A stretch of DNA of 64,000 nt from Nitrospira tepida (GCF_947241125.1 NZ_OX365700.1:2140001-2204000), one strand, 5' to 3'; shown: positions 1-64,000, counted from the first letter of the stretch. The notes: generated by a model not told the origin, from the letters alone. Made by a program: numbers and translations.

Positions 1-818
1 TGGGTTGGAGGGATTACAGGTCTGAAAACAATCTCTCTGGTCGACACTAAACAAAGGCAGGCTTGGATTTGGTTTCGAATTAGACCCCATGGAAAATAAA
101 TTTCCGCGTCTCTTTCACGATCGAAAATAGCTGTAATAGCTGGCACGACTCCAGAAGAAGCATGTACATCGGCTAATTCGACCACCTCAAATTCATCTTC
201 GTCCGTCACTACCCGAAATTGTGCATCGGTAAGAGAAGGCCTGATTGCAGTCAAAACCTCTGAGTAAAGTCGGCGCGGCGCGTCCTTGCGAACCCTAACG
301 GTCCACATTCCGCTCACAAATGACTCTGCACCATGTGCATCATCGAAGATGAGGACATCAGACTCTTGTATGACTGGATTGACATTGAACAGGTTGGAGT
401 ATGTGGATACTGCGACTGCTTTTGCTAAACTATATTTCCCTACTTCAGCCGGATGGCGGCTGTCTTTGTTCCCGGTAAGATCTGCACACTCAATTCCAAG
501 ATTTTGCGCCTCTCGCATAACTTGTTTGGCAAGTTGATTCGTCAATACAAGATAGGCCACTTTTTCGCCGGATCGACGTCGACGCCACTCTGCTATAAGT
601 AAACCAACGGCCGTTTTCCCAGTTCCTGTGGGCAGTTCGAGAGCGATATCCCTGTCCGCGCAATCTTTATACTCTCTTAGAACATCGGCCTGGGGAACCC
701 TGAGATATCCGTGACTACCAGCACGATTTGGTAGCTTCGAGAACAATTCCTCCGGTGAGGAATAGTTAACGGCCGCTTTGGGCTTACGAAATTCTGGTCG
801 GTTCCCTGTGTCGCTCAT
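1..818 (-). CDS. SF2 DEAD/DEAH-type helicase, N-terminal part (runs off the window)
   Basis: An open frame of 272 codons starts at the ATG at 818-816, behind a GCAGGA Shine-Dalgarno, and runs without a stop through the left edge. Seen: Walker A LPTGTGKT at residues 62-69 and a motif II DDAH at 159-162 (a variant of DEAH). The spacing fits domain 1 of a superfamily 2 helicase. The second RecA-like domain would lie outside the window. Known: such proteins are ATP-driven nucleic-acid translocases, often found in defence or mobile loci. No signal peptide or membrane segment is visible, so it should be cytoplasmic. The subfamily cannot be decided from this fragment. Confidence 0.85.
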   Translation of the reverse strand, partial: MSDTGNRPEFRKPKAAVNYSSPEELFSKLPNRAGSHGYLRVPQADVLREYKDCADRDIALELPTGTGKTAVGLLIAEWRRRRSGEKVAYLVLTNQLAKQVMREAQNLGIECADLTGNKDSRHPAEVGKYSLAKAVAVSTYSNLFNVNPVIQESDVLIFDDAHGAESFVSGMWTVRVRKDAPRRLYSEVLTAIRPSLTDAQFRVVTDEDEFEVVELADVHASSGVVPAITAIFDRERDAEIYFPWGLIRNQIQACLCLVSTREIVFRPVIPPT

Positions 819-1362
819 ATTTTCCTGCTTGTCGTGTGGGCTGTGATAGCGGCTCAGCAGAATACCGTTTTCGCTTTAGCATGTCACCATGATATCTCAG
901 AACCGACACTGCGGAGGTTTGTTCAGGTGATAGTCCAACCAAGCCGCGGGTCGCCGGTCCACCGACCATCAGCGAAGCGTTGCTTTTTCCTCTACCTCTC
1001 GGAAGACGGTAAAGGTCTCAACTTTGTCCATTCCGAAATAGGTCACGGTTGAACGTCTATCTAGCCTTGCTATCCCTAAGTCTCGCGGTCCAGCAGATAA
1101 AAGGTCACAGGGACGCATTCCTAAGCCGCTGTTCCTACATTTAACCTGTCCCCCAACCATCTGATTTGGGGACCGCGATCCTTTAGACACGGCTCTCAAT
1201 CTATCGACAATCGCGGTGCCGGCAAATGGGGTCTGCGGACTAGCGATCCATAGGGTTTATGAACCTGAAAAAATCGTGTGTGAGTGTCCTGGGTTCTGGG
1301 ATATGTTCAGACGGCGTCGAATCTGCGGGCCAAGGCGAGCAATGTGTGGACGTACCTCCCAG
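819..1362. other. Non-coding stretch with nested inverted repeats
   Basis: No convincing gene is present; the short open frames have composition unlike proteins. The stretch carries a 9-bp inverted repeat, TCGCGGTCC at 1083-1091 and its complement at 1170-1178. Just inside its right arm is a GTCCCC(C)AA/TTGGGGAC hairpin at about 1149-1172. The start of the left-edge helicase lies beyond its low-coordinate end, so this may be a structured leader or the tail of the partition operon transcript. Confidence 0.4.
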
Positions 1363-1686
1363 CTACGATGCCGACCTTGTCGATGCGAAGGCTTGGTTGA
1401 TAAGGGATTGAATCTCGTTGGTGGCAGGGATTGGCCTCTGCGGTTTGGATGCTCGGAGGGTCCGCTCCGAAACCCGCCGCTGGATCTGTCGGGGCTTGCG
1501 AACTCCGCGACGGCCTTTCATTCTGCCCCAGTCTGCGAGCTGTTTTCTTAGGATGCTTTTGACGATATGACCCCGTTTTCGCGTGGGCAGGGACCATATC
1601 CACCGCCGGAGCGCAACGTCGGACGGATCTTCTTCGTTGAAATAGAGCCGGTAGATGCGATGCCCCTTCCCCGGCTCATTTCTCAT
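1363..1686 (-). CDS. Small basic protein downstream of ParM-like actin; candidate partner (ParR/StbB-like role)
   Basis: 107 residues, rich in Arg and Lys in the middle. The start codon overlaps the stop of the upstream actin gene (ATGA at 1683-1686), so the two are translationally coupled. No recognised domain is visible from sequence alone. Known: ParM-type actins are normally followed by a small DNA-binding adaptor that links the filament to a centromere site. Inference: position, size and charge make this the likely adaptor, though the sequence is not a recognisable ParR. It could instead be an unrelated small gene. Confidence 0.55.
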   Translation of the reverse strand: MRNEPGKGHRIYRLYFNEEDPSDVALRRWIWSLPTRKRGHIVKSILRKQLADWGRMKGRRGVRKPRQIQRRVSERTLRASKPQRPIPATNEIQSLINQAFASTRSAS

Positions 1687-2795
1687 ATGGTCCCTCCCAC
1701 ACGAAGCATATCTTCATCTTGAATTGCTTCCTCTTGGCGATCCCGCTCGGACTCTGGATGATGGACTGCATTGTTCGTGACCGGTCGTTGATAGACCCAC
1801 CGGCCGAAGTGCAGATACCCGCAGGCGTTCGCGTATTGCGAGTCTCTGAGAAATTCCACTTTCTCTCGGAATCCGGAAAGATAAGGCTTGAGGATCAATG
1901 CGCCTCCGCCGCAGAAAATGACGCGGTCAAAGGACGGAGCGCCTGGTCCCCAGAGTCTGGTCATTTCGCCGAGGATGCGTTCGGCAAATGGTTTGAGAAG
2001 GGGTTGGATAGTCTCATCGATGAGCTTTTGGGCGAGATTGTCCCCTTTGACCTTTATCGGGCGAAAACCTTGAATCGCGAGATCAATTTCGTAGGGATCG
2101 ATTGTTCTTTCATGTTGGTGAGTCAAGCTGTCGGCAACGCGTGTGAAGAGCTCTGTGACGCCCAGGACCTTGCCGCATGAGAGGTCGCTCAGGAACTGGC
2201 GATTGGACATGCCGACAAACTCGGTTGTGCGCATGCCGATATCGACGAAGGCGTTCCGGCCTTCCTCAGAACCGGGATGCGCAGCGATCGCGGCGAAAAA
2301 CGCCCCCACGCCCTGAGGGAAGACCGTGACCTGGTTCGTGCGAAGTCCCTTCCGGACTACTTCTGCCACCTGAGTCTGGGCCACTGCAGACGCATACACA
2401 TGGAGCGGGAGGCCCGTGAACACGTGGGCGCCTTCGGGCACATGGCGTGCTGCAAATGCCACGAGCGCCTTAAACGTGGGAGAGGTCCACCACCCGTCAT
2501 ATTGTTCGCGGAACCTCCAGCCCGCTTGGACTGCTTCCTCGCCAACGACATAATCGGCTCCCTCGACCTGAACGGCGCTCTTTGAGAGCGAGAGACCCAA
2601 GTCGATCGAGGTGACGGCAACCGGTGCCACCAGCGAGGGATAGATGAAGCGTCGCCCATCTTCAAAGACAATCTTCGTGTACCCGTAGCCCACGTCGAGA
2701 CCGATGAACGGCACGTCTCCGTTCAATCGGTTCGGTGAATGTCTAACGCCTGACGTCATTCCTGCCTTGGCGGCCGCCCTTGTGCGAGTTGCCAT
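1683..2795 (-). CDS. ParM/Alp-like plasmid segregation actin ATPase
   Basis: 370 residues from the ATG at 2795, chosen because AAAGGAG lies 5 bases upstream; the open frame extends 60 codons further but without a ribosome site. Actin-fold motifs are clear: phosphate-1 loop IGLDVGYGYTK near the N-terminus, phosphate-2 loop FVDIGMRTTEFVG mid-protein, and adenosine motif IFCGGGALILKPYL near the C-terminus. Known: ParM/StbA-family actins polymerise with ATP to push plasmid copies apart. It is coupled to the small basic gene downstream. Its presence in what looks like a chromosome suggests an integrated plasmid or an element with an extrachromosomal phase. Confidence 0.85.
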   Translation of the reverse strand: MATRTRAAAKAGMTSGVRHSPNRLNGDVPFIGLDVGYGYTKIVFEDGRRFIYPSLVAPVAVTSIDLGLSLSKSAVQVEGADYVVGEEAVQAGWRFREQYDGWWTSPTFKALVAFAARHVPEGAHVFTGLPLHVYASAVAQTQVAEVVRKGLRTNQVTVFPQGVGAFFAAIAAHPGSEEGRNAFVDIGMRTTEFVGMSNRQFLSDLSCGKVLGVTELFTRVADSLTHQHERTIDPYEIDLAIQGFRPIKVKGDNLAQKLIDETIQPLLKPFAERILGEMTRLWGPGAPSFDRVIFCGGGALILKPYLSGFREKVEFLRDSQYANACGYLHFGRWVYQRPVTNNAVHHPESERDRQEEAIQDEDMLRVGGTI

Positions 2796-3381
2796 GTAGC
2801 GCTCCTTTAGTTCGACTGGTTCGCGGTAACGGATAATCTGGCCTCTCGCCTGTCGTATTACTGACCAGAAGCCGGAGAGCTCCCAGGATTCCAGGAAACC
2901 ATCAAAGTCACCAGGCCAAAGAGGAAATAGGGAATCGCGAACAAAGCCGAAAGTCTGAAATAGGAATGGTAGCAATATGTTAGAGAATGAAGACGATGTA
3001 ACGCTGAAGGTCTAAGGAGGGTCGCTCTATCCTTATATATAGGCGTATAAGGCGGGCCCTCTCTGTTGAGGTTGCCTCAATGCCCGGATCAGCCTGTTGA
3101 GTGCGACTGCCTGGAGTATTTCTATGCTCCACGAGATCAAGGGGTTTGGAGGGTGGGTCTCGAAGCAGTAATACCTCTACATCCGAATTGCCATGAGACT
3201 GAGGGATACTACGATGGTTCCCTTCAGAGTGAACCTGCTTATCATGAGGCAGTACGGGGTTCCGAGCTGTTCGCGCTTCCTGGATGAGGTTGCTGAGGGA
3301 TTGTGCTCAAGACGTTCGCACATAACAGATATGAATATACTGTCCTGAACTCACGACGCGACGGAGGGAAGGTAAAGCGGG
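2796..3381. other. Divergent intergenic region between the actin operon and the next gene
   Basis: 586 bases without a convincing gene. It must hold the promoter of the actin operon and, if the operon partitions a replicon, possibly the centromere-like site. The inverted repeat at 3031-3052 is the clearest element. GAAATAGG occurs twice (about 2924 and 2957). A TATACT -10-like hexamer at 3336-3341 could serve the rightward gene, but its -35 is poor. No long iteron array is visible. Confidence 0.45.
3031..3052. promoter_or_regulatory. Inverted repeat, candidate operator or partition site
   Basis: CCTTATA (3031-3037) and TATAAGG (3046-3052) form a perfect 7-bp inverted repeat with an 8-base spacer, about 235 bases upstream of the actin start. 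The AT-rich arms in a GC-rich surrounding could bind a repressor or adaptor protein. The function is inferred. Confidence 0.4.
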
Positions 3382-3906
3382 GTGGGGAACGGGTCCGGTG
3401 AAGTGAAGATATCTGCTGTTTCTGACGAGGCGTTGATGGTAGGGCCTATTGATGGGACTCAGGTGTCGAACCCGGTCCAACCTGCCTCTGAAAGCTCAAG
3501 CGACACAGGCAGACGAATCAGGATTCGGATGTACTGCGAGGAGGTCGATACTTTGTTTGTCCGGGCAGAGGCGGAGTGCCCCGAGGCAGTGCCGTTCATG
3601 TATCAGCGTGCCTGTAGTTACGGGATGACAAGCCAACGCTGGATGAAAACGGAAAAGCAAATAGAAATGTGGCTGCGAAAGAATTACCGTACGATGCCCA
3701 CCCGTATTGCAGACTATCTCATCGCGTACCATAAGATTGATCCGCGAATGAAACCGTTCCTCATCAACCTGGCGCGGAAGGTCAAGGCCAGGTATCGGAT
3801 GAGAAGGCATCGGGGGAGAATCGAAGTCCGTATCATTGATGGGAAAGAACAAGTCGTGAATCTTGGTTACGAGGCGGAGACTGGGCGCGAGGAGGGGGCT
3901 TCATAA
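3382..3906 (+). CDS. Hypothetical protein, 174 residues
   Basis: I do not recognise this family. The GTG start at 3382 follows a purine-rich GGAAGG/AAAGCGGGG stretch; a downstream ATG is an alternative. The first 45 residues look disordered (Ser/Pro/Val rich). The remainder is compact, with aromatic and charged residues and an Arg-rich segment (KARYRMRRHRGR) near residue 140 that suggests nucleic-acid binding. No cysteine cluster, signal peptide or membrane helix is visible. It is divergent from the actin operon and is followed by a hairpin at 3976. Confidence 0.6.
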   Translation: MGNGSGEVKISAVSDEALMVGPIDGTQVSNPVQPASESSSDTGRRIRIRMYCEEVDTLFVRAEAECPEAVPFMYQRACSYGMTSQRWMKTEKQIEMWLRKNYRTMPTRIADYLIAYHKIDPRMKPFLINLARKVKARYRMRRHRGRIEVRIIDGKEQVVNLGYEAETGREEGAS

Positions 3907-3975
3907 GGGAGGACACCTGGGTTCGGTGAGCAAGATCTCGCAATTAGAAGGGAGCACCGCGGAGTTCTGTAACCT

Positions 3976-3994
3976 GCCGGCGCGAAGCGCCGGC
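3976..3994 (+). terminator. GC-rich hairpin after the 174-residue gene
   Basis: GCCGGCGC, a 3-base loop, then GCGCCGGC give a perfect 8-bp stem followed by CTTTCC. The short T tract makes it a weak intrinsic terminator at best, but the position 70 bases after the stop codon fits termination. Confidence 0.45.
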
Positions 3995-4178
3995 CTTTCC
4001 CTCAGGTGCCAGGTGCGCAATGCAGCCCTGGTACGGAGCGGCGAGTGCCCGCATCGTGGGCGCGAAGCCGCGACATTGGGACAGAGCGGCGTGCTCCCGC
4101 TCGATCTGCGGCAGCCCAAGGGAAGCCGGTTGTCTTAGAAGCGTGGTACGGTAGGCATGTCCACTCGCCTGAGAAGCA

Positions 4179-4355
4179 CTAGCGACTCAGTGCCGCACGG
4201 ATGGTGTTGAAAGTGTGGGTCCGGGCTTGCTCTTCTTCTCGTGCCTGCATTTCCTTGATCCGGAAATGTCGGCGGGCGAACGAGTCGACCTCCTGATGAG
4301 CCTTCCCCTTCAGCTTGTCCAGAATCCCCTCTGAGATCTGAATCTCGAACCGCAT
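4179..4355 (-). CDS. Small hypothetical protein, 58 residues
   Basis: The ATG at 4355 is preceded by AAGGAGG at ideal spacing, which favours this start over the longer open frame. The protein begins MRFEIQISEGILDKL and is then charged and probably helical (KEMQAREEEQARTH). No known domain is recognised. It lies alone on the minus strand immediately left of the recombinase module, so it may mark or control the element's left end. The function is unknown. Confidence 0.5.
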   Translation of the reverse strand: MRFEIQISEGILDKLKGKAHQEVDSFARRHFRIKEMQAREEEQARTHTFNTIRAALSR

Positions 4356-4520
4356 CGGCGCCTCCTTGGTTGGACGATCGTCAGCGTCGTCACCTCCTGC
4401 CGCCGTCCGCGGCGGCCTTCTTTTCGGTCGCAAGCGCATCAGCATCGAGGGGCGGTCGAAGGAACGGCGTCACATGCGTCCGTCGCGAAAGCGGTCGGGC
4501 CAGGCTGCCACCGCATACTC

Positions 4521-4532
4521 GTTTAAGTAAAC
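4521..4532. repeat. AT-rich palindrome left of the recombinase module
   Basis: GTTTAAGTAAAC: 5-bp arms around AG, about 45 bases upstream of the recombinase promoter. A short dyad next to a tyrosine recombinase operon could be part of the recombination site or an operator. The assignment is speculative. Confidence 0.3.
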
Positions 4533-4572
4533 AGTCACTTTTAAAAATACGACAAATAGCCCAGCAATTCGG

Positions 4573-4601
4573 TTGACCTTTATTGACTACTACTGTATGT
4601 C
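4573..4601 (+). promoter_or_regulatory. Sigma-70-type promoter of the recombinase operon
   Basis: TTGACC (4573-4578), a 17-base spacer, then TATGTC (4596-4601). The -35 matches 5 of 6 positions and the -10 is weak. The predicted start is near 4608, which would leave a roughly 14-base leader to the GTG at 4622. Confidence 0.45.
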
Positions 4602-4621
4602 GGGTCGTCAGCACCTTAGGC

Positions 4622-6049
4622 GTGGTTGTCGAAGGGATCATTATCCGCACCTACCGGCTGTTTTCTCGACCTGGTTCCTCACATGGTGGCCGTCGGGTCT
4701 TGGTGTTCGATGGCTCTAATCGTCTTCATCTTCCGCTCACCCACTACTGCGAGGAAGCCTCATCACGGCTGTCGCGTGGGACCTGTCGCGCGTATATCTA
4801 TGCCTTGATGCCATTTTTCTCTTGGCTGGACACCCATCAGTTCTCCTGGACAAGTGAACCAATGATTATCCGAGACTATGTTCGGGAGTATCTAACTCAG
4901 CGTTTGGCCGCGCAAGCTCGCCCTCATCACCTCGGCTTTGAGCTCGTGTATTTGACGAAAGAGACACGGACGACGCTCCGCGTATTTCTCGCCTCGCTCA
5001 AGACATTCTATTCGATCATGCGCAGAACGAAGCGCTATGCCTTCGACAACCCGTTAGAGCATCGGGCTGTTAGGACCGTCAACCAGATAGAAGGCCTGAA
5101 AAAAGAGCCGCCATATCCCACGATGCCTGAGATTAGCGGCGTCTCTCACCCAATGCCGAAGACACGGCTCTCGGAAAATTATTTCCGTTTGGAAGGAACT
5201 GAATGGAGGCCCCAGCCCATTGATGATCCTGCATTTCCAGCAATGGTGCTAGCTGGAGGACGGAGGCTCCCGCGTTGGCGAATCCGCGAGGAATGCATTG
5301 CGCAGATTCTCTTTAGCTCAGGAGCGAGAGTGTCGGAGGTCCTCGGCCTCACATTTGGAGACTGGGGGGCTCGAGGATTCTTGCAAGAGGCGACGGCGTT
5401 CAACAAAGGCAGCCATGAAGTGAGAACAAAATTTATCCGCTTTTCTCGCGAAGCCGCCAACCTTCTGCGCCGGTATGTGAACACTGAACGGCGAGACATC
5501 GATTCCCGCCATGCCTCGCTGGCCGATTATCAGAAGCTGGCTCGTTCAGGGATTGTCGATCTTCATACGATCCCACTGTTCATGACCGAACACGGGACCG
5601 TCTTATCTGCGGACCACTACCGTCGCTACTACTGGAATCCGGCGTGTGAAGTGGCCGGCCTGCGAGCGAACATGCATCAAGCTCGTCACTGGTATGTCAC
5701 CTTGGCCATTCGACAGATCTATGAAACCTCGCAAAGCGAGGCGGATCTGAATCGCAAATTGCGTGAATTGATCGAGTATATGAGCTGGAAAAGCGGATGG
5801 GTGACCCTGCAGTCTTACGAGCACTATTTTAACGCAAGTCGTCACGCCGAAATTCAAAATCAACTGCACCAACACTTGGACAACGTCCTCCGAGAAGCTA
5901 TCGTTGATCAAGGCTCCCGCCTCCCAACAAGAGCCATCACCCACAGACCAGGAACAGAAGACGCTGACTGGACGTTCTTACAAGAGTTAGGAGGTAACCT
6001 TGCAGGCGAACGTGACCCGGCCATGGAATCGGTTCAAGGGCCGTATTGA
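4622..6049 (+). CDS. Tyrosine recombinase, first of the tripartite module (TnpA-like)
   Basis: About 475 residues from GTG 4622; the open frame reaches a TTG at 4583, but a promoter-like sequence overlaps that point. The catalytic set of the tyrosine recombinase/phage integrase family is visible: Arg in SSGARVSEVLGL near residue 235, Lys in AFNKGSHE, HQAR (HxxR) near 351, and the nucleophile Tyr in SYEHY near 400. The N-terminal part resembles a SAM-like core-binding domain. Known: in Tn554 and related elements two such recombinases and a small third protein mediate site-specific transposition. It overlaps the next gene by 50 bases. Confidence 0.88.
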   Translation: MVVEGIIIRTYRLFSRPGSSHGGRRVLVFDGSNRLHLPLTHYCEEASSRLSRGTCRAYIYALMPFFSWLDTHQFSWTSEPMIIRDYVREYLTQRLAAQARPHHLGFELVYLTKETRTTLRVFLASLKTFYSIMRRTKRYAFDNPLEHRAVRTVNQIEGLKKEPPYPTMPEISGVSHPMPKTRLSENYFRLEGTEWRPQPIDDPAFPAMVLAGGRRLPRWRIREECIAQILFSSGARVSEVLGLTFGDWGARGFLQEATAFNKGSHEVRTKFIRFSREAANLLRRYVNTERRDIDSRHASLADYQKLARSGIVDLHTIPLFMTEHGTVLSADHYRRYYWNPACEVAGLRANMHQARHWYVTLAIRQIYETSQSEADLNRKLRELIEYMSWKSGWVTLQSYEHYFNASRHAEIQNQLHQHLDNVLREAIVDQGSRLPTRAITHRPGTEDADWTFLQELGGNLAGERDPAMESVQGPY

Positions 6050-8204
6050 TCCTCTGGTGTATCGAGCGCCACGGACAGGTGCCGATCCAGAGAATGGGCA
6101 CAAATGGCCGAGCATCCATGATCGCATCGTGCGTCGCCTGGAGCGACGTCTTGGATATCCCTGGTCCAATCATCTGATTCTAGGAGCTGCCATTCTCTCT
6201 GCCAACCGTATGGATTTGCATACCATTGAAGGACGCATGGCTTCCTGCCACGCCCGGTTAAGAACGTTCTTCGAGGTGTTGAGCCTCAGATCGATGGACG
6301 ACTGGAAGCCTAAGGAAACGATGATTGCGTATTTAAAAGGTGAGCTTGTGCCGGACGATACGGATCAGAGCCGGTATGGCTTTTGGCTGTCCTATAAATC
6401 CCTGGCCAGATACGGGAACCAATGGCTACAGACATTGTCCGCTCAGCAACAGGAGAAATACCGGCCATTCATTTTCCCTCTGATTCCGTTTGAGGAGGTC
6501 CGCGGTCTGCGAGACTTTGAGCAAATGCGTCAGCTGGCGCGAAAAAGAAGAAAGGCCGAGACCGATGCCATCGTTCGGCAGTATGCGCAGATCCGGGCTG
6601 AGGCGCACTTTCGCCTGAATCTGATCACTCGCATTCGCCAGGCTATGAAGGAAGCGGTGGAACGAGCCCCTCATGATGCCACAGGAGAGCCGGTCTTCCC
6701 GATCGCGTTTCACTATCAGGAAGGCGACGAAACCTTGCGCTTTCGGGTCTGGGATAAGAGAAGCATTCGCCTCACGTACCCTGACACATTTCGCGTCGAG
6801 GTGCGGCGGCGTGCGCACAAACAAAGGTGGGAGTTTGCACGGGGTAATAACTACCTCATCCTAGAATTTGTTCAGGCTGAGCGGACTGGAGCCGCCACGC
6901 CGGAAGGACTGTGGTTTGTTGATCTCATCAAGCAGAAGGTCCTGGGATCACAACGACAGATCAAGGAAGAGGAAAAAGAGCTGCGACGTCGGTGGTTCGC
7001 CGCGTGGGGATATTCACGCGACCCAAAGCTGTATAGTCCAGAGCCATTCGGCACGTATGTGGCTGGCGTCTTGACCCCAACGATCCAACAGGGGGGAGGG
7101 CATCACTTAGTGTGGTTGATGGAGAAGACGGGCAAGATATTGATCCCGTTAGAGTCCCTGTATGTCGCCAGCTTGTTCGGTCTCCTCGCGCTGGATCTGT
7201 GGACCACAACGGGCATGCGCATTAATGAAAGCTGCCAAGTGCGCCTGAGTAGCGACTGCCTCGCACGACTGATTTTCCCAGCGCCACCCGGAGCGAAAGA
7301 TCAATCGCCCCGCATGCGGTACGTCTTACAGTTGGTTCCAAAAGGAGAACGAACGAATACTCCGCAGAATTATTTCATTGGCGAGGAAACGCGGCGCTTG
7401 CTGGTCAAAGTGGCCAAGATGCTTACTGAGCATTATGGGCTCAAGGCCGGGCAGCCGTTACCGCGGGTGCCTTATAACAAGCATCTGGCCCGGGCACATC
7501 GGTTTGGAAAAGCACCCTATATCTTCCAGTATTCGTCCAAACATTTGGATTATAAAACCCTCACCAGTTGTGTGCGCTTTCTTCTCCATGGGATTCCGTT
7601 GTCAACGGTCGACGGCACTCGCGTGGTGCTCCGCCCCCACCTGTTTCGCCATGCCTTTGCCACACATGCCGTGCAGGTTGAAAAACTGCCGATCGATATC
7701 GTGCGGGAAATGCTCAAGCAAAAGAACCTCGCCGTGACCGACTACTACAGCAAGCCAACTGAAACCTTCCTTGTGGACGCCAGTGACCAATACCTCGCCA
7801 AACTCGCATCTCATTTAAATGTGGGAAAGGCCGTCGTGCGTCTTCCAGAAGACCTCAAAGCTCTGTATGAGGAGGCACATGACAAGGTAGGAACCCTCAC
7901 CGATGTCATCGGAGGAATCTGTGTGAGCCACGGATTCTGCACGGCGAAGTTTGCATGCGTCGGATGCCCGGGGAAAGTACCCGATCCTTCAAGGCGGCAT
8001 CAGGTCCAACACAAACGTCAATGGGCGCTCCGGCAGATCGCCTTTACCAAGACAGAAGGGCTGCTCGCAGAAAGCCAGCGGATGCAGCAACTGGTGCGCG
8101 AGTGCGAACGGGAGTTGCAGGAAATGACGTTGATTGAAGAATATCGAAAGGACGAATCTCGTGTCCCGCTCATCCAAATCGACGAGCAGCCTACAAAGCG
8201 ATAA
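6000..8204 (+). CDS. Tyrosine recombinase, second of the tripartite module (TnpB-like)
   Basis: 734 residues. The TTG start at 6000 sits 4 bases after AGGAGGT and overlaps the previous gene. Catalytic motifs: Arg in TTGMRINESCQ near residue 405, HLFR near 546, and Tyr in VTDYYSKP near 580. A Cys cluster near residues 640-660 (C-x6-C-x5-C-x2-C) suggests a C-terminal zinc knuckle, as in large TnpB-type recombinases. The long N-terminal region is unassigned. It probably acts as a heteromeric partner of the first recombinase. Confidence 0.87.
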   Translation: MQANVTRPWNRFKGRIDPLVYRAPRTGADPENGHKWPSIHDRIVRRLERRLGYPWSNHLILGAAILSANRMDLHTIEGRMASCHARLRTFFEVLSLRSMDDWKPKETMIAYLKGELVPDDTDQSRYGFWLSYKSLARYGNQWLQTLSAQQQEKYRPFIFPLIPFEEVRGLRDFEQMRQLARKRRKAETDAIVRQYAQIRAEAHFRLNLITRIRQAMKEAVERAPHDATGEPVFPIAFHYQEGDETLRFRVWDKRSIRLTYPDTFRVEVRRRAHKQRWEFARGNNYLILEFVQAERTGAATPEGLWFVDLIKQKVLGSQRQIKEEEKELRRRWFAAWGYSRDPKLYSPEPFGTYVAGVLTPTIQQGGGHHLVWLMEKTGKILIPLESLYVASLFGLLALDLWTTTGMRINESCQVRLSSDCLARLIFPAPPGAKDQSPRMRYVLQLVPKGERTNTPQNYFIGEETRRLLVKVAKMLTEHYGLKAGQPLPRVPYNKHLARAHRFGKAPYIFQYSSKHLDYKTLTSCVRFLLHGIPLSTVDGTRVVLRPHLFRHAFATHAVQVEKLPIDIVREMLKQKNLAVTDYYSKPTETFLVDASDQYLAKLASHLNVGKAVVRLPEDLKALYEEAHDKVGTLTDVIGGICVSHGFCTAKFACVGCPGKVPDPSRRHQVQHKRQWALRQIAFTKTEGLLAESQRMQQLVRECERELQEMTLIEEYRKDESRVPLIQIDEQPTKR

Positions 8205-8685
8205 CCGACGTCCCTGGTTAGTGCAGCGGGTGTATGAACCGAAACGCCAGCGTACGGTCCTGCTCGTGCGCCAGTCCGTTCATGCACTGCTAAAGGCCAA
8301 ACGAAAAGTCTCGCTGATGGCAATTGTCATGACGTCCAAGGAATTGGACCGAAAACATTTGGGGATCTCAGCCAGTGCGATCTTGGGCAATGATGAAGCC
8401 CGCGAGCTGTATGAGGCGCATCGCACTTGGCGGGCACCGCGTGGCAAACGACGCTTTTCGGTGGAGTGCCTCGAGGAGATGCCACAGCCGAGAGTAAAAG
8501 CTGGCCGCGATCTTCGCTTAGTGTACGAGCGATATCTGCAAATGCCGAAACGGGATTTAGCGTTACGGTTACTCAAAATGGAAGAAAGCTATGTCGCACT
8601 CGAAGAAACGTGGCTGCAGGCTAATGATACGCTCTACAATGCGATGCTGGGTCATCATGATAAATCCGTTCCAACGACCGGCTAA
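8161..8685 (+). CDS. Small third protein of the recombinase module (TnpC-like)
   Basis: 174 residues from GTG 8161, which has an AAAGGA ribosome site 9 bases upstream and overlaps the end of the second recombinase. The protein is basic and helical and lacks the tyrosine recombinase residues. Position, size and coupling match TnpC of Tn554, an accessory protein that affects the orientation or efficiency of insertion. The sequence itself is not a clear TnpC match, so the role is inferred from order. Confidence 0.65.
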   Translation: MSRSSKSTSSLQSDNRRPWLVQRVYEPKRQRTVLLVRQSVHALLKAKRKVSLMAIVMTSKELDRKHLGISASAILGNDEARELYEAHRTWRAPRGKRRFSVECLEEMPQPRVKAGRDLRLVYERYLQMPKRDLALRLLKMEESYVALEETWLQANDTLYNAMLGHHDKSVPTTG

Positions 8686-8916
8686 GGGGAACAGCCATCT
8701 GAGGTCTATTTGACGCCAGCTCCTTCTGACGAACAGTGAACGGGTAATGAAGTCAATTGGTCAGAGGCGGCCAAGCTCCTGTTAGAGCGGGCTTCACCAT
8801 GGTTCCCCATCTCGTCGCTCTTGAAGAATGCAGGCAATCCGTTTCAAGTGAAGATTGGCGTTCGACCTTTAGGTCTTGAACGGGATCGTAGAGCCTGAAA
8901 GAGGCTTTATGCGCTA

Positions 8917-9258
8917 CTAGCATATATGCAACCATTCATCCCTCATAGCGATTCGAATACGAGAACAAATCCCGGAAAAGATAATGAGGTGCGTGTGGCA
9001 GGGTAGACCGTCACGACAATAACAAAGCAATCGGGCTTCGGGTTGCGCGGCCAGGGTGTTCCAGACAACATCCGGAACACGAGCGAGGATCGTACCGTAC
9101 TGCGAGACGTACTGCTCCCAGGTGAGTTCTCCGCGCTTCCAGCCCATCACCATAGACCACGTCGGGGCGAAGGATCGCCACAGTCCGATGGCAGACTTCA
9201 CGGTCGTATCGATGCCGATCACGCCCGGCTTGATTTGTCCGCGGGTCAGTACAGTCAT
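8917..9258 (-). CDS. DUF488-like small protein
   Basis: 113 residues. The ATG at 9258 follows GGAGG at good spacing. The segment RLLCYCRDGLPCHTHLI resembles the conserved C-terminal Cys/His motif of DUF488 proteins (typically CxCx4-5CHxH), which are often carried on islands and phages with no settled biochemical role. The N-terminal half has a compact alpha/beta look. It is the last gene of the long minus-strand module that includes the SSBs. Confidence 0.65.
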   Translation of the reverse strand: MTVLTRGQIKPGVIGIDTTVKSAIGLWRSFAPTWSMVMGWKRGELTWEQYVSQYGTILARVPDVVWNTLAAQPEARLLCYCRDGLPCHTHLIIFSGICSRIRIAMRDEWLHIC

Positions 9259-9321
9259 GGCGCACCTCCATGTATTACCCGGGAGGTGTGACCTACGAGC
9301 GCAGCGAGTCTGAGCTGGCTG

Positions 9322-9501
9322 TTACCGGCAGCGGCCGAGTGGATAGTGCGGCGGAATGTGGATGAAGAGCGTACGACGAGCCACCCGTCTCTCCTGGGTC
9401 TGGAAGACGTAGATCGCGATCGAGCCAAGGACGGTACCCAGGGTGACGGAAGCAACCATGAATTGCAGGATTCCGACAAATGCAGAATCGAAGATGTCCA
9501 T
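9322..9501 (-). CDS. Small membrane protein, 59 residues
   Basis: Starts at the ATG at 9501, in-frame with a longer open frame that has a poor N-terminus. Residues about 8-30 form one hydrophobic segment (GILQFMVASVTLGTVLGSIA), followed by a charged, basic tail. The predicted topology is a single transmembrane helix with a cytoplasmic Arg-rich C-terminus. No family is recognised. It lies between the DUF488-like gene and ssb. Confidence 0.5.
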   Translation of the reverse strand: MDIFDSAFVGILQFMVASVTLGTVLGSIAIYVFQTQERRVARRTLFIHIPPHYPLGRCR

Positions 9502-9635
9502 GGCGCGCCTCTGAAGGATTGGGTGCCAAGTGGGTGGCCATGTTAGTCCCCATGGCCCAGGGTGGAGAGCGACAGACGCGCTCTCGAAACACAACAGGCG
9601 GCTCCATGGTCTGAAGCCGCCCGCTTTGAGCTGGA

Positions 9636-10025
9636 TCAGCTCGGGGTGCTCGTGCGAGCCTTGCGCTTGACCTCAGCGGAGAACGCGACAATCTCATGCT
9701 TCGCGCGCTTATGGCCATCCTCGGTTTCCCAGCGACGCTGTTGGAGCTTGCCGGCGATGCCGATCCAATCGCCTTTTTGGCCTTCACCGGCGAACTTCTC
9801 GCCATCGGGGCCATACATGACGACTGTGACCCAGCATTCCCGCTTTCGCACATCCCCTTGCACTGGATACTCCTCGGTGCTGCAGAGATCGAACGTAGTC
9901 ACAGCCTGGCTATTGGCTCGGTAGCGGATCTCCGGGTTCCTCGCAAGCCGTCCGGTCATCTCAAGCTTGTTCGTATCTTTGAATAGTTTCCGGTCCGTCC
10001 CCGAATCAGCGGTAGCAGTGCTCAT
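9636..10025 (-). CDS. ssb: Single-stranded DNA-binding protein (first of three)
   Basis: 129 residues from ATG 10025, with AAAGGAG upstream. The OB-fold pattern of bacterial SSB is clear: an N-terminal NKLEMTGRLARNPEIRY strand followed by FDLCSTEE, then a strand WVTVVMYG and a later GIAGKLQQRRWE. The C-terminus is basic (KRKARTSTPS) and lacks the acidic tip DDDIPF that recruits partners in housekeeping SSBs. Known: SSBs of plasmids protect ssDNA during replication or transfer. This is one of three divergent SSBs within 11 kb. Confidence 0.85.
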   Translation of the reverse strand: MSTATADSGTDRKLFKDTNKLEMTGRLARNPEIRYRANSQAVTTFDLCSTEEYPVQGDVRKRECWVTVVMYGPDGEKFAGEGQKGDWIGIAGKLQQRRWETEDGHKRAKHEIVAFSAEVKRKARTSTPS

Positions 10026-10169
10026 CGCAACACTCCTTTTCATGGGTGAACAAAGGCCCTGCAGGAGTGCAGAGCAATAGAGAACGACAGGCCGGGGCCT
10101 GGGCCGTTCACCGAAGTGTGGTCTGATTCGTGAGGTGGGCTCGGGCCCCGGTCAACACTTCGGACATGC

Positions 10170-10186
10170 TGCCCGCGCAGCGGGCC
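10170..10186. repeat. GC-rich hairpin repeat, copy 1
   Basis: TGCCCGCGCAGCGGGCC: GCCCGC/GCGGGC stem with a 3-base loop, 145 bases upstream of the first ssb start. The identical 17-mer recurs at 11049-11065, and close variants lie at 20093 and 21932. Confidence 0.6.
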
Positions 10187-10236
10187 TCATGACCGCTCGG
10201 ACGGTGGAAAAAAAGACGTGCGAGGAAGGGCGCGTT

Positions 10237-11001
10237 TCACATAACGGGATCAGGAGTCGAGCTTGCGGGAATCGGAAGAGCGGGACTCTCGGCTGCCGCG
10301 CGGTTGGCGAGTTGATCGACGAGTTCGTTCATCGCAATGCCACGATGCGCCGGAACCTTCTGCCACGCGATCTCGATCGGCAACGCTTTGATGAACCGGG
10401 CGTACTCGCGGGTCGACGGGGTATTGGCCCGCCAAGCGCCGGTTGGCCAGGCGGCAATGCCCTTGTAATCGTGGTACACCGTGACTTGCTTGTACCCGTT
10501 GAGAACACACCAGGTCAGCGCGCGAGTGGCGGCCTCGAGTTCGGCTCCGACATTGCGGTGTTCGAATGCGCCGCTTTGCAGAAGGCTGCCGGAGTCCCGG
10601 TGCAATTCTCGATCACCTTGCTGGACGACGAACGACCACCCGAACCGGTACCCGAGCGGTGCCTGGAGACAGGCTCCGTCCACCCAGACCTGGATAACCG
10701 ATGGGTCGATGGTCAGCGTGTCGTGACCCCTCGGAGCAGCAGAGCTCCCACCGGAAATGCGCTGCCATACCTGAGTAATGGTCGCTAGAATGGCCGGTGG
10801 ACAGGAGTGCAATTCATCAGGGACCAAAGTGGGGCCACGTTTGCCGACATAAAGCTTGATAGCACCGAGATTGGGGCCGTTCTGCATCTGGATAAGCAGT
10901 TTCGCAGCGTAGTGGTTGTTCATCGACGGGCCTGGCGTGGCGATGATCCCTTGCTCTTGCAGTCCGCTGGTCATGGCATCTGCCAATTCCTGAAGCGTCA
11001 T
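10237..11001 (-). CDS. RNase H type I-like protein with extra N-terminal domain
   Basis: 254 residues from ATG 11001 (GAGGAGG upstream). The C-terminal 150 residues are an RNase HI fold with the catalytic set in order: Asp in VWVDGACLQ (residue 108), Glu in VGAELEAATRAL (154), Asp in YHDYKGIAAW (178), His in VPAHRGIAMN (219) and Asp in ELVDQLA (229). The first 100 residues are an unrelated helical region of unknown function. Known: RNase HI cuts the RNA strand of RNA-DNA hybrids, useful for primer removal in plasmid-type replication. A GC-rich hairpin lies 49 bases upstream. Confidence 0.82.
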   Translation of the reverse strand: MTLQELADAMTSGLQEQGIIATPGPSMNNHYAAKLLIQMQNGPNLGAIKLYVGKRGPTLVPDELHSCPPAILATITQVWQRISGGSSAAPRGHDTLTIDPSVIQVWVDGACLQAPLGYRFGWSFVVQQGDRELHRDSGSLLQSGAFEHRNVGAELEAATRALTWCVLNGYKQVTVYHDYKGIAAWPTGAWRANTPSTREYARFIKALPIEIAWQKVPAHRGIAMNELVDQLANRAAAESPALPIPASSTPDPVM

Positions 11002-11048
11002 GTGCCCTCCTCGCTGTTTGTCTACCAGAGCCGCTGGGCCGGAGACAA

Positions 11049-11065
11049 TGCCCGCGCAGCGGGCC
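11049..11065. repeat. GC-rich hairpin repeat, copy 2
   Basis: Identical 17-mer to copy 1, 49 bases upstream of the RNase H start, and therefore in its probable leader or promoter region. Confidence 0.6.
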
Positions 11066-11250
11066 AGCTGGTTCATAGTTTTCTGACGCGCGCGGGAAAA
11101 CGGTACGATCTCCGGGTAGGGAATTGTAAATATCGGGCAAGCCGGATGATAACTGTCGGGAGCTGTTATCTGAAGGCGCGGGGTTCTGCGTGAAGAGGGA
11201 AAGGGGCAACCACTGTCTGGTCCGTGAGAAAGTCGAACTTTCAGAACCGA

Positions 11251-11628
11251 TCAGGTTGAAAGTCCGAGGTGCTGCTCGACGGTCTGGAGCCGACGTTCAA
11301 GGCTTTCAACCCGCTCCTGAAGCTGATGATAGGACAGCTGGAGCATGGCCCGTGTATCGCGCGACTCTAGGTGGATTTCTGAGCGGATGTCGACAAGCTG
11401 TTGGCGTTGAAACTGCTGTCCTTCAATGACCAAGTCGAGCTTGTGGTGAAGATCTTCGACAAGGATGCCGGAGTGGCGCTTGGCGTCCGCGATGTCCTCG
11501 CGCAGGGTCGCGGTCATAGCGGCCATTTCTTGCCGGAGTTCAGTACGGAGCCCTCCCATTTCCTCGCGCAGGCCTTGTGACGCCTCCGTGACGATTTGGC
11601 GAATTTGAGCTAGGGAGTCGGTGTCCAC
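11251..11628 (-). CDS. Coiled-coil protein, 125 residues
   Basis: The ATG at 11628 follows AAAGGAG. The sequence is almost entirely heptad-like, with repeated Leu/Ile at core spacing and many Glu, Arg and Gln (LREEMGGLRTELRQEM; RVESLERRLQTVEQHL). No enzyme motif, signal or membrane helix is present. Such proteins often serve as oligomerisation or tether subunits. It sits between the RNase H and the SF1 helicase on the same strand and may be co-transcribed with the helicase. Confidence 0.65.
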   Translation of the reverse strand: MDTDSLAQIRQIVTEASQGLREEMGGLRTELRQEMAAMTATLREDIADAKRHSGILVEDLHHKLDLVIEGQQFQRQQLVDIRSEIHLESRDTRAMLQLSYHQLQERVESLERRLQTVEQHLGLST

Positions 11629-11791
11629 AGTGTCTCCTTTCCGCAGTGTCGCAGTCTAGGATGTCTCCGGTCAGAAATCAACTCGATCGAGAACCTGTTC
11701 TCTCAGGTGGAGACGGGAAGAACTCTCCTTACAGCCGTAGCGTACTAGGGAGCAATCATGGCAGAACATCTCTGCGACCGTGCGGTGCGAG

Positions 11792-14260
11792 TTAGGAAAC
11801 CGACACTGCCGCAGGAGATGCCTCGATCAGGTGCAGGGGTTGCCTGTGAGTGCGTGAGCGCGCCAGCACCTCCGAAAGCAATTGATCTGTTTGTGCGGTG
11901 GAATCCAAGTGGATATCCGGGACCGCTGCGAGCAGCGATGTCGCGGGCACGATGACGCCGTATTCCCGGGCCAGTTGAAGAAAGTCCCAGAGCAGCGGTT
12001 CGGGACTCCGTTGGAGTTCTTCGAGCGCCCCGGCGTGGCCGATGAGGATGAGCTTTCCTTTCGCGCGCGTGATCGCGACGTTGATGAGCTTGTGCGGCGC
12101 TGCGTCCTCGTGCACCCACCCGAGCATGGTCCGTGCGATGTTGGCCGTCGTGACCGTGTCGAAGATGACGACATCGCTCTGGCGTCCTTGGAAGCGGTGG
12201 ACCGTTCCGGCCTGAACCAAATCTGCCAGCCCTTGAAGGCGGAGCAATCGTTCGATCAGATGGACCTGGGCGCGATAGGGCGCGATGATGCTGACGGATG
12301 GCGCCTCACCCGGGGTCGAGACGGTTTGCATGGCAAGCCGCACAGCGAGCATGGCGTGGTACAGGTTATAGGGCGACCCTCTGCGGTCCCGTTTGGTCAC
12401 GGGATCGGCGCCGGCCGTGTCCAAGACGATCAAGGGCTGACCAGGAGCGGGCGCATAGGCCGTCAAGGGCCGACGGGCTGCCCCCATGTGGGCGGCCGAG
12501 TGATATGCGAGGCCGGCGCGGGCATACAGGCGCGCGGCAACCCGTGCGATATCTGGATGCATCCGGTACTGGGTGGCGAGCGACACGACCCGCTGATCCC
12601 GTCCGGACGTGATCTGCGCGATCTGATAAATATCCCTCGCGAGCCACGCTTTGGTGTGCTCGGTCTTGGCTACTGTGATTGGGGGCAATTGGAGATAGTC
12701 GCCGACGATGATCAGCTTCTTGGTTGCGAGACACGAGGCGGCAAAGACGGCGGGCGGCAAGCCCATACTCGCCTCATCCAGGATCACGACGTCGAACCGC
12801 TCGGGACTAAGCAATTTGGAGGCATAGGTCCGGGTCAAGGTGGTCGCAATGATCCGGCTTCGGTTGATGATCGTGCGTTCGATCTCCGCAATGCGCCGCT
12901 CTCCATCAGTGACGGTTTGCCGGAGCTCGCGGATTGTGTGCTGCGTGACGCGGACCAGCAGTTCGAGTTCATCAAGGGTGAAGTTGTCCGCTGAAAAGGG
13001 GAGGTGCTCTCTGGCTGCTCGCTCCCGTGCCTGAGCGTCCTGGATGAGTCGCCGTGATTGGCGGAGATCCTGTTCGAGCATCCGGAGGGCCGCATAGCGC
13101 CTGGCTTGCTCGGGAGTTTCTTCCAGAATGAATTGTTCCGTCTGCGCGATCTGCCGTCGCTTCAGTAGCCGGAACACAAAGGGCAGGGCCCGCAGGGACG
13201 CCAGGCGGTGGTGGGCCTCTTCCAACTCGCTTCGAACCCTTGCGATCGCGCTGAGGAGCCGCTCCTCATAGCCGACGAGCAGATCATGCCGTTGCTGCAG
13301 CTCGGCGACGGTGCGCTGGCAGATGCTGATCTGCAGAGTATGCTGGAGCAGGCTTTCAAGCCCGGGCAGGTCGGCTTCCAGGGCGCTGAGTTGCTTCCGT
13401 AGAGGCTCAACGGTTGCTTCGATAGCGGTCATCTGGTCCAGTACCAGGGCCTCAAGATTGGTCGTTTGGCTTCGCTCGGAGCTATCAGGGCTTGCAGTTC
13501 CTACGCGAACGATCGTTCCGCGGGGACAATCCAGCACCTTATCGAGCACAAGGTCGAGGATGTGATCGATGGCGGTGTTCGTCGGAGAGCAGATCAAGAT
13601 CCGCTGCCCAAGATGCAGGAAAGCCTGAGCAAGGGCACTGATCAACTCGCTTTTCCCGGTTCCCGGAGGACCGAGGACGAACAGGAGGTCGTCCTGCAGC
13701 GCGCGTGCGAAGGCTGCGGCTTGTTCTGTATTCAGGCAGGGGGGTGCGGAAATTCCCGCGGAATCCACGAGTCTGGGGACGGCATCGGGCTGGAAGGCCT
13801 TGAGGCTGAGTGCGGTGTTGAAGTCGGCCTGCTGCCGCAGGATCTGGACCAGTCGTTTGTCGAGGGCCTGCAAGAGCTTGATGGAGTCAAAGGTGAGATG
13901 CGCTTGGGGGATTTCCGCCTGCAGTTCTGTATCCAGCGCCAGTGCGAGGCCATCGATCGAGAATCCAACGACTCGGCAAGGATGACGCTGGTCGTTCGCT
14001 AGGAGAGAAGGATGGGCGTCCTCCAGAATGTGGTCAGGAATCGGCTGGCAGTCGAAGAGGAAATAGGAGGTTCGCCCAGCACGGTGTTGGAGGCGGCCGT
14101 TGCGGATTGGGAAGGTGAAGCTGTCCGTATCGCTCAGAGGTTGCCGAGCCCGCAGCTCATCTGCGATGGCCTGGCGAAAGGATTCAATCATAGGGACGAG
14201 GGTGGAGTGATGGTCCGCATGGTCCATTTTGGGAGCGGTCCATCCTGCCGGAGTCTGCAT
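11792..14260 (-). CDS. Large SF1 helicase (Upf1/DNA2-like, AAA_11/AAA_12)
   Basis: 822 residues from ATG 14260, preceded by AAGGGAG. Walker A GPPGTGKS lies near residue 198, motif II in VVILDEASMG near 495, and then the SF1 C-terminal RecA domain with YRMHPDIARVAARLY, VGDYLQLPP and VHRFQGRQSDVVIFD, plus INVAITRAKGKLILIGH near the end. A coiled-coil insertion of about 200 residues separates motif I from motif II. The N-terminal 170 residues are unassigned. Known: this SF1B class translocates 5'-3' on nucleic acid. Here it probably processes replication intermediates together with the SSBs and RNase H. Confidence 0.88.
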   Translation of the reverse strand: MQTPAGWTAPKMDHADHHSTLVPMIESFRQAIADELRARQPLSDTDSFTFPIRNGRLQHRAGRTSYFLFDCQPIPDHILEDAHPSLLANDQRHPCRVVGFSIDGLALALDTELQAEIPQAHLTFDSIKLLQALDKRLVQILRQQADFNTALSLKAFQPDAVPRLVDSAGISAPPCLNTEQAAAFARALQDDLLFVLGPPGTGKSELISALAQAFLHLGQRILICSPTNTAIDHILDLVLDKVLDCPRGTIVRVGTASPDSSERSQTTNLEALVLDQMTAIEATVEPLRKQLSALEADLPGLESLLQHTLQISICQRTVAELQQRHDLLVGYEERLLSAIARVRSELEEAHHRLASLRALPFVFRLLKRRQIAQTEQFILEETPEQARRYAALRMLEQDLRQSRRLIQDAQARERAAREHLPFSADNFTLDELELLVRVTQHTIRELRQTVTDGERRIAEIERTIINRSRIIATTLTRTYASKLLSPERFDVVILDEASMGLPPAVFAASCLATKKLIIVGDYLQLPPITVAKTEHTKAWLARDIYQIAQITSGRDQRVVSLATQYRMHPDIARVAARLYARAGLAYHSAAHMGAARRPLTAYAPAPGQPLIVLDTAGADPVTKRDRRGSPYNLYHAMLAVRLAMQTVSTPGEAPSVSIIAPYRAQVHLIERLLRLQGLADLVQAGTVHRFQGRQSDVVIFDTVTTANIARTMLGWVHEDAAPHKLINVAITRAKGKLILIGHAGALEELQRSPEPLLWDFLQLAREYGVIVPATSLLAAVPDIHLDSTAQTDQLLSEVLARSRTHRQPLHLIEASPAAVSVS

Positions 14261-14835
14261 GACATCTCCCTTGAGTGCCGAAGATAAGCGCACAGAGCAT
14301 CGGGTGATTGAACCTGCGCTCGGGACGAGCGCCGGAGGGAGGACGGGCAAAGACAAAATACAACGTGGAGCCGCGTGGTGTTGTCGCGTGAAATCTCTAT
14401 GTCGGTACACGAACGATCTGAAACCTGCCGAGGTCCGTGCGCAGCGCGTTCGCACCGGGCGCGTGTTGTGTGATCGGAGTGATGCCGTTGAGGCCAGGTC
14501 AGGCGGAGGTTGGTCTCAGTTATGCATGATGCCCGACCGAAAAAGATTTCGTGATGCAGGCGGCAAACTCTTGCAACTCGGCGCGCAGAGCCGTAGGATA
14601 AAGCCACTTTACTTCTTTTAGTAGGCACTCGCCGAATCATCTCTCTGCCGGTGAACTTCACGCGGCAGAACCTTTCTCAATTCTTCTCATCATCGTGACG
14701 CCGTCGTTTCACGACTGATCATCGTGGACAGCGCACGGTCCCTTCAGCAGCGATTGCGCGCCCTGCGCAGGCACAGTTTCACTCTTCACACAGTTCGACT
14801 CCATCACCAACATTCATCTGACCGTCGGCTCATCT

Positions 14836-14860
14836 GAGTCAGACGACCGTCGTCTGTCTC
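14836..14860. promoter_or_regulatory. 25-bp palindrome, candidate operator
   Basis: Arms GAGTCAGACGAC and GTCGTCTGTCTC are complementary at 11 of 12 positions around one central base. The symmetry is too long to be likely by chance and suggests a binding site for a dimeric protein. Confidence 0.5.
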
Positions 14861-15084
14861 CACATGGATGCGGTTTTCCTTGATCGTATCGCACAGGCAG
14901 CGGCTTCAGCACACAGGAAAGGAGGACATCATGACAGTGCCATAGTCAGATCATCGGCAGGACAGCGCCACTCACAACCTTCCAGCTCCTCAAAACCATC
15001 CTTCCATCTGTTCTCTTCTGCATCAGGTCCAATCACCTCACATTCATTCCAGACATCGCATGACTCAACCTGGGCTCCGGCCCC

Positions 15085-15100
15085 GTGCTGAGCTCAGCAC
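15085..15100. promoter_or_regulatory. 16-bp perfect palindrome upstream of the 15125 gene
   Basis: GTGCTGAGCTCAGCAC ends 10 bases before the GGAGG ribosome site of the next gene. In RNA it could form a hairpin just before the start region; in DNA it could be an operator. Confidence 0.5.
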
Positions 15101-15124
15101 ATCTTTATTGTGGAGGTACGCCCT

Positions 15125-15364
15125 ATGGCAGGCATGAGCAAGAAGGAAAAACAGGCGTGGGAGATGCTTCTCGGGGACATCCGGCATGCGCGACGAACCT
15201 ATCGGCACTTGATGGAACGTGCGCAGAGCGAACCGGAGAAAGTGCGGTTGTATCTCAGTACGCTCGATGAAGAAGAGATTCTGCGAGATGGCCTGTTGGG
15301 AAAACTGTGGCAGGTCGTCTCAGGTCAGGACGCCAATCGGCATCGGCACCCGCTCTCGACATGA
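15125..15364 (+). CDS. Small hypothetical protein, 79 residues
   Basis: ATG 15125 lies 8 bases after GGAGG. The protein is charged and helical (MAGMSKKEKQAWEMLLGD, then HARRTYRHLMERAQ). No known domain. The last 45 bases overlap the end of a minus-strand gene (convergent overlap at 15320-15364). A 16-bp palindrome immediately upstream may control it. Confidence 0.55.
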   Translation: MAGMSKKEKQAWEMLLGDIRHARRTYRHLMERAQSEPEKVRLYLSTLDEEEILRDGLLGKLWQVVSGQDANRHRHPLST

Positions 15365-15655
15365 GAAACAGGTGTAGATGATCGTCGGTCCCTTCCCGTT
15401 CATCTCAAGTTCCCACAGATCACAATCTTCTCGCGAACCTTTCGGATACAGCGTGTCGAGTCGAGTCTGACATCTCGGACACAGGACCGGCTTCGGCTGG
15501 AAGTTCCAATAGCGCAGCACTCGATCGAACCAGTCGCGCAGGCGTTGCTTGAGGTCATCGCTGCCGGTGTCACGGCTCTGTGACTCCTGCAGCAGGACCT
15601 CTGCTTCATCGTGGAGAGGCCCGCTGAGCGGGATTTCGACTCGGTAGGCTCTCAT
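15320..15655 (-). CDS. Small zinc-ribbon-like hypothetical protein, 111 residues
   Basis: Two Cys pairs, CPRC near residue 60 and CFSC near 97, give the CxxC...CxxC spacing of a zinc ribbon. The N-terminal half is helical and acidic. The start used is the ATG at 15655, but the ribosome site is weak. Its 3' end overlaps the convergent 79-residue gene by 45 bases. Zinc-ribbon proteins recur in this module (see 16143 and 18215). Confidence 0.5.
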   Translation of the reverse strand: MRAYRVEIPLSGPLHDEAEVLLQESQSRDTGSDDLKQRLRDWFDRVLRYWNFQPKPVLCPRCQTRLDTLYPKGSREDCDLWELEMNGKGPTIIYTCFSCRERVPMPIGVLT

Positions 15656-15718
15656 CGATTCACGATGTACTGCAGCGCAGGCGGATTGTCAATCCTTGTC
15701 ACTCATCAGGAGGCCATC

Positions 15719-16102
15719 ATGGAGAGCCATCACAAATGGAACGACTACTTCAGGTCCCATCGCGAATTCATCCTCGCGACGCTGTTCGAACCGGATCGGG
15801 TTCACACGGCAGCGGGGGACGTACTCTGCGAAGTCGATGGGAAGCTAGTGAAGGTCCGCACGCTCGTGGACGAGATTGAACAGCAAACGCGGGGGCAGGC
15901 GACGCTTCCGGAAACCTGGGAGTTCGACTTCGCCCGGAGAGTGGTCGCACAGGCGGCAAGGCTTGGGCGCTTCGAGCGCGAAGCCTTGATGACGTTTGCC
16001 CGGTACAGCCCAAGGGATCTGCCAAGGTTGTCGCAGGAAGCTCATGAAGCGGTCGTGACCGCCTCGCAGGCCCTCTATGCGGAACCGATTTGCCAACGTT
16101 GA
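15719..16102 (+). CDS. Hypothetical protein, 127 residues
   Basis: ATG 15719 follows GGAGG with 5-base spacing and is preferred over the longer frame. No recognised domain; mainly helical (QAARLGRFEREALMTFARY). It is followed after 40 bases by the large zinc-ribbon protein on the same strand, so the two probably share a transcript that ends at the terminator near 17631. Confidence 0.6.
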   Translation: MESHHKWNDYFRSHREFILATLFEPDRVHTAAGDVLCEVDGKLVKVRTLVDEIEQQTRGQATLPETWEFDFARRVVAQAARLGRFEREALMTFARYSPRDLPRLSQEAHEAVVTASQALYAEPICQR

Positions 16103-16142
16103 CCAATTCACCATGACACACACCATCGAAGGAGACACCATC

Positions 16143-17561
16143 ATGACCACAACAACCACATCGAAGCTCACAGCGATTCGGACCATTCTTCGCAAGGCCA
16201 TTCTGGCTCCACGAGCGCATGCGACCCGTGTCGCACGTCTGGAGAAAGAGGATGTGCAGGCCTTGCTTGAGGAGTGCCGGACTGGGAACCACAGAATCCA
16301 CCCTGTCAATCTCTACAACCTCGAACAGCGATTGGCAGAAATGGAGGAAGTGGACTGGTCGAACCGGCTGATGCAGACAGCTCGCACGCCATTGGAGAAT
16401 CGCTATGATGAAGAACATCAACCGACCAAACCCAGAGTCCCGGTTCTCCGCCGTCGATACCGCAGTGTGTATGTCACGCTGCGTGACGGACGTCGCGCAC
16501 GCCGGTTGGATACCTCACGGGCGATGCCATTGTGCGGCCTTCAAGCGCCGGTGGTGTTGTCGGAAGAGGAACGACGAGGCGGAACGTGGATCACTGGTCC
16601 TCGGCAGTGTCCGATGTGCTTCGGATATCACCTGCCGAGGCCACAGCCCGAGAATCCGGTCTCCTTACCTCGCACATCCGTATCTACGCAACCGGCATGC
16701 CCGCGATGCAAGGCGTCGGTGGTGCTGGAACGGGTGGTCTCCGGGACTTCCGAATCTGGAATCCTGGAGAAGAGTTGTCTGTGCGGGTGGAGTGAAACAA
16801 CGACACTGCTGTCAGCGGAAGACCAGGCTCAGAACGAGCTGGCGTTATCGCGGGCAGCGGTGCGTGATGACGACCAGGAGCCAGCCCTGATGCTTGGCGA
16901 CGTCGCCCAGGAATTTGCGGAGGTGGCGGCGTTGGGCTCAGTGGAGGCGGAGGATTTGCTCTGCAGCGAGGTGCCGGATGCGGATCGGGAGGAGGATCAA
17001 GACCCCGAGAAGACGGATGCGGCATCCCTTTCGACCGAGGAGAGATCCGATGAGGAACTAACCGAGGAACCCTCCGACGAAGCAGCATCAGCAGATCAGG
17101 AGGGATCCGAGCAGGAGGATGCCGATGACATGCTCATCGCGCTCCAGAACCGGTTCTGGCAAAGCCTGTCAGTCAAGGCGTTGCGTTGTGGGCTCCTTGA
17201 AGCCACGATACTCGGCCGCCTGTCGGGGAGCCGAACGGATCTGGTGTGGGCGGCTGCATCGGCCACGGCCGAATCCTGTGTCAGGATGAAAGAGAGGGAG
17301 CAGCGTGAGGTCGCGCATTGGCTGGTCGCCGCGCCGGAGGATGTCCTCTGGAAGCTATTGCCGGAATCTGACCTCTTGACCGAGATCACGACCGAGGGAA
17401 TGCAGCGGGTCCTGCCGCCGATTTCGGTGAAAATCGAGCGGTGGAAGTATTCCTGCCGCGTCAAACTCGCGCGCTTCATCTATCCGCAGGCAGGAATCCG
17501 GATCCTGGCTCCCAAGTTCGGAGTGTCCCAGGCCGTGTTCCAGAGAGCTTGCGGCAGGTGA
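16143..17561 (+). CDS. Zinc-ribbon/acidic protein, paralogue A
   Basis: 472 residues from ATG 16143, with GAAGGAG at 8 bases. Order: an N-terminal helical part; a strand-rich segment; two zinc-finger halves (CPMCFGYHLP near residue 154, CPRC near 186, CLCGW near 213); a long Glu/Asp-rich linker (about 250-340); and a C-terminal helical domain with LVWAAASATAESC. The minus-strand protein at 18215-19585 has the same order and matching motifs (CPGCQGKHLP, LWAAAGRILE), so they are diverged duplicates. I do not recognise the family. The acidic linker and zinc sites suggest a scaffold or nucleic-acid-associated role. It ends before a strong terminator. Confidence 0.7.
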   Translation: MTTTTTSKLTAIRTILRKAILAPRAHATRVARLEKEDVQALLEECRTGNHRIHPVNLYNLEQRLAEMEEVDWSNRLMQTARTPLENRYDEEHQPTKPRVPVLRRRYRSVYVTLRDGRRARRLDTSRAMPLCGLQAPVVLSEEERRGGTWITGPRQCPMCFGYHLPRPQPENPVSLPRTSVSTQPACPRCKASVVLERVVSGTSESGILEKSCLCGWSETTTLLSAEDQAQNELALSRAAVRDDDQEPALMLGDVAQEFAEVAALGSVEAEDLLCSEVPDADREEDQDPEKTDAASLSTEERSDEELTEEPSDEAASADQEGSEQEDADDMLIALQNRFWQSLSVKALRCGLLEATILGRLSGSRTDLVWAAASATAESCVRMKEREQREVAHWLVAAPEDVLWKLLPESDLLTEITTEGMQRVLPPISVKIERWKYSCRVKLARFIYPQAGIRILAPKFGVSQAVFQRACGR

Positions 17562-17630
17562 CAGGCAACGAGACGGAAGGAATTCTGCCCTCAGGGCGGT
17601 GCGGAGTTCCTTCCGGTCTCCCTACAGGTG

Positions 17631-17684
17631 AGGGAGTGCGTCCAGCTCGATCGTGAGGATCGGGGGATCGCACTCCCTTTTTTT
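17631..17684 (+). terminator. Rho-independent terminator
   Basis: AGGGAGTGCG (17631-17640) pairs with CGCACTCCCT (17669-17678), with a smaller GATC stem inside the loop, and is followed by seven T residues. It lies 70 bases after the zinc-ribbon paralogue A stop. The T run is on the plus-strand side only, so it ends the rightward transcript and does not serve the convergent ssb. Confidence 0.85.
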
Positions 17685-17690
17685 GTCCGC

Positions 17691-18038
17691 TTACGCGGCC
17701 CGTTGCATCGCCGACCTCGGCAGGTTGCCGAAGTTGACGGTCCTGGCGTTGAGCTCGACATACGTCACCGACGCCTGACCGTCGGTCTCTCGCGTCCGGG
17801 TTTGAAGGTTGCCTTCCACGTAGACTTCCTGGCCCTTGACCAGGTTGCGGCAGCTCTCGGCGAGCTTTCCCCAGACGACGACTGAGAAATAACTCGAGGG
17901 CCGCTTCTCGCCGGTCTTCCTGGACGGGAGCCCGTCGACCGCGAGGCGCAGGTTGCAGACCGACTTGTCGCCGACCGTGCGGATGACGGGGTCGGTGGTG
18001 AGACGGCCGTTGATAGTCCCTTTGGCGAACGTACGCAT
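17691..18038 (-). CDS. ssb: Single-stranded DNA-binding protein (second of three)
   Basis: 115 residues, ATG 18038, with GGAGG 11 bases upstream. OB-fold features: MRTFAKGTINGRLTTDP opening strand, CNLRLAVDG, SSYFSVVVWGKLAESC, then GQEVYVEGNLQTRTRE. The short C-terminus ends in basic residues with no acidic tip. It is convergent with paralogue A across the terminator and lies between the two paralogous zinc-ribbon genes, so one duplication may have involved the whole neighbourhood. Confidence 0.88.
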   Translation of the reverse strand: MRTFAKGTINGRLTTDPVIRTVGDKSVCNLRLAVDGLPSRKTGEKRPSSYFSVVVWGKLAESCRNLVKGQEVYVEGNLQTRTRETDGQASVTYVELNARTVNFGNLPRSAMQRAA

Positions 18039-18214
18039 GTGAAGATACCTCCAACATGTGAGTGGTGAGTGAACAACAAGACATGACGCTCAATGCGCCA
18101 CGCCGGTCACCTAGCTGACCCGGTCACCGGTTGTACGCACCGGACTACCGTGCGCATGGCATCCAGGGTCCGAGAAACAAGCGTCGCAGTGAACTTCTGT
18201 GCCGCTTGGTGACC

Positions 18215-19585
18215 TCAGGCGGCGTAGACCTGAGGAGAGGAACGTATGGGGGCGGGAGTGGTCCCAGGCAGCATGCCGCATTGCACGGCGACCGAACGCA
18301 GCGCTTCTTCGCTCAATCCATGGTCCTTCGAAAGAAGGCGGCAGCCGGCTTCCTTCGAGCGGAAACGTCGGAGCTGCTCTTTAAAATACTTGATGAGCGG
18401 GAGTAGCAGGGGATCTGTCGGTTGAAAGGCTGCAGGGCTCGGGTGCCGCAGCATCGGATGGTGCGCGTCCGGATCGCCGGCAAGTAGGGACAAGTCCTCA
18501 TCGGATAACGTGAGGAGCCACTCGGAGATGGCCTTGGAGTCTTCCTCGCTGAGGGAGCGCGGAGACACCTCAAGGATCCGGCCGGCCGCTGCCCACAAGG
18601 CCATACGCGACTCGGTATGGTCGACGCCACGGAGGGCTAGGTCGATCAGCTTCTTCCGGAGGGGATGGCTGGTCAGGAAAAGGTCGAATGCAGGCTTGTG
18701 CATGCGGTCGCCGAGATCGGCGAGGTCTTGCGACGTGTTGGCGAGGAGGTCGGCAAGCTCTTCTTCATGGAGGTCGAGCCCTTTGACGCAGTCTTCGCCG
18801 TCCTGGGCGTCCATTAGATGGCGGTCGGGATCGCCCTCGACACTCTCCTCGCTGAGGTCGTCTTCGAGTGAGGGGACTGTGACTTCCAAGTCTCCCTGGG
18901 CGAAGAGCATGCTGGCAATCGCATCCTCGTTCTGGTCCCTTTCCTCGTCTGTGAGCTGGTCGGGCGCGGCATAGTAGTCGTACCGTCCGCAGAGCAGGCA
19001 CCGGCTGTGGTCGGGCCCGTCTAGAATATAGGAGGAGGCTTTGGGCGCGTGGCACTTGGGGCAGGTCTCTGAGGGGGATTGGCTAACTGCGACTGCTCCA
19101 GCCTCAGAGGTGGTCGTCGCAATTGGAGGCAGATGTTTCCCCTGACAGCCCGGGCACAGCCTGTAGCCGGTTCTCGTGTGGTTCCGGGCTTTCGCCTCTT
19201 CGAGCGAGAGGACGCCAGCGATGCCGCAGAGGAAGTAGACACGATGAGCATCGAGGAGAAGCACTCGCTGGCCGTTGGGGAGCACAGCGAATCGGGGCGC
19301 GCCGGCCCTCTGTGAGCGTTTGATGATCAGCGGGAACTCCGGTTTGGGATCCTCGTCCGCGAACCGGGTCTCCCCCGACAACCGGCGTTCCTGGTCTCGG
19401 CGTGCCCATTGCTCCAGATGGGCGGCATGCAATGCGACGAGGAAGGTGACCACGACTTCTTCGTTGTCACTCGGGAGCAACACATAGCGGTCGTAGAGAG
19501 GGGGAAGGGTGTCTTCCGAATCGAAGGCTGGCTCGGCAATGAGCTCTGGCGGGTACAAGTCTGCAAGGCACGTTGCACATTCCAT
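18215..19585 (-). CDS. Zinc-ribbon/acidic protein, paralogue B
   Basis: 456 residues from ATG 19585, which has GGAGGAGG upstream. It has the same architecture as paralogue A: strand segment FAVLPNGQRVLLLD; zinc motifs CPGCQGKHLP near residue 145, CPKC near 176 and CLLCG near 197; an acidic linker rich in Glu/Asp; and a C-terminal helical domain with MALWAAAGRILE and LSEEDSKAISEWLL. An extra CATC pair occurs at the very N-terminus. Not a family I recognise. It is encoded with ssb copies on both sides on the same strand, which suggests a shared DNA-processing function. Confidence 0.72.
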   Translation of the reverse strand: MECATCLADLYPPELIAEPAFDSEDTLPPLYDRYVLLPSDNEEVVVTFLVALHAAHLEQWARRDQERRLSGETRFADEDPKPEFPLIIKRSQRAGAPRFAVLPNGQRVLLLDAHRVYFLCGIAGVLSLEEAKARNHTRTGYRLCPGCQGKHLPPIATTTSEAGAVAVSQSPSETCPKCHAPKASSYILDGPDHSRCLLCGRYDYYAAPDQLTDEERDQNEDAIASMLFAQGDLEVTVPSLEDDLSEESVEGDPDRHLMDAQDGEDCVKGLDLHEEELADLLANTSQDLADLGDRMHKPAFDLFLTSHPLRKKLIDLALRGVDHTESRMALWAAAGRILEVSPRSLSEEDSKAISEWLLTLSDEDLSLLAGDPDAHHPMLRHPSPAAFQPTDPLLLPLIKYFKEQLRRFRSKEAGCRLLSKDHGLSEEALRSVAVQCGMLPGTTPAPIRSSPQVYAA

Positions 19586-19656
19586 AGGATGATCCTCCTC
19601 CAACGCAGTTGGTCGGTCACACAATACGGTCAGGCAGATCAGTCACGCTTGACGCG

Positions 19657-20028
19657 TCAAGCCGCAGCCGACTCGACAGGTTCAGCCGGTTTCGGTTGCT
19701 TCGCTTTGGGTCCGAGGATCAGCAATCGCGGATCGATGACGATCACGGTGACAGCCTTATGCCGGACTCCCTCCTTTATATAGGTCCGGATCTGGGGATT
19801 CCCGGTCAGTTTCACGTGCTGCCCTTTCTCCAGCGTGTTGGCTAGCTTCTCCGACGCGCCGAGGACCTTGATGTCCCAGTATTCCGGGTCGTCGGCCTTG
19901 GCATAAAACCCGTTCGAGTGCACCGCGACGGAGAACTCCAATGACGCACCATCCTGGTGCTGGAACAGCTCCGGCTTGTGCGTGACACGACCGGAAAGGG
20001 TCAAGATCTTGATGTCCTGCTCAGCCAT
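19657..20028 (-). CDS. ssb: Single-stranded DNA-binding protein (third of three)
   Basis: 123 residues from ATG 20028, with AAGGAGG upstream. OB-fold pattern: ILTLSGRVTHKPELF, LEFSVAVHSNGFY, YWDIKVLGASEKLANTL, GQHVKLTGNPQIRTY. It is more divergent than the other two. The tail is Pro/Ala/Lys rich (AKQPKPAEPVESAAA) and without the acidic SSB tip. A hairpin repeat lies 65 bases upstream. It is probably co-transcribed with paralogue B, 71 bases downstream. Confidence 0.82.
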   Translation of the reverse strand: MAEQDIKILTLSGRVTHKPELFQHQDGASLEFSVAVHSNGFYAKADDPEYWDIKVLGASEKLANTLEKGQHVKLTGNPQIRTYIKEGVRHKAVTVIVIDPRLLILGPKAKQPKPAEPVESAAA

Positions 20029-20092
20029 GGCAACCTCCTTCAACAAAGATAAAGATCATGGACGCGCACACATGTCAGGCAGGCTGGAGCAC

Positions 20093-20108
20093 TGCCCGCT
20101 TGCGGGCC
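20093..20108. repeat. GC-rich hairpin repeat, copy 3
   Basis: TGCCCGCTTGCGGGCC: the same 6-bp stem as copies 1 and 2 with a 2-base loop, 65 bases upstream of the third ssb start. Confidence 0.55.
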
Positions 20109-20140
20109 ATCCGAGAATTGTCTCGTTCACAAAGGAGGAT

Positions 20141-20608
20141 CTATTGTTCGAGTGGCTGAGGCGCGGGCAAGGGCCGCTGCAACACACGCAGGTGCAACTT
20201 GTTGAAGAACGCACGGGCTTGATCGACCGACCAGGCAGCGCGCACTTCTGCTTCGACCTTGGGATCTGGGTTCGCGGGGGCGAATCGGACAATCACAGCC
20301 TCAGCCCCCGCCATGAAGCCGCCTTGGAGCAGAGCTTCCGGCGCGACCTTGCCGGCCATGATGTCCTCAATGATGATACCCGGATGCTGGCCGTCGGATC
20401 GTTCCGGGTAGAAGGTTCCGCACAGTTCCCCCATCCGTTGCCAGTGCGACTCATCGATCGTCCAGCAGTTGATCGCCCCGCCTGTCGGCGCATCGAACAT
20501 GTGCCAGGAGCTGTTGCCCTTGGCGATATCGTGCTCGCGGCAAAACTCGTGAATGCGGGTCCAATCAAAGACACTGACTACGGCGATCCAAGGGCGGGCG
20601 CTGTTCAT
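20141..20608 (-). CDS. Hypothetical protein, 155 residues
   Basis: ATG 20608 follows AGGAG. The protein has a compact alpha/beta look, with many Trp and His residues (SSWHMFDAPTGG, DESHWQRMGE). No known family is recognised. It precedes the third ssb on the same strand. The long upstream extension of the open frame is discarded because it lacks a ribosome site and looks non-coding. Confidence 0.6.
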   Translation of the reverse strand: MNSARPWIAVVSVFDWTRIHEFCREHDIAKGNSSWHMFDAPTGGAINCWTIDESHWQRMGELCGTFYPERSDGQHPGIIIEDIMAGKVAPEALLQGGFMAGAEAVIVRFAPANPDPKVEAEVRAAWSVDQARAFFNKLHLRVLQRPLPAPQPLEQ

Positions 20609-20640
20609 GATGACTCCTGCTGGTGGGGAAGAAGGAAAGG

Positions 20641-20961
20641 TTAATCTCGGCGCTGCTGCTCGATCTGGGTACGAAGCCGAGCCAGCCGTGACTCGAAGGA
20701 CTCTTTCAACGGGCCCTGCAAGCAGTCCGGCGTCCGGGCAAACTCCGTCCATTGTTCGTAGAACAGATCGAACCACGCCTTCTGGGAATCGGGGGACGGA
20801 ATCTGGGCGATCAGCCGGAGACACTGGTCGAAGCGTTCGCTCGAGAATCCCGCCGCGCGGCCGGAGCGGAGGAGGATTCCGAGCTGCGATTCGAGGTCCG
20901 TCTGATCCGGAAGGATGGGACTCACGGGTGGAGTATCCTGCGTGCGGCGTTCACGCGTCAA
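20641..20961 (-). CDS. Small hypothetical protein, about 106 residues
   Basis: The open frame starts at TTG 20961 without a clear ribosome site; an internal GTG is an alternative. The C-terminal 80 residues look protein-like and helical, with RFDQCLRLIAQIPSPD and WFDLFYEQWTEFA. It ends 32 bases before the next gene on the same strand. Function unknown. Confidence 0.5.
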   Translation of the reverse strand: MTRERRTQDTPPVSPILPDQTDLESQLGILLRSGRAAGFSSERFDQCLRLIAQIPSPDSQKAWFDLFYEQWTEFARTPDCLQGPLKESFESRLARLRTQIEQQRRD

Positions 20962-21038
20962 GGGAGACTGTGGCTTGTCGGGTGGTCTACGCGAGGAATG
21001 AAGTCACATCATCTGCATCGCGCTCGCTTGCGGCTGAT

Positions 21039-21320
21039 CTAAAAGGATGAGGCGCGACTGATGGCGCCCGAAAGCTCGACGGGGACGTAGTGGGAGCCCT
21101 GCTCAGAAGCGTGGAACTGGTAGGCCCGTCCTTGCTGATCCAGATTGATATAGCGCCGGCTCCAGATGTGCTTGTACAGAAAGATGCGGGTTCCACTCTC
21201 GCAGAGCACCTCTCCCATGAACATGAATTGTGCGACGCTCTTCTCGGGCATGACCTTAAGAATAGGGTCCCATAGCGGGCGATCGGGACAGCGTTGCTCG
21301 ATGACTTTCAGCGGATTCAT
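21039..21320 (-). CDS. Small hypothetical protein, 93 residues
   Basis: The chosen start, ATG 21320, gives MNPLKVIEQRCPDRPLW; GGAGGACGAAGAG lies a little far upstream. Strand-rich and aromatic (MFMGEVLCESGTRIFLYKHIW), consistent with a small beta protein. No family recognised. Same strand and spacing as its neighbours in the SSB module. Confidence 0.5.
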   Translation of the reverse strand: MNPLKVIEQRCPDRPLWDPILKVMPEKSVAQFMFMGEVLCESGTRIFLYKHIWSRRYINLDQQGRAYQFHASEQGSHYVPVELSGAISRASSF

Positions 21321-21452
21321 GGCCGTCTCTTCGTCCTCCTCATCTGAAGGGGCGTGCACGGTGCCCCCCTCGAGCATTGTCGGTGCTCATTCTGGGTACT
21401 ACTGACCGTTGGATCGCAATGTGGTGAGTTTTCGGCGATGCTGGGGATAGCG

Positions 21453-21890
21453 TTATGCAGCCGGGTGGACAATGATGAAGCGGCCATCCCACAAGCCGGC
21501 CAGGACGGAGGCGACGTCTTTCCACGCGAGGCCGCCGAGTCCACAGCCCAGTCGGGGGCAGTAGATCGTGGTGAGTCGGTTATGATCGGCGAGGTGGACG
21601 GCTTCTCGGGCAGTGCGTTCAATCAATCCGAGATTTGAGGGCCGTATCCATGCTTCCTTGGTCGGCAGTGTCACGATTCGGAACTCAGGCCAGTAGTAGA
21701 CATGGTTTCCAGAGGCGCGGAGCTTCTCTCCGAGGAGAATGGGCAGATTCGGGAATAGTTGTGCGGCGGCCAAGGCCACTCCCGCACCCATGACCGCACG
21801 ACCATCCCGGCGACAGTTTCCGTTCGTAGGCACGCCGATACAAAAGCCCTGATCGTGCACATCCCACAGGTCACCGGTAATCTCACGCAT
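21453..21890 (-). CDS. Macrodomain protein (ADP-ribose-binding)
   Basis: 145 residues. Macrodomain signatures: MREITGDLWD start strand, VPTNGNCRRDGRAVMGAGVA (ADP-ribose distal loop), and CPRLGCGLGGLAWKDV (phosphate loop). Known: this fold binds or hydrolyses ADP-ribose, including the DarG-type antitoxins that remove ADP-ribose from DNA. No DarT-like transferase gene is adjacent. The upstream leader contains hairpin repeat copy 4. Inference: it could protect the element from ADP-ribosylation defences. Confidence 0.85.
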   Translation of the reverse strand: MREITGDLWDVHDQGFCIGVPTNGNCRRDGRAVMGAGVALAAAQLFPNLPILLGEKLRASGNHVYYWPEFRIVTLPTKEAWIRPSNLGLIERTAREAVHLADHNRLTTIYCPRLGCGLGGLAWKDVASVLAGLWDGRFIIVHPAA

Positions 21891-22500
21891 AGCGATTCAC
21901 CTCGTCGAATAGACCGATTTCATCGGATCCCTGCCCGCCGCGGGCCCGTTGCCATTGGGATTGGCATTCGAAGTCTTCGAGGAAGGCCAAGTCTACGCGT
22001 AGTCTTCTGTGGATGATTTTGCCGAGCGGCGGACTTGTGGAAATCCGAAAGGTCAGGCCGTGATTCGAGACGAGGGGAGCTAGGAGGCCTTGTCGTGGCA
22101 GGCTTCGAATCGATCGGCCTGTGCGGGAGATGGATCGGGGGAGAAAGTGAACATAGACGGTGTCCCGCCATCCAGCGTGGGCTTGGATGAGTCAGTGCAA
22201 CTTGCTGGAGGGGCGGTCCCATGTGTCTTCCGGTCTTGGTAGGAGAAAAACCAGCCGGGGAAACCCTGCGCGGGAGGAAGAGGGTAGTCGCCGTCGTACA
22301 GAGAGCCGAAAAAGGGAAGGCTTGCGGACGAGATCTGGGCAGTGCAGAGGGGAGGGGTGGAACTGTTAGAGCAGATGAACCTACTGTAGGGCACGCTTGC
22401 CGCAGAATGCGAAAGCAGCCAGAGTGCGATGTATAGATCAGCCGGGGACATGCTAACAAAATTCTAGGCTCACTGAGTTCCTGGAGCAAGGAGGATAACC
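21891..22500. other. Intergenic region between the SSB module and the defence island
   Basis: 610 bases. Apart from hairpin repeat copy 4 at 21932-21946 I see no gene. The long minus-strand open frame here is Pro/Ser/Arg rich and looks non-coding. This is a plausible seam between two modules. Confidence 0.4.
21932..21946. repeat. GC-rich hairpin repeat, copy 4
   Basis: TGCCCGCCGCGGGCC: GCCCGC and GCGGGC around a single base, 42 bases upstream of the macrodomain start. Same family as copies 1-3. Confidence 0.5.
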
Positions 22501-22596
22501 ATGCCCTTGATGGATAGATGGGATGTGCCCAGCGAGTTAGCGGCGTTCTTGCAGCAAGCGGTCCAACCGAAGAAGCTCGTCGATAAGGGCCTATGA
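22501..22596 (+). CDS. Possible microprotein, 31 residues
   Basis: ATG 22501 has an excellent AAGGAGG ribosome site 6 bases upstream and a 31-codon frame ending in TGA (MPLMDRWDVPSELAAFLQQA to PKKLVDKGL). Helix-like, with no known family. It is either a genuine small gene or the first part of a decayed one, because downstream sequence to 22915 has no further gene. Confidence 0.35.
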   Translation: MPLMDRWDVPSELAAFLQQAVQPKKLVDKGL

Positions 22597-22875
22597 AGCA
22601 AGGGTGCTCACTGCGTACTCCAAGATGAGCTGTCGAAATTCTTGGCGGCTCGAACACAGGACTGTTTCCCCGAAAAGCAGAGCTGCTTATCCGGCCGCTC
22701 TCATTGGCTTTTTCAGCGTAATTCGCTAAACTCTCGCCTCGATATATGGACATTTCTTGCGAGTTAGCCGGCACAGCCGCCTGCTCCCATGTGTCCACAC
22801 ACATAGCTTATTTCTGATAAGGAGTTGTCCCAACCCGCTCAACTGCCTGGCAGGCCTTGTATGTAGGTACATTTG

Positions 22876-22892
22876 AATCTGTGAGACAGATT
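22876..22892. promoter_or_regulatory. Inverted repeat upstream of the defence operon
   Basis: AATCTGT, GAG, ACAGATT: perfect 7-bp arms with a 3-base spacer, 24 bases before the helicase start. A typical operator geometry; no obvious regulator gene is adjacent. The rest of 22597-22915 shows no gene. Confidence 0.45.
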
Positions 22893-22915
22893 TGCACCGG
22901 TTATGAGTACTTCTG

Positions 22916-25900
22916 ATGCCTCGTATCTTTGACAACATCGAACAATCTCTCCTGCCAGCGCTGCGCGAAACAATCCAAGTTGCTGACCGTGCCGACTTCT
23001 GTGTTGGGTATTTCAACCTTCGGGGATGGAAGCAGCTCGACTCGTATATTGAGAAGTGGTCCGGAGGAGACGGGCACTGCTGCCGCCTATTGGTCGGCAT
23101 GCAGCGGTTGCCGCAAGACGAATTACGGGAAGCTCTGAGCCTGATAAGCCGAGATGGCGAGATAGACAACCAGACGGCAATTCGCCTCAAAAAGAAGCTC
23201 GCCGAAGAGTTCCGCGAGCAATTGAGCGTTGGCATTCCTACCAACGAAGACGAAGCGGGATTACGCAAGCTGGCAGAACAGATTAAATCCAAGAGGGTTA
23301 TAGTCAAACTGTTCCTCCGGCATCCCCTACATGCCAAGTTGTATTTGCTTTTTCGCCCCGATCCTATCAATCCCTCCGTCGGGTACCTAGGAAGCAGCAA
23401 TCTGACGCTTGCGGGCCTTTCCAAGCAGGGCGAGCTGAACGTGGACGTACTGGATCACGACGCCTGCCAGAAGTTGGCCAAGTGGTTCGAAGATCGGTGG
23501 ACGGACCGTTGGTGTGTGGATATTTCGGAAGAACTGGTCCGGATTATCGAAGAGAGCTGGGCTCGGGAAGAACTCGTGCCTCCGTACCATATCTATATCA
23601 AGATGGCGTACCATCTTTCGCAAGAGGCACGGGCGGGGCTTTCCGAATTTCGAATACCACGAGACTTTGGCAAGCGGCTATTCGAGTTTCAAACGGCGGC
23701 GGTCAAGATTGCGGCTCATCACCTGAACAAGCGCAGCGGCGTGTTGATCGGCGATGTGGTGGGTCTCGGGAAAACTCTGATGGCCACTGCCCTGGCAAGG
23801 ATTTTCGAAGATGATCATGGGCTTGAGACACTCATCATCTGTCCCAAGAACTTGGTCCCGATGTGGGAGGATTATCGAGCACAATACCGGTTACTCGCGA
23901 AGGTGTTGTCAATTAGCCAGGTTGTAGGGGAACTGCCGAATCTGCGCCGTTACCGCCTCGTGCTCATCGACGAAAGCCACAACCTTCGCAACCGTGAAGG
24001 CAAGCGCTATCGGGCAATTCAAGAATACATCCAAGCCAATGAGAGCAAGTGCATTCTGCTTTCTGCCACCCCCTACAACAAAACCTATCTTGACCTTTCC
24101 AACCAGTTACGTCTCTTCGTCAAAGAAGACAAAGACCTCGGTGTTCGTCCCGAACGCTTAATTCGCGAGCTCACCGAAACCGAGTTTATTCGACGCCATC
24201 AATGTTCCGTGCGCTCTCTGGCGGCTTTCGAGAAGAGCGAATATGCGGACGACTGGCGAGAACTGATGCGCCTCTACATGGTAAGACGCACCCGCAGTTT
24301 CATTCAGGACAACTATGCCCAGACTGACCCAACCAGCGGTCGGAGATTTCTCACCTTCGAGGATGGGAGCCGGTCTTACTTTCCCATCAGAGTTCCAAGA
24401 ACAGTGACCTTTAAGATTGACGATGCCAACCCCGCAGACCAGTATGCGCGGCTCTACGCCGACGATATCGTCAATACCATCAACGCCCTCAATCTCCCTC
24501 GGTACGGATTAGGGAACTATGTGGCGGCGACGCCGCATGAACCACCTACACAAGCTGAAGCGAGATTGCTGCAAGACCTATCTCGTGCCGGGAAACGCCT
24601 TATGGGGTTCTGTCGGACGAATCTGTTCAAGCGTCTCGAAAGCAGCGGCCAGGCCTTTCTCCAGTCAATCGAACGTCATATCCTCCGCAATCACGTTTAC
24701 CTTCATGCGATTGAACACAAGAAGCCCATCCCAATCGGCACGCAAGATGCCGAGATGCTCGATGCGCGCATATACGACGAAGACGCCGACGCCCCCGGAG
24801 CCAAGACAGGATTATTTGACGACGACGAGAACGATCAAGAGCAAGAGCGACCACTCACAGGGTCGCTCCGAAAGGCCAAGGACTTCATCAGTCGAGGAGC
24901 CGAGATTTATGAGGAGTACGCTGGTCAATACAAGCGGCGATTTAAGTGGCTTCCGTCAGGACTCTTTGTGAAATCGTTAGAGAACGATTTGCGGAGCGAT
25001 ACAGAGGCCCTCCTAAAGGTCTTGCAACTATGCGGTGAATGGGACTCGAACAAAGACGCCAAGCTTCTGGCCCTCGTCAATTTGCTCAAGAAGAAACACC
25101 CGAATGACAAAGTCCTTATCTTTACTCAATTTGCCGATACCGTCCGCTACCTAGAGACCCAGCTCGCGGCTCGTGGAGTCTCATCCTTGGCTGGTGCAAC
25201 CGGAGACTCTCCGAACCCGACAGCCTTGGCGTGGCGGTTCAGCCCGGATAGCAACGATAAGCGTGACAGACTGAAACCGGGCGAGGAGTTGCGAGTCCTG
25301 ATTGCCACGGACGTGCTCAGTGAGGGACAAAACCTGCAAGATGCGGCCATTGTGGTGAATTTCGACCTCCCCTGGGCCATCATTCGCCTCGTCCAACGAG
25401 CAGGCCGTGTGGACCGTATCGGACAGAAGGCTGAGAACATCCTCTGCTACTCTTTCTTGCCCGCCGAAGGCGTCGAGCGCATCATACGACTCCGAGCCAG
25501 AGTGAGGCGCCGTCTTCAAGAAAATGCGGAAGTGGTCGGCACCGACGAGGCCTTCTTCGAGGATGATCGAAACGATAATGCGATCCTCAATCTCTACCAT
25601 GAGAAAGCAGGCATTCTAGATGGAGAGGCCGATACAGAAGTGGATTTGGCCTCGTATGCCTATCAAATCTGGAAGAACGCGATTACCGCCGATCCAAGCC
25701 TACAAAAGACCATCCCCGATCTGCCGCCCGTAATCTATGCCACGCGGGCGCATGACCCGACGAACAAGCAACCAGGCGGGGTGCTGGTGTATCTGAGAAC
25801 AGCCGAAGGCAACGACGCGCTGGCCTGGATCGACAAAAACGGTACCGCCGTCACGGAGTCTCAGTTCGCCATCCTCCAGGCTGCGGCGTGCAGCTCAGAC

Positions 25901-26302
25901 ACACCAGCCCTACCGCGCCAATCGAACCATCACGAACTGGTCCAGAAGGGTGTCGAGTTGATAGTCACAGAAGAGAAAACAGTTGGGGGACAATTAGGAC
26001 GGCCTTCAGGGGCACGTTTTCGCACGTATGAACGACTCAAGCGCCATGCGGAGCATGTCAAAGGCACGTTGTTTGAGTCCCTGGAACTTCTGAAAGCCAT
26101 CGATGAAATCTACCGCTATCCACTCCGCCAAGCCGCCGTGGATACGCTCAATCGCCAACTCCGAAGCGGGGTGTCGGACGAGGCACTGGCAGAACTGGTC
26201 ATCGCGCTCCGTGAAGAAGATCGGCTCTGTCTAATTCATGAGGAAGAACAGACCCAGGAACCTAGGATCATCTGTTCCATGGGACTATCAGCGCCCGAAT
26301 AA
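22916..26302 (+). CDS. PLD-SNF2 fusion helicase of a probable defence system
   Basis: 1128 residues. The N-terminal 200 residues are a phospholipase D-like domain with one HKD-type motif (HAKLYLLF followed by GYLGSSNLTL). A SNF2-type SF2 helicase follows: Walker A GDVVGLGKT near 280, motif II LIDESHNL near 349, motif III LLSATPYNK near 382, motif V VLSEGQNLQDA near 805 and motif VI QRAGRVDRIGQ near 827. Known: such proteins pair with adenine methyltransferases in DISARM-like and helicase-methylase-ATPase defence loci. The single HKD motif implies dimerisation if it is a nuclease. The methyltransferase starts 10 bases downstream. Confidence 0.9.
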   Translation: MPRIFDNIEQSLLPALRETIQVADRADFCVGYFNLRGWKQLDSYIEKWSGGDGHCCRLLVGMQRLPQDELREALSLISRDGEIDNQTAIRLKKKLAEEFREQLSVGIPTNEDEAGLRKLAEQIKSKRVIVKLFLRHPLHAKLYLLFRPDPINPSVGYLGSSNLTLAGLSKQGELNVDVLDHDACQKLAKWFEDRWTDRWCVDISEELVRIIEESWAREELVPPYHIYIKMAYHLSQEARAGLSEFRIPRDFGKRLFEFQTAAVKIAAHHLNKRSGVLIGDVVGLGKTLMATALARIFEDDHGLETLIICPKNLVPMWEDYRAQYRLLAKVLSISQVVGELPNLRRYRLVLIDESHNLRNREGKRYRAIQEYIQANESKCILLSATPYNKTYLDLSNQLRLFVKEDKDLGVRPERLIRELTETEFIRRHQCSVRSLAAFEKSEYADDWRELMRLYMVRRTRSFIQDNYAQTDPTSGRRFLTFEDGSRSYFPIRVPRTVTFKIDDANPADQYARLYADDIVNTINALNLPRYGLGNYVAATPHEPPTQAEARLLQDLSRAGKRLMGFCRTNLFKRLESSGQAFLQSIERHILRNHVYLHAIEHKKPIPIGTQDAEMLDARIYDEDADAPGAKTGLFDDDENDQEQERPLTGSLRKAKDFISRGAEIYEEYAGQYKRRFKWLPSGLFVKSLENDLRSDTEALLKVLQLCGEWDSNKDAKLLALVNLLKKKHPNDKVLIFTQFADTVRYLETQLAARGVSSLAGATGDSPNPTALAWRFSPDSNDKRDRLKPGEELRVLIATDVLSEGQNLQDAAIVVNFDLPWAIIRLVQRAGRVDRIGQKAENILCYSFLPAEGVERIIRLRARVRRRLQENAEVVGTDEAFFEDDRNDNAILNLYHEKAGILDGEADTEVDLASYAYQIWKNAITADPSLQKTIPDLPPVIYATRAHDPTNKQPGGVLVYLRTAEGNDALAWIDKNGTAVTESQFAILQAAACSSDTPALPRQSNHHELVQKGVELIVTEEKTVGGQLGRPSGARFRTYERLKRHAEHVKGTLFESLELLKAIDEIYRYPLRQAAVDTLNRQLRSGVSDEALAELVIALREEDRLCLIHEEEQTQEPRIICSMGLSAPE

Positions 26303-26312
26303 CCAACCAACA

Positions 26313-29300
26313 ATGCCGCTCGACCCTACTCGAACTCGCCAACACCTCGCCGCTTGTGATTTTCGACGTCTTTTCATAGAAGAACTCGGTTGGGACACGC
26401 ATTCTGCAACCATCGAGATACCGATCGACGGCCAGCCGTTTACCCTTAGCGCCGTCGCTCAGAAGCGCGGCATGGTTGCGTTCCACTGTCGTGCAACTGG
26501 CCAGAAGGGAATTCCTGACTACTCGATACGCCGCAAAATCGACCGCCAGCTCACCAAGTCCGCTCAAGAACATCTCATCATTTACACCGATCCATCCAAC
26601 TCCGCTCAAGTATGGCAGTGGGTGAAGCGCGAGGTGGGCAAACCGACGGCCTGTCGGGAACATACCTACCATCGCAATCAACCGGGAGACGCCCTCATCC
26701 AAAAGCTCCAGGGCATCGTCTTTTCCCTGGAGGAGGAGGAGCAACTCAGTCTGGTGGAAGTAACCACGCGGGCGCGAGCGGCCTTCGACGTGGAGCGCGT
26801 CACAAAGCGGTTCTACGATACGTTCCAGAAAGAACACACGGCATTCCTAAAGTTTCTCAAAGGCATTCCAGACGAGGACCTGCAGCGATGGTACGCCTCC
26901 GTCATGCTCAACCGGTTGATGTTCGTCTACTTCATTCAGAAAAAGGGCTTTCTCGACGACAACCGAGACTACCTGCGGATCAAATTGAACGAGTCGCAGG
27001 CCCGAGGGAGGGACCGATTCTACAGAGACTTTCTCTGCGCGCTGTTCTTCGAAGGCTTCGCCAAAAAGGATACCGATCGCGGAGCAACCGTGAACCGATT
27101 GCTGGGCAAGGTGCCTTACCTCAACGGAGGTCTGTTTCTACGCCATCAGATTGAAGAGCAGCACGGCAAAGACATTCAGGTGGCCGATGCCGCGTTTGCC
27201 AGACTCTTCGGCTTCTTCGAACAGTACCACTGGCACCTCGATGAGCGCCCGCTCCGCCGGGATGACGAAATCAATCCCGACGTGCTTGGTTATATCTTTG
27301 AGAAGTACATCAACCAGAAGCAGATGGGCGCCTATTATACGAAGGAAGACATCACCGGCTACATCAGCCAAAACACGGTAATTCCGTTCCTCTTCGATGC
27401 CGCGCGGCAGAAGTGCAAGATCGCCTTCGAAGGCAATCAATCCGTTTGGCGCCCGCTCCAGCTCGACCCAGACCGCTACATCTATGAGCCGGTGAAGAAG
27501 GGAGTCGTTCTCGAGCTCCCTCCTGAAATTGCTTCCGGCCTGAAAGATATCTCGAATCGGACGGAATGGAACAAAGCCGCGCCCTCAGACTATTCCCTGC
27601 CAACGGAAATTTGGCGTGAAGTCGTCGCCCGCCGTGCGCGATACCTAGAGGTGCGCAAAAAACTCGCGGACGGCGAAATTCGAGATGTCAACCAGTTCAT
27701 TACCTACAACCTCGATATCAGGCAGTTTGCGCAGGATGTCATCGAAAATTCCGAAGGTCCGGAACTGCTGCGGGCCTTTTACCATGCGATTGAAAAGGTC
27801 ACGGTGCTCGATCCGACTTGCGGCTCTGGAGCCTTCCTCTTTGCTGCACTCAATATCCTTGAACCGCTCTACGAAGCTTGCCTGGACCGGATGGAAGTGT
27901 TCCTAGACGAGCTCACGCGCTCGGGCACCAAGCACCTCCCGGAGAAGTTCAACGACTTTCGGAAAATTCTTGATCGGGTCGCGAGTCATCCCAACCGTCG
28001 TTACTTCATCCTGAAATCCATCATCCTCAACAATCTCTATGGCGTGGACATCATGGAAGAGGCCGTCGAGATCTGCAAACTTCGTCTCTTCCTCAAACTT
28101 GTGGCGCAAGTCGAGAAGGTGGAGCAGATCGAGCCGCTACCGGACATCGACTTTAATATCCGTGCGGGTAATACGTTGGTTGGATACGCCAGGCTTGAAG
28201 ATTTGAAGAAGTCCATGGAAGGGGACTGGGTACGCCTTCAATCCCTCCCGACCATAGAAGAAAACGCCGAGATTGCCGACAGGGCGTTTCAGAAGTTCCA
28301 CGAGATGCAGACTGAGCACGGCATGGAGGCGAAAGACTTCGCCGAGGCCAAGGAGGAGCTACGTAGGCGACTCCAGACGCTTGAGGACGAACTCAATCGC
28401 TATCTTGCCAACGAGTATGGTGTCGAGGCTTCAAAGCGCGCTTCCTATGCGAAGTGGCTTGCCTCCCACAAGCCTTTCCACTGGTTCATAGAATTTTACC
28501 GCATTATGAAAAGCGGGGGGTTCGATGTGATTATCGGCAATCCGCCCTACGTGGAGATGCACAAAGTTACGACCTACAGCCTTATTGGCTACGTAACTAA
28601 AGAGTGTGGCAACCTTTACCCGCCATGTGTGGAGCGCAGTTCTGCTCTGTTAAGGAATACAGGAAGCTTCAGCATGATCGTTCCCTTGAGCGGCTTCTCG
28701 ACTGATCGCATGGAGCCCTACCAAGATTACGTTTGGAATCGATACGGGCAACAACTACACATTTCCTACTATAGTGGAGATGCTCACCCTTCTGTCATGT
28801 TCAATGGAGTAAAGTACCGCCTGTGCATCGTTATTGGCGGACCGCAGTACACAGGTTCGGCAAAGGTCCAGACCACTGAGTACTTGCGATGGTATGCGGA
28901 CGAGAGGCCTTACCTGTTCGCAAAGATAGCTTACTCAGAATGTGGATTCCCAAATGGTTTCTTAAGATTTGCAAAACTCGGAAGTAGGTTGGCTGCCAAG
29001 GTGCTTGGCAAGATCGTCAGCAAACAACTTACTATGAACATTTATTTCTCCGATTCGGGGCCAGGTCATGTCACGTATCATAGAAGTCCTGTGTTCTGGA
29101 TTAGATCCATGGACTTCGAACCGTACTTTAAGTCTGCCGTTAAGGAGAGATCAACCGATCATCTTAAGGACTTGTATCTCAAGAGGGAAGAGCACGCAAA
29201 GCGACTTGGCGCCATTTTGAATAGCACTCTCTTTTACTTTTGGTTTACGAGCCAAGGAAATTGTAGAAACATCGCTGGCCCAGATATAGAGAACTTCCCC

Positions 29301-29585
29301 ATCGGAGATCTGAACTCACCAGCGCTCAAACATCTCGAACCTCTCTTCAACAAACTGATGAAAGATCTCCAGCGGCATTCACGAAGACGCATTTATAACT
29401 ACGAGGCATCGGGACAAGTTGAGTATGATGAGTTTTATCCCGACAGATCAAAGCCCATCATCGACGAGATAGACCGCGTGCTCGCGAAGCACTACGGCTT
29501 CACGGATGAAGAACTGGACTTCATCATCAACTACGACGGCAAGTACCGTATGGGTCAGGATGCTGGGTCTGATGATGGAGAATAA
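26313..29585 (+). CDS. N6-adenine DNA methyltransferase, Type IIG/Eco57I-like
   Basis: 1090 residues from ATG 26313, 10 bases after the helicase stop; the longer frame overlaps that gene and is not needed. SAM-binding motif LDPTCGSGAFLFAAL lies near residue 498 and the catalytic NPPY near 741 (VIIGNPPYVEMHKV), the gamma-class arrangement. A YYTKEDITGY segment precedes it, as in Type I and IIG enzymes. The C-terminal 300 residues resemble a target-recognition domain. No clear PD-(D/E)xK nuclease triad is seen in the N-terminus. It probably marks host DNA for the helicase partner. Confidence 0.9.
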   Translation: MPLDPTRTRQHLAACDFRRLFIEELGWDTHSATIEIPIDGQPFTLSAVAQKRGMVAFHCRATGQKGIPDYSIRRKIDRQLTKSAQEHLIIYTDPSNSAQVWQWVKREVGKPTACREHTYHRNQPGDALIQKLQGIVFSLEEEEQLSLVEVTTRARAAFDVERVTKRFYDTFQKEHTAFLKFLKGIPDEDLQRWYASVMLNRLMFVYFIQKKGFLDDNRDYLRIKLNESQARGRDRFYRDFLCALFFEGFAKKDTDRGATVNRLLGKVPYLNGGLFLRHQIEEQHGKDIQVADAAFARLFGFFEQYHWHLDERPLRRDDEINPDVLGYIFEKYINQKQMGAYYTKEDITGYISQNTVIPFLFDAARQKCKIAFEGNQSVWRPLQLDPDRYIYEPVKKGVVLELPPEIASGLKDISNRTEWNKAAPSDYSLPTEIWREVVARRARYLEVRKKLADGEIRDVNQFITYNLDIRQFAQDVIENSEGPELLRAFYHAIEKVTVLDPTCGSGAFLFAALNILEPLYEACLDRMEVFLDELTRSGTKHLPEKFNDFRKILDRVASHPNRRYFILKSIILNNLYGVDIMEEAVEICKLRLFLKLVAQVEKVEQIEPLPDIDFNIRAGNTLVGYARLEDLKKSMEGDWVRLQSLPTIEENAEIADRAFQKFHEMQTEHGMEAKDFAEAKEELRRRLQTLEDELNRYLANEYGVEASKRASYAKWLASHKPFHWFIEFYRIMKSGGFDVIIGNPPYVEMHKVTTYSLIGYVTKECGNLYPPCVERSSALLRNTGSFSMIVPLSGFSTDRMEPYQDYVWNRYGQQLHISYYSGDAHPSVMFNGVKYRLCIVIGGPQYTGSAKVQTTEYLRWYADERPYLFAKIAYSECGFPNGFLRFAKLGSRLAAKVLGKIVSKQLTMNIYFSDSGPGHVTYHRSPVFWIRSMDFEPYFKSAVKERSTDHLKDLYLKREEHAKRLGAILNSTLFYFWFTSQGNCRNIAGPDIENFPIGDLNSPALKHLEPLFNKLMKDLQRHSRRRIYNYEASGQVEYDEFYPDRSKPIIDEIDRVLAKHYGFTDEELDFIINYDGKYRMGQDAGSDDGE

Positions 29586-31830
29586 CCCCGAAAAGAGCCA
29601 GCGCACGAAACATGAATTCTCAGCCGATCGGCCTATCAGCTCTATTGAGGAAGACCTCCTGGGCCGTGCTCCGTTTGCGAAATCCCTAGCCTCCGCCATC
29701 AAAGGCTGGCAGGGCAATGAGAGCCTGGTCGTTGCCATGTATGGACCTTGGGGCTCGGGGAAATCTTCGGTAAAAAACATGGTCCTGCAAACGCTCCGTT
29801 TGGCCGAGACGAACTGTCCCCTGATCATTGAGTTCAATCCATGGCAATGGTCAGGCCAAGATCAACTGGCAGAGGCGTTCTTTCAAGAAATCGGTCTGTT
29901 ATTGGGCCGATCGGACGGAAGCGAAGACGGGAAACGACGTGCGGCCAAGTGGCGAACCTATGGAACCTACCTCACCCTCGGCGCCTCTCTCGCCAAATCA
30001 CTTAAGACCATCTTGCCAATACTTGGACTGCCCGGTTCGGGAATCGCAGACATGCTTTCCAAAGGGATGGAGCAATCTGCGACCGTGGCGCAAGAAGGCT
30101 CAAAAGGAGTCGAGGACCAAGCGGTCGTGCAACAGCAGACATTGGCTGAGATAAAGAAAGAGCTTTCTGACTCCCTGAAAGAACTCGAAAGGCCAATCCT
30201 CGTGGTGTTGGATGATATCGATCGCCTCACACCTGAAGAAATACGACTCCTCTTCCAACTCGTCAAAGCTAATGCTGACTTTCCAAACGTGGTCTATCTC
30301 CTTCTGTTCCAACGCGACATCGTGGAGCGTAGTTTGGATTCATCGCCAGCCGTCAGTGGACAAGAATTCCTTGAGAAAATAGTACAGGTGGGATTCGATA
30401 TCCCACGTATTGAGCGAACACGCCTGGAGAAAGTCCTATTCGCGGGCCTCGACGAACTACTAACCGATGGGGATGTGGGCAAGCGGTTCGACCAGACGCG
30501 CTGGGGCAACCTATTCCTTGGAGGCCTTCGCCCCTACTTCCAAACGCTACGGGATGTGTACCGCTATCTGGCCTCCCTCTCTTTTCACGTTTCGCTGTTT
30601 CGGAGCACGGGCAGCTTTGAAGTGAACCCAGTGGACCTTATCGCGCTGGAAGTGCTCCGCGTCTTTGAGCCAGTCGTTTACCGGAGGCTTCCCGAGGCTA
30701 AGTTAGAGCTGACGAACCTTCGCGACCGCGCGCATGATTCGCACGACGAAAACGAGCGAACGAGAAAACTCATTGAGTCCATAGTCGAAGCGGCCTCACA
30801 ACCCGGCCAGGTCCGCGAGATAGTCAAAGAACTCTTCCCGCCGGTTGAATGGGTATTCAACGGATCCATGTATGGCCATGACTTTAAGGAGGAGTGGTTT
30901 AGGGAGCTGCGTCTCTGCCACCCCGATGTGTTCGACCGGTATTTCCATCTCGCAATTCCTGAGGGAGACATTTCCCAAGCGGAGCTAGATCGGGTACTGT
31001 CCCTCGTTGGTAATCGTGAAGGCCTAGTCGTAGAATTCCGTGCGCTTAACAAGCGTAGCCTGTTAGGCGTCGCACTGGACCGTCTTGAAGCCTACAAGCA
31101 GAAAATCGACCTGCAACACGCCGTATCGTTTATCACCGCGCTGTTCGATATCGGCGACGAACTGCCAGAAGATCGAGGTGGCTTCTTTTCAATTTCCCCA
31201 GACACGCATGCGTCCCGCATCATCTACTGGTACTTGAAACAGGAGATGGACATAGGCAGACGCGGGGCTATCCTCAAGGAGGCCATGAAAGCCACGACGG
31301 GTCTGTACCTTCCGATAAGGATCGCTTCCCTCGAAGGTAACGAAGAGAAGCGAAAGAAGGACCCTGATGCTTTTAATGTGACTGACGCTGATTTGGACGC
31401 ACTGCACCATATCTGTGTGGAAAAGATTGAACAAGCCGCAGGCTCCGGAATCCTGACAAGCCATCGCAACATGCTTAGCATCCTTTATTGCTGGGATAAA
31501 TGGGCCTCACACGAAAAACCTCGTCAATGGGTGGAAAAGTTAATCGACTCAAAGGAAGGCGTCCTCTCTTTCCTCACCGCATGTCTTCACCGGTCTACGT
31601 CCCATGGTATGGGGGACTATGTGTCGCAGGAGCACTGGCGGATCAATCTGACGAACATCGAAGATTTCGTTCCCGTGGGAACTTTGGAAAGGAAAGTGGC
31701 GGAAATCTCACCCGACGGCCTCAGCGACAAGGAAAAGAGTGCGGTGAAGGCATTCCAAAAGGCAATCAAGCGGCGACGGGATGGAAAACCTGATGACGGT
31801 CACTGGGCTGATGACGAGGACGAGGGATGA
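29572..31830 (+). CDS. KAP-family P-loop NTPase
   Basis: About 752 residues; ATG 29572 overlaps the methyltransferase end by 14 bases (29560 is an alternative). Walker A MYGPWGSGKSSVKN near residue 60 and Walker B PILVVLDDIDRLTPEEI near 210 define the KAP family of STAND-type NTPases. The hydrophobic insertion typical of membrane-bound KAPs is modest here (about 145-160, LPILGLPGSGIADML). Known: KAP ATPases recur in defence islands. Overlap with the methyltransferase makes it the third component of one operon. Confidence 0.87.
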   Translation: MMENNPEKSQRTKHEFSADRPISSIEEDLLGRAPFAKSLASAIKGWQGNESLVVAMYGPWGSGKSSVKNMVLQTLRLAETNCPLIIEFNPWQWSGQDQLAEAFFQEIGLLLGRSDGSEDGKRRAAKWRTYGTYLTLGASLAKSLKTILPILGLPGSGIADMLSKGMEQSATVAQEGSKGVEDQAVVQQQTLAEIKKELSDSLKELERPILVVLDDIDRLTPEEIRLLFQLVKANADFPNVVYLLLFQRDIVERSLDSSPAVSGQEFLEKIVQVGFDIPRIERTRLEKVLFAGLDELLTDGDVGKRFDQTRWGNLFLGGLRPYFQTLRDVYRYLASLSFHVSLFRSTGSFEVNPVDLIALEVLRVFEPVVYRRLPEAKLELTNLRDRAHDSHDENERTRKLIESIVEAASQPGQVREIVKELFPPVEWVFNGSMYGHDFKEEWFRELRLCHPDVFDRYFHLAIPEGDISQAELDRVLSLVGNREGLVVEFRALNKRSLLGVALDRLEAYKQKIDLQHAVSFITALFDIGDELPEDRGGFFSISPDTHASRIIYWYLKQEMDIGRRGAILKEAMKATTGLYLPIRIASLEGNEEKRKKDPDAFNVTDADLDALHHICVEKIEQAAGSGILTSHRNMLSILYCWDKWASHEKPRQWVEKLIDSKEGVLSFLTACLHRSTSHGMGDYVSQEHWRINLTNIEDFVPVGTLERKVAEISPDGLSDKEKSAVKAFQKAIKRRRDGKPDDGHWADDEDEG

Positions 31831-32018
31831 GGTGCCAGCGTTCGCTTGGACCACTCACGGCCATCCTCAGTGCCCCGTCGCCCTGAACAAATACCTGGTG
31901 GACAAGAGCCCCAAATGTGCCGGCCTCCCGGCGCCAGGCGTCCCGGAAATTGGCCATCGCATATCCACTCTCTGGATCGAACCTAACTCGGTACAACGAG
32001 GGGGTGTGTGCCCTCAGC

Positions 32019-32945
32019 ATGGATAAGCCACCGTCAGAATGGACGGAGCAGGATCTACTCTCGCTGATTCAGAGTGGCGCAGAGGAACAGACCGACCTCG
32101 AATATAAGCGGGGCGACGCACTGACCAGCAACGTGAAGGCGAAGAATGAGATTAGTAAGGACGTTTCGGCGTTGGCTAACGGTGCAGGCGGCGTAATTGT
32201 CTACGGCATGGTGGAAGAGCAACATACTCCACGCCAATTGGACGGGGTCGATCCGGCGCAGGTCACAAAGGAGTGGCTTGAGCAGGTCATCAACGGCCGG
32301 GTACGTCCTCGGTTAGCTGGAGTCTACATAAATCTAGTTGCGCTCACTGCCTCCGCTCCGGGAAAGGTGGCCTATGTCGTAAGCGTTCCACAGGCACCGA
32401 CGGCCCATCAAGCGGCGGACAAGAGATACTACAAGCGATTCAACTTTGAATCTGTACCGATGGAAGACTATGAGATCCGCGACATCATGAATCGCATGAA
32501 ACACCCTCTTATCATCCCTTCCTTCTCGCGAAGATTCATAGATCGCAAGGCAACTGTGTGCGAATATGCACTGAACATCTCACTTGTTAATAAGGGAGCA
32601 GTGTCTACCCATGATGTGAAGGCAGTTTTCACCGTTCCAAGAACCGTATCCAAAGTCGTGAAGGGCTTTGATAAGCAGCGCATCATCGAAATACCTTCTC
32701 GTCTGTTCGGGAATCAATGGTTCGAGAATCCGTTGACCGCGGTCGGGCGTGTCATTTTTCCAGAAGATGATTGGGAGCTTACCAACGGAAAGGATCGAGA
32801 CTTCGTCCTAATCGTGGACACAAGCCGCATTGATATGAATGAGACCAGGGAGCCCATTCTACTCTGGAAAACCTATGCCGATGACATGCCACCGCAGTCC
32901 GGGCAAGTGATGCTGGGTGAAATACCATCCGTAGGCGGCCAATGA
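32019..32945 (+). CDS. AlbA_2/Schlafen AAA_4-type putative DNA-binding protein
   Basis: 308 residues from ATG 32019. Residues about 12-140 match the AlbA_2 (divergent AAA_4/Schlafen-like) domain: ETDLEYKR, then DVSALANGAGGVIVYGM and the later YYKRFNFESVPMEDYE. Known: this domain occurs in regulators and defence proteins, with ATP- or nucleic-acid-binding roles. The C-terminal 150 residues are strand-rich and unassigned. It lies 188 bases after the KAP gene on the same strand and may belong to the same system. Confidence 0.78.
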   Translation: MDKPPSEWTEQDLLSLIQSGAEEQTDLEYKRGDALTSNVKAKNEISKDVSALANGAGGVIVYGMVEEQHTPRQLDGVDPAQVTKEWLEQVINGRVRPRLAGVYINLVALTASAPGKVAYVVSVPQAPTAHQAADKRYYKRFNFESVPMEDYEIRDIMNRMKHPLIIPSFSRRFIDRKATVCEYALNISLVNKGAVSTHDVKAVFTVPRTVSKVVKGFDKQRIIEIPSRLFGNQWFENPLTAVGRVIFPEDDWELTNGKDRDFVLIVDTSRIDMNETREPILLWKTYADDMPPQSGQVMLGEIPSVGGQ

Positions 32946-32967
32946 AGATTCTTTAAGGTTCGTATCC

Positions 32968-33612
32968 ATGAAAAGAATTGGTGATGCAAAGAGCTGCAAG
33001 GCTCATCCGAAAAGGCCCCGCGGATCTTGCCTACCCCGGACCGGCGACCAGATGGTCCTTCACTCCTTCAAGGAGGTTGTGCAGGATTACATCGCTAGGT
33101 ACAGAGACAGGGCTAACAATGAGCTTGCCTCCTTCCAGATGTTGAACTCTCTCGATGAAGCCGTAGAAAGGGCTGCCAGGGCGGAGGTAGACGGTGGGAG
33201 AAAGCATGACCACCAGTGGCGGATCCCGGAGGCGGTATTAGCCAGGGCGGGCAAAGAGCTGCTGGCGAAACGCGCTCAGATCAGGAAATGCACCGGCTTT
33301 GACAGCTTAATCGAACTGGTGGAAACAACGGCTGGGTCGATCAGGGGATTTGGAGAGCTGGCGATATACGATACCGCGGTCCGCATTGGAGCTCGGCTCG
33401 GGATGGAACCCGAATTTGTCTACCTGCATCGTGGGACGCGGAAGGGCGCCAAAGCTCTCGGTCTTGCCTCAGGAGGCAAGTACCTGAAGGTGGGCGAACT
33501 GCCAGCAGAATTCACCAAGCTAAGGCCTCACGAAATCGAGGATTGCCTTTGTATCTATGCCAAGGAGCTTGCTCGTCTGAAAAGAGCTTCTGTGAATGTA
33601 AGAGCGAACTGA
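32968..33612 (+). CDS. Hypothetical protein, 214 residues
   Basis: Not recognised. ATG 32968 has TAAGG upstream; ATG 33052 is a second option that drops a basic N-terminus. The protein is alpha-helical with conserved-looking motifs (FGELAIYDTAVRIGARLGM and YLHRGTRKGAKALGL). No catalytic pattern, signal or membrane helix is visible. It lies 22 bases after the AlbA_2 gene, so co-transcription is likely. Confidence 0.62.
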   Translation: MKRIGDAKSCKAHPKRPRGSCLPRTGDQMVLHSFKEVVQDYIARYRDRANNELASFQMLNSLDEAVERAARAEVDGGRKHDHQWRIPEAVLARAGKELLAKRAQIRKCTGFDSLIELVETTAGSIRGFGELAIYDTAVRIGARLGMEPEFVYLHRGTRKGAKALGLASGGKYLKVGELPAEFTKLRPHEIEDCLCIYAKELARLKRASVNVRAN

Positions 33613-33632
33613 AAGGTTCCCATCGGCGTATA

Positions 33633-34085
33633 CTGCGCTACTATTTCGCATACGGCTCGAATCTTGATACAGGACGCTTGGAGCACCGCGTCGGGAGGAA
33701 GAACGTCGAGTGTAGGCTTGCTCGGCTCGATGGATACCGGCTTTCTTTTGACAAGCCTGCCGATGATGGCTCTGGCTACGCGATGGTGGTTCCCGATGAA
33801 GGTCACGCTGTCCATGGAGTTTTGTACGCATTGCAAGATCATGAATTAGACAAGCTCGACAAACATGAGGGCGTTCACAAGAAACAGTACGTACGACGAA
33901 CGATCACGGTCAAAACCCATGACGTGGAGCCGATCTCGGCTGAGTGCTATTTCGCGGTCAGCCCATCTTCTAGACTGCGTCCCGGCCGAGTCTACCTCGA
34001 TCTGATAATCAAAGGCGCAAAGGAGCACAACCTGCCGCACGGATACATCGAATGGTTACAAACTGTCGCTGTGTTCGACGAGTGA
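33633..34085 (+). CDS. Gamma-glutamylcyclotransferase-like (AIG2/GGCT fold) protein
   Basis: About 150 residues. YYFAYGSNLD at the N-terminus is the GGCT substrate loop, and LDKLDKHEGVHKKQYVR carries the conserved acidic catalytic residue of the family. The start is a problem: no ATG, GTG or TTG lies between the previous gene's stop and this motif; CTG 33633 is the nearest possibility, while the open frame extends upstream to a TTG at 33543 inside the previous gene. Known: the fold releases 5-oxoproline from gamma-glutamyl amines, but many members have other roles. Confidence 0.72.
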   Translation: MRYYFAYGSNLDTGRLEHRVGRKNVECRLARLDGYRLSFDKPADDGSGYAMVVPDEGHAVHGVLYALQDHELDKLDKHEGVHKKQYVRRTITVKTHDVEPISAECYFAVSPSSRLRPGRVYLDLIIKGAKEHNLPHGYIEWLQTVAVFDE

Positions 34086-34149
34086 GGCGACTGGTAGAAG
34101 ATCGTTCAGTGCCATCTCGTTGACGCTACCCCGCCGTTCGGCGCCTGTA

Positions 34150-34155
34150 TATAAT
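34150..34155 (+). promoter_or_regulatory. Perfect -10 hexamer abutting the giant gene's ATG
   Basis: TATAAT ends 5 bases before ATG 34161, so transcription would start at about the A of the start codon, giving a leaderless mRNA. No good -35 is visible at 16-18 bases. Confidence 0.5.
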
Positions 34156-34160
34156 CGCCC

Positions 34161-37100
34161 ATGCCCAATGGACCTGACGTTGTCCCTCAGCCACCGCTGG
34201 ATGAAACACCATCGCCATCCCCTTTAACGACTCCGTGGTCCTCATCGCGGCGGAGGCTGCTCCATTGGTTGAAGAAAAAGGCACCTTCCCTGGCAGAGCT
34301 CTATGAGACCGCTGTGATTCTTCTTGAGCAACAACCACTCCCTGGCCGGAGCCGAATCATTGCGCATTGCGTTCGAGAGATCGCGAATACCTTACCCGGA
34401 ATTCTCGCAGGTGTGGAGCGCACACGTTTGGAATACGACAAGCGATTGGATGAGATTGCGCTGGCCTGGGACCGAATGATCCGGCCTCTGATCCGTCCAC
34501 CTCGGACCGTTGGCTCTACATCCATTCCGGATCCCCAAGATGCTTTGACCGAGGATTTCTTGGGTCAGATAGAAGAGCTGATCAAGGAGCACAAGGCAAC
34601 ACGTGCCAAACCCGATACGATTGCCGAGAAACTGTTTCAGGCAGACCGCCCAGAAAATCGCCATCTTGGTGATGCATTGCGTCCGGTTTTGAGACGTTGG
34701 ATCAAACTAAAGGAATGGTTTGTCGGTCACGCACATGATAACGGCAAGACAGATTCGGAATATGACTGGGACGACATCAAGCGACGATTTATTCTTTTTG
34801 AAAGGACAGTGCTCACGCTTGGACAAGGCTTCTTCGTAACGATCGCTGACATTGACGACTTGATTCGAAATTCGACTCCAGCCGACGTCCATCTCGTCGT
34901 AACCCAGCTTGGACATATTGAACATTACAGGTACTTTTTCGAGAATCTCAAGGATCCGGCATGGATCCCTGCCCTACGAACCGAAGGAATCTTTAGGACC
35001 CCTCCACCTATTGAAGCTAGCGGCATCCCACGTTGGGCGGCTTCAGAATACCTCGTGCGTGTTGCCGACAGAGCCGATCCCACCGCGGTCCTGAATGGCT
35101 TGACCGACATTGTAGATGCTCTTGCTCAACGGACCTTGGCGAATCCATTTGTTATCCGCGATTTGGTAGATGTACTTCTTAAACTGCCGGCGCAACATTC
35201 CGTTCGCTTTATCCCAAGATTGAGCAAATGGGTTCATCACGATAGCGGGATCTTGTTCTGGCGACGACTTGGCAAACTGACAACCCATCTGGCAGACGGC
35301 GGACTGTCACAGGAAGCCCTGACACTGCTTACAGCGCTGCTCGCTATTGAACATGTACAGGCTGATGGTGACTCGGACATCTTGTATAGGCCGGTTAAGC
35401 CGCGGATAAGCATGTATGAATATCGTCAGGTCGTGGAGGACCATCTTCAACCCGTACTTGACAGGACCGGCCGCGAGTGCTTTGACATCTTATGCAACAT
35501 CCTTCAGAAGGCGGCAAAACTCTCTCGCCGCTCATCCTCGTCGGATGAATGGGACGACAACTCCATCGTGTGGCAGCCGGATCTAGCTCTTCAGGACGAA
35601 GACGATCGCGATGACGTTAGGAGCGTATTGGCCGTCACGACTCGGGACGCTGCCCAATCTTTGCTGAGCGATGGACGTATCGAGCTCGGTCCCTTGGTCG
35701 AAGCGCTTGAAACACGCTGCTGGCTGATCTTCAGACGGCTTGCTCTATACTTTCTCGCATCTGCCACCTTAGCGCCAAGAGACATGGTGGCGTCGAGGCT
35801 CACACATGAACCATCGTTCAGAGGCAGAAACTTGCGAAAGGAATACGATGCGCTACTTCAAGTCGGTTTTGCGCGCCTGACTCCTGATGAACAGCGGACA
35901 ATTGTCGCATGGGTTGACGCAGGACCTCAGAACGTCGAGAGATTGATTAGGAACTATGAAGCGAGCACTGGGCGGCGCCCCAGCAGTGAAGAGATCGAGA
36001 GGCATCGCCGGAGCTGGCAATGGAATCGGCTAGGGCCATGCCATACCGCCCTGCCACCTCCCTGGCAAGAGCGGTATGCCGCGCTTGTACAGGAATTTGG
36101 CGAGTTCGAGCCAGCGCCACCGCCAATGAGAGAAGCGAGGGTGGTCTCGGCGGGAGAGCGTGCTCCAAGATCTGAAGACGAACTGCGGAGACTTACGCCG
36201 TCTGAATTGCGAAATTATCTGCTCAGTTGGACACCAGATCGGAACTCTTTTCCGTATCCCACACGGTCAGGTCTGGCAGAAGTGTTGACGTCCGTCGTTG
36301 CGACTAATCCAGTTCCTTATGCCGACGCATCAGAGAAATGGAGAGACATAGATCCGACATATGTTCACGGCATCGTTCGTGGGTTCGTGAAGGCGCTTCA
36401 GGCAGATCATCAAATTCCATGGGCGCGGGTCTTCTCTCTGTGCTCGTGGATCCTTGATCAACCTCGCACAATTCCAGGACGGAGTGTTGATCGCTGGGAA
36501 GCCGATCTGGATTGGGGTGGAACCCGTTGGTGGATCGTTGAGCTCCTTCGTGTCGGCTTTCAGCATGAAACCTTGGGGATTCCGATTGAACTTCGTGAAG
36601 CGGCCTGGTGCCTCCTGGAAACATTGACGATGGATCCGGATCCAGAGCCGGAGGACGACGAAGAAGATTCCGAACGGCCGAGTCAGTCGATGCATCGCGC
36701 AATCAATTCAGTTCGTGGTCGGGCCATCGAGGGTCTCATCTTCTACCCGGGATGGATAAAACGGCAGAATGAAGATGCCGGGCCCCCAACACTTCCCGCA
36801 GAAGCACGTGCTGTACTCGACAGGCATTTAGATCCGGCTAGGGATCCTTCACTGGCGATTCGGTCCCTGTACGGCCGTTGGTTTCCATGGATCCTTGTGT
36901 TTGATCGAGACTGGGCAACTGCCGCTGTCCCGCGGATATTTCCGGCCACCAACCAACGGTACTGGCTGGTCGCATGGGATGGATTGATTTGTTTCAACGA
37001 CGGCTATGAAGAGGTATTTGAACCACTCGAGCCGGTATACGCGCAGGCCGTTGCGCAGCTTGGGAGTCCGACGGCATCGGCGGATGACACTCGCCATTTG

Positions 37101-37721
37101 CGCGATGAAAGATTAGCCGGCCATCTGATGACGTTCTATTGGAGAGGCCACTACACGCTAGAGGAGGAGGACTCACTTCTTCGCCTGTTTTTCACACGGG
37201 CACCCGACAAGATACGGGCGGAGGCGATTGAGTTCATTGGCCGCAGCTTAGATGGCACGGCAGATCCTATCGAACCCGCTGTGCTAGACCGACTGCAGCG
37301 TCTCTGGGTTTGGCGATTCGAACAGGCGAGGCGGGATCCGGCAAGCCACCAGGCCGAGCTTCGGGCGTTCGGCTGGTGCTTCGGTTCTAGTAAATTTGGG
37401 GCAGGGTGGGCTGTGGAAAACCTTCTGGGTGTCCTGCGATTAACACATAGCATTGATCCGGATTTCCAGGTGCTGGAGCGTCTCCCCGATTATGCAGCCG
37501 CGTTTCCAATTGAGGTTCTAGAATGTGTCAGGCTCTTGGTCGAGGGGCAAACGTCGCATATTGAGCTTTCTAGTTGGGGTGGAGATCTTCGAAGAATGTT
37601 CTCGCAGACAAGAGAACACCCGTTACCGGAAGTTAGACAGGCCTCAGATGCCGTAATTGAACTTCTTGGGAGATTTGGTCACCTCGGCTATGCGGAGTTA
37701 CTTTCCGGCAAGTCGGCTTAG
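34161..37721 (+). CDS. Giant hypothetical protein, 1186 residues
   Basis: I cannot assign a family. The N-terminus is Pro/Ser rich (residues 1-35) and is followed by a motif-like segment (LAELYETAVILLEQQPLPG then IAHCVREIANTLP). The rest is almost entirely alpha-helical, with many Trp, Arg and Asp residues, and looks like a long helical solenoid. No Walker, nuclease or protease motif is obvious by eye. It has its own promoter and no Shine-Dalgarno. Position at the end of a defence island suggests a large scaffold or effector. The remaining 50 residues are helical up to the stop. Confidence 0.75.
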   Translation: MPNGPDVVPQPPLDETPSPSPLTTPWSSSRRRLLHWLKKKAPSLAELYETAVILLEQQPLPGRSRIIAHCVREIANTLPGILAGVERTRLEYDKRLDEIALAWDRMIRPLIRPPRTVGSTSIPDPQDALTEDFLGQIEELIKEHKATRAKPDTIAEKLFQADRPENRHLGDALRPVLRRWIKLKEWFVGHAHDNGKTDSEYDWDDIKRRFILFERTVLTLGQGFFVTIADIDDLIRNSTPADVHLVVTQLGHIEHYRYFFENLKDPAWIPALRTEGIFRTPPPIEASGIPRWAASEYLVRVADRADPTAVLNGLTDIVDALAQRTLANPFVIRDLVDVLLKLPAQHSVRFIPRLSKWVHHDSGILFWRRLGKLTTHLADGGLSQEALTLLTALLAIEHVQADGDSDILYRPVKPRISMYEYRQVVEDHLQPVLDRTGRECFDILCNILQKAAKLSRRSSSSDEWDDNSIVWQPDLALQDEDDRDDVRSVLAVTTRDAAQSLLSDGRIELGPLVEALETRCWLIFRRLALYFLASATLAPRDMVASRLTHEPSFRGRNLRKEYDALLQVGFARLTPDEQRTIVAWVDAGPQNVERLIRNYEASTGRRPSSEEIERHRRSWQWNRLGPCHTALPPPWQERYAALVQEFGEFEPAPPPMREARVVSAGERAPRSEDELRRLTPSELRNYLLSWTPDRNSFPYPTRSGLAEVLTSVVATNPVPYADASEKWRDIDPTYVHGIVRGFVKALQADHQIPWARVFSLCSWILDQPRTIPGRSVDRWEADLDWGGTRWWIVELLRVGFQHETLGIPIELREAAWCLLETLTMDPDPEPEDDEEDSERPSQSMHRAINSVRGRAIEGLIFYPGWIKRQNEDAGPPTLPAEARAVLDRHLDPARDPSLAIRSLYGRWFPWILVFDRDWATAAVPRIFPATNQRYWLVAWDGLICFNDGYEEVFEPLEPVYAQAVAQLGSPTASADDTRHLRDERLAGHLMTFYWRGHYTLEEEDSLLRLFFTRAPDKIRAEAIEFIGRSLDGTADPIEPAVLDRLQRLWVWRFEQARRDPASHQAELRAFGWCFGSSKFGAGWAVENLLGVLRLTHSIDPDFQVLERLPDYAAAFPIEVLECVRLLVEGQTSHIELSSWGGDLRRMFSQTREHPLPEVRQASDAVIELLGRFGHLGYAELLSGKSA

Positions 37722-37789
37722 GATCTGTGTCAGTTCGACCTCTAACGGCGTATAATGCACATATCCACCCTGCCAGCCCGGAGGTGCCT

Positions 37790-38146
37790 ATGCGTACCTT
37801 CCTACTCCTCGTCGCCTTGATGCTCATCGTGATCACCCCGGCGTGGGCTGAGTTCGGCTTCGATGAGAAGTATGAACGCGACTACAACATCTTCAATCCG
37901 ATCAATCAACTGCGTCCTGACAATCCCCTGAACCCGATCAATTCGGTGGATCCTAAGAACCCCTTCAACCCCATCAACAGTGTCGATCCGGGGAATCCCG
38001 CCAATCCGATCAATCGTTACAATCCCAACAATCCCTTTAATCCGATCAACGAGGTCAACCCTAACAATCCGCTGAACCCGATCAATCAGTACAACCCAAA
38101 CACGCCTTTCAGACCGCTGAACACTTTTCCCGACCGTCAACGCTAG
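37790..38146 (+). CDS. Secreted repeat protein with six 12-residue NPIN repeats
   Basis: 118 residues from ATG 37790, with GGAGGTGCCT as ribosome site. A classic signal peptide (MRTFLLLVALMLIVITPAWA) is followed by a short linker and six tandem 12-residue units of the form NPINxxxPxNPx. The units are regular at DNA level (36 bp). The C-terminus is RPLNTFPDRQR. The regular Asn-Pro spacing suggests an extended or solenoid periplasmic or surface structure. No known family recognised. A TATAAT-like hexamer lies at 37751-37756. Confidence 0.72.
   Translation: MRTFLLLVALMLIVITPAWAEFGFDEKYERDYNIFNPINQLRPDNPLNPINSVDPKNPFNPINSVDPGNPANPINRYNPNNPFNPINEVNPNNPLNPINQYNPNTPFRPLNTFPDRQR
37895..38110 (+). 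repeat. Six tandem 36-bp coding repeats
   Basis: Each unit encodes NPINxxxPxNPx. Nucleotide identity is strongest in the AAYCCSATCAA core. The array is a recent or selected tandem duplication inside the secreted protein. Confidence 0.8.
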
Positions 38147-38200
38147 CCTGCCTGCCAGCATCAGGACAGTGGGGGACTGTGGGGGAGGAAGTTATTCTGC

Positions 38201-38731
38201 CTACAGTTCTTGGTGGTCTGCAAAGCTGTAGTACCGGTCCTCGCCCAGCACAACGTGGTCAAGCACGGTGATGCCCAGCAGCTCGCCCCCATCTTTAAGT
38301 CGCCGAGTCAGAGCACGGTCTTCTGGGCTCGGACTCGAATCGCCGCTCGGATGGTTGTGGGCCAGGATGACGGCACTCGCGTTCATGAGGATGAGTGGCT
38401 TGAAGACTTCGCGGGGATGGACGATGCTGAGGGTAACCGATCCGATGCTGACGGTGTTGATGCCGATGACGGCATGCTTCGCGTCAAGGCCTATGACCAG
38501 GAAATGCTCGCGATCGAGTCCATCGAAGACCGGTACAAGCAGCCGGTACGCGTTGTGGGAATCCATGATCTTGACGGGTGAGGGGTGCGCCAGGCTCTCC
38601 TTCACCAGCATCACCCGATAGTGGGGAATCGCATAGACATGTTGGCCTGTCTGGGGCTTGGCAGCGCGAGGTCTTCTCGTCGAGCGAGGAGACAGGTCAC
38701 GATGTGGACTCTCTGGAGTAGAGGGTGTCAT
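38201..38731 (-). CDS. radC: Short RadC-family JAB/MPN protein
   Basis: 176 residues. The JAB/MPN metal-binding signature is present: PLILMNASAVILAHNHPSGD followed by SPSPEDRALT. The N-terminal helix-hairpin-helix domain of full-length RadC is missing; instead there is a basic, disordered leader. Known: short RadC proteins are typical of plasmids, phages and islands. It probably marks the right part of the accessory block. The biochemical role of RadC is unsettled. Confidence 0.88.
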   Translation of the reverse strand: MTPSTPESPHRDLSPRSTRRPRAAKPQTGQHVYAIPHYRVMLVKESLAHPSPVKIMDSHNAYRLLVPVFDGLDREHFLVIGLDAKHAVIGINTVSIGSVTLSIVHPREVFKPLILMNASAVILAHNHPSGDSSPSPEDRALTRRLKDGGELLGITVLDHVVLGEDRYYSFADHQEL

Positions 38732-38840
38732 AGTGATCTCTATGGAAGATGTTAAACGGGCTCGACTAGCCTAAGACGATTGTCGATAAGAAGTGCCAGC
38801 TCGAAACCAGAGCCTTCATCTATCGCGTGCAGGTTTTGCC

Positions 38841-39077
38841 ATGATGGACCGATTCACGGATTGTGGCTGGATCCCCATGATGGGCTTTGGCTTGCTAAGC
38901 ATGGTGCTCTTCTGGACCGTCTTGATTTTCGGTGGCCTCTTCGTCGCCCGATGGCTGATGGGACAAGGGTTCGGCCGTCGTGAAGACTCCGCATTGGAAA
39001 TTCTCAAGAAACGGTATGCCCGCGGGGAGATCAGTAAGCAGGAGTTTGAGGAGCGAAAACGGGACTTACTTATGTAA
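38841..39077 (+). CDS. SHOCT-domain small membrane protein
   Basis: 78 residues from ATG 38841 (GCAGG upstream). One hydrophobic segment (GFGLLSMVLFWTVLIFGGLF) is followed by a short C-terminal SHOCT motif, LEILKKRYARGEISKQEFEE. Known: SHOCT proteins are short oligomerising C-terminal modules, often attached to membrane anchors, with no single defined function. Confidence 0.78.
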   Translation: MMDRFTDCGWIPMMGFGLLSMVLFWTVLIFGGLFVARWLMGQGFGRREDSALEILKKRYARGEISKQEFEERKRDLLM

Positions 39078-39202
39078 CGAGCGGCTCATCTGGCCCGCTC
39101 AAGCTGTTGTCTCTTGTGCGCGATCCTGCCGTTCCCGTGCTCTCTCACTCCTGATGCTATCAGCTAGCGACCATTGGTCTTTCGTCAGGGGGTGCGCATC
39201 CC

Positions 39203-39769
39203 ATGAATGACAGAATTAAAAGAGCCCTGAGTCAGATGAAGGATCTGGAGGTGTCGCGCTCTGATCCACGACATTCGAGCCTCTACAACTTCGCCCTCGG
39301 AGCGATCTATTCGCTCGCACGAGCGGAGCAGTTAGGATATCCAGGGCAATTGCAGGAACCGGGTAGGGTGTGGCGACGCATGGATGAAGCCAAGGAGATG
39401 GCCCTCAGGATGCTGGGGGAAGACCGACCACCGGAACAAGGTGAGTGGCTGGCGGGATTCTATTTTAATGATGCGATATTCCGTCTGGATCTCGCTTTTG
39501 AACACATCCTCCGGTACGTCGGCAATCTTGGGCCAAACGCTGCCATTGGAGAAGTCAGGGAGGTACCCACCAGGAGGACTTTTCCTCCCGAGTTGCTTGC
39601 TATTTGGTCCGAACGAGGAAGGAATGCTGAAAACATGCTCAAACACCGAAGCTTGGAAGTTCGAGAAGATCCTGGGATCTCTTTCACCGATGCTCTGTCG
39701 ATAATGGAGAATCTTGTCTGTGCCTTGACTTGGGTTCTACTCATTCCGTCACCTGAGGAGATCGGCTGA
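39203..39769 (+). CDS. Hypothetical protein, 188 residues
   Basis: ATG 39203 has a GGGGGTG stretch upstream. All-helical look, with repeated amphipathic segments (GAIYSLARAEQLGYPG; MDEAKEMALRMLGED). No motif identifies a family. No signal peptide or transmembrane helix. It sits between the SHOCT protein and the first Crp-regulated operon, so it may be an independent gene. Confidence 0.6.
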   Translation: MNDRIKRALSQMKDLEVSRSDPRHSSLYNFALGAIYSLARAEQLGYPGQLQEPGRVWRRMDEAKEMALRMLGEDRPPEQGEWLAGFYFNDAIFRLDLAFEHILRYVGNLGPNAAIGEVREVPTRRTFPPELLAIWSERGRNAENMLKHRSLEVREDPGISFTDALSIMENLVCALTWVLLIPSPEEIG

Positions 39770-39881
39770 CCTGGCCTCCGAACTCATCCCGCAGTAAGGA
39801 GAGTGCGCTTGTAGATGACCCGGCACAGGCTTCATGGTTCGAGTTCCGTTTCGCTCCCCGACACGTCGTTTATCGTTCAAA

Positions 39882-39897
39882 TGTAAGCCCCCTCACA
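39882..39897 (+). promoter_or_regulatory. Crp/Fnr-type site, class II promoter of the thioredoxin-like operon
   Basis: TGTAA-GCCCCC-TCACA. A TAGAAT -10 lies at 39919-39924, so the predicted start is 39931 and the site centre is at -41.5, the standard class II position. The predicted start coincides with the ATG of the first gene (leaderless). Confidence 0.7.
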
Positions 39898-39930
39898 GAT
39901 TGGTATGCGCGACCCCTCTAGAATGGCGCC

Positions 39931-40185
39931 ATGGCCCGTCTTGATATTTTCGTTCATGGGGGATGCCTGTCCGAGCTCTCAGCTCGAACCCTGGCGCAGG
40001 AGATCCAGAGTGAACTTCCGGATTGGAAGATCGACGTCCGAACAGCGAAACCGGGTGACACGGACCTGTTCGGGGTGCTGGTCTTTCCAGCCTTCTTGTT
40101 AGACGGTCGTATCCTTACGACAGGCATTCCGAGGAAAGACTGGCTTGTGGCCAAATTGCGTGCATGGGAGAGGGGGGAGCGATGA
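39931..40185 (+). CDS. Thioredoxin-fold small protein with single Cys
   Basis: 84 residues. The pattern (LDIFVHGGCLSELSARTLAQ, then GVLVFPAFLLDGRILTTGIP) matches the small thioredoxin_3-like fold with its cis-Pro (FPAF), but the usual CxxC is reduced to one Cys (GCLS). Redox activity by the normal mechanism is therefore doubtful. First gene of a four-gene operon with overlapping starts and stops; its ATG coincides with the predicted transcription start. Confidence 0.72.
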   Translation: MARLDIFVHGGCLSELSARTLAQEIQSELPDWKIDVRTAKPGDTDLFGVLVFPAFLLDGRILTTGIPRKDWLVAKLRAWERGER

Positions 40186-40808
40186 GGGCTCAGTCTACTG
40201 TTGCTCTGGGCAGGACAGTACGGGCCGCAACCCTGCTGGCAGAAGGCGATCACGCATCGATGACTGATGCCGAACTCACCCGCTTTGCCATCGCTCAGAC
40301 CGTATTCCTGGATATCACCCGGACATTCGGCATCTCGTTCGTGCCCGATTTGTTTGAAGGCATGCGAAATCGACCGGCATATCTGGAAACGGCCTGGGAA
40401 CTGTTCAAGGAAGAGATGAATCTCGAACGTCTGGATCGGAGAACCAAGCTGATCATCGCCTTAGCCATCACGACGAACGAGGCCGGAACCTATTTCATCA
40501 CGGCATTGCCCCATGCGTTCCGTCTGAACGCGCTCGAGCAGGCGACGTACGACAAGATCTTGTCGACGATTCGCTTCTTTAAGGCCTTTGATCGATACCT
40601 GTCCGGAATCATGCCGGCCTTTGTCCCCGATACCGTCAGATTCGTGAACAATTGCTTGCGTGAAGAATATCAGAGTTACGAAGCGACGCGAGCAAGCCAG
40701 TTCGCGCTCTCACGAAAAGAAAGCCGGGGTGCGGCCTGTGGGATCGGGAGCATGATCATCATGCTCGTCCTGCTGTCGTGCGTTGTGGGCATCTACTGGT
40801 TCATCTGA
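40182..40808 (+). CDS. CMD/AhpD-like protein with membrane tail, lacking the Cys pair
   Basis: 208 residues from ATG 40182, overlapping the previous stop (ATGA). The helical core resembles the carboxymuconolactone decarboxylase/AhpD family (RRTKLIIALAITTNEAGTYF then ALPHAF), but the redox CxxC is replaced by AGTY. A C-terminal hydrophobic helix (IGSMIIMLVLLSCVVGIYWF) anchors it in the inner membrane. Probably a non-peroxidatic relative; the substrate is unknown. Confidence 0.7.
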   Translation: MRAQSTVALGRTVRAATLLAEGDHASMTDAELTRFAIAQTVFLDITRTFGISFVPDLFEGMRNRPAYLETAWELFKEEMNLERLDRRTKLIIALAITTNEAGTYFITALPHAFRLNALEQATYDKILSTIRFFKAFDRYLSGIMPAFVPDTVRFVNNCLREEYQSYEATRASQFALSRKESRGAACGIGSMIIMLVLLSCVVGIYWFI

Positions 40809-41836
40809 TGAGCGATCTGCAGCCAGATCTCTTTCCCCCCACGGTTTCTCGCAATACGTTCCGTCAGCGCATCACGTCTCCGCAATGGCGTTGGACCTTG
40901 TTCATTGCCGTCGGCGCGATCCTCATTCTTGCGGCCTGGCTAGGACTCGGGAAAAATCCGACGACCACATTCGACCTGACCCGCCACAACGTGCGGCTCG
41001 ATCAGATCGTTGATGGAGGTCCCGGCAAGGATGGGATCCCCGCGATTCTTCATCCGCGATTCGTCCCGGCCGCAGAGGCGACGTTTCTGCTCGACGGAGA
41101 CCGGGTACTAGGCCTCAACCTGGGAGCGGAAGCCAAGACCTACCCGATCAAGATTTTGAACTGGCACGAGATCGTCAACGATACAATTGATGGCCACGCG
41201 GTGGTTGTCACCTACTGCCCCCTCTGCGGAACCGGCATCGCGTTCGATGCCACCATCCAAGGACGACGACACACATTCGGTGTGTCCGGACTGCTGTATC
41301 AGAGCGACCTCCTCATGTACGACCACCAGACGGAAAGTCTCTGGTCGCAAGTCGGCATGCACGCGGTGGCCGGCCCGCTGACCGGAGAGCGACTGACGCC
41401 CATGTTTCTGGAACATACGACTTGGGCGGAATGGCGCGCCGCCCATCCTGCCACGCTCGTTCTGTCTACAGAGACAGGATCATTCCGGAACTACGACCAC
41501 GATCCGTACCTGGGTTATGCCGACCGTCGCGACCTCATGTTCGATACCACGCATTTCGATCCACGCTACCATCCCAAGGAGCGGGTCGTCGGCGTGGAGA
41601 TCAACGGCGTCACCAAGGCCTATCCCTTTTCAGAGCTGGAGAAGGCCCGCCCTCTCATCAGCGATCAGATCGGAGGCCGGTCCATCACGATACGGTTCAA
41701 CCAGGAATCCCGCAGTGCCTCCGTCCTCGATGTCGACGGAACGCCGATCCCTTCGATCATGGGTTTCTGGTTCGCCTGGTATGCCTTCCATCCGGACACT
41801 CAGGTGTTCAAGAGTCCAGAGGGCAGATCCCCATGA
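40808..41836 (+). CDS. DUF3179 protein, membrane-anchored
   Basis: 342 residues. ATG 40808 overlaps the previous stop (TGATG). One transmembrane helix near residues 28-48 (FIAVGAILILAAWLGLG), then the DUF3179 domain: NWHEIVNDTIDG, VVTYCPLCGTGIAFDA, and SLWSQVGMHAVAGPLTGE with its conserved Cys pair. The C-terminal RFNQESRSASVLDVDGTPIP completes it. The domain's function is unknown; the periplasmic location and Cys residues suggest redox or metal chemistry with the neighbouring thioredoxin- and CMD-like proteins. Confidence 0.85.
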   Translation: MSDLQPDLFPPTVSRNTFRQRITSPQWRWTLFIAVGAILILAAWLGLGKNPTTTFDLTRHNVRLDQIVDGGPGKDGIPAILHPRFVPAAEATFLLDGDRVLGLNLGAEAKTYPIKILNWHEIVNDTIDGHAVVVTYCPLCGTGIAFDATIQGRRHTFGVSGLLYQSDLLMYDHQTESLWSQVGMHAVAGPLTGERLTPMFLEHTTWAEWRAAHPATLVLSTETGSFRNYDHDPYLGYADRRDLMFDTTHFDPRYHPKERVVGVEINGVTKAYPFSELEKARPLISDQIGGRSITIRFNQESRSASVLDVDGTPIPSIMGFWFAWYAFHPDTQVFKSPEGRSP

Positions 41837-42372
41837 TACCAGTGATCCGATGGCTTTGTGAGAAGCGACTGAGTGCCATCGAATATGAACAGGGCATCCC
41901 GCTCGCCTATCTACGTCATGTACTTCGTGTGTCGCCTCCGCACTTCCTGAAGTTCACGAAGATGATGCCGCTCGCACGATTTCGACGCGCCCTTCCTGCT
42001 GAGGCCTATCACCTGGCTCGGATCGTAACAGCTTTACATGAAGACTGCGGAACGTGCCTTCCGATGGAGGTTCGCTTCGCGAAACAAGCCGGGGTCAGCG
42101 TGGCCATTCTTGATTCGATCCTCGATGAAAACCCCTGTTCGCTCTCCCCGGACCTGGCGGTAGTGTATTTCTTTGCCGAAGCCGTGGCGACGGCCAGCGG
42201 CGAGGAGGATACCTGGCGTGAGGCCATTTTCCGTCGATATGGTGACATCGGCGTTATCGAGCTCTCTCTGGCGATCGCCGTCTCACGCATGTTTCCCACT
42301 GTCCTGCATGCCATGGGCTATGCCGCGCCTTGTGTCCCGAGGAATACTCAGGTCGGCGCGCGGGATCGCTGA
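41833..42372 (+). CDS. CMD/AhpD-like protein with intact CxxC
   Basis: 179 residues; ATG 41833 overlaps the DUF3179 stop (ATGA). It contains LHEDCGTCLPMEVRFAKQAG, the CxxC core of AhpD-type proteins, in a helical context. Unlike the second gene of the operon, the Cys pair is present. Last gene of the Crp-controlled operon; may pair functionally with the Cys-less relative. Confidence 0.75.
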   Translation: MIPVIRWLCEKRLSAIEYEQGIPLAYLRHVLRVSPPHFLKFTKMMPLARFRRALPAEAYHLARIVTALHEDCGTCLPMEVRFAKQAGVSVAILDSILDENPCSLSPDLAVVYFFAEAVATASGEEDTWREAIFRRYGDIGVIELSLAIAVSRMFPTVLHAMGYAAPCVPRNTQVGARDR

Positions 42373-42477
42373 CCGGCAAGGGTAGGAGAAGCTCAAGAAT
42401 ATCCGTCAGTTCATCCGATCTTCCTACAACCCAAGATCCCACTTTCTCGGTTTCCCACAAACATATTCTCAGTCGCT

Positions 42478-42493
42478 TGTAAGGCATGTCACA
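42478..42493 (+). promoter_or_regulatory. Crp/Fnr-type site upstream of the PagL-like gene
   Basis: TGTAA-GGCATG-TCACA. A TACCAT -10-like hexamer occupies 42515-42520, exactly where a class II promoter places it (predicted start about 42527). Confidence 0.65.
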
Positions 42494-42562
42494 GACGCGT
42501 CTTCAAGCCTGCCGTACCATGCAATCATCCAGTGATGGATAGAAAGGGTGCAATGCGGGATC

Positions 42563-43279
42563 ATGCGAACGGGGAACAGGCGGGGATGCCGGAGTCACGC
42601 TGCGGTAGGACGCGGGACTCCGAAAAGGCTGATAGGTCAACGTCGGCATCACACCGGCGCACTCTTCTCAGCATCGGTGCTCACCATTGTGATGCTCTGG
42701 GCCAGTGGCAGTGTCGCGTCTGCGCAATCGTCATTCGAGGTCCGCGATGTCATGCCCCGGGGGACTATGGAACTCGGAGGGGCGGTGGGATACGCCCAGG
42801 GCACGACGGCGATCGGGAACGGCTCCTCCTCCAACCGGAGCGCGGTCTTCGTGCTGCCGCGCGTCGGGATGGTGCTCACCGATCCGCTGGGAAAAAGCTG
42901 GTGGGAAGGCAATGTCGAACTCCTGGTGGAACCGCTATTCGGGAGATTTATCAAGCCATTCGCTGCCGAAGCTGTAGGAGGATCGTTCGTCCTGAAATAC
43001 AATTTTCTCTCCTTCGGCCGATGGGTCCCCTTCTGGGACGCCGGCGCCGGCATGATCTGGACCAATCTGGCGCCGCGGATTCCAGAACAAAGCACACAGT
43101 TCGAATTCGTCTTGGAGACCGGCCCCGGGGTGCAGTATTTCGTGACGGACCGGATCACCTGGACGATGGGCGTGCGACTCCATCATATTTCCAATTCGAA
43201 TCTTGGCGATAGAAATACTGGAATCAACGGAGTCCTGCCGTATGTCGGCGTGTCATTCTTTACACCTCGGTTATTTTGA
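42563..43279 (+). CDS. PagL-like outer-membrane acyloxyacyl hydrolase (lipid A deacylase family)
   Basis: About 238 residues; the start is uncertain (ATG 42563, or GTG 42548). A basic leader and a hydrophobic segment (FSASVLTIVMLWASG) ending in SVASAQS resemble a long signal peptide. The body is a beta-barrel pattern with alternating hydrophobics and aromatics. The C-terminal HHISNSNLGDRNTGIN matches the His-Ser region of PagL-type lipid A 3-O-deacylases. Probable outer-membrane enzyme remodelling LPS, under Crp-type control. Confidence 0.75.
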   Translation: MRTGNRRGCRSHAAVGRGTPKRLIGQRRHHTGALFSASVLTIVMLWASGSVASAQSSFEVRDVMPRGTMELGGAVGYAQGTTAIGNGSSSNRSAVFVLPRVGMVLTDPLGKSWWEGNVELLVEPLFGRFIKPFAAEAVGGSFVLKYNFLSFGRWVPFWDAGAGMIWTNLAPRIPEQSTQFEFVLETGPGVQYFVTDRITWTMGVRLHHISNSNLGDRNTGINGVLPYVGVSFFTPRLF

Positions 43280-43292
43280 CCGGACGGGAGAT

Positions 43293-44051
43293 ATGGCGGT
43301 GACCACAAAAACACGTTGGCTGAAGGTCGGCGCGCTTCTCGTCGTACTAGTGGCGGGCTATGGAGCTGTATCTTGGCTGGATGTAGGGGAGTGGCTCAAG
43401 CCGGACAGGATCGCCGATCAACTCCGTGCGGCTGGTCCCTTCGGGCCGATCTTGTTCATGGCACTCATGGCGGTGGCTGTGGTCATCAGTCCCATTCCCA
43501 GTCTGCCCTTGGATCTGGCAGCGGGCGCAACTTTCGGCGTGACCTTGGGGACTGCCTATGCTGTCGCCGGCGCGGAACTTGGTGCCATTCTCAGTTTTCT
43601 TATCGGCAGAGCCCTGGGACGGGAAGTCGTGACTCGGATCTTCCGGATGGAGATCAGCTTTTGCGAGCGATGTTCGGACCGGCATTTGGCCATCTTCGTG
43701 TTCCTCGCGCGGTTGTTCCCGGTCTTCTCATTCGATCTGGTGAGTTACGGAGCGGGCCTCACGAACATGTCGCTTCGCGTGTTCGCCGCCGCGACTCTGT
43801 TGGGGATGATTGTTCCTACGCTCGCACTGACCTATGCAGGCAGCCAAGTCGTCTCGGGGGAGTGGTTCTTGATCGTGCTGGGATTGATTATGGTAGCCCT
43901 GCTCCTCCTCGTCCCGAAGTTGGTGGTTCGCTACCCCACCGCACGCTGGGTCCGTCTACTGCGGGGCGACATGCCGGTCCCCGCTCCTCGCTCCACCCCC
44001 AATGCGATCGTCGATTCTCGATGCGCTTCATGCGGCGGCCCACTGCCATGA
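43293..44051 (+). CDS. TVP38/TMEM64 (DedA-like VTT) membrane protein
   Basis: 252 residues from ATG 43293 (GGGAG upstream). Several membrane helices; the VTT signature lies in SPIPSLPLDLAAGATFG and in FLARLFPVFSFDLVSYGAG. Known: VTT-domain proteins act in lipid scrambling or membrane homeostasis. The tail ends in CASCGGPLP, a small Cys pair. A second TVP38 protein is at 56509, also in the predicted regulon. Confidence 0.85.
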   Translation: MAVTTKTRWLKVGALLVVLVAGYGAVSWLDVGEWLKPDRIADQLRAAGPFGPILFMALMAVAVVISPIPSLPLDLAAGATFGVTLGTAYAVAGAELGAILSFLIGRALGREVVTRIFRMEISFCERCSDRHLAIFVFLARLFPVFSFDLVSYGAGLTNMSLRVFAAATLLGMIVPTLALTYAGSQVVSGEWFLIVLGLIMVALLLLVPKLVVRYPTARWVRLLRGDMPVPAPRSTPNAIVDSRCASCGGPLP

Positions 44052-44161
44052 GATCGGCAGATTCCATGTAGCCGAGGTGACACCACGAAGGCTAGGTGAA
44101 ATACCACGCGTCTGTTGGCACGCGCGATAGACGCGCTATCCGATCTCTCTGACGAACAAAC

Positions 44162-44177
44162 TGTAACCCACCTCACA
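44162..44177 (+). promoter_or_regulatory. Crp/Fnr-type site upstream of the 44252 gene
   Basis: TGTAA-CCCACC-TCACA. An AGTAAT -10-like hexamer at 44199-44204 fits class II spacing (predicted start about 44211). Confidence 0.6.
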
Positions 44178-44251
44178 GGAATTCTCGGACGATCATGCAG
44201 TAATGGACCAGGCGGGGAGCGTAGAGCCGGACTCGGCCGGTGGTTGTGACT

Positions 44252-44662
44252 ATGAGCTCGATGAAACGTCCTTCTCCGATATTGCTGACTGCCTTATTGG
44301 TGGGAGTGCTCTTTGCGCCGATGGGACTTGCGCGTCCCCATCTGGCGGCACATACGGGCGATCAATCTCATCATCATGCCGGCACACACTCAAGTCTGTT
44401 GTGCGCCTGGCTCTGTGCAGCCGGCTACGTTGTTGATGCCATTCCACAGCGCGACAGAGTTCAATTCATGATCCGAGAACTGGTCGACTCGGCTCGGCTG
44501 GCTTCGAGCCACGCGCGGGCTCTCGCTCGGCAGTTCTCTCGCGGTCCACCCACCTCAACATGCCCCCCACGAAGATCATACCCGTCACTAATCGACCCGG
44601 ACGATGACCACTGGACCATGTCATTCTGTGGTCCCGTGGTTGTGCGTTTCGGCCGGAGGTGA
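44252..44662 (+). CDS. Small secreted His-rich hypothetical protein
   Basis: 136 residues from ATG 44252. Signal-peptide-like start (PSPILLTALLVGVLFAPMGLA) followed by a His-rich segment (HTGDQSHHHAGTHSS) and LLCAWLCAAG, which could bind metal. The C-terminal part is Arg/Pro rich. Not a family I recognise. It lies directly upstream of the outer-membrane protein at 44749 and behind a Crp-type site. Confidence 0.5.
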   Translation: MSSMKRPSPILLTALLVGVLFAPMGLARPHLAAHTGDQSHHHAGTHSSLLCAWLCAAGYVVDAIPQRDRVQFMIRELVDSARLASSHARALARQFSRGPPTSTCPPRRSYPSLIDPDDDHWTMSFCGPVVVRFGRR

Positions 44663-44748
44663 GACGGGACATCCAGCGAACAACGTGTCTTGAGGCGGTT
44701 TTTCGGCCTATCGAAAGACCTGCGCCCTTGTGGCTTAGGAGGAATCTC

Positions 44749-45846
44749 ATGCGACTTCATCATCGAATGTCCTTGATCTTGCTCATGATCACCTGGGTTC
44801 TCTGCACCCAAGCGGCGGCTCTAGCCTCTTGCGGCGCCGTGAGTTGCTTCGTCGTCATCGGTGCGCAACAGCAGGTTCCACAGCAGGGGGTCCTGACTGT
44901 CAATGGAATCTACAATTACACGCCGATGCGGTTGCTGGGCGGCACGACCGGGATCATTCCGGCGGCTGACCAGGCTCGGCAACGGTTGATTCTCGATCAT
45001 CATCAGGAGGTGCGGACGATCACCCAGACCTATACGCTCGATCTGAACTACGGAGTCACCGATCGGTTTGCGATGCAGGTGACGATTCCCTACCTGAAAC
45101 GCACGCACATCCATCTCGACGAGATCGGCGAATCCCCCACCGAGTTTGGGGAGCGGGTCAACTTTGCGGACAACGGCATCGGCGATGTGCGGGTTACGGC
45201 CAAGTACAACCTGTTGCCGACGCTCCGGCACATGGTCGTGATGGGGTTGGGCCTTGAGCTTCCCACGGGAGATACCAGGGCGCGGGACAGTTCAGGACAA
45301 GTGTTGGAGTCGTCGGGACAGCTCGGTCGCGGGAACGTCGGCCTCATCGGATCCATCTATCAGACGTACGAGCTGATTCCTCACCGTTTGAACCAATTCG
45401 CCTTTGCCAGCTACCGCCATACGTTTCGCAATCGTGACGGGTATCAATTTGGAGATGAGTACCAATTGAACGTGGGATTGAATCTCATTACGACCCCTTG
45501 GCTTGTGCTGATCAGTCAGTTCAACTACCGGTATCTGACTCATGACAATGTTACGGCAAACTTGGAGCAATCGGCGCCTCCTTTCGCCGGAGATGAACCG
45601 GTCCTGCTCGATCCCCGAGTTCTGGATCGGCGCGTCCCCAATACGGGATCGACATACCTTGCCTATACTCCAGGTTTTCAGCTTGCTCTCGGCGAGTTGA
45701 TCAAGTCACGGCTCACGGAGGCGACCTCAGTCTACTTCATGACCCAGATCCCTCTCGCTCGGGATGCGAACAATAACCTCGCGCAAGGAACCAGTTTTAT
45801 ATTCGGCCTCACCCGCTCGTTTCAGCTTGTGAAACCGCAGACATAA
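44749..45846 (+). CDS. Outer-membrane beta-barrel transporter-like protein
   Basis: 365 residues from ATG 44749 (AGGAGGAATCTC). Signal peptide SLILLMITWVLCTQAAALA, then a barrel of alternating hydrophobic strands with Tyr/Phe girdles (YTLDLNYGVTDRFAMQVTIP; GNVGLIGSIYQTYELIPHR) and a terminal aromatic strand. Resembles the phenol-degradation MetA/transporter family of outer-membrane proteins. Substrate unknown. Probably co-transcribed with the His-rich gene. Confidence 0.75.
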   Translation: MRLHHRMSLILLMITWVLCTQAAALASCGAVSCFVVIGAQQQVPQQGVLTVNGIYNYTPMRLLGGTTGIIPAADQARQRLILDHHQEVRTITQTYTLDLNYGVTDRFAMQVTIPYLKRTHIHLDEIGESPTEFGERVNFADNGIGDVRVTAKYNLLPTLRHMVVMGLGLELPTGDTRARDSSGQVLESSGQLGRGNVGLIGSIYQTYELIPHRLNQFAFASYRHTFRNRDGYQFGDEYQLNVGLNLITTPWLVLISQFNYRYLTHDNVTANLEQSAPPFAGDEPVLLDPRVLDRRVPNTGSTYLAYTPGFQLALGELIKSRLTEATSVYFMTQIPLARDANNNLAQGTSFIFGLTRSFQLVKPQT

Positions 45847-45875
45847 CTGCGGGGCATAAAGCGACGAGCTCATTA

Positions 45876-45906
45876 GCGATGGGAGCTGATCACCGGTTCC
45901 CATCGC
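45876..45906. terminator. Hairpin between convergent genes
   Basis: GCGATGGGA (45876-45884) and TCCCATCGC (45898-45906) form a perfect 9-bp stem with a 13-base loop. Neither side has a T run. It lies between the outer-membrane protein gene and the convergent regulator gene, so it may slow or end transcription from both sides. Confidence 0.45.
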
Positions 45907-45948
45907 CAAGGCAGGACGCCGGCCGAGCGTGGCAGTGAAGGGAAGTGG

Positions 45949-46653
45949 CTATGACACCAGGCGTGAGAGCTCGTCCGGCTTCAGGATAGTGATGCTCCGG
46001 CCTTCCATCTGGATGAGGCACTGATCCCTGAACAGGCCCATGGTGGCGCTCACGGTTTCGCGGCTGCAGCCGATCAAGTTGGCCATTTCCTGGTGGGTCA
46101 ACTTCACTTTGAGTCGAACCCCCTGCTTATCTGCGACCCCATCCGATTTGCTCAACTCCGAGAGCAGATGGGCCAGACGGGCTGGCACATCACGAAAGAC
46201 CAGATCTTCGATACGGCTCTGGATTTTCTTGAGCCGCAACCCGATGAGTTTGGTCAACTTGACCGTCACGTTCGGATGCATGGCCAGGTACTGATCGAAA
46301 TCCTTCCGGGGAATCACACAAATCAGCGCGTCATCAAGGGCCTCGGCCGATGTCGAGCGGGGAGCGTCTTCCAGAACCTCAAGTTCTCCGAACACTTCTC
46401 CCGGCTCTAAAATATCGAAGGTGACTTCTTTCCCGCTGGGCGCCGTGTTGGCGATTTTGACGCGGCCCTTCTTGAGGAGATAGACGTTGCTGCTCGGATC
46501 GCCTGGAAGGTACAAGGGCTGCCGTTTCTTGACCTCTTCCATTCGGGTAATTTTCTCCATCTCCTGCATTTCAGACGGAGAGATCCCGTCAAACAAGCGA
46601 ATGTGCTTGAGGAACCAGAGCTTGTTGGTGGCGGCAGACTGTACGCGTTCCAT
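45949..46653 (-). CDS. Crp/Fnr-family transcription regulator (Crp-like)
   Basis: 234 residues. The N-terminal cyclic-nucleotide-binding fold includes GEVFGELEVLEDAPRSTSAE, keeping the Glu and Arg-Ser of the Crp phosphate pocket. No N-terminal Cys cluster, so it is not an Fnr iron-sulfur sensor. The helix-turn-helix LIGCSRETVSATMGLF keeps the Arg-Glu of the E. coli Crp recognition helix (CSRETVGR), but the following Arg is Ala. That loss could relax the fourth base of TGTGA, which fits the TGTAA/TGTGA half-sites found nearby. A likely regulator of the sites at 39882, 42478, 44162, 56373 and perhaps 47092. Confidence 0.88.
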   Translation of the reverse strand: MERVQSAATNKLWFLKHIRLFDGISPSEMQEMEKITRMEEVKKRQPLYLPGDPSSNVYLLKKGRVKIANTAPSGKEVTFDILEPGEVFGELEVLEDAPRSTSAEALDDALICVIPRKDFDQYLAMHPNVTVKLTKLIGLRLKKIQSRIEDLVFRDVPARLAHLLSELSKSDGVADKQGVRLKVKLTHQEMANLIGCSRETVSATMGLFRDQCLIQMEGRSITILKPDELSRLVS

Positions 46654-47267
46654 CAGGTCAGCTCACGGTTAACGTGCTACAGACTAATCGCCCGCCTCGA
46701 ACATTGCAATGGGTACTGCCTGGTCTGCCTCTGGACGCAGGCAGTGCGTGTGCTTCGCGCAGATGAAATGCGTGCACGTCATCATGACATCCGGCAGCTC
46801 TCTCTAGCAAGAAATCGTTTACAGCTTGCACACGCATCGCCACCCGATGCAAATGTGCCTTATTGCTCTTTCCTAGGTCGGCTGCTGTCATCCGGTGGAT
46901 GATGTGAAGAGCATCATCAACAATTACTCAGGCCATTGCACCCGCCACGGTTTGGAGCGTTCACAACCGCACGATACCGAACACCGACGACTCGGATGCG
47001 TCCTTGGGGTTTCCTCACACGTGTGACGCGTTTTGCCTTCCGAAGACACCAGCGCAATTTGTACTGTTACCCGATATGCATAAGGAAAATCTGTGAGGTA
47101 GCTTACAAATTGTGGCTTTCCCAGGACAATATGGTCACAGAGCCTCTTCCCATGACCGCTCCCCATGGTTGCCGGAATGCGAGATAGTCGCGATGCATTG
47201 ATCCCATCTCGCTTGACTGCCATGGCGGACATTCGCCGACATTTGCCTGTCTCACTCACGCCGTCCT
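46654..47267. other. 614-base intergenic region with a Crp-type site and two other dyads
   Basis: No convincing gene. Features: GATGATG/CATCATC inverted repeat at 46898-46918, a perfect TCACACGTGTGA palindrome at 47015-47026, and the Crp-type site at 47092-47107. The regulator gene starts at its left end. The region could hold the regulator's own promoter or a small RNA. Confidence 0.45.
47092..47107. promoter_or_regulatory. Orphan Crp/Fnr-type site
   Basis: TGTGA-GGTAGC-TTACA. No well-spaced -10 is evident on either strand and no gene starts nearby on the plus strand. It lies 440 bases upstream of the regulator gene, so autoregulation or a small RNA are possibilities. Confidence 0.5.
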
Positions 47268-47747
47268 TCACAGGCCGAGATCGGACAGGGAAGGGTGGCC
47301 CTCGGGGCGAGGGCCAAGCCGCCAGTGGTATTGGCGTTCCTCCTCTCTAATGGGAAGATCGTTGATGCTTGCGAGGCGCCGGTGCATGAGGCCATTTCCG
47401 TCGAACTCCCAGTTCTCGTTCCCGTAGGACCGGAACCAGTTTCCGGAATCGTCGTGCCACTCATAGGCAAAACGCACGGCGATGCGCGTCTCATGGAACG
47501 CCCACAGTTCCTTAATCAGCCTGTAGTCCAGCTCCTTGGCCCATTTGCGTCGCAGAAATGCCACGATCGCCTCACGGCCGGACAGGAACTCGTCGCGATT
47601 CCGCCACAGGCTGTCAACGCTGTAGGCCAGTGCGACCAAATCGGGATTACGGCTATTCCAGGCGTCCTCTGCCATGCGCACTTTCCGGATTGCGGTCTCC
47701 TCGGTAAAGGGTGGAACAGGGGGGCGCCTATTCGGGATCGTTGACAT
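47268..47747 (-). CDS. SnoaL-like/DUF1348 protein
   Basis: 159 residues; ATG 47747 follows TAGGAG. Motifs of the nuclear-transport-factor-2-like fold: [20 protein letters not shown], then [19 protein letters not shown] and [19 protein letters not shown]. These match the DUF1348 group. Small-molecule binding or isomerase-like roles are common; the substrate is unknown. Last gene of the seven-gene sigma-54 operon. Confidence 0.85.
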
Positions 47748-47756
47748 GACGTGCTC

Positions 47757-48998
47757 CTACAGCGTGCAAGTCGACTCGTCATGACGGCCGGCGACGGCGT
47801 CACCTGGAACTGTGGCCAGTAGTTGGTAATGGCCCAGGCCCAGTTCCTTGCCGTAGGCTTTCCCTACCAGCACGTCCTGCACATGCTGGTGATCCCTGGC
47901 GCGAAAGTAGGACCGGCTCTCTTTCAGCCCGTCGAATTCATGTCCCTCCAGCGCCTTGATGACCGCCTGCGTCTCGGTCGTGCCGGCCCGTTGAACCGCC
48001 TCCAGAATCTGTGTCATCGCAGTGTAGCCATGGTAGCAGCGTGAGGTGGGGGTATGGTTGTACTTGTCGATCACGCCTTGAATGAACCGCCGTGAGCTCT
48101 CGCTGTTGATCTTGGGGTCCCAGATCAACCCCCAGATCCCCGCATTGTTGGCATAGCCGAGCGGACGGCCGATTTGTTCGCCGCCGATCATGCCACCCAC
48201 GCCGATCTGCTCCTTGGCCAACCCTGCCGCTGTATAGGCCTTCAGCGCATGAACGAGATCCCAGCCGTAGAGATTCAGGATGACGGCGCCGGGTTTCGCA
48301 GTTTTGGCTTGAGCCAGCGCAATTGTGAAGTCGGTGGTCCCGAAGGGCGTGCTGATCGAGCCGAGCACTTCGCCACCCTCGGCCTGGAGCGCGGCCGCCA
48401 TGGCCTGTTCTGCCGCCCGGCCGTCCATTGTCTCGGTCGTGATCATGAACCAGCGATTCCCGTAGGTCTTTACGAGATGGGGCGTAACGGCCCTGGACAA
48501 CATTCGGGCGCTTGGCATGAACACGAACGTATGCGAGTTGCACCCCGAACCCGTCAACTCCGGCACATGTGCCCCGGTCACCATGAAGAGCCGGTTCTCC
48601 TGCTTGGCCACCTGTGCGACGGCCAGCGCCACGTCGCCGTTGAAGGTGCCCATGAGGAAATGTACACGGTCGTCCTTGATCAGCTTGCGGGCCGCCCGGA
48701 CGGCAGTGTCTACGTTGGACGCATCATCGGCTTCGATGATGGCGACTGGACGTCCCAGTACCCCGCCGGCCTTGTTGAAGCGATCCACCGCCACGGTCGC
48801 GCCGTGCACGTCGTGGATCGAGGAGGTTTTGTACGGGCTTGAGAGCGGATCAATGATCCCGACCTTGATTGGTTCCGAGGCGTAGGCAACACGTCCGGAC
48901 CGGGGAAGTCGGATCGAGTCGGCCAGATCTCCCAGCGCGAGCGCGCCGCCCGTTGCGACAGCCAACTGAAGAAAGCGTCGACGCGATACGTTTTGCAT
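47757..48998 (-). CDS. Periplasmic ligand-binding protein (Peripla_BP_6, amide/urea type)
   Basis: 413 residues from ATG 48998 (GGAGG upstream). Twin-arginine signal (SRRRFLQLAVATGGALALG) suggests Tat export. The body is the branched-chain/urea-type binding fold: IKVGIIDPLSSPYKTSS, GAILNLYGWDL-like core strands and NRWFMITTETMDGRAAEQAM. No permease or ATPase genes are adjacent, so it is likely a sensor or scavenger rather than a full ABC uptake system. Confidence 0.82.
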   Translation of the reverse strand: MQNVSRRRFLQLAVATGGALALGDLADSIRLPRSGRVAYASEPIKVGIIDPLSSPYKTSSIHDVHGATVAVDRFNKAGGVLGRPVAIIEADDASNVDTAVRAARKLIKDDRVHFLMGTFNGDVALAVAQVAKQENRLFMVTGAHVPELTGSGCNSHTFVFMPSARMLSRAVTPHLVKTYGNRWFMITTETMDGRAAEQAMAAALQAEGGEVLGSISTPFGTTDFTIALAQAKTAKPGAVILNLYGWDLVHALKAYTAAGLAKEQIGVGGMIGGEQIGRPLGYANNAGIWGLIWDPKINSESSRRFIQGVIDKYNHTPTSRCYHGYTAMTQILEAVQRAGTTETQAVIKALEGHEFDGLKESRSYFRARDHQHVQDVLVGKAYGKELGLGHYQLLATVPGDAVAGRHDESTCTL

Positions 48999-49045
48999 GG
49001 GACGTCCCTCCTGTATGGTCAACTCAACATGAGTCCAATTATCGT

Positions 49046-49645
49046 CTAGTCCTGAGCCGATCGGAGCTGCGCTTCCAACTCGGCGATGCGGGATTTCAAC
49101 GGCCCCACCAACTCCTCAACCTCATCGATGGAATAGCGTGGGGTGATGTATTTGGGGCAATTCCAGTCGTAGGAGACGACCTCGATGATGACGATCCGCT
49201 CCGCCTTTGGCTGGCTGTCTCCCTGCGTGAGCCGCACTGCTAGCGCCGAATGGTCTCGAACGTCTTCCACCCGCGCGTGACCGAGAATCTTCAACCGCTC
49301 TCGGTTCTTGTAGTCCATGAGAAACAATGCCACCTGGTCGTTCGCGAACAGGTTCCCTGTGCTCAGAAGTTGCCGGTTCCCACGGTAATCGGCGAACGCG
49401 AGCGTGGCGGGATCGAGGACCTTCAGAAAGCCTTTCGGCCCGCCCCTGTGCTGGACATAGGGCCAACCAGTCTCACTGACCGATCCCAGATAAAAACTGT
49501 CGCGGTCTGCAATGAATTGAGCCTCCGCATCGCTTAACGGATCACGCTCATGAACATCCGTGATCGTCGCCGCATGCCCGTAGTATTGCTGTTGCGCACG
49601 GCGCACTGATTCAGTCATCGTCATATGGAGATATTTCCGCGCCAT
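49046..49645 (-). CDS. Pyridoxamine 5'-phosphate oxidase-fold protein
   Basis: 199 residues from ATG 49645 (GGAGGGC upstream). Split-barrel flavin-binding pattern: FIADRDSFYLGSVSETGWPY, VQHRGGPKGFLKVLD, LFANDQVALFLMDY and RLKILGHARVEDV. A C-terminal coiled coil (LKSRIAELEAQLRSAQ) is an add-on. Probably binds FMN or F420; the role in the operon is unknown. Confidence 0.85.
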   Translation of the reverse strand: MARKYLHMTMTESVRRAQQQYYGHAATITDVHERDPLSDAEAQFIADRDSFYLGSVSETGWPYVQHRGGPKGFLKVLDPATLAFADYRGNRQLLSTGNLFANDQVALFLMDYKNRERLKILGHARVEDVRDHSALAVRLTQGDSQPKAERIVIIEVVSYDWNCPKYITPRYSIDEVEELVGPLKSRIAELEAQLRSAQD

Positions 49646-49716
49646 CGCCTTGCCCTCCGCCAGTCGGATGATGGAAAACGGTTTCAGACCGTCTTCCATC
49701 ACCCCTGTTCGACTGG

Positions 49717-50091
49717 TCAAAACACCACCACGTTCCATCCGTCGGCCAGGTACCGTCTGAGGCTCAAGAGACCGGCAGTTCCCGGTATGGCGTTGTCGTT
49801 CACGCTCGCCACTCCACACAACTTCACGCTCTCCGTCGCCCCGAACACCTCGGCACAGGCGCACGACGCGCCCTGAACCACATCGCGTACGGACTGATAG
49901 AGCGCATGAGCCGGGTGGGTCAGCTTGGTCAGCTCCGTCGGCCACCTGGTGCCTGGCCCGTTGAACACCACGGCGACCTCGTCGCCTTTCTGCTTGGATT
50001 CAGCAGCCAGGGCGAGCGCATTGAATACCCGCCCAAGCGCCTCTTCGGCGCCGCTCTTGGGGTCAGAGAGTATGACGATTGCCGTTTTCAT
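49717..50091 (-). CDS. DsrE/DsrF-like protein
   Basis: 124 residues; ATG 50091 follows AAGGAGG. DsrE fold: KTAIVILSDPKSGAEEALGR, VAVVFNGPGTRWPTELTK, then VQGASCACAEVFGATE with two Cys that may carry sulfur. Known: DsrE-type proteins relay sulfane sulfur. It fits a redox- or sulfur-stress theme for this operon. Confidence 0.82.
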   Translation of the reverse strand: MKTAIVILSDPKSGAEEALGRVFNALALAAESKQKGDEVAVVFNGPGTRWPTELTKLTHPAHALYQSVRDVVQGASCACAEVFGATESVKLCGVASVNDNAIPGTAGLLSLRRYLADGWNVVVF

Positions 50092-50175
50092 AGTTCCTCC
50101 TTCGCATCCGTGAGTGGTGGTATGGATCTTTAACGATGCTGTGCATTGTGTTCATGCGGAGCCGTTCGGCCACGT

Positions 50176-50967
50176 TCATGCCGCAACTGTCCCAGCGCTC
50201 TCCTTCACTCCGTGGTAGGCTCCATCGCCCCCGGCATCCACTCCGCCATCCACCGGCAGGATCACTCCGGTGACCCAGCTTGCCTTGACCAGGTACAGGA
50301 CGGCATCTGCAATGTCCTTGGGCGTCCCATAACGACCGAGTGGTTGCATCCCATGGAGTGCTTCGAGTTGCTCGTCGGTGAGATCACCGTAGAGTGGCGT
50401 GGGAACCACTCCGGGCGCGACCGCGTTGATGCGAATGTTTTCCCTCGCCAGTTCAACGGACAAGTTCTTGGTCAGCGCCATGATTCCCCCTTTGGCCGCG
50501 ATCGGCGCGCTGGAAGGAATCCCGTTCACACCGTTCGACGCGAGAATCGTCCCGATGTTGACGATTGACCCGCCGCGGCCCTGCCCACGCATCTGCCGAA
50601 CCGCCGCTTGCGACAGAACAAAGGTTCCCCGCAGGTAGCCGAGAAACCCGTCAAGCTCTTCGACGGCGTATTCGGTGAATGGCTTCGTACAGAAGATGCC
50701 GGCGTTGTTCACGAGCACGGAGAGCTGGCCAAAGCGATTGACCGCCTCCTCCACAACCCGGGTGGACGTCTCGGGCCGGGTGATGTCACCGGCGACGATC
50801 GCAAGCCGATCAGGTTGACCGAGCTGGACTGCGGCACGGACAAGCTTCTCTTCATTGCGCCCGTTGAGCACGATATTCATCCCTTCGCGGAGAAAGGATT
50901 CCGCCACGGCCAGGCCTATGCCGCTTCCCGCACCTGTCACGATTGCCGTAGTTTCGTACGTCTGCAT
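50176..50967 (-). CDS. Short-chain dehydrogenase/reductase with altered active site
   Basis: 263 residues; ATG 50967 follows GGGGAGGAG. The Rossmann cofactor motif is intact (VTGAGSGIGLAVA, then LVNNAGIF). The catalytic Tyr of YxxxK is missing: the motif reads SSAPIAAKGG, with Pro at the Tyr position and the Lys kept. The usual catalytic Ser position reads NIGTI, also changed. Cofactor binding may remain while normal hydride transfer is unlikely. It may act as a binding or sensor protein. Part of the sigma-54 operon. Confidence 0.85.
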   Translation of the reverse strand: MQTYETTAIVTGAGSGIGLAVAESFLREGMNIVLNGRNEEKLVRAAVQLGQPDRLAIVAGDITRPETSTRVVEEAVNRFGQLSVLVNNAGIFCTKPFTEYAVEELDGFLGYLRGTFVLSQAAVRQMRGQGRGGSIVNIGTILASNGVNGIPSSAPIAAKGGIMALTKNLSVELARENIRINAVAPGVVPTPLYGDLTDEQLEALHGMQPLGRYGTPKDIADAVLYLVKASWVTGVILPVDGGVDAGGDGAYHGVKESAGTVAA

Positions 50968-51078
50968 GTTCTCCTCCCCTATCGGTTCGAATGGACAGAA
51001 CTCTCAAAACGATCACCTGCGCCATCAGTCTTTTCTCAGTCACCACGGTCGGATGCCCCATCCGGAGGTCCGAGTGGA

Positions 51079-51882
51079 TTACTTGAGACTCGTGAGGGTC
51101 TTGACCGTTTGGGCCGTGCTCCACACGTCGCTGGCCATCAAGCGAAAGTTCACGAAGGCCGCTTCATACCCGTCGAATCCAGGCAGCTTGGCTGCGGCCG
51201 TGGCATCGGTCACGACCACGACTTCAAACCCTTGCTCGAGCAGTTCGCGTAGATGTGACTCGGTGCAGAGATTGGCGGACATGCCGGCCAGGATGACCTG
51301 GCTGATGTCAGCTTTGCGCAACTGCAAGATGAGATCGTTTGACTCGGGCCCGAACACCTTGTGCGGGCTCGTGATCACCGTCCGGCCGTCCTCGATATAG
51401 GGCTTGTAGCGGTCGAGCCAGTCCGCGCCCGAGCCGGCAAAACCCTCCTGCGTCAAGGCGCCTTTGCGATCGAACATGCCGATGTTGTGCATGAGCACTT
51501 CGAGCGCGCCGCCGAATTTCCACTGATGGTCGTGCGCATAGTAGTAGTGCGGGCTGACAAAGACCGGCACACCGGCGGATTTGGCGACCTTGAAGAGGCT
51601 TTCGATGTTCTCGACCGTGTGGTTCTCCTGCACACTCTGTCCGACGACGCCCCAGGCCACTCCCTTGGGGTTGAGGAAATCGTTCTGCGGGTCGGTGACG
51701 ACGACGGCCACCCGCCCCCTTTTCGGCGTCAGGCCCGGACGAGGAACCGGCGCATCCTCTCGCGGTCCGGCATAATGCGACACCGTGGGTTTTGCATTCT
51801 GTGCGAACGGCGACGAGGTCAGGGTCAAGCCGACGATGACGGCGGCCACCGCGGCGATGCTCGAGCGAGTAAGAATAGTCAT
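51079..51882 (-). CDS. Secreted cysteine hydrolase (isochorismatase-like)
   Basis: 267 residues from ATG 51882 (GAAAGGA upstream). N-terminal signal (SIAAVAAVIVGLTLTSSPFA). Isochorismatase-like fold: VAVVVTDPQNDFLNPKG (catalytic Asp), later SQVILAGMSANLCTESHLRE with the nucleophile Cys, and a conserved Lys between them. Hydrolyses amides or vinyl ethers in related enzymes; the substrate here is unknown. Exported, unlike most relatives. Confidence 0.85.
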   Translation of the reverse strand: MTILTRSSIAAVAAVIVGLTLTSSPFAQNAKPTVSHYAGPREDAPVPRPGLTPKRGRVAVVVTDPQNDFLNPKGVAWGVVGQSVQENHTVENIESLFKVAKSAGVPVFVSPHYYYAHDHQWKFGGALEVLMHNIGMFDRKGALTQEGFAGSGADWLDRYKPYIEDGRTVITSPHKVFGPESNDLILQLRKADISQVILAGMSANLCTESHLRELLEQGFEVVVVTDATAAAKLPGFDGYEAAFVNFRLMASDVWSTAQTVKTLTSLK

Positions 51883-51944
51883 GACAGCATCCTTTCGTCT
51901 GCGTTGATGAGTTGGAATCCCTTGAATAGCACTGGCCTTTGCTT

Positions 51945-52514
51945 CTAGCCGCAGGCGCAAGACGATGCGGCATGCCCCTGCGTGAGCGGAACCTCCGGAA
52001 AATCGATGACCGTGCCGGCGATATGGTTGAGGTAATTGCTGAAGATGTTCAGCGCGACATGGGCGACGGTTTCGACAATGTCACCGTCAGTCAGCCCGGC
52101 CGCGCGCGCCTGATCCAGGCCCGTCGCGCCGAGTTCCCCGCGCTGGACGACGATGCTCTGTGCGAGTTTGAGAATGGCATCGGTCCGCTTATCGGTGGCA
52201 TCGGCCTGCCGGGCATCCGCAATATCCTGCGTGCTCAATCCGAGCCTGCCGCCGACAAATGCATGCGCGCTGAGGCAGTAGGCGCATTGATTGGTCTCGG
52301 CCACGGTGAGCGCAATCTGCTCGCGCAGCTTCGGGGGGAATGCTCCGGCTGCGAGAGCTCCGTTGAGGCTCAGGAAGCCGTTGAGCGCGGCTGGAGAGTT
52401 ACCCAACACCCGGAACAGGTTCGGGACGGCACCAAGCTTGGCTTGCACGGCATCGAAGAGCTGCTTGGCTGGGCCGTTCGTGGTTGCGGGATCAAGGTGT
52501 GCGATGCGATTCAT
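51945..52514 (-). CDS. CMD/AhpD-like peroxidase-related protein
   Basis: 189 residues from ATG 52514 (AAAGGAGG). Core: LREQIALTVAETNQCAYCLS, then AHAFVGGRLGL, with the CxxC-x3-H redox triad of AhpD-type enzymes intact. A C-terminal Cys pair (SSCACG) is extra. First gene of the seven-gene operon, directly behind the sigma-54 promoter; probably detoxifies peroxides or related oxidants. Confidence 0.87.
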   Translation of the reverse strand: MNRIAHLDPATTNGPAKQLFDAVQAKLGAVPNLFRVLGNSPAALNGFLSLNGALAAGAFPPKLREQIALTVAETNQCAYCLSAHAFVGGRLGLSTQDIADARQADATDKRTDAILKLAQSIVVQRGELGATGLDQARAAGLTDGDIVETVAHVALNIFSNYLNHIAGTVIDFPEVPLTQGHAASSCACG

Positions 52515-52575
52515 ACATTCCTCCTTTGTGAGTGGATCTGATTCGTTGCACCAGCGTTCGATAGCCCTCGTGTGA

Positions 52576-52589
52576 GCAGAAGACGTGCC
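52576..52589 (-). promoter_or_regulatory. Sigma-54 (-24/-12) promoter of the CMD operon
   Basis: On the minus strand GGCACGTCTTCTGC: GG at -25/-24, exactly 10 bases, then GC at -13/-12, preceded by A and followed by T, close to the TGGCACG-N4-TTGCT consensus. Predicted start about 52564, a 50-base leader to the first gene. Confidence 0.8.
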
Positions 52590-52659
52590 TGATCGGCACT
52601 GATTAATAAGGTATTGAAAAAACATGACTTAAATGGATTTTGCTCGACTGACAGCCGCT

Positions 52660-52688
52660 ACGACTAATCGTAATATACGAATAGTCGT
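52660..52688. promoter_or_regulatory. 29-bp palindrome, activator (UAS) site
   Basis: Arms ACGACTAATCGTA and TACGAATAGTCGT match at 12 of 13 positions around ATA. The centre is about 110 bases upstream of the predicted sigma-54 start, the usual enhancer distance, and 54 bases upstream of the activator gene, so the activator could also control itself. Confidence 0.75.
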
Positions 52689-52727
52689 TGCATGTTGGCA
52701 TGAGATCTCGTAGCCTGTAAAAAATCT

Positions 52728-54341
52728 ATGGACCCCAACAAACTCCCTCATGTGATGGTTTCCACCGCTCAACAACGTGGGCTTGATGCGGTGCTGCGCA
52801 CGATTACCGACGGCATCGCGCAATGCCCGAATACGGTATTGACGCGGATTTGGCTCACGACGCCAAATGAACTCTGTACGGTCTGCCGTGAGCGGAAGGA
52901 TGTCTCCGACAACAGTCGGTGGTTGCACCTCGTCGCCAGCGCGGGAGTGTCGCGCGATCCGCAGGCCGACTACGGCCGCTTGGACGGCTCGTTTCATCGG
53001 TTTCCCCTTGGCGAGCGCAAGATCGGGCGCGTGGCCACGAGCGGTGAGCCGCTCCGGCTGGCCGGGCTTCGCGGTGACGAGGAGTGGATCGCGGACCCTG
53101 ACTGGTTCGCGCGTGAGGGAGTCCGGACCTTCGCGGCGCAACCCTTGATCTTCCGGGAGGAGGTCCTCGGAGTGCTGGCGCTCTTCGACCGCGGCTTGCT
53201 CAACGAGCAAGCCTTCGAGTGGCTCCGCATGTTCGCCGACTACGCAGCGGTAAGCATTGCAAACGCCAAGGCGTTCGATGAGATCGCCCTGCTGCGTGCC
53301 CGGCTGGAAGAGGAGAACCTCTACCTGCGTGAAGAGGTCACCGCCGCGTTGGGGATGGAGGAATTCGTCGGAGAGAGCCAGTCGCTCCAGCACGTCCTCC
53401 GTCAAGTGCAGTTGGTCGCGCCCACCGACGCGGCAGTGCTCGTCACGGGAGAGAGTGGGACGGGGAAAGAACTGGTCGCGCGCGCGATTCATGACCGGAG
53501 CCGGCGGCGAGACCGGGCCCTGATCAAGGTGAACTGCAGCGCCGTGCCGGACCAATTGTTTGAAAGCGAATTCTTCGGACATGTAAAGGGATCCTTCACC
53601 GGAGCCCTCGCCGATCGGCCCGGTCGCTTCGAACTGGCCGACGGCGGCACGCTCTTTCTCGACGAGATCGGGGAGGTGCCCGTGGCGATGCAGGCGAAGC
53701 TGTTACGGGTCCTGCAAGAGGGCGAGTTCGAGCGTGTCGGCGACACGCGGACGCGGAGGGTGGACGTGCGGATCGTCGCGGCGACGAATCGCGACTTGAA
53801 GCGGGAGGTCGAAGCCGGCCGTTTTCGAGAGGATCTGTTTTACCGTCTCAGCGTGTTTCCCATCCACATCCCACCGCTCCGTGAACGCCGGGAAGACATT
53901 CCGCAGCTCGCGCTGCATTTCATCGCGCAGAGCGCGAAACGGCTCAATCGCCGTGCCCCCCGAGTCACACAAGCGGTGTTGAACCAGCTTGCCGCGCATG
54001 ACTGGCCCGGAAACGTGCGGGAGCTCCAGAATGTCGTCGAGCGCGCGGTGATCCTTTCACAAGGAGGGCCGCTGCGTGTCCATCTTCACCCGTCGCAACC
54101 GCGCGAGACGCGGGCACTGTCTCGCGACATGCCGTCGCGAGCACAACTTCTGACGCGAGAAGAGCTCAAACGCCAGGAGCGGGAGAGCATCATTCAGGCG
54201 CTGCGGACGAGCGAGGGCCGGATCTTCGGCGCACAGGGCGCCGCCGCGCTGCTGGGCATGAAACCGACCACACTGGCCTCGCGGATCAAGGCGCTGGGGA
54301 TCCAAAGGGCCAAGCTGCGGGATGCCGATCTGCCCGGTTGA
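52728..54341 (+). CDS. GAF-AAA-Fis sigma-54-dependent activator
   Basis: 537 residues. Residues about 15-190 form a GAF-type sensor; 205-440 are the AAA+ domain with Walker A GESGTGKELVARAIH near 241, a GSFTGA loop near 287 (variant of GAFTGA) and FLDEIGE as motif II; a C-terminal Fis helix-turn-helix (ALRTSEGRIFGAQGAAALLG) ends it. The GAF domain carries a CTVC pair near residue 47. No receiver domain, so it senses a ligand or redox state directly. It is divergent from the CMD operon and is its likely activator. Confidence 0.9.
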   Translation: MDPNKLPHVMVSTAQQRGLDAVLRTITDGIAQCPNTVLTRIWLTTPNELCTVCRERKDVSDNSRWLHLVASAGVSRDPQADYGRLDGSFHRFPLGERKIGRVATSGEPLRLAGLRGDEEWIADPDWFAREGVRTFAAQPLIFREEVLGVLALFDRGLLNEQAFEWLRMFADYAAVSIANAKAFDEIALLRARLEEENLYLREEVTAALGMEEFVGESQSLQHVLRQVQLVAPTDAAVLVTGESGTGKELVARAIHDRSRRRDRALIKVNCSAVPDQLFESEFFGHVKGSFTGALADRPGRFELADGGTLFLDEIGEVPVAMQAKLLRVLQEGEFERVGDTRTRRVDVRIVAATNRDLKREVEAGRFREDLFYRLSVFPIHIPPLRERREDIPQLALHFIAQSAKRLNRRAPRVTQAVLNQLAAHDWPGNVRELQNVVERAVILSQGGPLRVHLHPSQPRETRALSRDMPSRAQLLTREELKRQERESIIQALRTSEGRIFGAQGAAALLGMKPTTLASRIKALGIQRAKLRDADLPG

Positions 54342-54375
54342 CAGGTTTCTTCGCCTGGGAGTAGCGTTTCAGCTT

Positions 54376-54687
54376 ATGGACCGGCTCATCGATCGACGCC
54401 AGCGGCTGCTGTTCTGGACCGTCGGCCTGGCCTATGTGTCGCTGACGGTGTGGATGCACGTCTGGGCGTTGGAGGCCGGCCTTCCGCTTCCGGGCGAGCC
54501 CAAGACCCCGCACCATCAAGTCTGCACCTGGATCGGAACAAGCGGCGAAGCCGGTTCTGTCGTCTACCTTGACATCATTCGCCCGATTCCAATCGTCTTC
54601 TACAATCCGGTGAGCCTGTCACAGACTCCTGTCCTGCCGGTTTTTTCAGAAACGGTACGCGCTCGCGCTCCTCCGATACTGTCCTAA
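54376..54687 (+). CDS. Small membrane hypothetical protein
   Basis: 103 residues from ATG 54376; the longer frame overlaps the activator gene. One hydrophobic segment (LLFWTVGLAYVSLTVWMHVW) near the N-terminus, then HHQVCTWIGTSGEAG and a strand-like tail. Not a recognised family. It lies just downstream of the activator gene. Confidence 0.5.
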   Translation: MDRLIDRRQRLLFWTVGLAYVSLTVWMHVWALEAGLPLPGEPKTPHHQVCTWIGTSGEAGSVVYLDIIRPIPIVFYNPVSLSQTPVLPVFSETVRARAPPILS

Positions 54688-54852
54688 CCTTCCACAGTAG
54701 CCATTTCATAATTGCACTGTACCCTGGGGGACGGCTCCGGTCCAAGGCGGCTGAGTTCTCGCCGCGCCTTCTCCTGTGCTGAGAGAGGCGGCGCCTATGC
54801 ACCATGCAGACCTGCGTCGGGCAGTCTCCGCATCTCTGAAAGGAACTAGACC

Positions 54853-56214
54853 ATGTCTTCAACTATCATGAAGCGATGGGGGCTCGTGCTGTCAAGCGCA
54901 GTTATCCTCATTGCCGTCGTCGGAGCAATCTGGTTTCAGGTCCGTTACCACACGGCACCAGTACAAACTGTCGGTCTCACGACATTCAGTGACGCAGCGT
55001 ACCAGGAGGATCCGGAGACACGAAGCGCGGTCTTCGCGAACTATCCTCACCGAAGCCTCATCATCGAACAGACCCGCGATACTCACTTTCACTTCCGCAT
55101 CGAGCCGGCCTCGGAGCAGGCCACCGCCATCGAACTGATCGGTGTAGACCTTGCGCACCTCGTTGCCGCCGTTCCGCCCTGGGTCAAAACCGATCCAGAT
55201 CTGACGAAAATCGGCCTGATCGATCGCGAATGGAACCGACAGCAGGTCCGGTTTGACCGATCTTCATCCCAGGTCCATGTCCGCGAGGGAGGAGACGGGT
55301 TCGAGCAGCGGGCGTTGAGCCGCATCGATCTCGCCCGCAATTGTTTGAATGCCGGTCTGTGGGAGCTGTTGCTGTTCACCAATGAGAATGGGGAAGACCG
55401 CGTCTATGAGCATCTCTGGTTTACGTTCCCGCTCGGGCTGTACAAGGGCTTATTCGAACGGGTCAATGGCCTCTCATATTGGTCCTACTGGTGGTCCCTC
55501 GAACATTGGGTCGATCCGTCAGGGACGCCGATCCGGTTAGATCGGGTGCGGACGGTCGAGCGGGAATGGTCGATTCAGCCGACAGTTCGCTGGGATGAGC
55601 CGGTCGCCGTACGAGGCGAGCAAGTCCATAAGCGCAAGAACATTCTGACACCAGTCGCCTCGACCTATCGAGACTGGTACCGTGGGCCGGTGCAGTTCTC
55701 GAGCTTCATTCCGCCGGGTCGATACTCCCGGGCTCACGCTCGTGACACTCAATTGCACTATCTCGCAGAGCTGGCTGGGGCCACCGTGCGGCAGGTGAAA
55801 CTCAACGGAGGATCTCAGTCGCTGTTCGAGATCGAGCTCGAGTTTCGCAGTCATCTGACCGGCGAAGCCACTCGCCTGATTCTCGGCGGGCTCGATGGGA
55901 CCGCTATTCCCGTTGCGTCTCCGGAGCACTATGACCGTGGCTGGCAGGTTCCCCTCGGTATCGGCAACCCCAGTTTCTTCGAGTCTTACGAGCATGTGGT
56001 AAAGGAGCCCCCGGCCGAGCGCACCTTCTACGGATTCCACCTGGATTCGCAAAATCGCTGGCTCGACCATCATGCCATCGGTGTCGATGGTCCTGTGCTC
56101 CATTGGGACGCCGATGATCCTACACTGCTTCATCTGTATCTGCTCAGCTACGAGCGGCATACGCTCTTGAATCACTTCATTCTCGTAATACCCAATGATC
56201 ACGAACGTTCGTAA
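54853..56214 (+). CDS. Membrane-anchored hypothetical protein, 453 residues
   Basis: ATG 54853, preceded by GAAAGGAAC. One N-terminal transmembrane helix (WGLVLSSAVILIAVVGAIWF), then a large periplasmic part rich in aromatics and beta-strand patterns (YWSYWWSLEHWVDPSG). No catalytic motif identified. The C-terminal segment contains HWDADDPTLLHLYLLSYERH. Unknown family; possibly a large lipoprotein-like or cell-wall-associated protein. Confidence 0.65.
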   Translation: MSSTIMKRWGLVLSSAVILIAVVGAIWFQVRYHTAPVQTVGLTTFSDAAYQEDPETRSAVFANYPHRSLIIEQTRDTHFHFRIEPASEQATAIELIGVDLAHLVAAVPPWVKTDPDLTKIGLIDREWNRQQVRFDRSSSQVHVREGGDGFEQRALSRIDLARNCLNAGLWELLLFTNENGEDRVYEHLWFTFPLGLYKGLFERVNGLSYWSYWWSLEHWVDPSGTPIRLDRVRTVEREWSIQPTVRWDEPVAVRGEQVHKRKNILTPVASTYRDWYRGPVQFSSFIPPGRYSRAHARDTQLHYLAELAGATVRQVKLNGGSQSLFEIELEFRSHLTGEATRLILGGLDGTAIPVASPEHYDRGWQVPLGIGNPSFFESYEHVVKEPPAERTFYGFHLDSQNRWLDHHAIGVDGPVLHWDADDPTLLHLYLLSYERHTLLNHFILVIPNDHERS

Positions 56215-56372
56215 GCCCTTCGGGCATGGTACGTACCAGCGATCGCAGCCAGGGCATGGTCTGGTACTTTTTCACCATCCAGTCCACTTGGAACACGTCC
56301 CGCCGTCCAAAGGCCGGGGGATCCATGTGCCTTACAGATGCCGTGCTTCCCCGGTTCCCTGCCGTCCAGGAT

Positions 56373-56388
56373 TGTGAATTGGCTCACA
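56373..56388 (+). promoter_or_regulatory. Crp/Fnr-type site upstream of the TVP38/flavoprotein operon
   Basis: TGTGA-ATTGGC-TCACA. A TATTGT -10-like hexamer at 56410-56415 fits class II spacing; the predicted start is 56422. The TVP38 gene starts 87 bases further on. Confidence 0.68.
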
Positions 56389-56508
56389 GAATCTAAACGG
56401 GGAGTCGGTTATTGTGGAGTCATGGCGAGAGGAGATTCTTTCAGAGAGCCTGAGTTGCAGCAGAGCCCATGTCCTGTTTCACTCAGCCACACGAAGGGAG
56501 TCCGGTCT

Positions 56509-57285
56509 ATGGAAACACGGTGTGCTGACGGATATCAGGAGGAGACAACCCATTCGATCCACGCTGTTCAACCGGGCACCGAACCCGTTACCTCCACCAA
56601 GGAGCTTCCTTCAGGCAAGGTGATCATTGCTCTTGTGATCGGGCTGGCCATCGGGGCCTTCTTCTATTTTGATCTCGGACGGTTCTTATCGTTGAACGCC
56701 CTGAAGGAAAATCGGGACAATCTGCTGGCGTTTACGGACGTGAATTATGTCGCAGCGGTCGGCATCTTCATTGTGGCCTATGCGATTGTCACCGGCTTGT
56801 CGCTTCCGGGTGCGGTCATGCTCACGCTCGCCGGCGGGTTCGTGTTCGGGGCCGTCCCTGGAACGTTGTTCGTGAATCTCGGGGCGACGACCGGCGCGAC
56901 CCTGGCGTTTCTGACCGCGCGGTATCTGCTACGGGACACAGTGGAACAGAAATTCGGGAAGTCGCTGAGACCGTTCCAAGAAGGCTTTGTCAAGAACGCC
57001 TTCAGCTACCTGCTGACTCTTCGACTGATTCCCCTGTTTCCGTTCTTCGTGGTCAACCTCGTATCAGGACTGACTCGCGTGAGCGCCGGAACATATATCG
57101 GAGCCACGGCGCTCGGCATCATTCCCGGTTCGTTCGTCTATGCCTATGCAGGACGCCAACTGGGTACCATAAATTCACTGAAGGAGATCGCGTCGCCGAA
57201 TGTGATCGGGGCCTGTATCCTCTTGGGGCTTCTCGCCCTCGTGCCGGTCGTCTATAAAAGGTTTGCGGCCAAACCAGCGCGATGA
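56509..57285 (+). CDS. TVP38/TMEM64 (VTT) membrane protein
   Basis: 258 residues from ATG 56509 (AAGGGAG upstream); an upstream ATG at 56422 coincides with the predicted transcript start. Several helices; the VTT signature GLSLPGAVMLTLAGGFVFG and then LRLIPLFPFFVVNLVSGL are clear. Known: such proteins often occur next to a mercuric-reductase-like flavoprotein, as here. Probable role in membrane homeostasis. Confidence 0.87.
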   Translation: METRCADGYQEETTHSIHAVQPGTEPVTSTKELPSGKVIIALVIGLAIGAFFYFDLGRFLSLNALKENRDNLLAFTDVNYVAAVGIFIVAYAIVTGLSLPGAVMLTLAGGFVFGAVPGTLFVNLGATTGATLAFLTARYLLRDTVEQKFGKSLRPFQEGFVKNAFSYLLTLRLIPLFPFFVVNLVSGLTRVSAGTYIGATALGIIPGSFVYAYAGRQLGTINSLKEIASPNVIGACILLGLLALVPVVYKRFAAKPAR

Positions 57286-57331
57286 AGAGTTCATCGTTTG
57301 ATGATTGATTCACAACGAAGGGCGCCACGTG

Positions 57332-58915
57332 ATGATGAAGCCTCTCCCAAGGGTCGCTGGAATGAGTGAGCACGATCAGTCATTGGTTCTTCCGAACGAC
57401 GAGTACAATCAGCAGCTGGTCGCCAATGTGCATCCGCCCGATTGGGTCAATCCCGAGCCGACCGGTCGCTACAACATCGTGGTGATCGGAGCCGGAACGG
57501 CGGGCTTGATCACCGCGGTCGTAGCCGCAAGCCTGGGGGCAAAGGTCGCGTTGATTGAAAAGCATCTGATGGGAGGAGACTGTCTCAATGTTGGGTGCGT
57601 ACCATCAAAAGGTGTGATCCGAGCAGCCAGAGCTTGGACCGATCTACGGAGGGCCACGGAGTTTGGCCTCCATATTCCTCCTGGCGTGCAGTATGACTTC
57701 GCCGCCGTCATGGCGCGCATGCGAAAAGTCCGGGCGCGCATCAGCCGGAACGACTCAGTCCATCGGTATACCCAGCTTGGTGTAGACGTCTTTATTGGCA
57801 GCGGGCGTTTTCTTAGTCCCGAGACCATCCACGTGGAAGGACCGGCGGGCGATCGGATCCTGGCTTTTGTGAAAGCCGCTGTCTGCACCGGTGCGCGAGC
57901 ATCGGCACCTCCGGTGCCAGGGCTTCAAGAAGCCGGGTATCTCACGAACGAAACTGTCTTTTCGTTGACGGAGTTGCCGCAACGCATCGGGGTGATCGGA
58001 GCCGGTCCCATCGGCTGTGAACTGGCACAGTCGTTCGCCCGCTTTGGGAGCCAAGTCTATCTCATCGAAGCGATGCACGGGATCATGCCGAACGAGGACC
58101 GCGATGCGGCTGACATCGTCGAGCAACAGATGGTCCGCGATGGCGTGAACGTGCTGTGCTGCGGAAAGGATCTCACGGTGCAGAAGACCGACGGCGGGAA
58201 ACGTTTGACCGTCGATTCGCACGGCCGGCACTACGACGTAACGGTCGATGAAATTCTCGTCGGTGTCGGGCGAACGCCGTACGTGGAGGGGATCGGATTG
58301 GAGACAGCCGGAGTCGAGTACGACAAGAGCGGGATCAAGGTCAACGCCAGATTGCAGACGACGAACCCAAAGATCTACGCGGCAGGCGATATCTGCTCTC
58401 GCTACAAGTTTACGCATGCGGCCGATGCCATGGCTCAAATCATCATCCAGAATGCCTTGTTCCCGCATCCGTTCGGTCTGGGCTATGCCAACGTCGATTC
58501 CTTGGTCATGCCCTGGTGCACCTTCACCGAGCCGGAAGTGGCTCATGTCGGCATGTATGAGAGAGAGGCCAAGGAGAAGGGCCTTGAGGTGGAAACCTAT
58601 ACCTACAAGCTGGATGAAGTCGATCGAGCGATTCTAGACGGGGAAGACGAAGGGTTTGCGAGGATTCACGTCGAAAAGGGAACCGATACGATCCTCGGTG
58701 CCACGATCGTGGCCAACCATGCCGGTGATATGATCAGCGAATTTTCCGTCGCCATGAAGGCGGGAGCCGGGGCCAAGACGATCGCGGCAACCATCCATCC
58801 TTATCCCACGCAAGCTGAAGTGAACAAGAAGGTGGTGAACCTCTGGCGCAAAGCGCATTTCACGCAACGAACCAAGAACCTGTTGATCAAATTGTTTGCC
58901 TGGATGCGGCGATAG
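57332..58915 (+). CDS. Mercuric-reductase-like FAD/NAD(P) oxidoreductase
   Basis: 527 residues from ATG 57332 (GAAGGGCG upstream). FAD motif IVVIGAGTAGLITAVVAASL; the redox disulfide GGDCLNVGCVPSKG is intact; NAD motif IGVIGAGPIGCELAQSFARF; second FAD segment AAGDI. Length and motifs match mercuric reductase/dihydrolipoamide dehydrogenase relatives. No C-terminal vicinal Cys pair of true MerA, so mercury is unlikely. Pairs with the TVP38 protein. Confidence 0.88.
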   Translation: MMKPLPRVAGMSEHDQSLVLPNDEYNQQLVANVHPPDWVNPEPTGRYNIVVIGAGTAGLITAVVAASLGAKVALIEKHLMGGDCLNVGCVPSKGVIRAARAWTDLRRATEFGLHIPPGVQYDFAAVMARMRKVRARISRNDSVHRYTQLGVDVFIGSGRFLSPETIHVEGPAGDRILAFVKAAVCTGARASAPPVPGLQEAGYLTNETVFSLTELPQRIGVIGAGPIGCELAQSFARFGSQVYLIEAMHGIMPNEDRDAADIVEQQMVRDGVNVLCCGKDLTVQKTDGGKRLTVDSHGRHYDVTVDEILVGVGRTPYVEGIGLETAGVEYDKSGIKVNARLQTTNPKIYAAGDICSRYKFTHAADAMAQIIIQNALFPHPFGLGYANVDSLVMPWCTFTEPEVAHVGMYEREAKEKGLEVETYTYKLDEVDRAILDGEDEGFARIHVEKGTDTILGATIVANHAGDMISEFSVAMKAGAGAKTIAATIHPYPTQAEVNKKVVNLWRKAHFTQRTKNLLIKLFAWMRR

Positions 58916-58926
58916 AGCGGTACATC

Positions 58927-59739
58927 ATGAACAACGATGTTTCACTTGAGAACTTGAAAAGGATGCAGCCTATGGCACCATCTCTATCTTCCGTGATCGT
59001 CGGTCTTGCATCGGTCGTGTTGGTGGGAATGATCGTCGGCGATCCGAGCCGGCTACAAGCTCAATCCCCCGCCACCGTAGAAGTGGGTCCATTTTCGACA
59101 GCGAATCCGAATGGTCCCTGGCCGGACGGCTGGAAACCGCTCACCTTTCCAAAAATTCCCCAACACACGACGTACAGCCTTGTGCTCGACGGTGATCGCG
59201 TCGCCGTCAAGGCAACCAGTCGAGCCTCCTCTTCGGGATACACGAAAGAAATTCTGATCGATCCGAAGGAGTATCCGATCGTCCAGTGGCGATGGAAAGT
59301 CTCGAATACCCTAAAGGCCGGCGATGTGACCAGGAAAGAGGGGGACGACTATCCCGCCCGCATCTACGTCACGTTCCAATACGAGAGTGCGAAAGTCGGT
59401 CTCTTCGGCAAGGCGAAGTACGAAGCCGCGAAACTCATCTACGGCCGGTACCCCCCGCTCGGCGCCATCAATTACATTTGGGAGAGCCGGGCGCCAGTAG
59501 GAACCGCGGTGCCCAACCCGTACACGGAACAGGTGCATATGATTGTGGTGGAAAGCGGATCAGCCAAGCTGAACACCTGGACGACCGAAGAGCGGAACGT
59601 CTATGAAGACTACAAACGAGCGTTCGGAGCAGAGCCGCCCATGATTTCCGGTGTCGCCATCATGACGGATACCGACAATACCGGCGAGTCGGCGGAAGCC
59701 TATTACGGAGACATTGTCTTCAAGAAGAAGGGAACGTAA
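58927..59739 (+). CDS. DUF3047 secreted protein
   Basis: 270 residues; ATG 58927, 11 bases after the flavoprotein stop. A hydrophobic N-terminal segment (SSVIVGLASVVLVGMIVG) suggests export. DUF3047 hallmark segment IVQWRWKVSNTLKAGDVTR then GDDYPARIYVTFQYES. The family has no known biochemical role; it often accompanies envelope and redox genes. Likely same transcript as the TVP38 and flavoprotein genes. Confidence 0.82.
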   Translation: MNNDVSLENLKRMQPMAPSLSSVIVGLASVVLVGMIVGDPSRLQAQSPATVEVGPFSTANPNGPWPDGWKPLTFPKIPQHTTYSLVLDGDRVAVKATSRASSSGYTKEILIDPKEYPIVQWRWKVSNTLKAGDVTRKEGDDYPARIYVTFQYESAKVGLFGKAKYEAAKLIYGRYPPLGAINYIWESRAPVGTAVPNPYTEQVHMIVVESGSAKLNTWTTEERNVYEDYKRAFGAEPPMISGVAIMTDTDNTGESAEAYYGDIVFKKKGT

Positions 59740-59767
59740 TTCGGCTAGCGCCGGACGGATAGCTTGG

Positions 59768-60325
59768 TCATTCGCGCGATTCCACGTCCGGCCGTGGATC
59801 GGCGACGAATCCGTCACGATTGGGCATTGTTACGTTGGGCAGCGTCTGCGCGTCGACTACCATAGTTGCCGGAATGATGCCGTTTTGGTGGAGCAGCCAC
59901 GCGACGAGGCTATAGACTTCGTCCGCCGTGAGCGACTGCGGCGCGGTGAAGGGCATGGCGCGGAAGATGTAGTCGTACAACGTCGTGGCATAGGGCCAGT
60001 AGCTGCCGATGGTTTTGACCGGGTGTTCTGTAGCCAGCGAACCGTGGCCGCCGACCAGCCGATCCTTTGGCCCTTCTGTTCCTGTCGGTCCGTGGCAGGC
60101 GGCGCACTTGTTTGAATATACGGCTGCTCCTTGCCGTACGGTCCCTCGGCCAGGGGGCAACCCTTCGCCAGTCGGAGTGATATCGATATTCCACGCTTTG
60201 ATGTCAGCCTCGGTCGCCGGCTGTCCGAATCCGTAGCGGGCTTCTTCTGCCATGGAGATGCCTGGAGGGATTAGGGGCAAGCCCAGCACGAGGAGTATCG
60301 ACGAGGCCGGATTACATCTCCACAT
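59768..60325 (-). CDS. Cytochrome c subunit of sulfite dehydrogenase (SorB/SoxD-like)
   Basis: 185 residues. N-terminal signal (ILLVLGLPLIPPGIS) then a single heme motif CAACH at residues 74-78 and a likely Met axial ligand in FRAMPFTAPQ. ATG 60325 overlaps the molybdopterin gene end by 14 bases. It should accept electrons from the catalytic subunit in the periplasm. Confidence 0.85.
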   Translation of the reverse strand: MWRCNPASSILLVLGLPLIPPGISMAEEARYGFGQPATEADIKAWNIDITPTGEGLPPGRGTVRQGAAVYSNKCAACHGPTGTEGPKDRLVGGHGSLATEHPVKTIGSYWPYATTLYDYIFRAMPFTAPQSLTADEVYSLVAWLLHQNGIIPATMVVDAQTLPNVTMPNRDGFVADPRPDVESRE

Positions 60326-61574
60326 TGGTCACCTTCCCGTCTCCACCCACTTTCCAACTTTGGATGGCATTGTAATGGTACACGGAATTCGTTCCTCTGA
60401 CCGTAATAAGCGCCGCTCTGCTCGGCTGGATATAGCCGGTCTCATCGATGCAGCGGCTTTGAATAATCGCTTCGTCCCCATGCCAGCGCCAACCGTACCG
60501 GAAGCGCGTGTGACAGTAGGGGAGAACCGGTTCTTGTAATTGCGCCGTGCGCCAGGTAAGCCCGCCATCCGCGCTCACCTCGACCTTCGCAATCTTGCCG
60601 CGCCCGCTCCAGGCCAGACCGCGGATTTCGACGAACCCCGGCGTGATCTGTTGGCCGCCAGACGGACTGGTGATGACTGACTTTGCTTCCATTACGAAGG
60701 TAAACTGCCGGGCTGTGCCGTCCGGCATGAGGTCGGTATAGCGGGAGGTTTCTTCACGAGTCATGAACGGCGCAGTGCCGAGCTTCAACCGCCTGACCCA
60801 TTTGATGCAGGTGTTCCCTTCCCAACCCGGAATCACCAACCGGAGCGGATAGCCCTGCTCCGGCCTGAGCGCCTCACCGTTTTGCGCGTAGCAGAGCAGC
60901 GCATCCTTCACCACCGCCGCCAACGGCAGACTACGGGTCATGGCGGCGGCATCGCTGCCCTCCGCCAACACCCACGCCGCGTCAGGTTTGATGCCGGCCT
61001 CAGCCAAGACCGTCGAGAGCGGCACGCCGGTCCATTCGCTCGTGCTCATCAACCCATGGGTCTCTTGAACGGTTGTTCCCGTCGGCCCTTTCCATTCTTT
61101 TCCGGAGTTGCCGGAACATTCGATGAACAGGGTTCTGGTGATGGAGGGAAAGCGCGTCAGATCGTTCATCGAAAATGTCAGTGGTCGGTCGACCAGTCCA
61201 TGAATCAAGAGTCGGTGCCGGTCGGGGTTGATGCTCGGCACTCCGTTATGATGGCGCTCGAAATGCAGTGCGGACGGAGTGATGATGCCGTGCAAGGCGT
61301 GATGGGGCGTCAGTGAATGGGTGGCCGTGGGCAGGCGATGGGCGGTTTCTCCCGGTGCGCGTGACCCGTAGGGGCTCGGAGCGTGACCGGGGACAGCGGT
61401 GGGATCGAGAGCAGCCAGTTCCTCAGCCGGCAGTAGCGACGGAGCGATTAGGCTTGCAGCAGTGGTCCCAATCGACGAAACTGCGCTCACTAGCCACGCA
61501 CGGCGATCGACGGTGTCTTCCTCAGGCGGCTCTCGCTCCGAGAAAACCGGCTTCGTTTGATCGGGTGAACTCAT
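60312..61574 (-). CDS. Molybdopterin sulfite dehydrogenase (SoxC/SorA family)
   Basis: 420 residues, ATG 61574. A twin-arginine-type leader (DRRAWLVSAVSSIGTTAASL) indicates Tat export. Sulfite-oxidase fold with the molybdenum-ligating Cys in LFIECSGNSGKEWKG and the C-terminal dimerisation domain (ISGLAWSGRGKIAKVEVS-like strands). Known: SoxC and SorA oxidise sulfite or sulfane sulfur; the adjacent cytochrome supports either. Which substrate is used cannot be decided here. Confidence 0.87.
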   Translation of the reverse strand: MSSPDQTKPVFSEREPPEEDTVDRRAWLVSAVSSIGTTAASLIAPSLLPAEELAALDPTAVPGHAPSPYGSRAPGETAHRLPTATHSLTPHHALHGIITPSALHFERHHNGVPSINPDRHRLLIHGLVDRPLTFSMNDLTRFPSITRTLFIECSGNSGKEWKGPTGTTVQETHGLMSTSEWTGVPLSTVLAEAGIKPDAAWVLAEGSDAAAMTRSLPLAAVVKDALLCYAQNGEALRPEQGYPLRLVIPGWEGNTCIKWVRRLKLGTAPFMTREETSRYTDLMPDGTARQFTFVMEAKSVITSPSGGQQITPGFVEIRGLAWSGRGKIAKVEVSADGGLTWRTAQLQEPVLPYCHTRFRYGWRWHGDEAIIQSRCIDETGYIQPSRAALITVRGTNSVYHYNAIQSWKVGGDGKVTNVEM

Positions 61575-61682
61575 GAGCCCCCAGTTGTCATGACCGCCTT
61601 CCTACACGTCAGTGTGACCTCTTTGGCCGGCCTGAGGCAAGTTTTTCGAAGACGAAGCGTTGCACATGCCTACATGTCCACC

Positions 61683-62216
61683 CTACGCACTACGAGGAAC
61701 AGCTTGCTTCGCAATCGCTTCGTCGGCACCGTTCATCGTTTGTCTTCGTCGAACCAGATACTGCAATAGCGCATCAACGGAGAGCAGCCCTGGTCCGTGC
61801 AGGACGAAATACAAGAACAGGATCCCCCAATAGAACGCCTCTTGCAGCGCGGCTTCGGACAATTGTCCGTACGAGATTGACGCGACGATATTCAGCCCGA
61901 AGAGCGAGAGGGCGGCCCACCGACCCGCCAGGCCGATGGCCAGCAGGAACGAGCCGCTCAATTCGACGGCGGTGGCCAGGTAGGCGGCGATCTCCGGCGG
62001 CAACAGAGGCACATCGTAGACCATGGTGAAGAGCATCACGGTCGACATCCAGCTAGAGAGCTTGACCATGCCGCCTTTCCAAAAAATGTGAGCCAAATAC
62101 AGGCGGACAGACAGGTCGAACAGCGGGAGTAAGGCCTCCAGTCCCCAGATCAACCGACGGTAGGCTGGAGCCGCACTCATGACTGCGCGCGTCAACAAGC
62201 CAGTCTCGTGTGTCAT
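61683..62216 (-). CDS. DoxX-family membrane protein
   Basis: 177 residues; ATG 62216 overlaps the upstream HvfC stop (ATGA). DoxX-type four-helix pattern: LSVRLYLAHIFWKGGMVKLS, AAYLATAVELSGSFLLAIGL, ALSLFGLNIVASISYG. Known: DoxX is the usual membrane partner in bufferin (HvfABC/BufABC) clusters. Last gene of this cluster. Confidence 0.87.
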   Translation of the reverse strand: MTHETGLLTRAVMSAAPAYRRLIWGLEALLPLFDLSVRLYLAHIFWKGGMVKLSSWMSTVMLFTMVYDVPLLPPEIAAYLATAVELSGSFLLAIGLAGRWAALSLFGLNIVASISYGQLSEAALQEAFYWGILFLYFVLHGPGLLSVDALLQYLVRRRQTMNGADEAIAKQAVPRSA

Positions 62217-62989
62217 GAGGGTGCCTCCACGGAAACTCCGGCGAGCACGTTCAAATCTATGATGGAAGCCATGAACCGAGTGAAGTCGAACTCCGGGTCG
62301 GTTTCCGTCGCCAAGTGCTCGACCTCGGCCACGGTCTTCCGGTCGAGCATGGCTTCGAGCAATCGGTAGTCGAGGTCGGCGAGAGCCGCTACATGGATCC
62401 TCCCTTCGGCCCTGGTGACCAGGATGCCCGTGTCCTCTTCCGGCAGCGGCAGATCGACCGCGATGTCTGTCGGGGCGTCCGGCTGCAATGCCAGCCACAC
62501 GCGATGTACCGGCAAGGAGCAACGCAGCAGCCGCACTGTCGCGTTCAGACGGAACGTCACGCGCGATGGGTCAGCGGAGGCAATGGCATCTAGTTGAGCG
62601 TGGGGGAGGGGCAGGGAATCGGCGCCCTGATACACTTCGTGGCAGGTCCATTCCAATCGCGCCAGTTCGACCAGCAGACAGGGAACCTGTAGTTCGAGCA
62701 GCAGCACCGGAAGATGCCGCCCGTACGAAAACAGATCGCCGCTCATCGACGGGTATCTTTTGACATAGCCTCGCGCGAGGAGGTTGAAATACCGGGGACC
62801 GACAAACCGGCGTAGAATGGGAAAGGTGACGCTGAGCACCTGCGTGTAGTTGGTACGGATCAGGCGGCGATAGAGCGCCACATTTCGTAGAGCTGAGCCT
62901 CCTGGCACGATCGCTTCCGCCACGACGGCGTATTGTCCCTCGATCATGCCTTTGGCAAATGCCTGTTGGATCTCATGAAGCCGCAACAT
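62213..62989 (-). CDS. bufC: HvfC/BufC (DUF2063) protein
   Basis: 258 residues from ATG 62989 (GGAGGCTGCC). N-terminal DUF2063 segment (MLRLHEIQQAFAKGMIEGQ, then YRRLIRTNYTQVLSVTFPIL) and C-terminal WHTH-like region. Known: acts with the MNIO enzyme in peptide modification, presumably binding the precursor. Overlaps the MNIO gene by 17 bases. Confidence 0.88.
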   Translation of the reverse strand: MLRLHEIQQAFAKGMIEGQYAVVAEAIVPGGSALRNVALYRRLIRTNYTQVLSVTFPILRRFVGPRYFNLLARGYVKRYPSMSGDLFSYGRHLPVLLLELQVPCLLVELARLEWTCHEVYQGADSLPLPHAQLDAIASADPSRVTFRLNATVRLLRCSLPVHRVWLALQPDAPTDIAVDLPLPEEDTGILVTRAEGRIHVAALADLDYRLLEAMLDRKTVAEVEHLATETDPEFDFTRFMASIIDLNVLAGVSVEAPS

Positions 62990-63818
62990 GGCAGCCTCCA
63001 AGAATCGCGCTCGCCTGCTTGGCCTGATCAACCAGGACAGAGAGTGGCGGCATGTTGGTATCCCACTCGATCAACGTCGGGCGCGGTCCAAAATGATGAA
63101 TCGCCCACTGGTACAGGCCCCAGATTTCCGGATAGACCGCCTCGCCATGGGTATCGATGAGCCACCGCCCGAAGCGATCGAAACCTGCCAGATGGATTTC
63201 CCAGACCGTCTCGGCCGGAATGGCGTCCAAGAACTCAAAGGGGTCCAGGTGAAAATTGACCGCGTTGACATAGACGTTGTTGAGATCGAGCAGAATGCCG
63301 CAGCCCGTCCGCCTGGCTGTCTCGGCCATGAACTCACCTTCCGGGATCGTGGATTCACGCCATGTCAGATACCGGGTGATGTTTTCGATCAGGAGGGGCC
63401 GTTGCAGGACGTTCTGGACCTCGTCGATCCGTGAACAGACATGGTTCAGGCTTTCTTCGGTAGAGGGCAAGGGGAGCAGCTCGTTGAGGAACCGACCGTC
63501 GACGGAACTCCACGAGAGGTGCTCCGACACGAGTGCCGGGTCGAATCGATCGACCAGAGCTTTGAGTTTCCGGAGATGGAGACGGTCGATCGGATCGGTC
63601 GAGCCCAGCGACAGGCCGACCCCGTGGAAACTCAGGGGGTAGTGAGCCCTGATGCGTTCGAGGTTCCGGAGTGGCGCGCCGCCGTCACCGAAATAGTTTT
63701 CCGGATGAGTTTCCATCCAGGCGACCGGTGGGAATTCCTCCAGGATCTCCCGAAAGTGTTGTGAGCGAAGTCCGATCCCGGCGCAGGCCGGGATCGGAGC
63801 GTCGATGTGCGTCGTCAT
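62973..63818 (-). CDS. bufB: MNIO-family enzyme BufB/HvfB (DUF692)
   Basis: 281 residues from ATG 63818. Multinuclear non-heme iron oxidase fold: GIGLRSQHFREILEE, METHPENYFGDGG, LSFHGVGLSLGS, LVSEHLSWSS and ILLDLNNVYVNAVN, with the iron-binding His/Glu/Asp residues in place. Known: BufB modifies Cys residues of the small precursor BufA. The start lies 12 bases after the precursor gene. Confidence 0.9.
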   Translation of the reverse strand: MTTHIDAPIPACAGIGLRSQHFREILEEFPPVAWMETHPENYFGDGGAPLRNLERIRAHYPLSFHGVGLSLGSTDPIDRLHLRKLKALVDRFDPALVSEHLSWSSVDGRFLNELLPLPSTEESLNHVCSRIDEVQNVLQRPLLIENITRYLTWRESTIPEGEFMAETARRTGCGILLDLNNVYVNAVNFHLDPFEFLDAIPAETVWEIHLAGFDRFGRWLIDTHGEAVYPEIWGLYQWAIHHFGPRPTLIEWDTNMPPLSVLVDQAKQASAILGGCHVAAS

Positions 63819-63829
63819 TGCGCCGCGTC

Positions 63830-64000
63830 CTACATCTTTTTCATCATCATCTCTTTCATCTTCGCCAGATCGTCTTTCGTGATGGCCAGCACGGTGCCAT
63901 TCGCGATCTTTCCACACAGACCTTTCGGCAAGAACACATAGGAATCGGGCTCATTGTCCTTCTTGGCCATGCCCACACAGGAGTGGAGGCTGGTCTTGAC
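63830..64000 (-). CDS. bufA: DUF2282 bufferin precursor, C-terminal part (runs off the window)
   Basis: The open frame ends at TAG 63830-63832. Visible: SLHSCVGMAKKDNEPDSYVF and PKGLCGKIANG, the Cys-containing pattern of DUF2282 (BufA) precursors modified by MNIO enzymes. A Lys/Met-rich C-terminal tail (DDLAKMKEMMMKKM) is unusual. The start and signal peptide lie outside the window. Confidence 0.85.
   Translation of the reverse strand, partial: VKTSLHSCVGMAKKDNEPDSYVFLPKGLCGKIANGTVLAITKDDLAKMKEMMMKKM

Follow-up and report, generated by a model that had tools for sequence, protein, structure and literature searches.

Nucleases of the PLD type that are driven by an ATP-dependent motor are established in CglI/NgoAVII and in SauUSI, the R-proteins of CglI/NgoAVII being members of the PLD family. 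The BREX-related (BR) type 2 systems include Swi2/Snf2 helicases with an N-terminal HKD nuclease (PMC12839542). In type III and ISP enzymes, the problem posed by modification of one strand only is solved by the use of two sites in opposite orientation together with ATP-dependent communication (PMC5737866).

The window analysed here, a stretch of 64,000 nt from Nitrospira tepida (NZ_OX365700.1:2140001-2204000), contains two adjacent genes at nt 22916–29585 that encode a PLD-SNF2 protein and an adenine methyltransferase, and that probably constitute a two-subunit ATP-dependent restriction-modification (RM) system with exchangeable cargo. This pair is widespread and apparently without a name in the literature; the open-access literature contained no description of it and no experiment on its restriction activity.

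Gene organization of the block

ORF analysis of the window revealed seven co-directional genes on the + strand between nt 22916 and 37721. Gene 1 (22916–26302) encoded a protein of 1128 aa, in which an N-terminal PLD nuclease domain (HxK...GSSN) was fused to an SNF2/SF2 translocase; gene 2 (26313–29585) encoded an Eco57I-class N6-adenine DNA methyltransferase of 1090 aa with a hypervariable target-recognition region at the C-terminus; gene 3 (29572–31830) encoded a PifA-like KAP-family P-loop NTPase and gene 4 (32019–32945; longest ORF from a GTG at 31917) a Schlafen AlbA_2 protein (Pfam SLFN_AlbA_2), both regarded below as cargo. Gene 5 (32968–33612) encoded a protein of 214 aa belonging to a small family of its own, and was overlapped by gene 6 (33543–34085), which encoded a GGACT/AIG2-like protein (Pfam GGACT and AIG2_2). 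Gene 7 (34161–37721), starting 75 bases past the end of gene 6, encoded a protein of 1186 aa that resembled the C-terminal portion of Dsr1 and lacked SIR2. These genes were followed by one for a 139-aa protein (37727–38146, + strand), a recurrent island gene also seen in two of the related loci (L117 and L161), and by one for a RadC-like JAB protein (38201–38731, - strand; Pfam RadC, 140 bits), which closed the co-directional block on the right.

Gene 1, ending at nt 26302, was separated by 10 bases from the ATG of gene 2 at 26313, and gene 2, ending at 29585, overlapped the KAP gene (ATG at 29572) by 14 bases. The longest ORF of gene 2 started at nt 26238, but homology of the relatives began at residue 26, and the ATG at 26313 was therefore taken as the conserved start. 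An earlier note on this DNA had described genes 1 to 6 with the same strand, coordinates, spacing and overlap, and its domain assignments (PLD fused to a helicase, adenine methyltransferase, KAP-type ATPase, AlbA_2 and GGCT-like) agreed with Pfam; the three further genes that it placed behind the first three all exist, although the adjoining gene 7 had been overlooked.

The G+C content was about 0.51–0.56 across the block versus about 0.60 in much of the remaining window, and two recombinase-sized ORFs, one with a sub-threshold integrase match, were present at nt 4583–8204. Low G+C, recombinase-sized ORFs and the RadC gene give the block a setting as in a genomic island. A scan for promoters and terminators gave sites no more numerous than in shuffled sequences.

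The helicase-methyltransferase pair and its relatives

Gene 1 matched the Pfam families PLDc_2 and RE_NgoFVII in its N-terminus, SNF2-rel_dom and Helicase_C, and its best PADLOC model was the "HKD+Snf2" candidate C3a139 (180 bits). The PLD, Walker and helicase motifs were near-invariant among the aligned helicases, the HxK motif (LHAKLY) being kept in 62 of 64 and GSSN in all 64; in the aligned methyltransferases, motif I was matched in 69 of 79 and NPPY in 75 of 79. The catalytic motifs of both genes were intact in the window copy. Structural matches of the AF2 model of gene 2 were BrxX/PglX, CamA and MmeI, with BrxX at the top, and its residues 826–1075 were hypervariable, with an entropy of 2.3–3.2 bits versus 0.15–1.5 over most of the catalytic core.

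With an eight-member methyltransferase alignment as the query, 530 relatives were recovered from 84,980 species genomes; the closest 80 of these and three plasmid loci made up the 83 loci compared, a sample biased to kin of the window copy, in which gene calls were based on open reading frames. A helicase homologue was located upstream on the same strand in 78 of the 83 methyltransferase loci, which came from many phyla, and lay within 150 bases of the methyltransferase gene in 51 of those 78, while three of the five loci without it were truncated contigs. Within the taxonomic class of the window, the methyltransferase showed a sporadic distribution (14 of 269 genomes) and the helicase was matched in 16 genomes, including 12 of the 13 that carried the methyltransferase when the window's own genome was left out. 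The matches in the three helicase-only genomes of the class (G016, G123 and G188) were short N-terminal fragments, and the pair is therefore nearly obligate. Since just five loci were on viral contigs, the system is not mainly viral.

Pairwise distances between helicases and between methyltransferase cores were correlated (r = 0.70 over 62 loci, a value reached by none of 2000 permutations), although joint transfer of the two genes would also predict such a pattern. The recognition region, in contrast, gave r = 0.06 against the helicase distances and was twice as diverged (0.71 v 0.37). Hypervariable and independent of the helicase, it behaves like an exchangeable target-recognition domain carried by machinery that is conserved. 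Moreover, in two genomes (G056 and G074) the helicase was 91–94% identical to that of the window but the methyltransferase just 40–48%, indicating that the modification gene is swappable under a constant motor. Thus, a methyltransferase with a variable target-recognition region is linked to a motor-nuclease, a combination expected of ATP-dependent RM in the broad sense. The earlier proposals that the locus is defence-like and that the helicase and the methyltransferase belong together are both supported.

Gene 2 could alternatively be a self-contained type IIG enzyme, a single chain uniting nuclease and methylase, beside which the helicase would be a separate neighbour. Over its full length (residues 26–1108) it matched the PADLOC model PDLC03628 (REase_MTase_IIG) with 1086 bits, besides Pfam Eco57I, and the model of its N-terminal domain had the REase-like strand order alpha-beta-beta-beta-alpha-beta. 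However, the PADLOC IIG models matched the DISARM DrmMI of the same genome too, and the "type IIG" label is therefore not diagnostic. In addition, no conserved D...(D/E)xK was observed in the N-terminal domain of the 79 members, and the acid position of the putative ExK motif at K76 was occupied by Ala, Ser or Cys in all 79, so that cutting is most likely done by the PLD domain of gene 1; the conserved acids E111 and E132 leave a small doubt that the modelled domain might hold an atypical nuclease. With nearly every member adjoining a co-diverging helicase, a self-contained type IIG enzyme is unlikely, and the two-subunit system is preferred.

One relative, L027, is located on the Synechocystis plasmid pSYSX, where it is one of the two annotated DNA methyltransferases in an incomplete gene table, and is 47% identical to gene 2. 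This plasmid is reported to carry exactly two active methyltransferases, M.Ssp6803IV and M.Ssp6803V, the latter being slr6095 (PMC6604393; PMC7296061). By elimination, and as far as that gene table goes, the L027 enzyme is M.Ssp6803IV, which produces GAm6AGGC with 99.6% of the sites methylated (PMC7296061). The reverse strand of this target, GCCTTC, has no adenine, and methylation by M.Ssp6803IV is therefore on one strand only. By analogy, the window copy may share this one-strand logic, and the SNF2 partner would fit an ATP-dependent communication as in the type III and ISP enzymes.

Downstream genes and cargo slots

A gene for a DprA-like protein (about 210 aa, PF02481) was present downstream in 29 of the 40 loci whose sequence past the methyltransferase extended over 9 kb or more; in all loci having it, it was on the same strand, at a distance of -142 to +8225 bases. 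No DprA-like gene was found in the 34 kb downstream of the window copy, which could thus be incomplete, lacking as it does a gene of most relatives. ORFs between the methyltransferase and DprA-like genes numbered 77 on the + and 6 on the - strand, versus 50 and 28 after the DprA-like gene (Fisher p = 1e-5), a bias indicating that the former behave as cargo inside the operon. Cargo of this slot included AlbA_2, OLD/GajA-like AAA_15 (OLD/Gabija-like), GmrSD, YhcG and PIN proteins, and in a minority of loci a slot between the helicase and methyltransferase genes was occupied as well, by VapBC, zeta, HepT/MNT, PemK, ParE and similar genes. The 112 kb that made up the methyltransferase-DprA slot contained ten AlbA_2 genes in 7 loci, several of them from Poribacteria and not independent, versus none in the 315 kb examined before the helicase gene, on its upstream side, and none in 232 kb beyond DprA. 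In the window copy, the helicase-methyltransferase slot was empty, and the KAP and AlbA_2 genes were directly behind the methyltransferase gene.

The KAP protein matched the PADLOC model of PifA, PDLC02361, over its full length (residues 35–758, 322 bits) as well as Pfam KAP_NTPase. Its gene overlaps that of the methyltransferase, and Hma and BREX-related systems combine an ATPase with a helicase and a methyltransferase (PMC12839542), as would be expected if genes 1 to 3 formed one BREX/Hma-like system in which the KAP NTPase was an indispensable third subunit, coupled to the helicase and the methyltransferase. This is very unlikely, however, given the full-length match to PifA and the distribution of the gene. 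The KAP gene, like the 214-aa and GGACT genes, was present in none of the 83 sampled methyltransferase loci, nor was it found in the methyltransferase loci of the same class; among the other genomes of the class, KAP occurred in 17, AlbA_2 in 6 and the 214-aa gene in 5, and none of them coincided with the pair more often than expected at random (one genome shared by KAP and the pair versus 0.8 expected). The best relatives of the KAP, 214-aa and GGACT genes were in genomes without the pair, and one such genome (G090) had a KAP gene 91% identical to that of the window. Thus, the two-subunit reading is retained, the trailing genes being mostly exchangeable defence cargo and not fixed parts of one system. 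The assumption in the earlier note that the six genes form one system fails on the same absence of the KAP, 214-aa and GGACT genes from the sampled loci, and of the conserved linkage to be checked for the downstream genes, that of the AlbA_2 family was recovered, but not that of the KAP, 214-aa and GGACT genes.

The 214-aa protein had no Pfam or PADLOC match, and its relatives, in the five genomes of the class and on three plasmids, were in no case beside the pair. Its AF2 model, of fair confidence (pLDDT 83.5), was mostly helical and gave no Foldseek match at E <= 0.001; a weak lean towards helix-hairpin-helix glycosylases (TM 0.26–0.30) was not counted as evidence. In another genome (G078, locus L161), the 214-aa and GGACT genes also adjoined, beside the same RadC and 139-aa genes in the same order, and the two are best read as island neighbours; the GGACT family is otherwise common in the class. 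The 1186-aa protein, with relatives elsewhere, matched PADLOC Dsr1 with 79.6 bits (residues 227–1050, profile positions 293–1094); it had no Pfam match and no match to SIR2, the N-terminal domain expected of Dsr1. As a separate observation, P0007 occurred in 4 genomes with the pair versus 0.7 expected (p = 0.003 before multiple-test correction), on other contigs or far away.

A role without immunity, in which the methyltransferase would mainly regulate epigenetically and the helicase would repair DNA or recycle RNA polymerase, is hardly credible: RapA was among the PDB matches of gene 1 and methylome changes due to another Synechocystis methyltransferase alter expression (PMC7296061), but the PLD nuclease motif is near-invariant, the recognition region varies freely, the slots hold toxin-antitoxin and defence cargo, and the distribution in the class is sporadic.

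Proposed mechanism and comparison with known systems

The pairing and co-divergence of the two genes, their intact PLD, SNF2 and methylase motifs, the hypervariable recognition region and the pattern of cargo slots were all computed, and the following scheme is built on them. The C-terminal region of the methyltransferase would recognise an asymmetric target, in which the marking of one adenine would protect the host DNA. On unmodified foreign DNA, such as that of a phage to be restricted, the methyltransferase would recruit the PLD-SNF2 protein into a complex, the SNF2 motor would travel along the DNA, and the PLD domains would cut both strands, either as a dimer or upon the meeting of two complexes. 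The pair probably belongs to an operon type that is widespread; the DprA-like gene, normally the third of such operons, is missing in the window copy, and the two slots would hold exchangeable second-line defence genes; in the window, the PifA-like KAP NTPase and AlbA_2 of the downstream slot are probably independent or back-up abortive-infection genes. A more far-reaching possibility, put forward tentatively, is an undescribed but widespread three-gene immune operon of PLD-SNF2 protein, adenine methyltransferase with swappable recognition and DprA-like protein, with two fixed slots for the exchange of toxin-antitoxin and abortive-infection genes, such that suicide of the cell would back up a restriction step that fails or is inhibited; in that case, the window copy would have lost or replaced its DprA-like gene and would carry KAP and AlbA_2 as cargo.

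The RM-like pair is common, the scan of genomes alone having yielded 530 related stretches, and present profiles split it into a "type IIG" enzyme and a helicase without assignment. Reading the pair as one system predicts its working, and the recurrent DprA-like gene offers a concrete third component. New abortive-infection genes could be looked for in the fixed cargo slots, and these would also test a routine wiring of restriction systems to back-up toxins.

As to known systems, the profiles placed the genes in no single one of them; assignment of all genes to one standard system would have refuted the earlier reading. The DUF499 ATPase (HmaC) was absent from the block, its sole match in the genome being on contig C16 within a complete Hma locus (HmaA 638, HmaB 439 and HmaC 407 bits by PADLOC); gene 1 scored 73 bits against HmaA versus the 638 bits of the true HmaA, and gene 2 had no significant match to HmaB, either of PADLOC or of this genome. 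DrmB (DUF1998/MZB) was likewise absent from the block, MZB being found only on contig C17 within a complete DISARM locus, DrmD-DrmMI-DrmA-DrmB; matches to DrmA and DrmD were helicase-core cross-matches only, and beyond these no YprA/DrmA-like protein, as defined in PMC12458937, was found among genes 1 to 7. With the defining ATPase or helicase missing, and with the true Hma and DISARM loci of the same genome as positive controls, Hma, DISARM and ARMADA were rejected, and the resemblance to Hma-type and DISARM-like loci claimed previously was not upheld.

Gene 2 shares the methyltransferase fold of BREX PglX/BrxX, but BREX, Hma and BREX-related type 2 systems differ from the block, which has no DUF499 and, among the scanned genes, no PglZ or DUF3780 match. 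Gene 3 resembles PADLOC PifA along its full length, but differs in its site, after an RM methyltransferase. Type ISP (LlaGI, LlaBIII) and type III RM enzymes would resemble the pair in an asymmetric target methylated on one strand and in motor-dependent cleavage; however, type ISP enzymes are single polypeptides with a nuclease domain of their own and type III enzymes consist of Mod and Res subunits, whereas the pair has a PLD nuclease and an SNF2-type motor in a separate subunit. SauUSI, a type IV enzyme that translocates along and shreds DNA, is similar to gene 1 in combining an N-terminal PLD nuclease and an SF2 ATPase in one chain, but it recognises DNA through a domain of its own and requires that DNA to be methylated, whereas the PLD-SNF2 protein nearly always has a partner methyltransferase. 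CglI/NgoAVII, like the pair, comprise a PLD-family endonuclease, an SF2 motor and a methyltransferase, and they act on an asymmetric target, as is proposed for the pair. Their nuclease and motor are two different proteins, R and N, and recognition is a property of the enzyme itself, whereas in the pair nuclease and motor are fused as PLD-SNF2 and recognition probably lies within the 1090-aa adenine methyltransferase.

PLD module outside the probable restriction-modification pair

A stand-alone PLD protein encoded at nt 8840-9733 of locus L210 (G123:C174) matched the N-terminus of the window's PLD-SNF2 helicase, with 93% identity over 267 residues. The Zorya type I operon of L210 was complete (ZorA, ZorB, ZorC and ZorD), and the gene for this protein stood immediately at its head. 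Here the PLD module is coupled to a second defence system, Zorya type I.

Genes adjoining the methyltransferase

The gap between the restriction and modification genes was occupied by differing toxin-antitoxin or nuclease genes in nine loci (L027, on Synechocystis pSYSX, L028, L015, L030, L032, L036, L050, L076 and L091). In L098 (nt 13255-13821) and L109 (nt 8231-8824), a gene starting where the methyltransferase gene ended encoded a protein of about 190 aa; the two proteins shared 57% identity, and that of L098 matched no Pfam or PADLOC profile. The window also encoded a Dsr1-like protein without SIR2 (nt 34161-37721), a split relative of which (nt 13255-16873) directly followed a methyltransferase of the window's type in L095. 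In genomes G131 and G038, the region matching the first ~238 residues of the Dsr1-like protein was a gene of its own.

Relatives of the 214-aa protein and upstream genes

Relatives of the 214-aa protein were encoded in L171 (Geminocystis pGM3709_08, nt 4953-5558) and L162 (nt 8730-9407), near RM-type or methyltransferase-like genes, in contexts differing from that of the window. Upstream of the block, the minus strand carried genes for an 887-aa AAA_11/AAA_12 helicase (nt 11792-14455) and, immediately before the block and opposite to it in strand, a Macro-domain protein (nt 21453-21890).

Hma and DISARM in the same genome

Away from the window, the same genome also encoded a complete Hma locus (L208, G000:C16:288000-304000) and a complete DISARM locus (L209, G000:C17:608000-627900).
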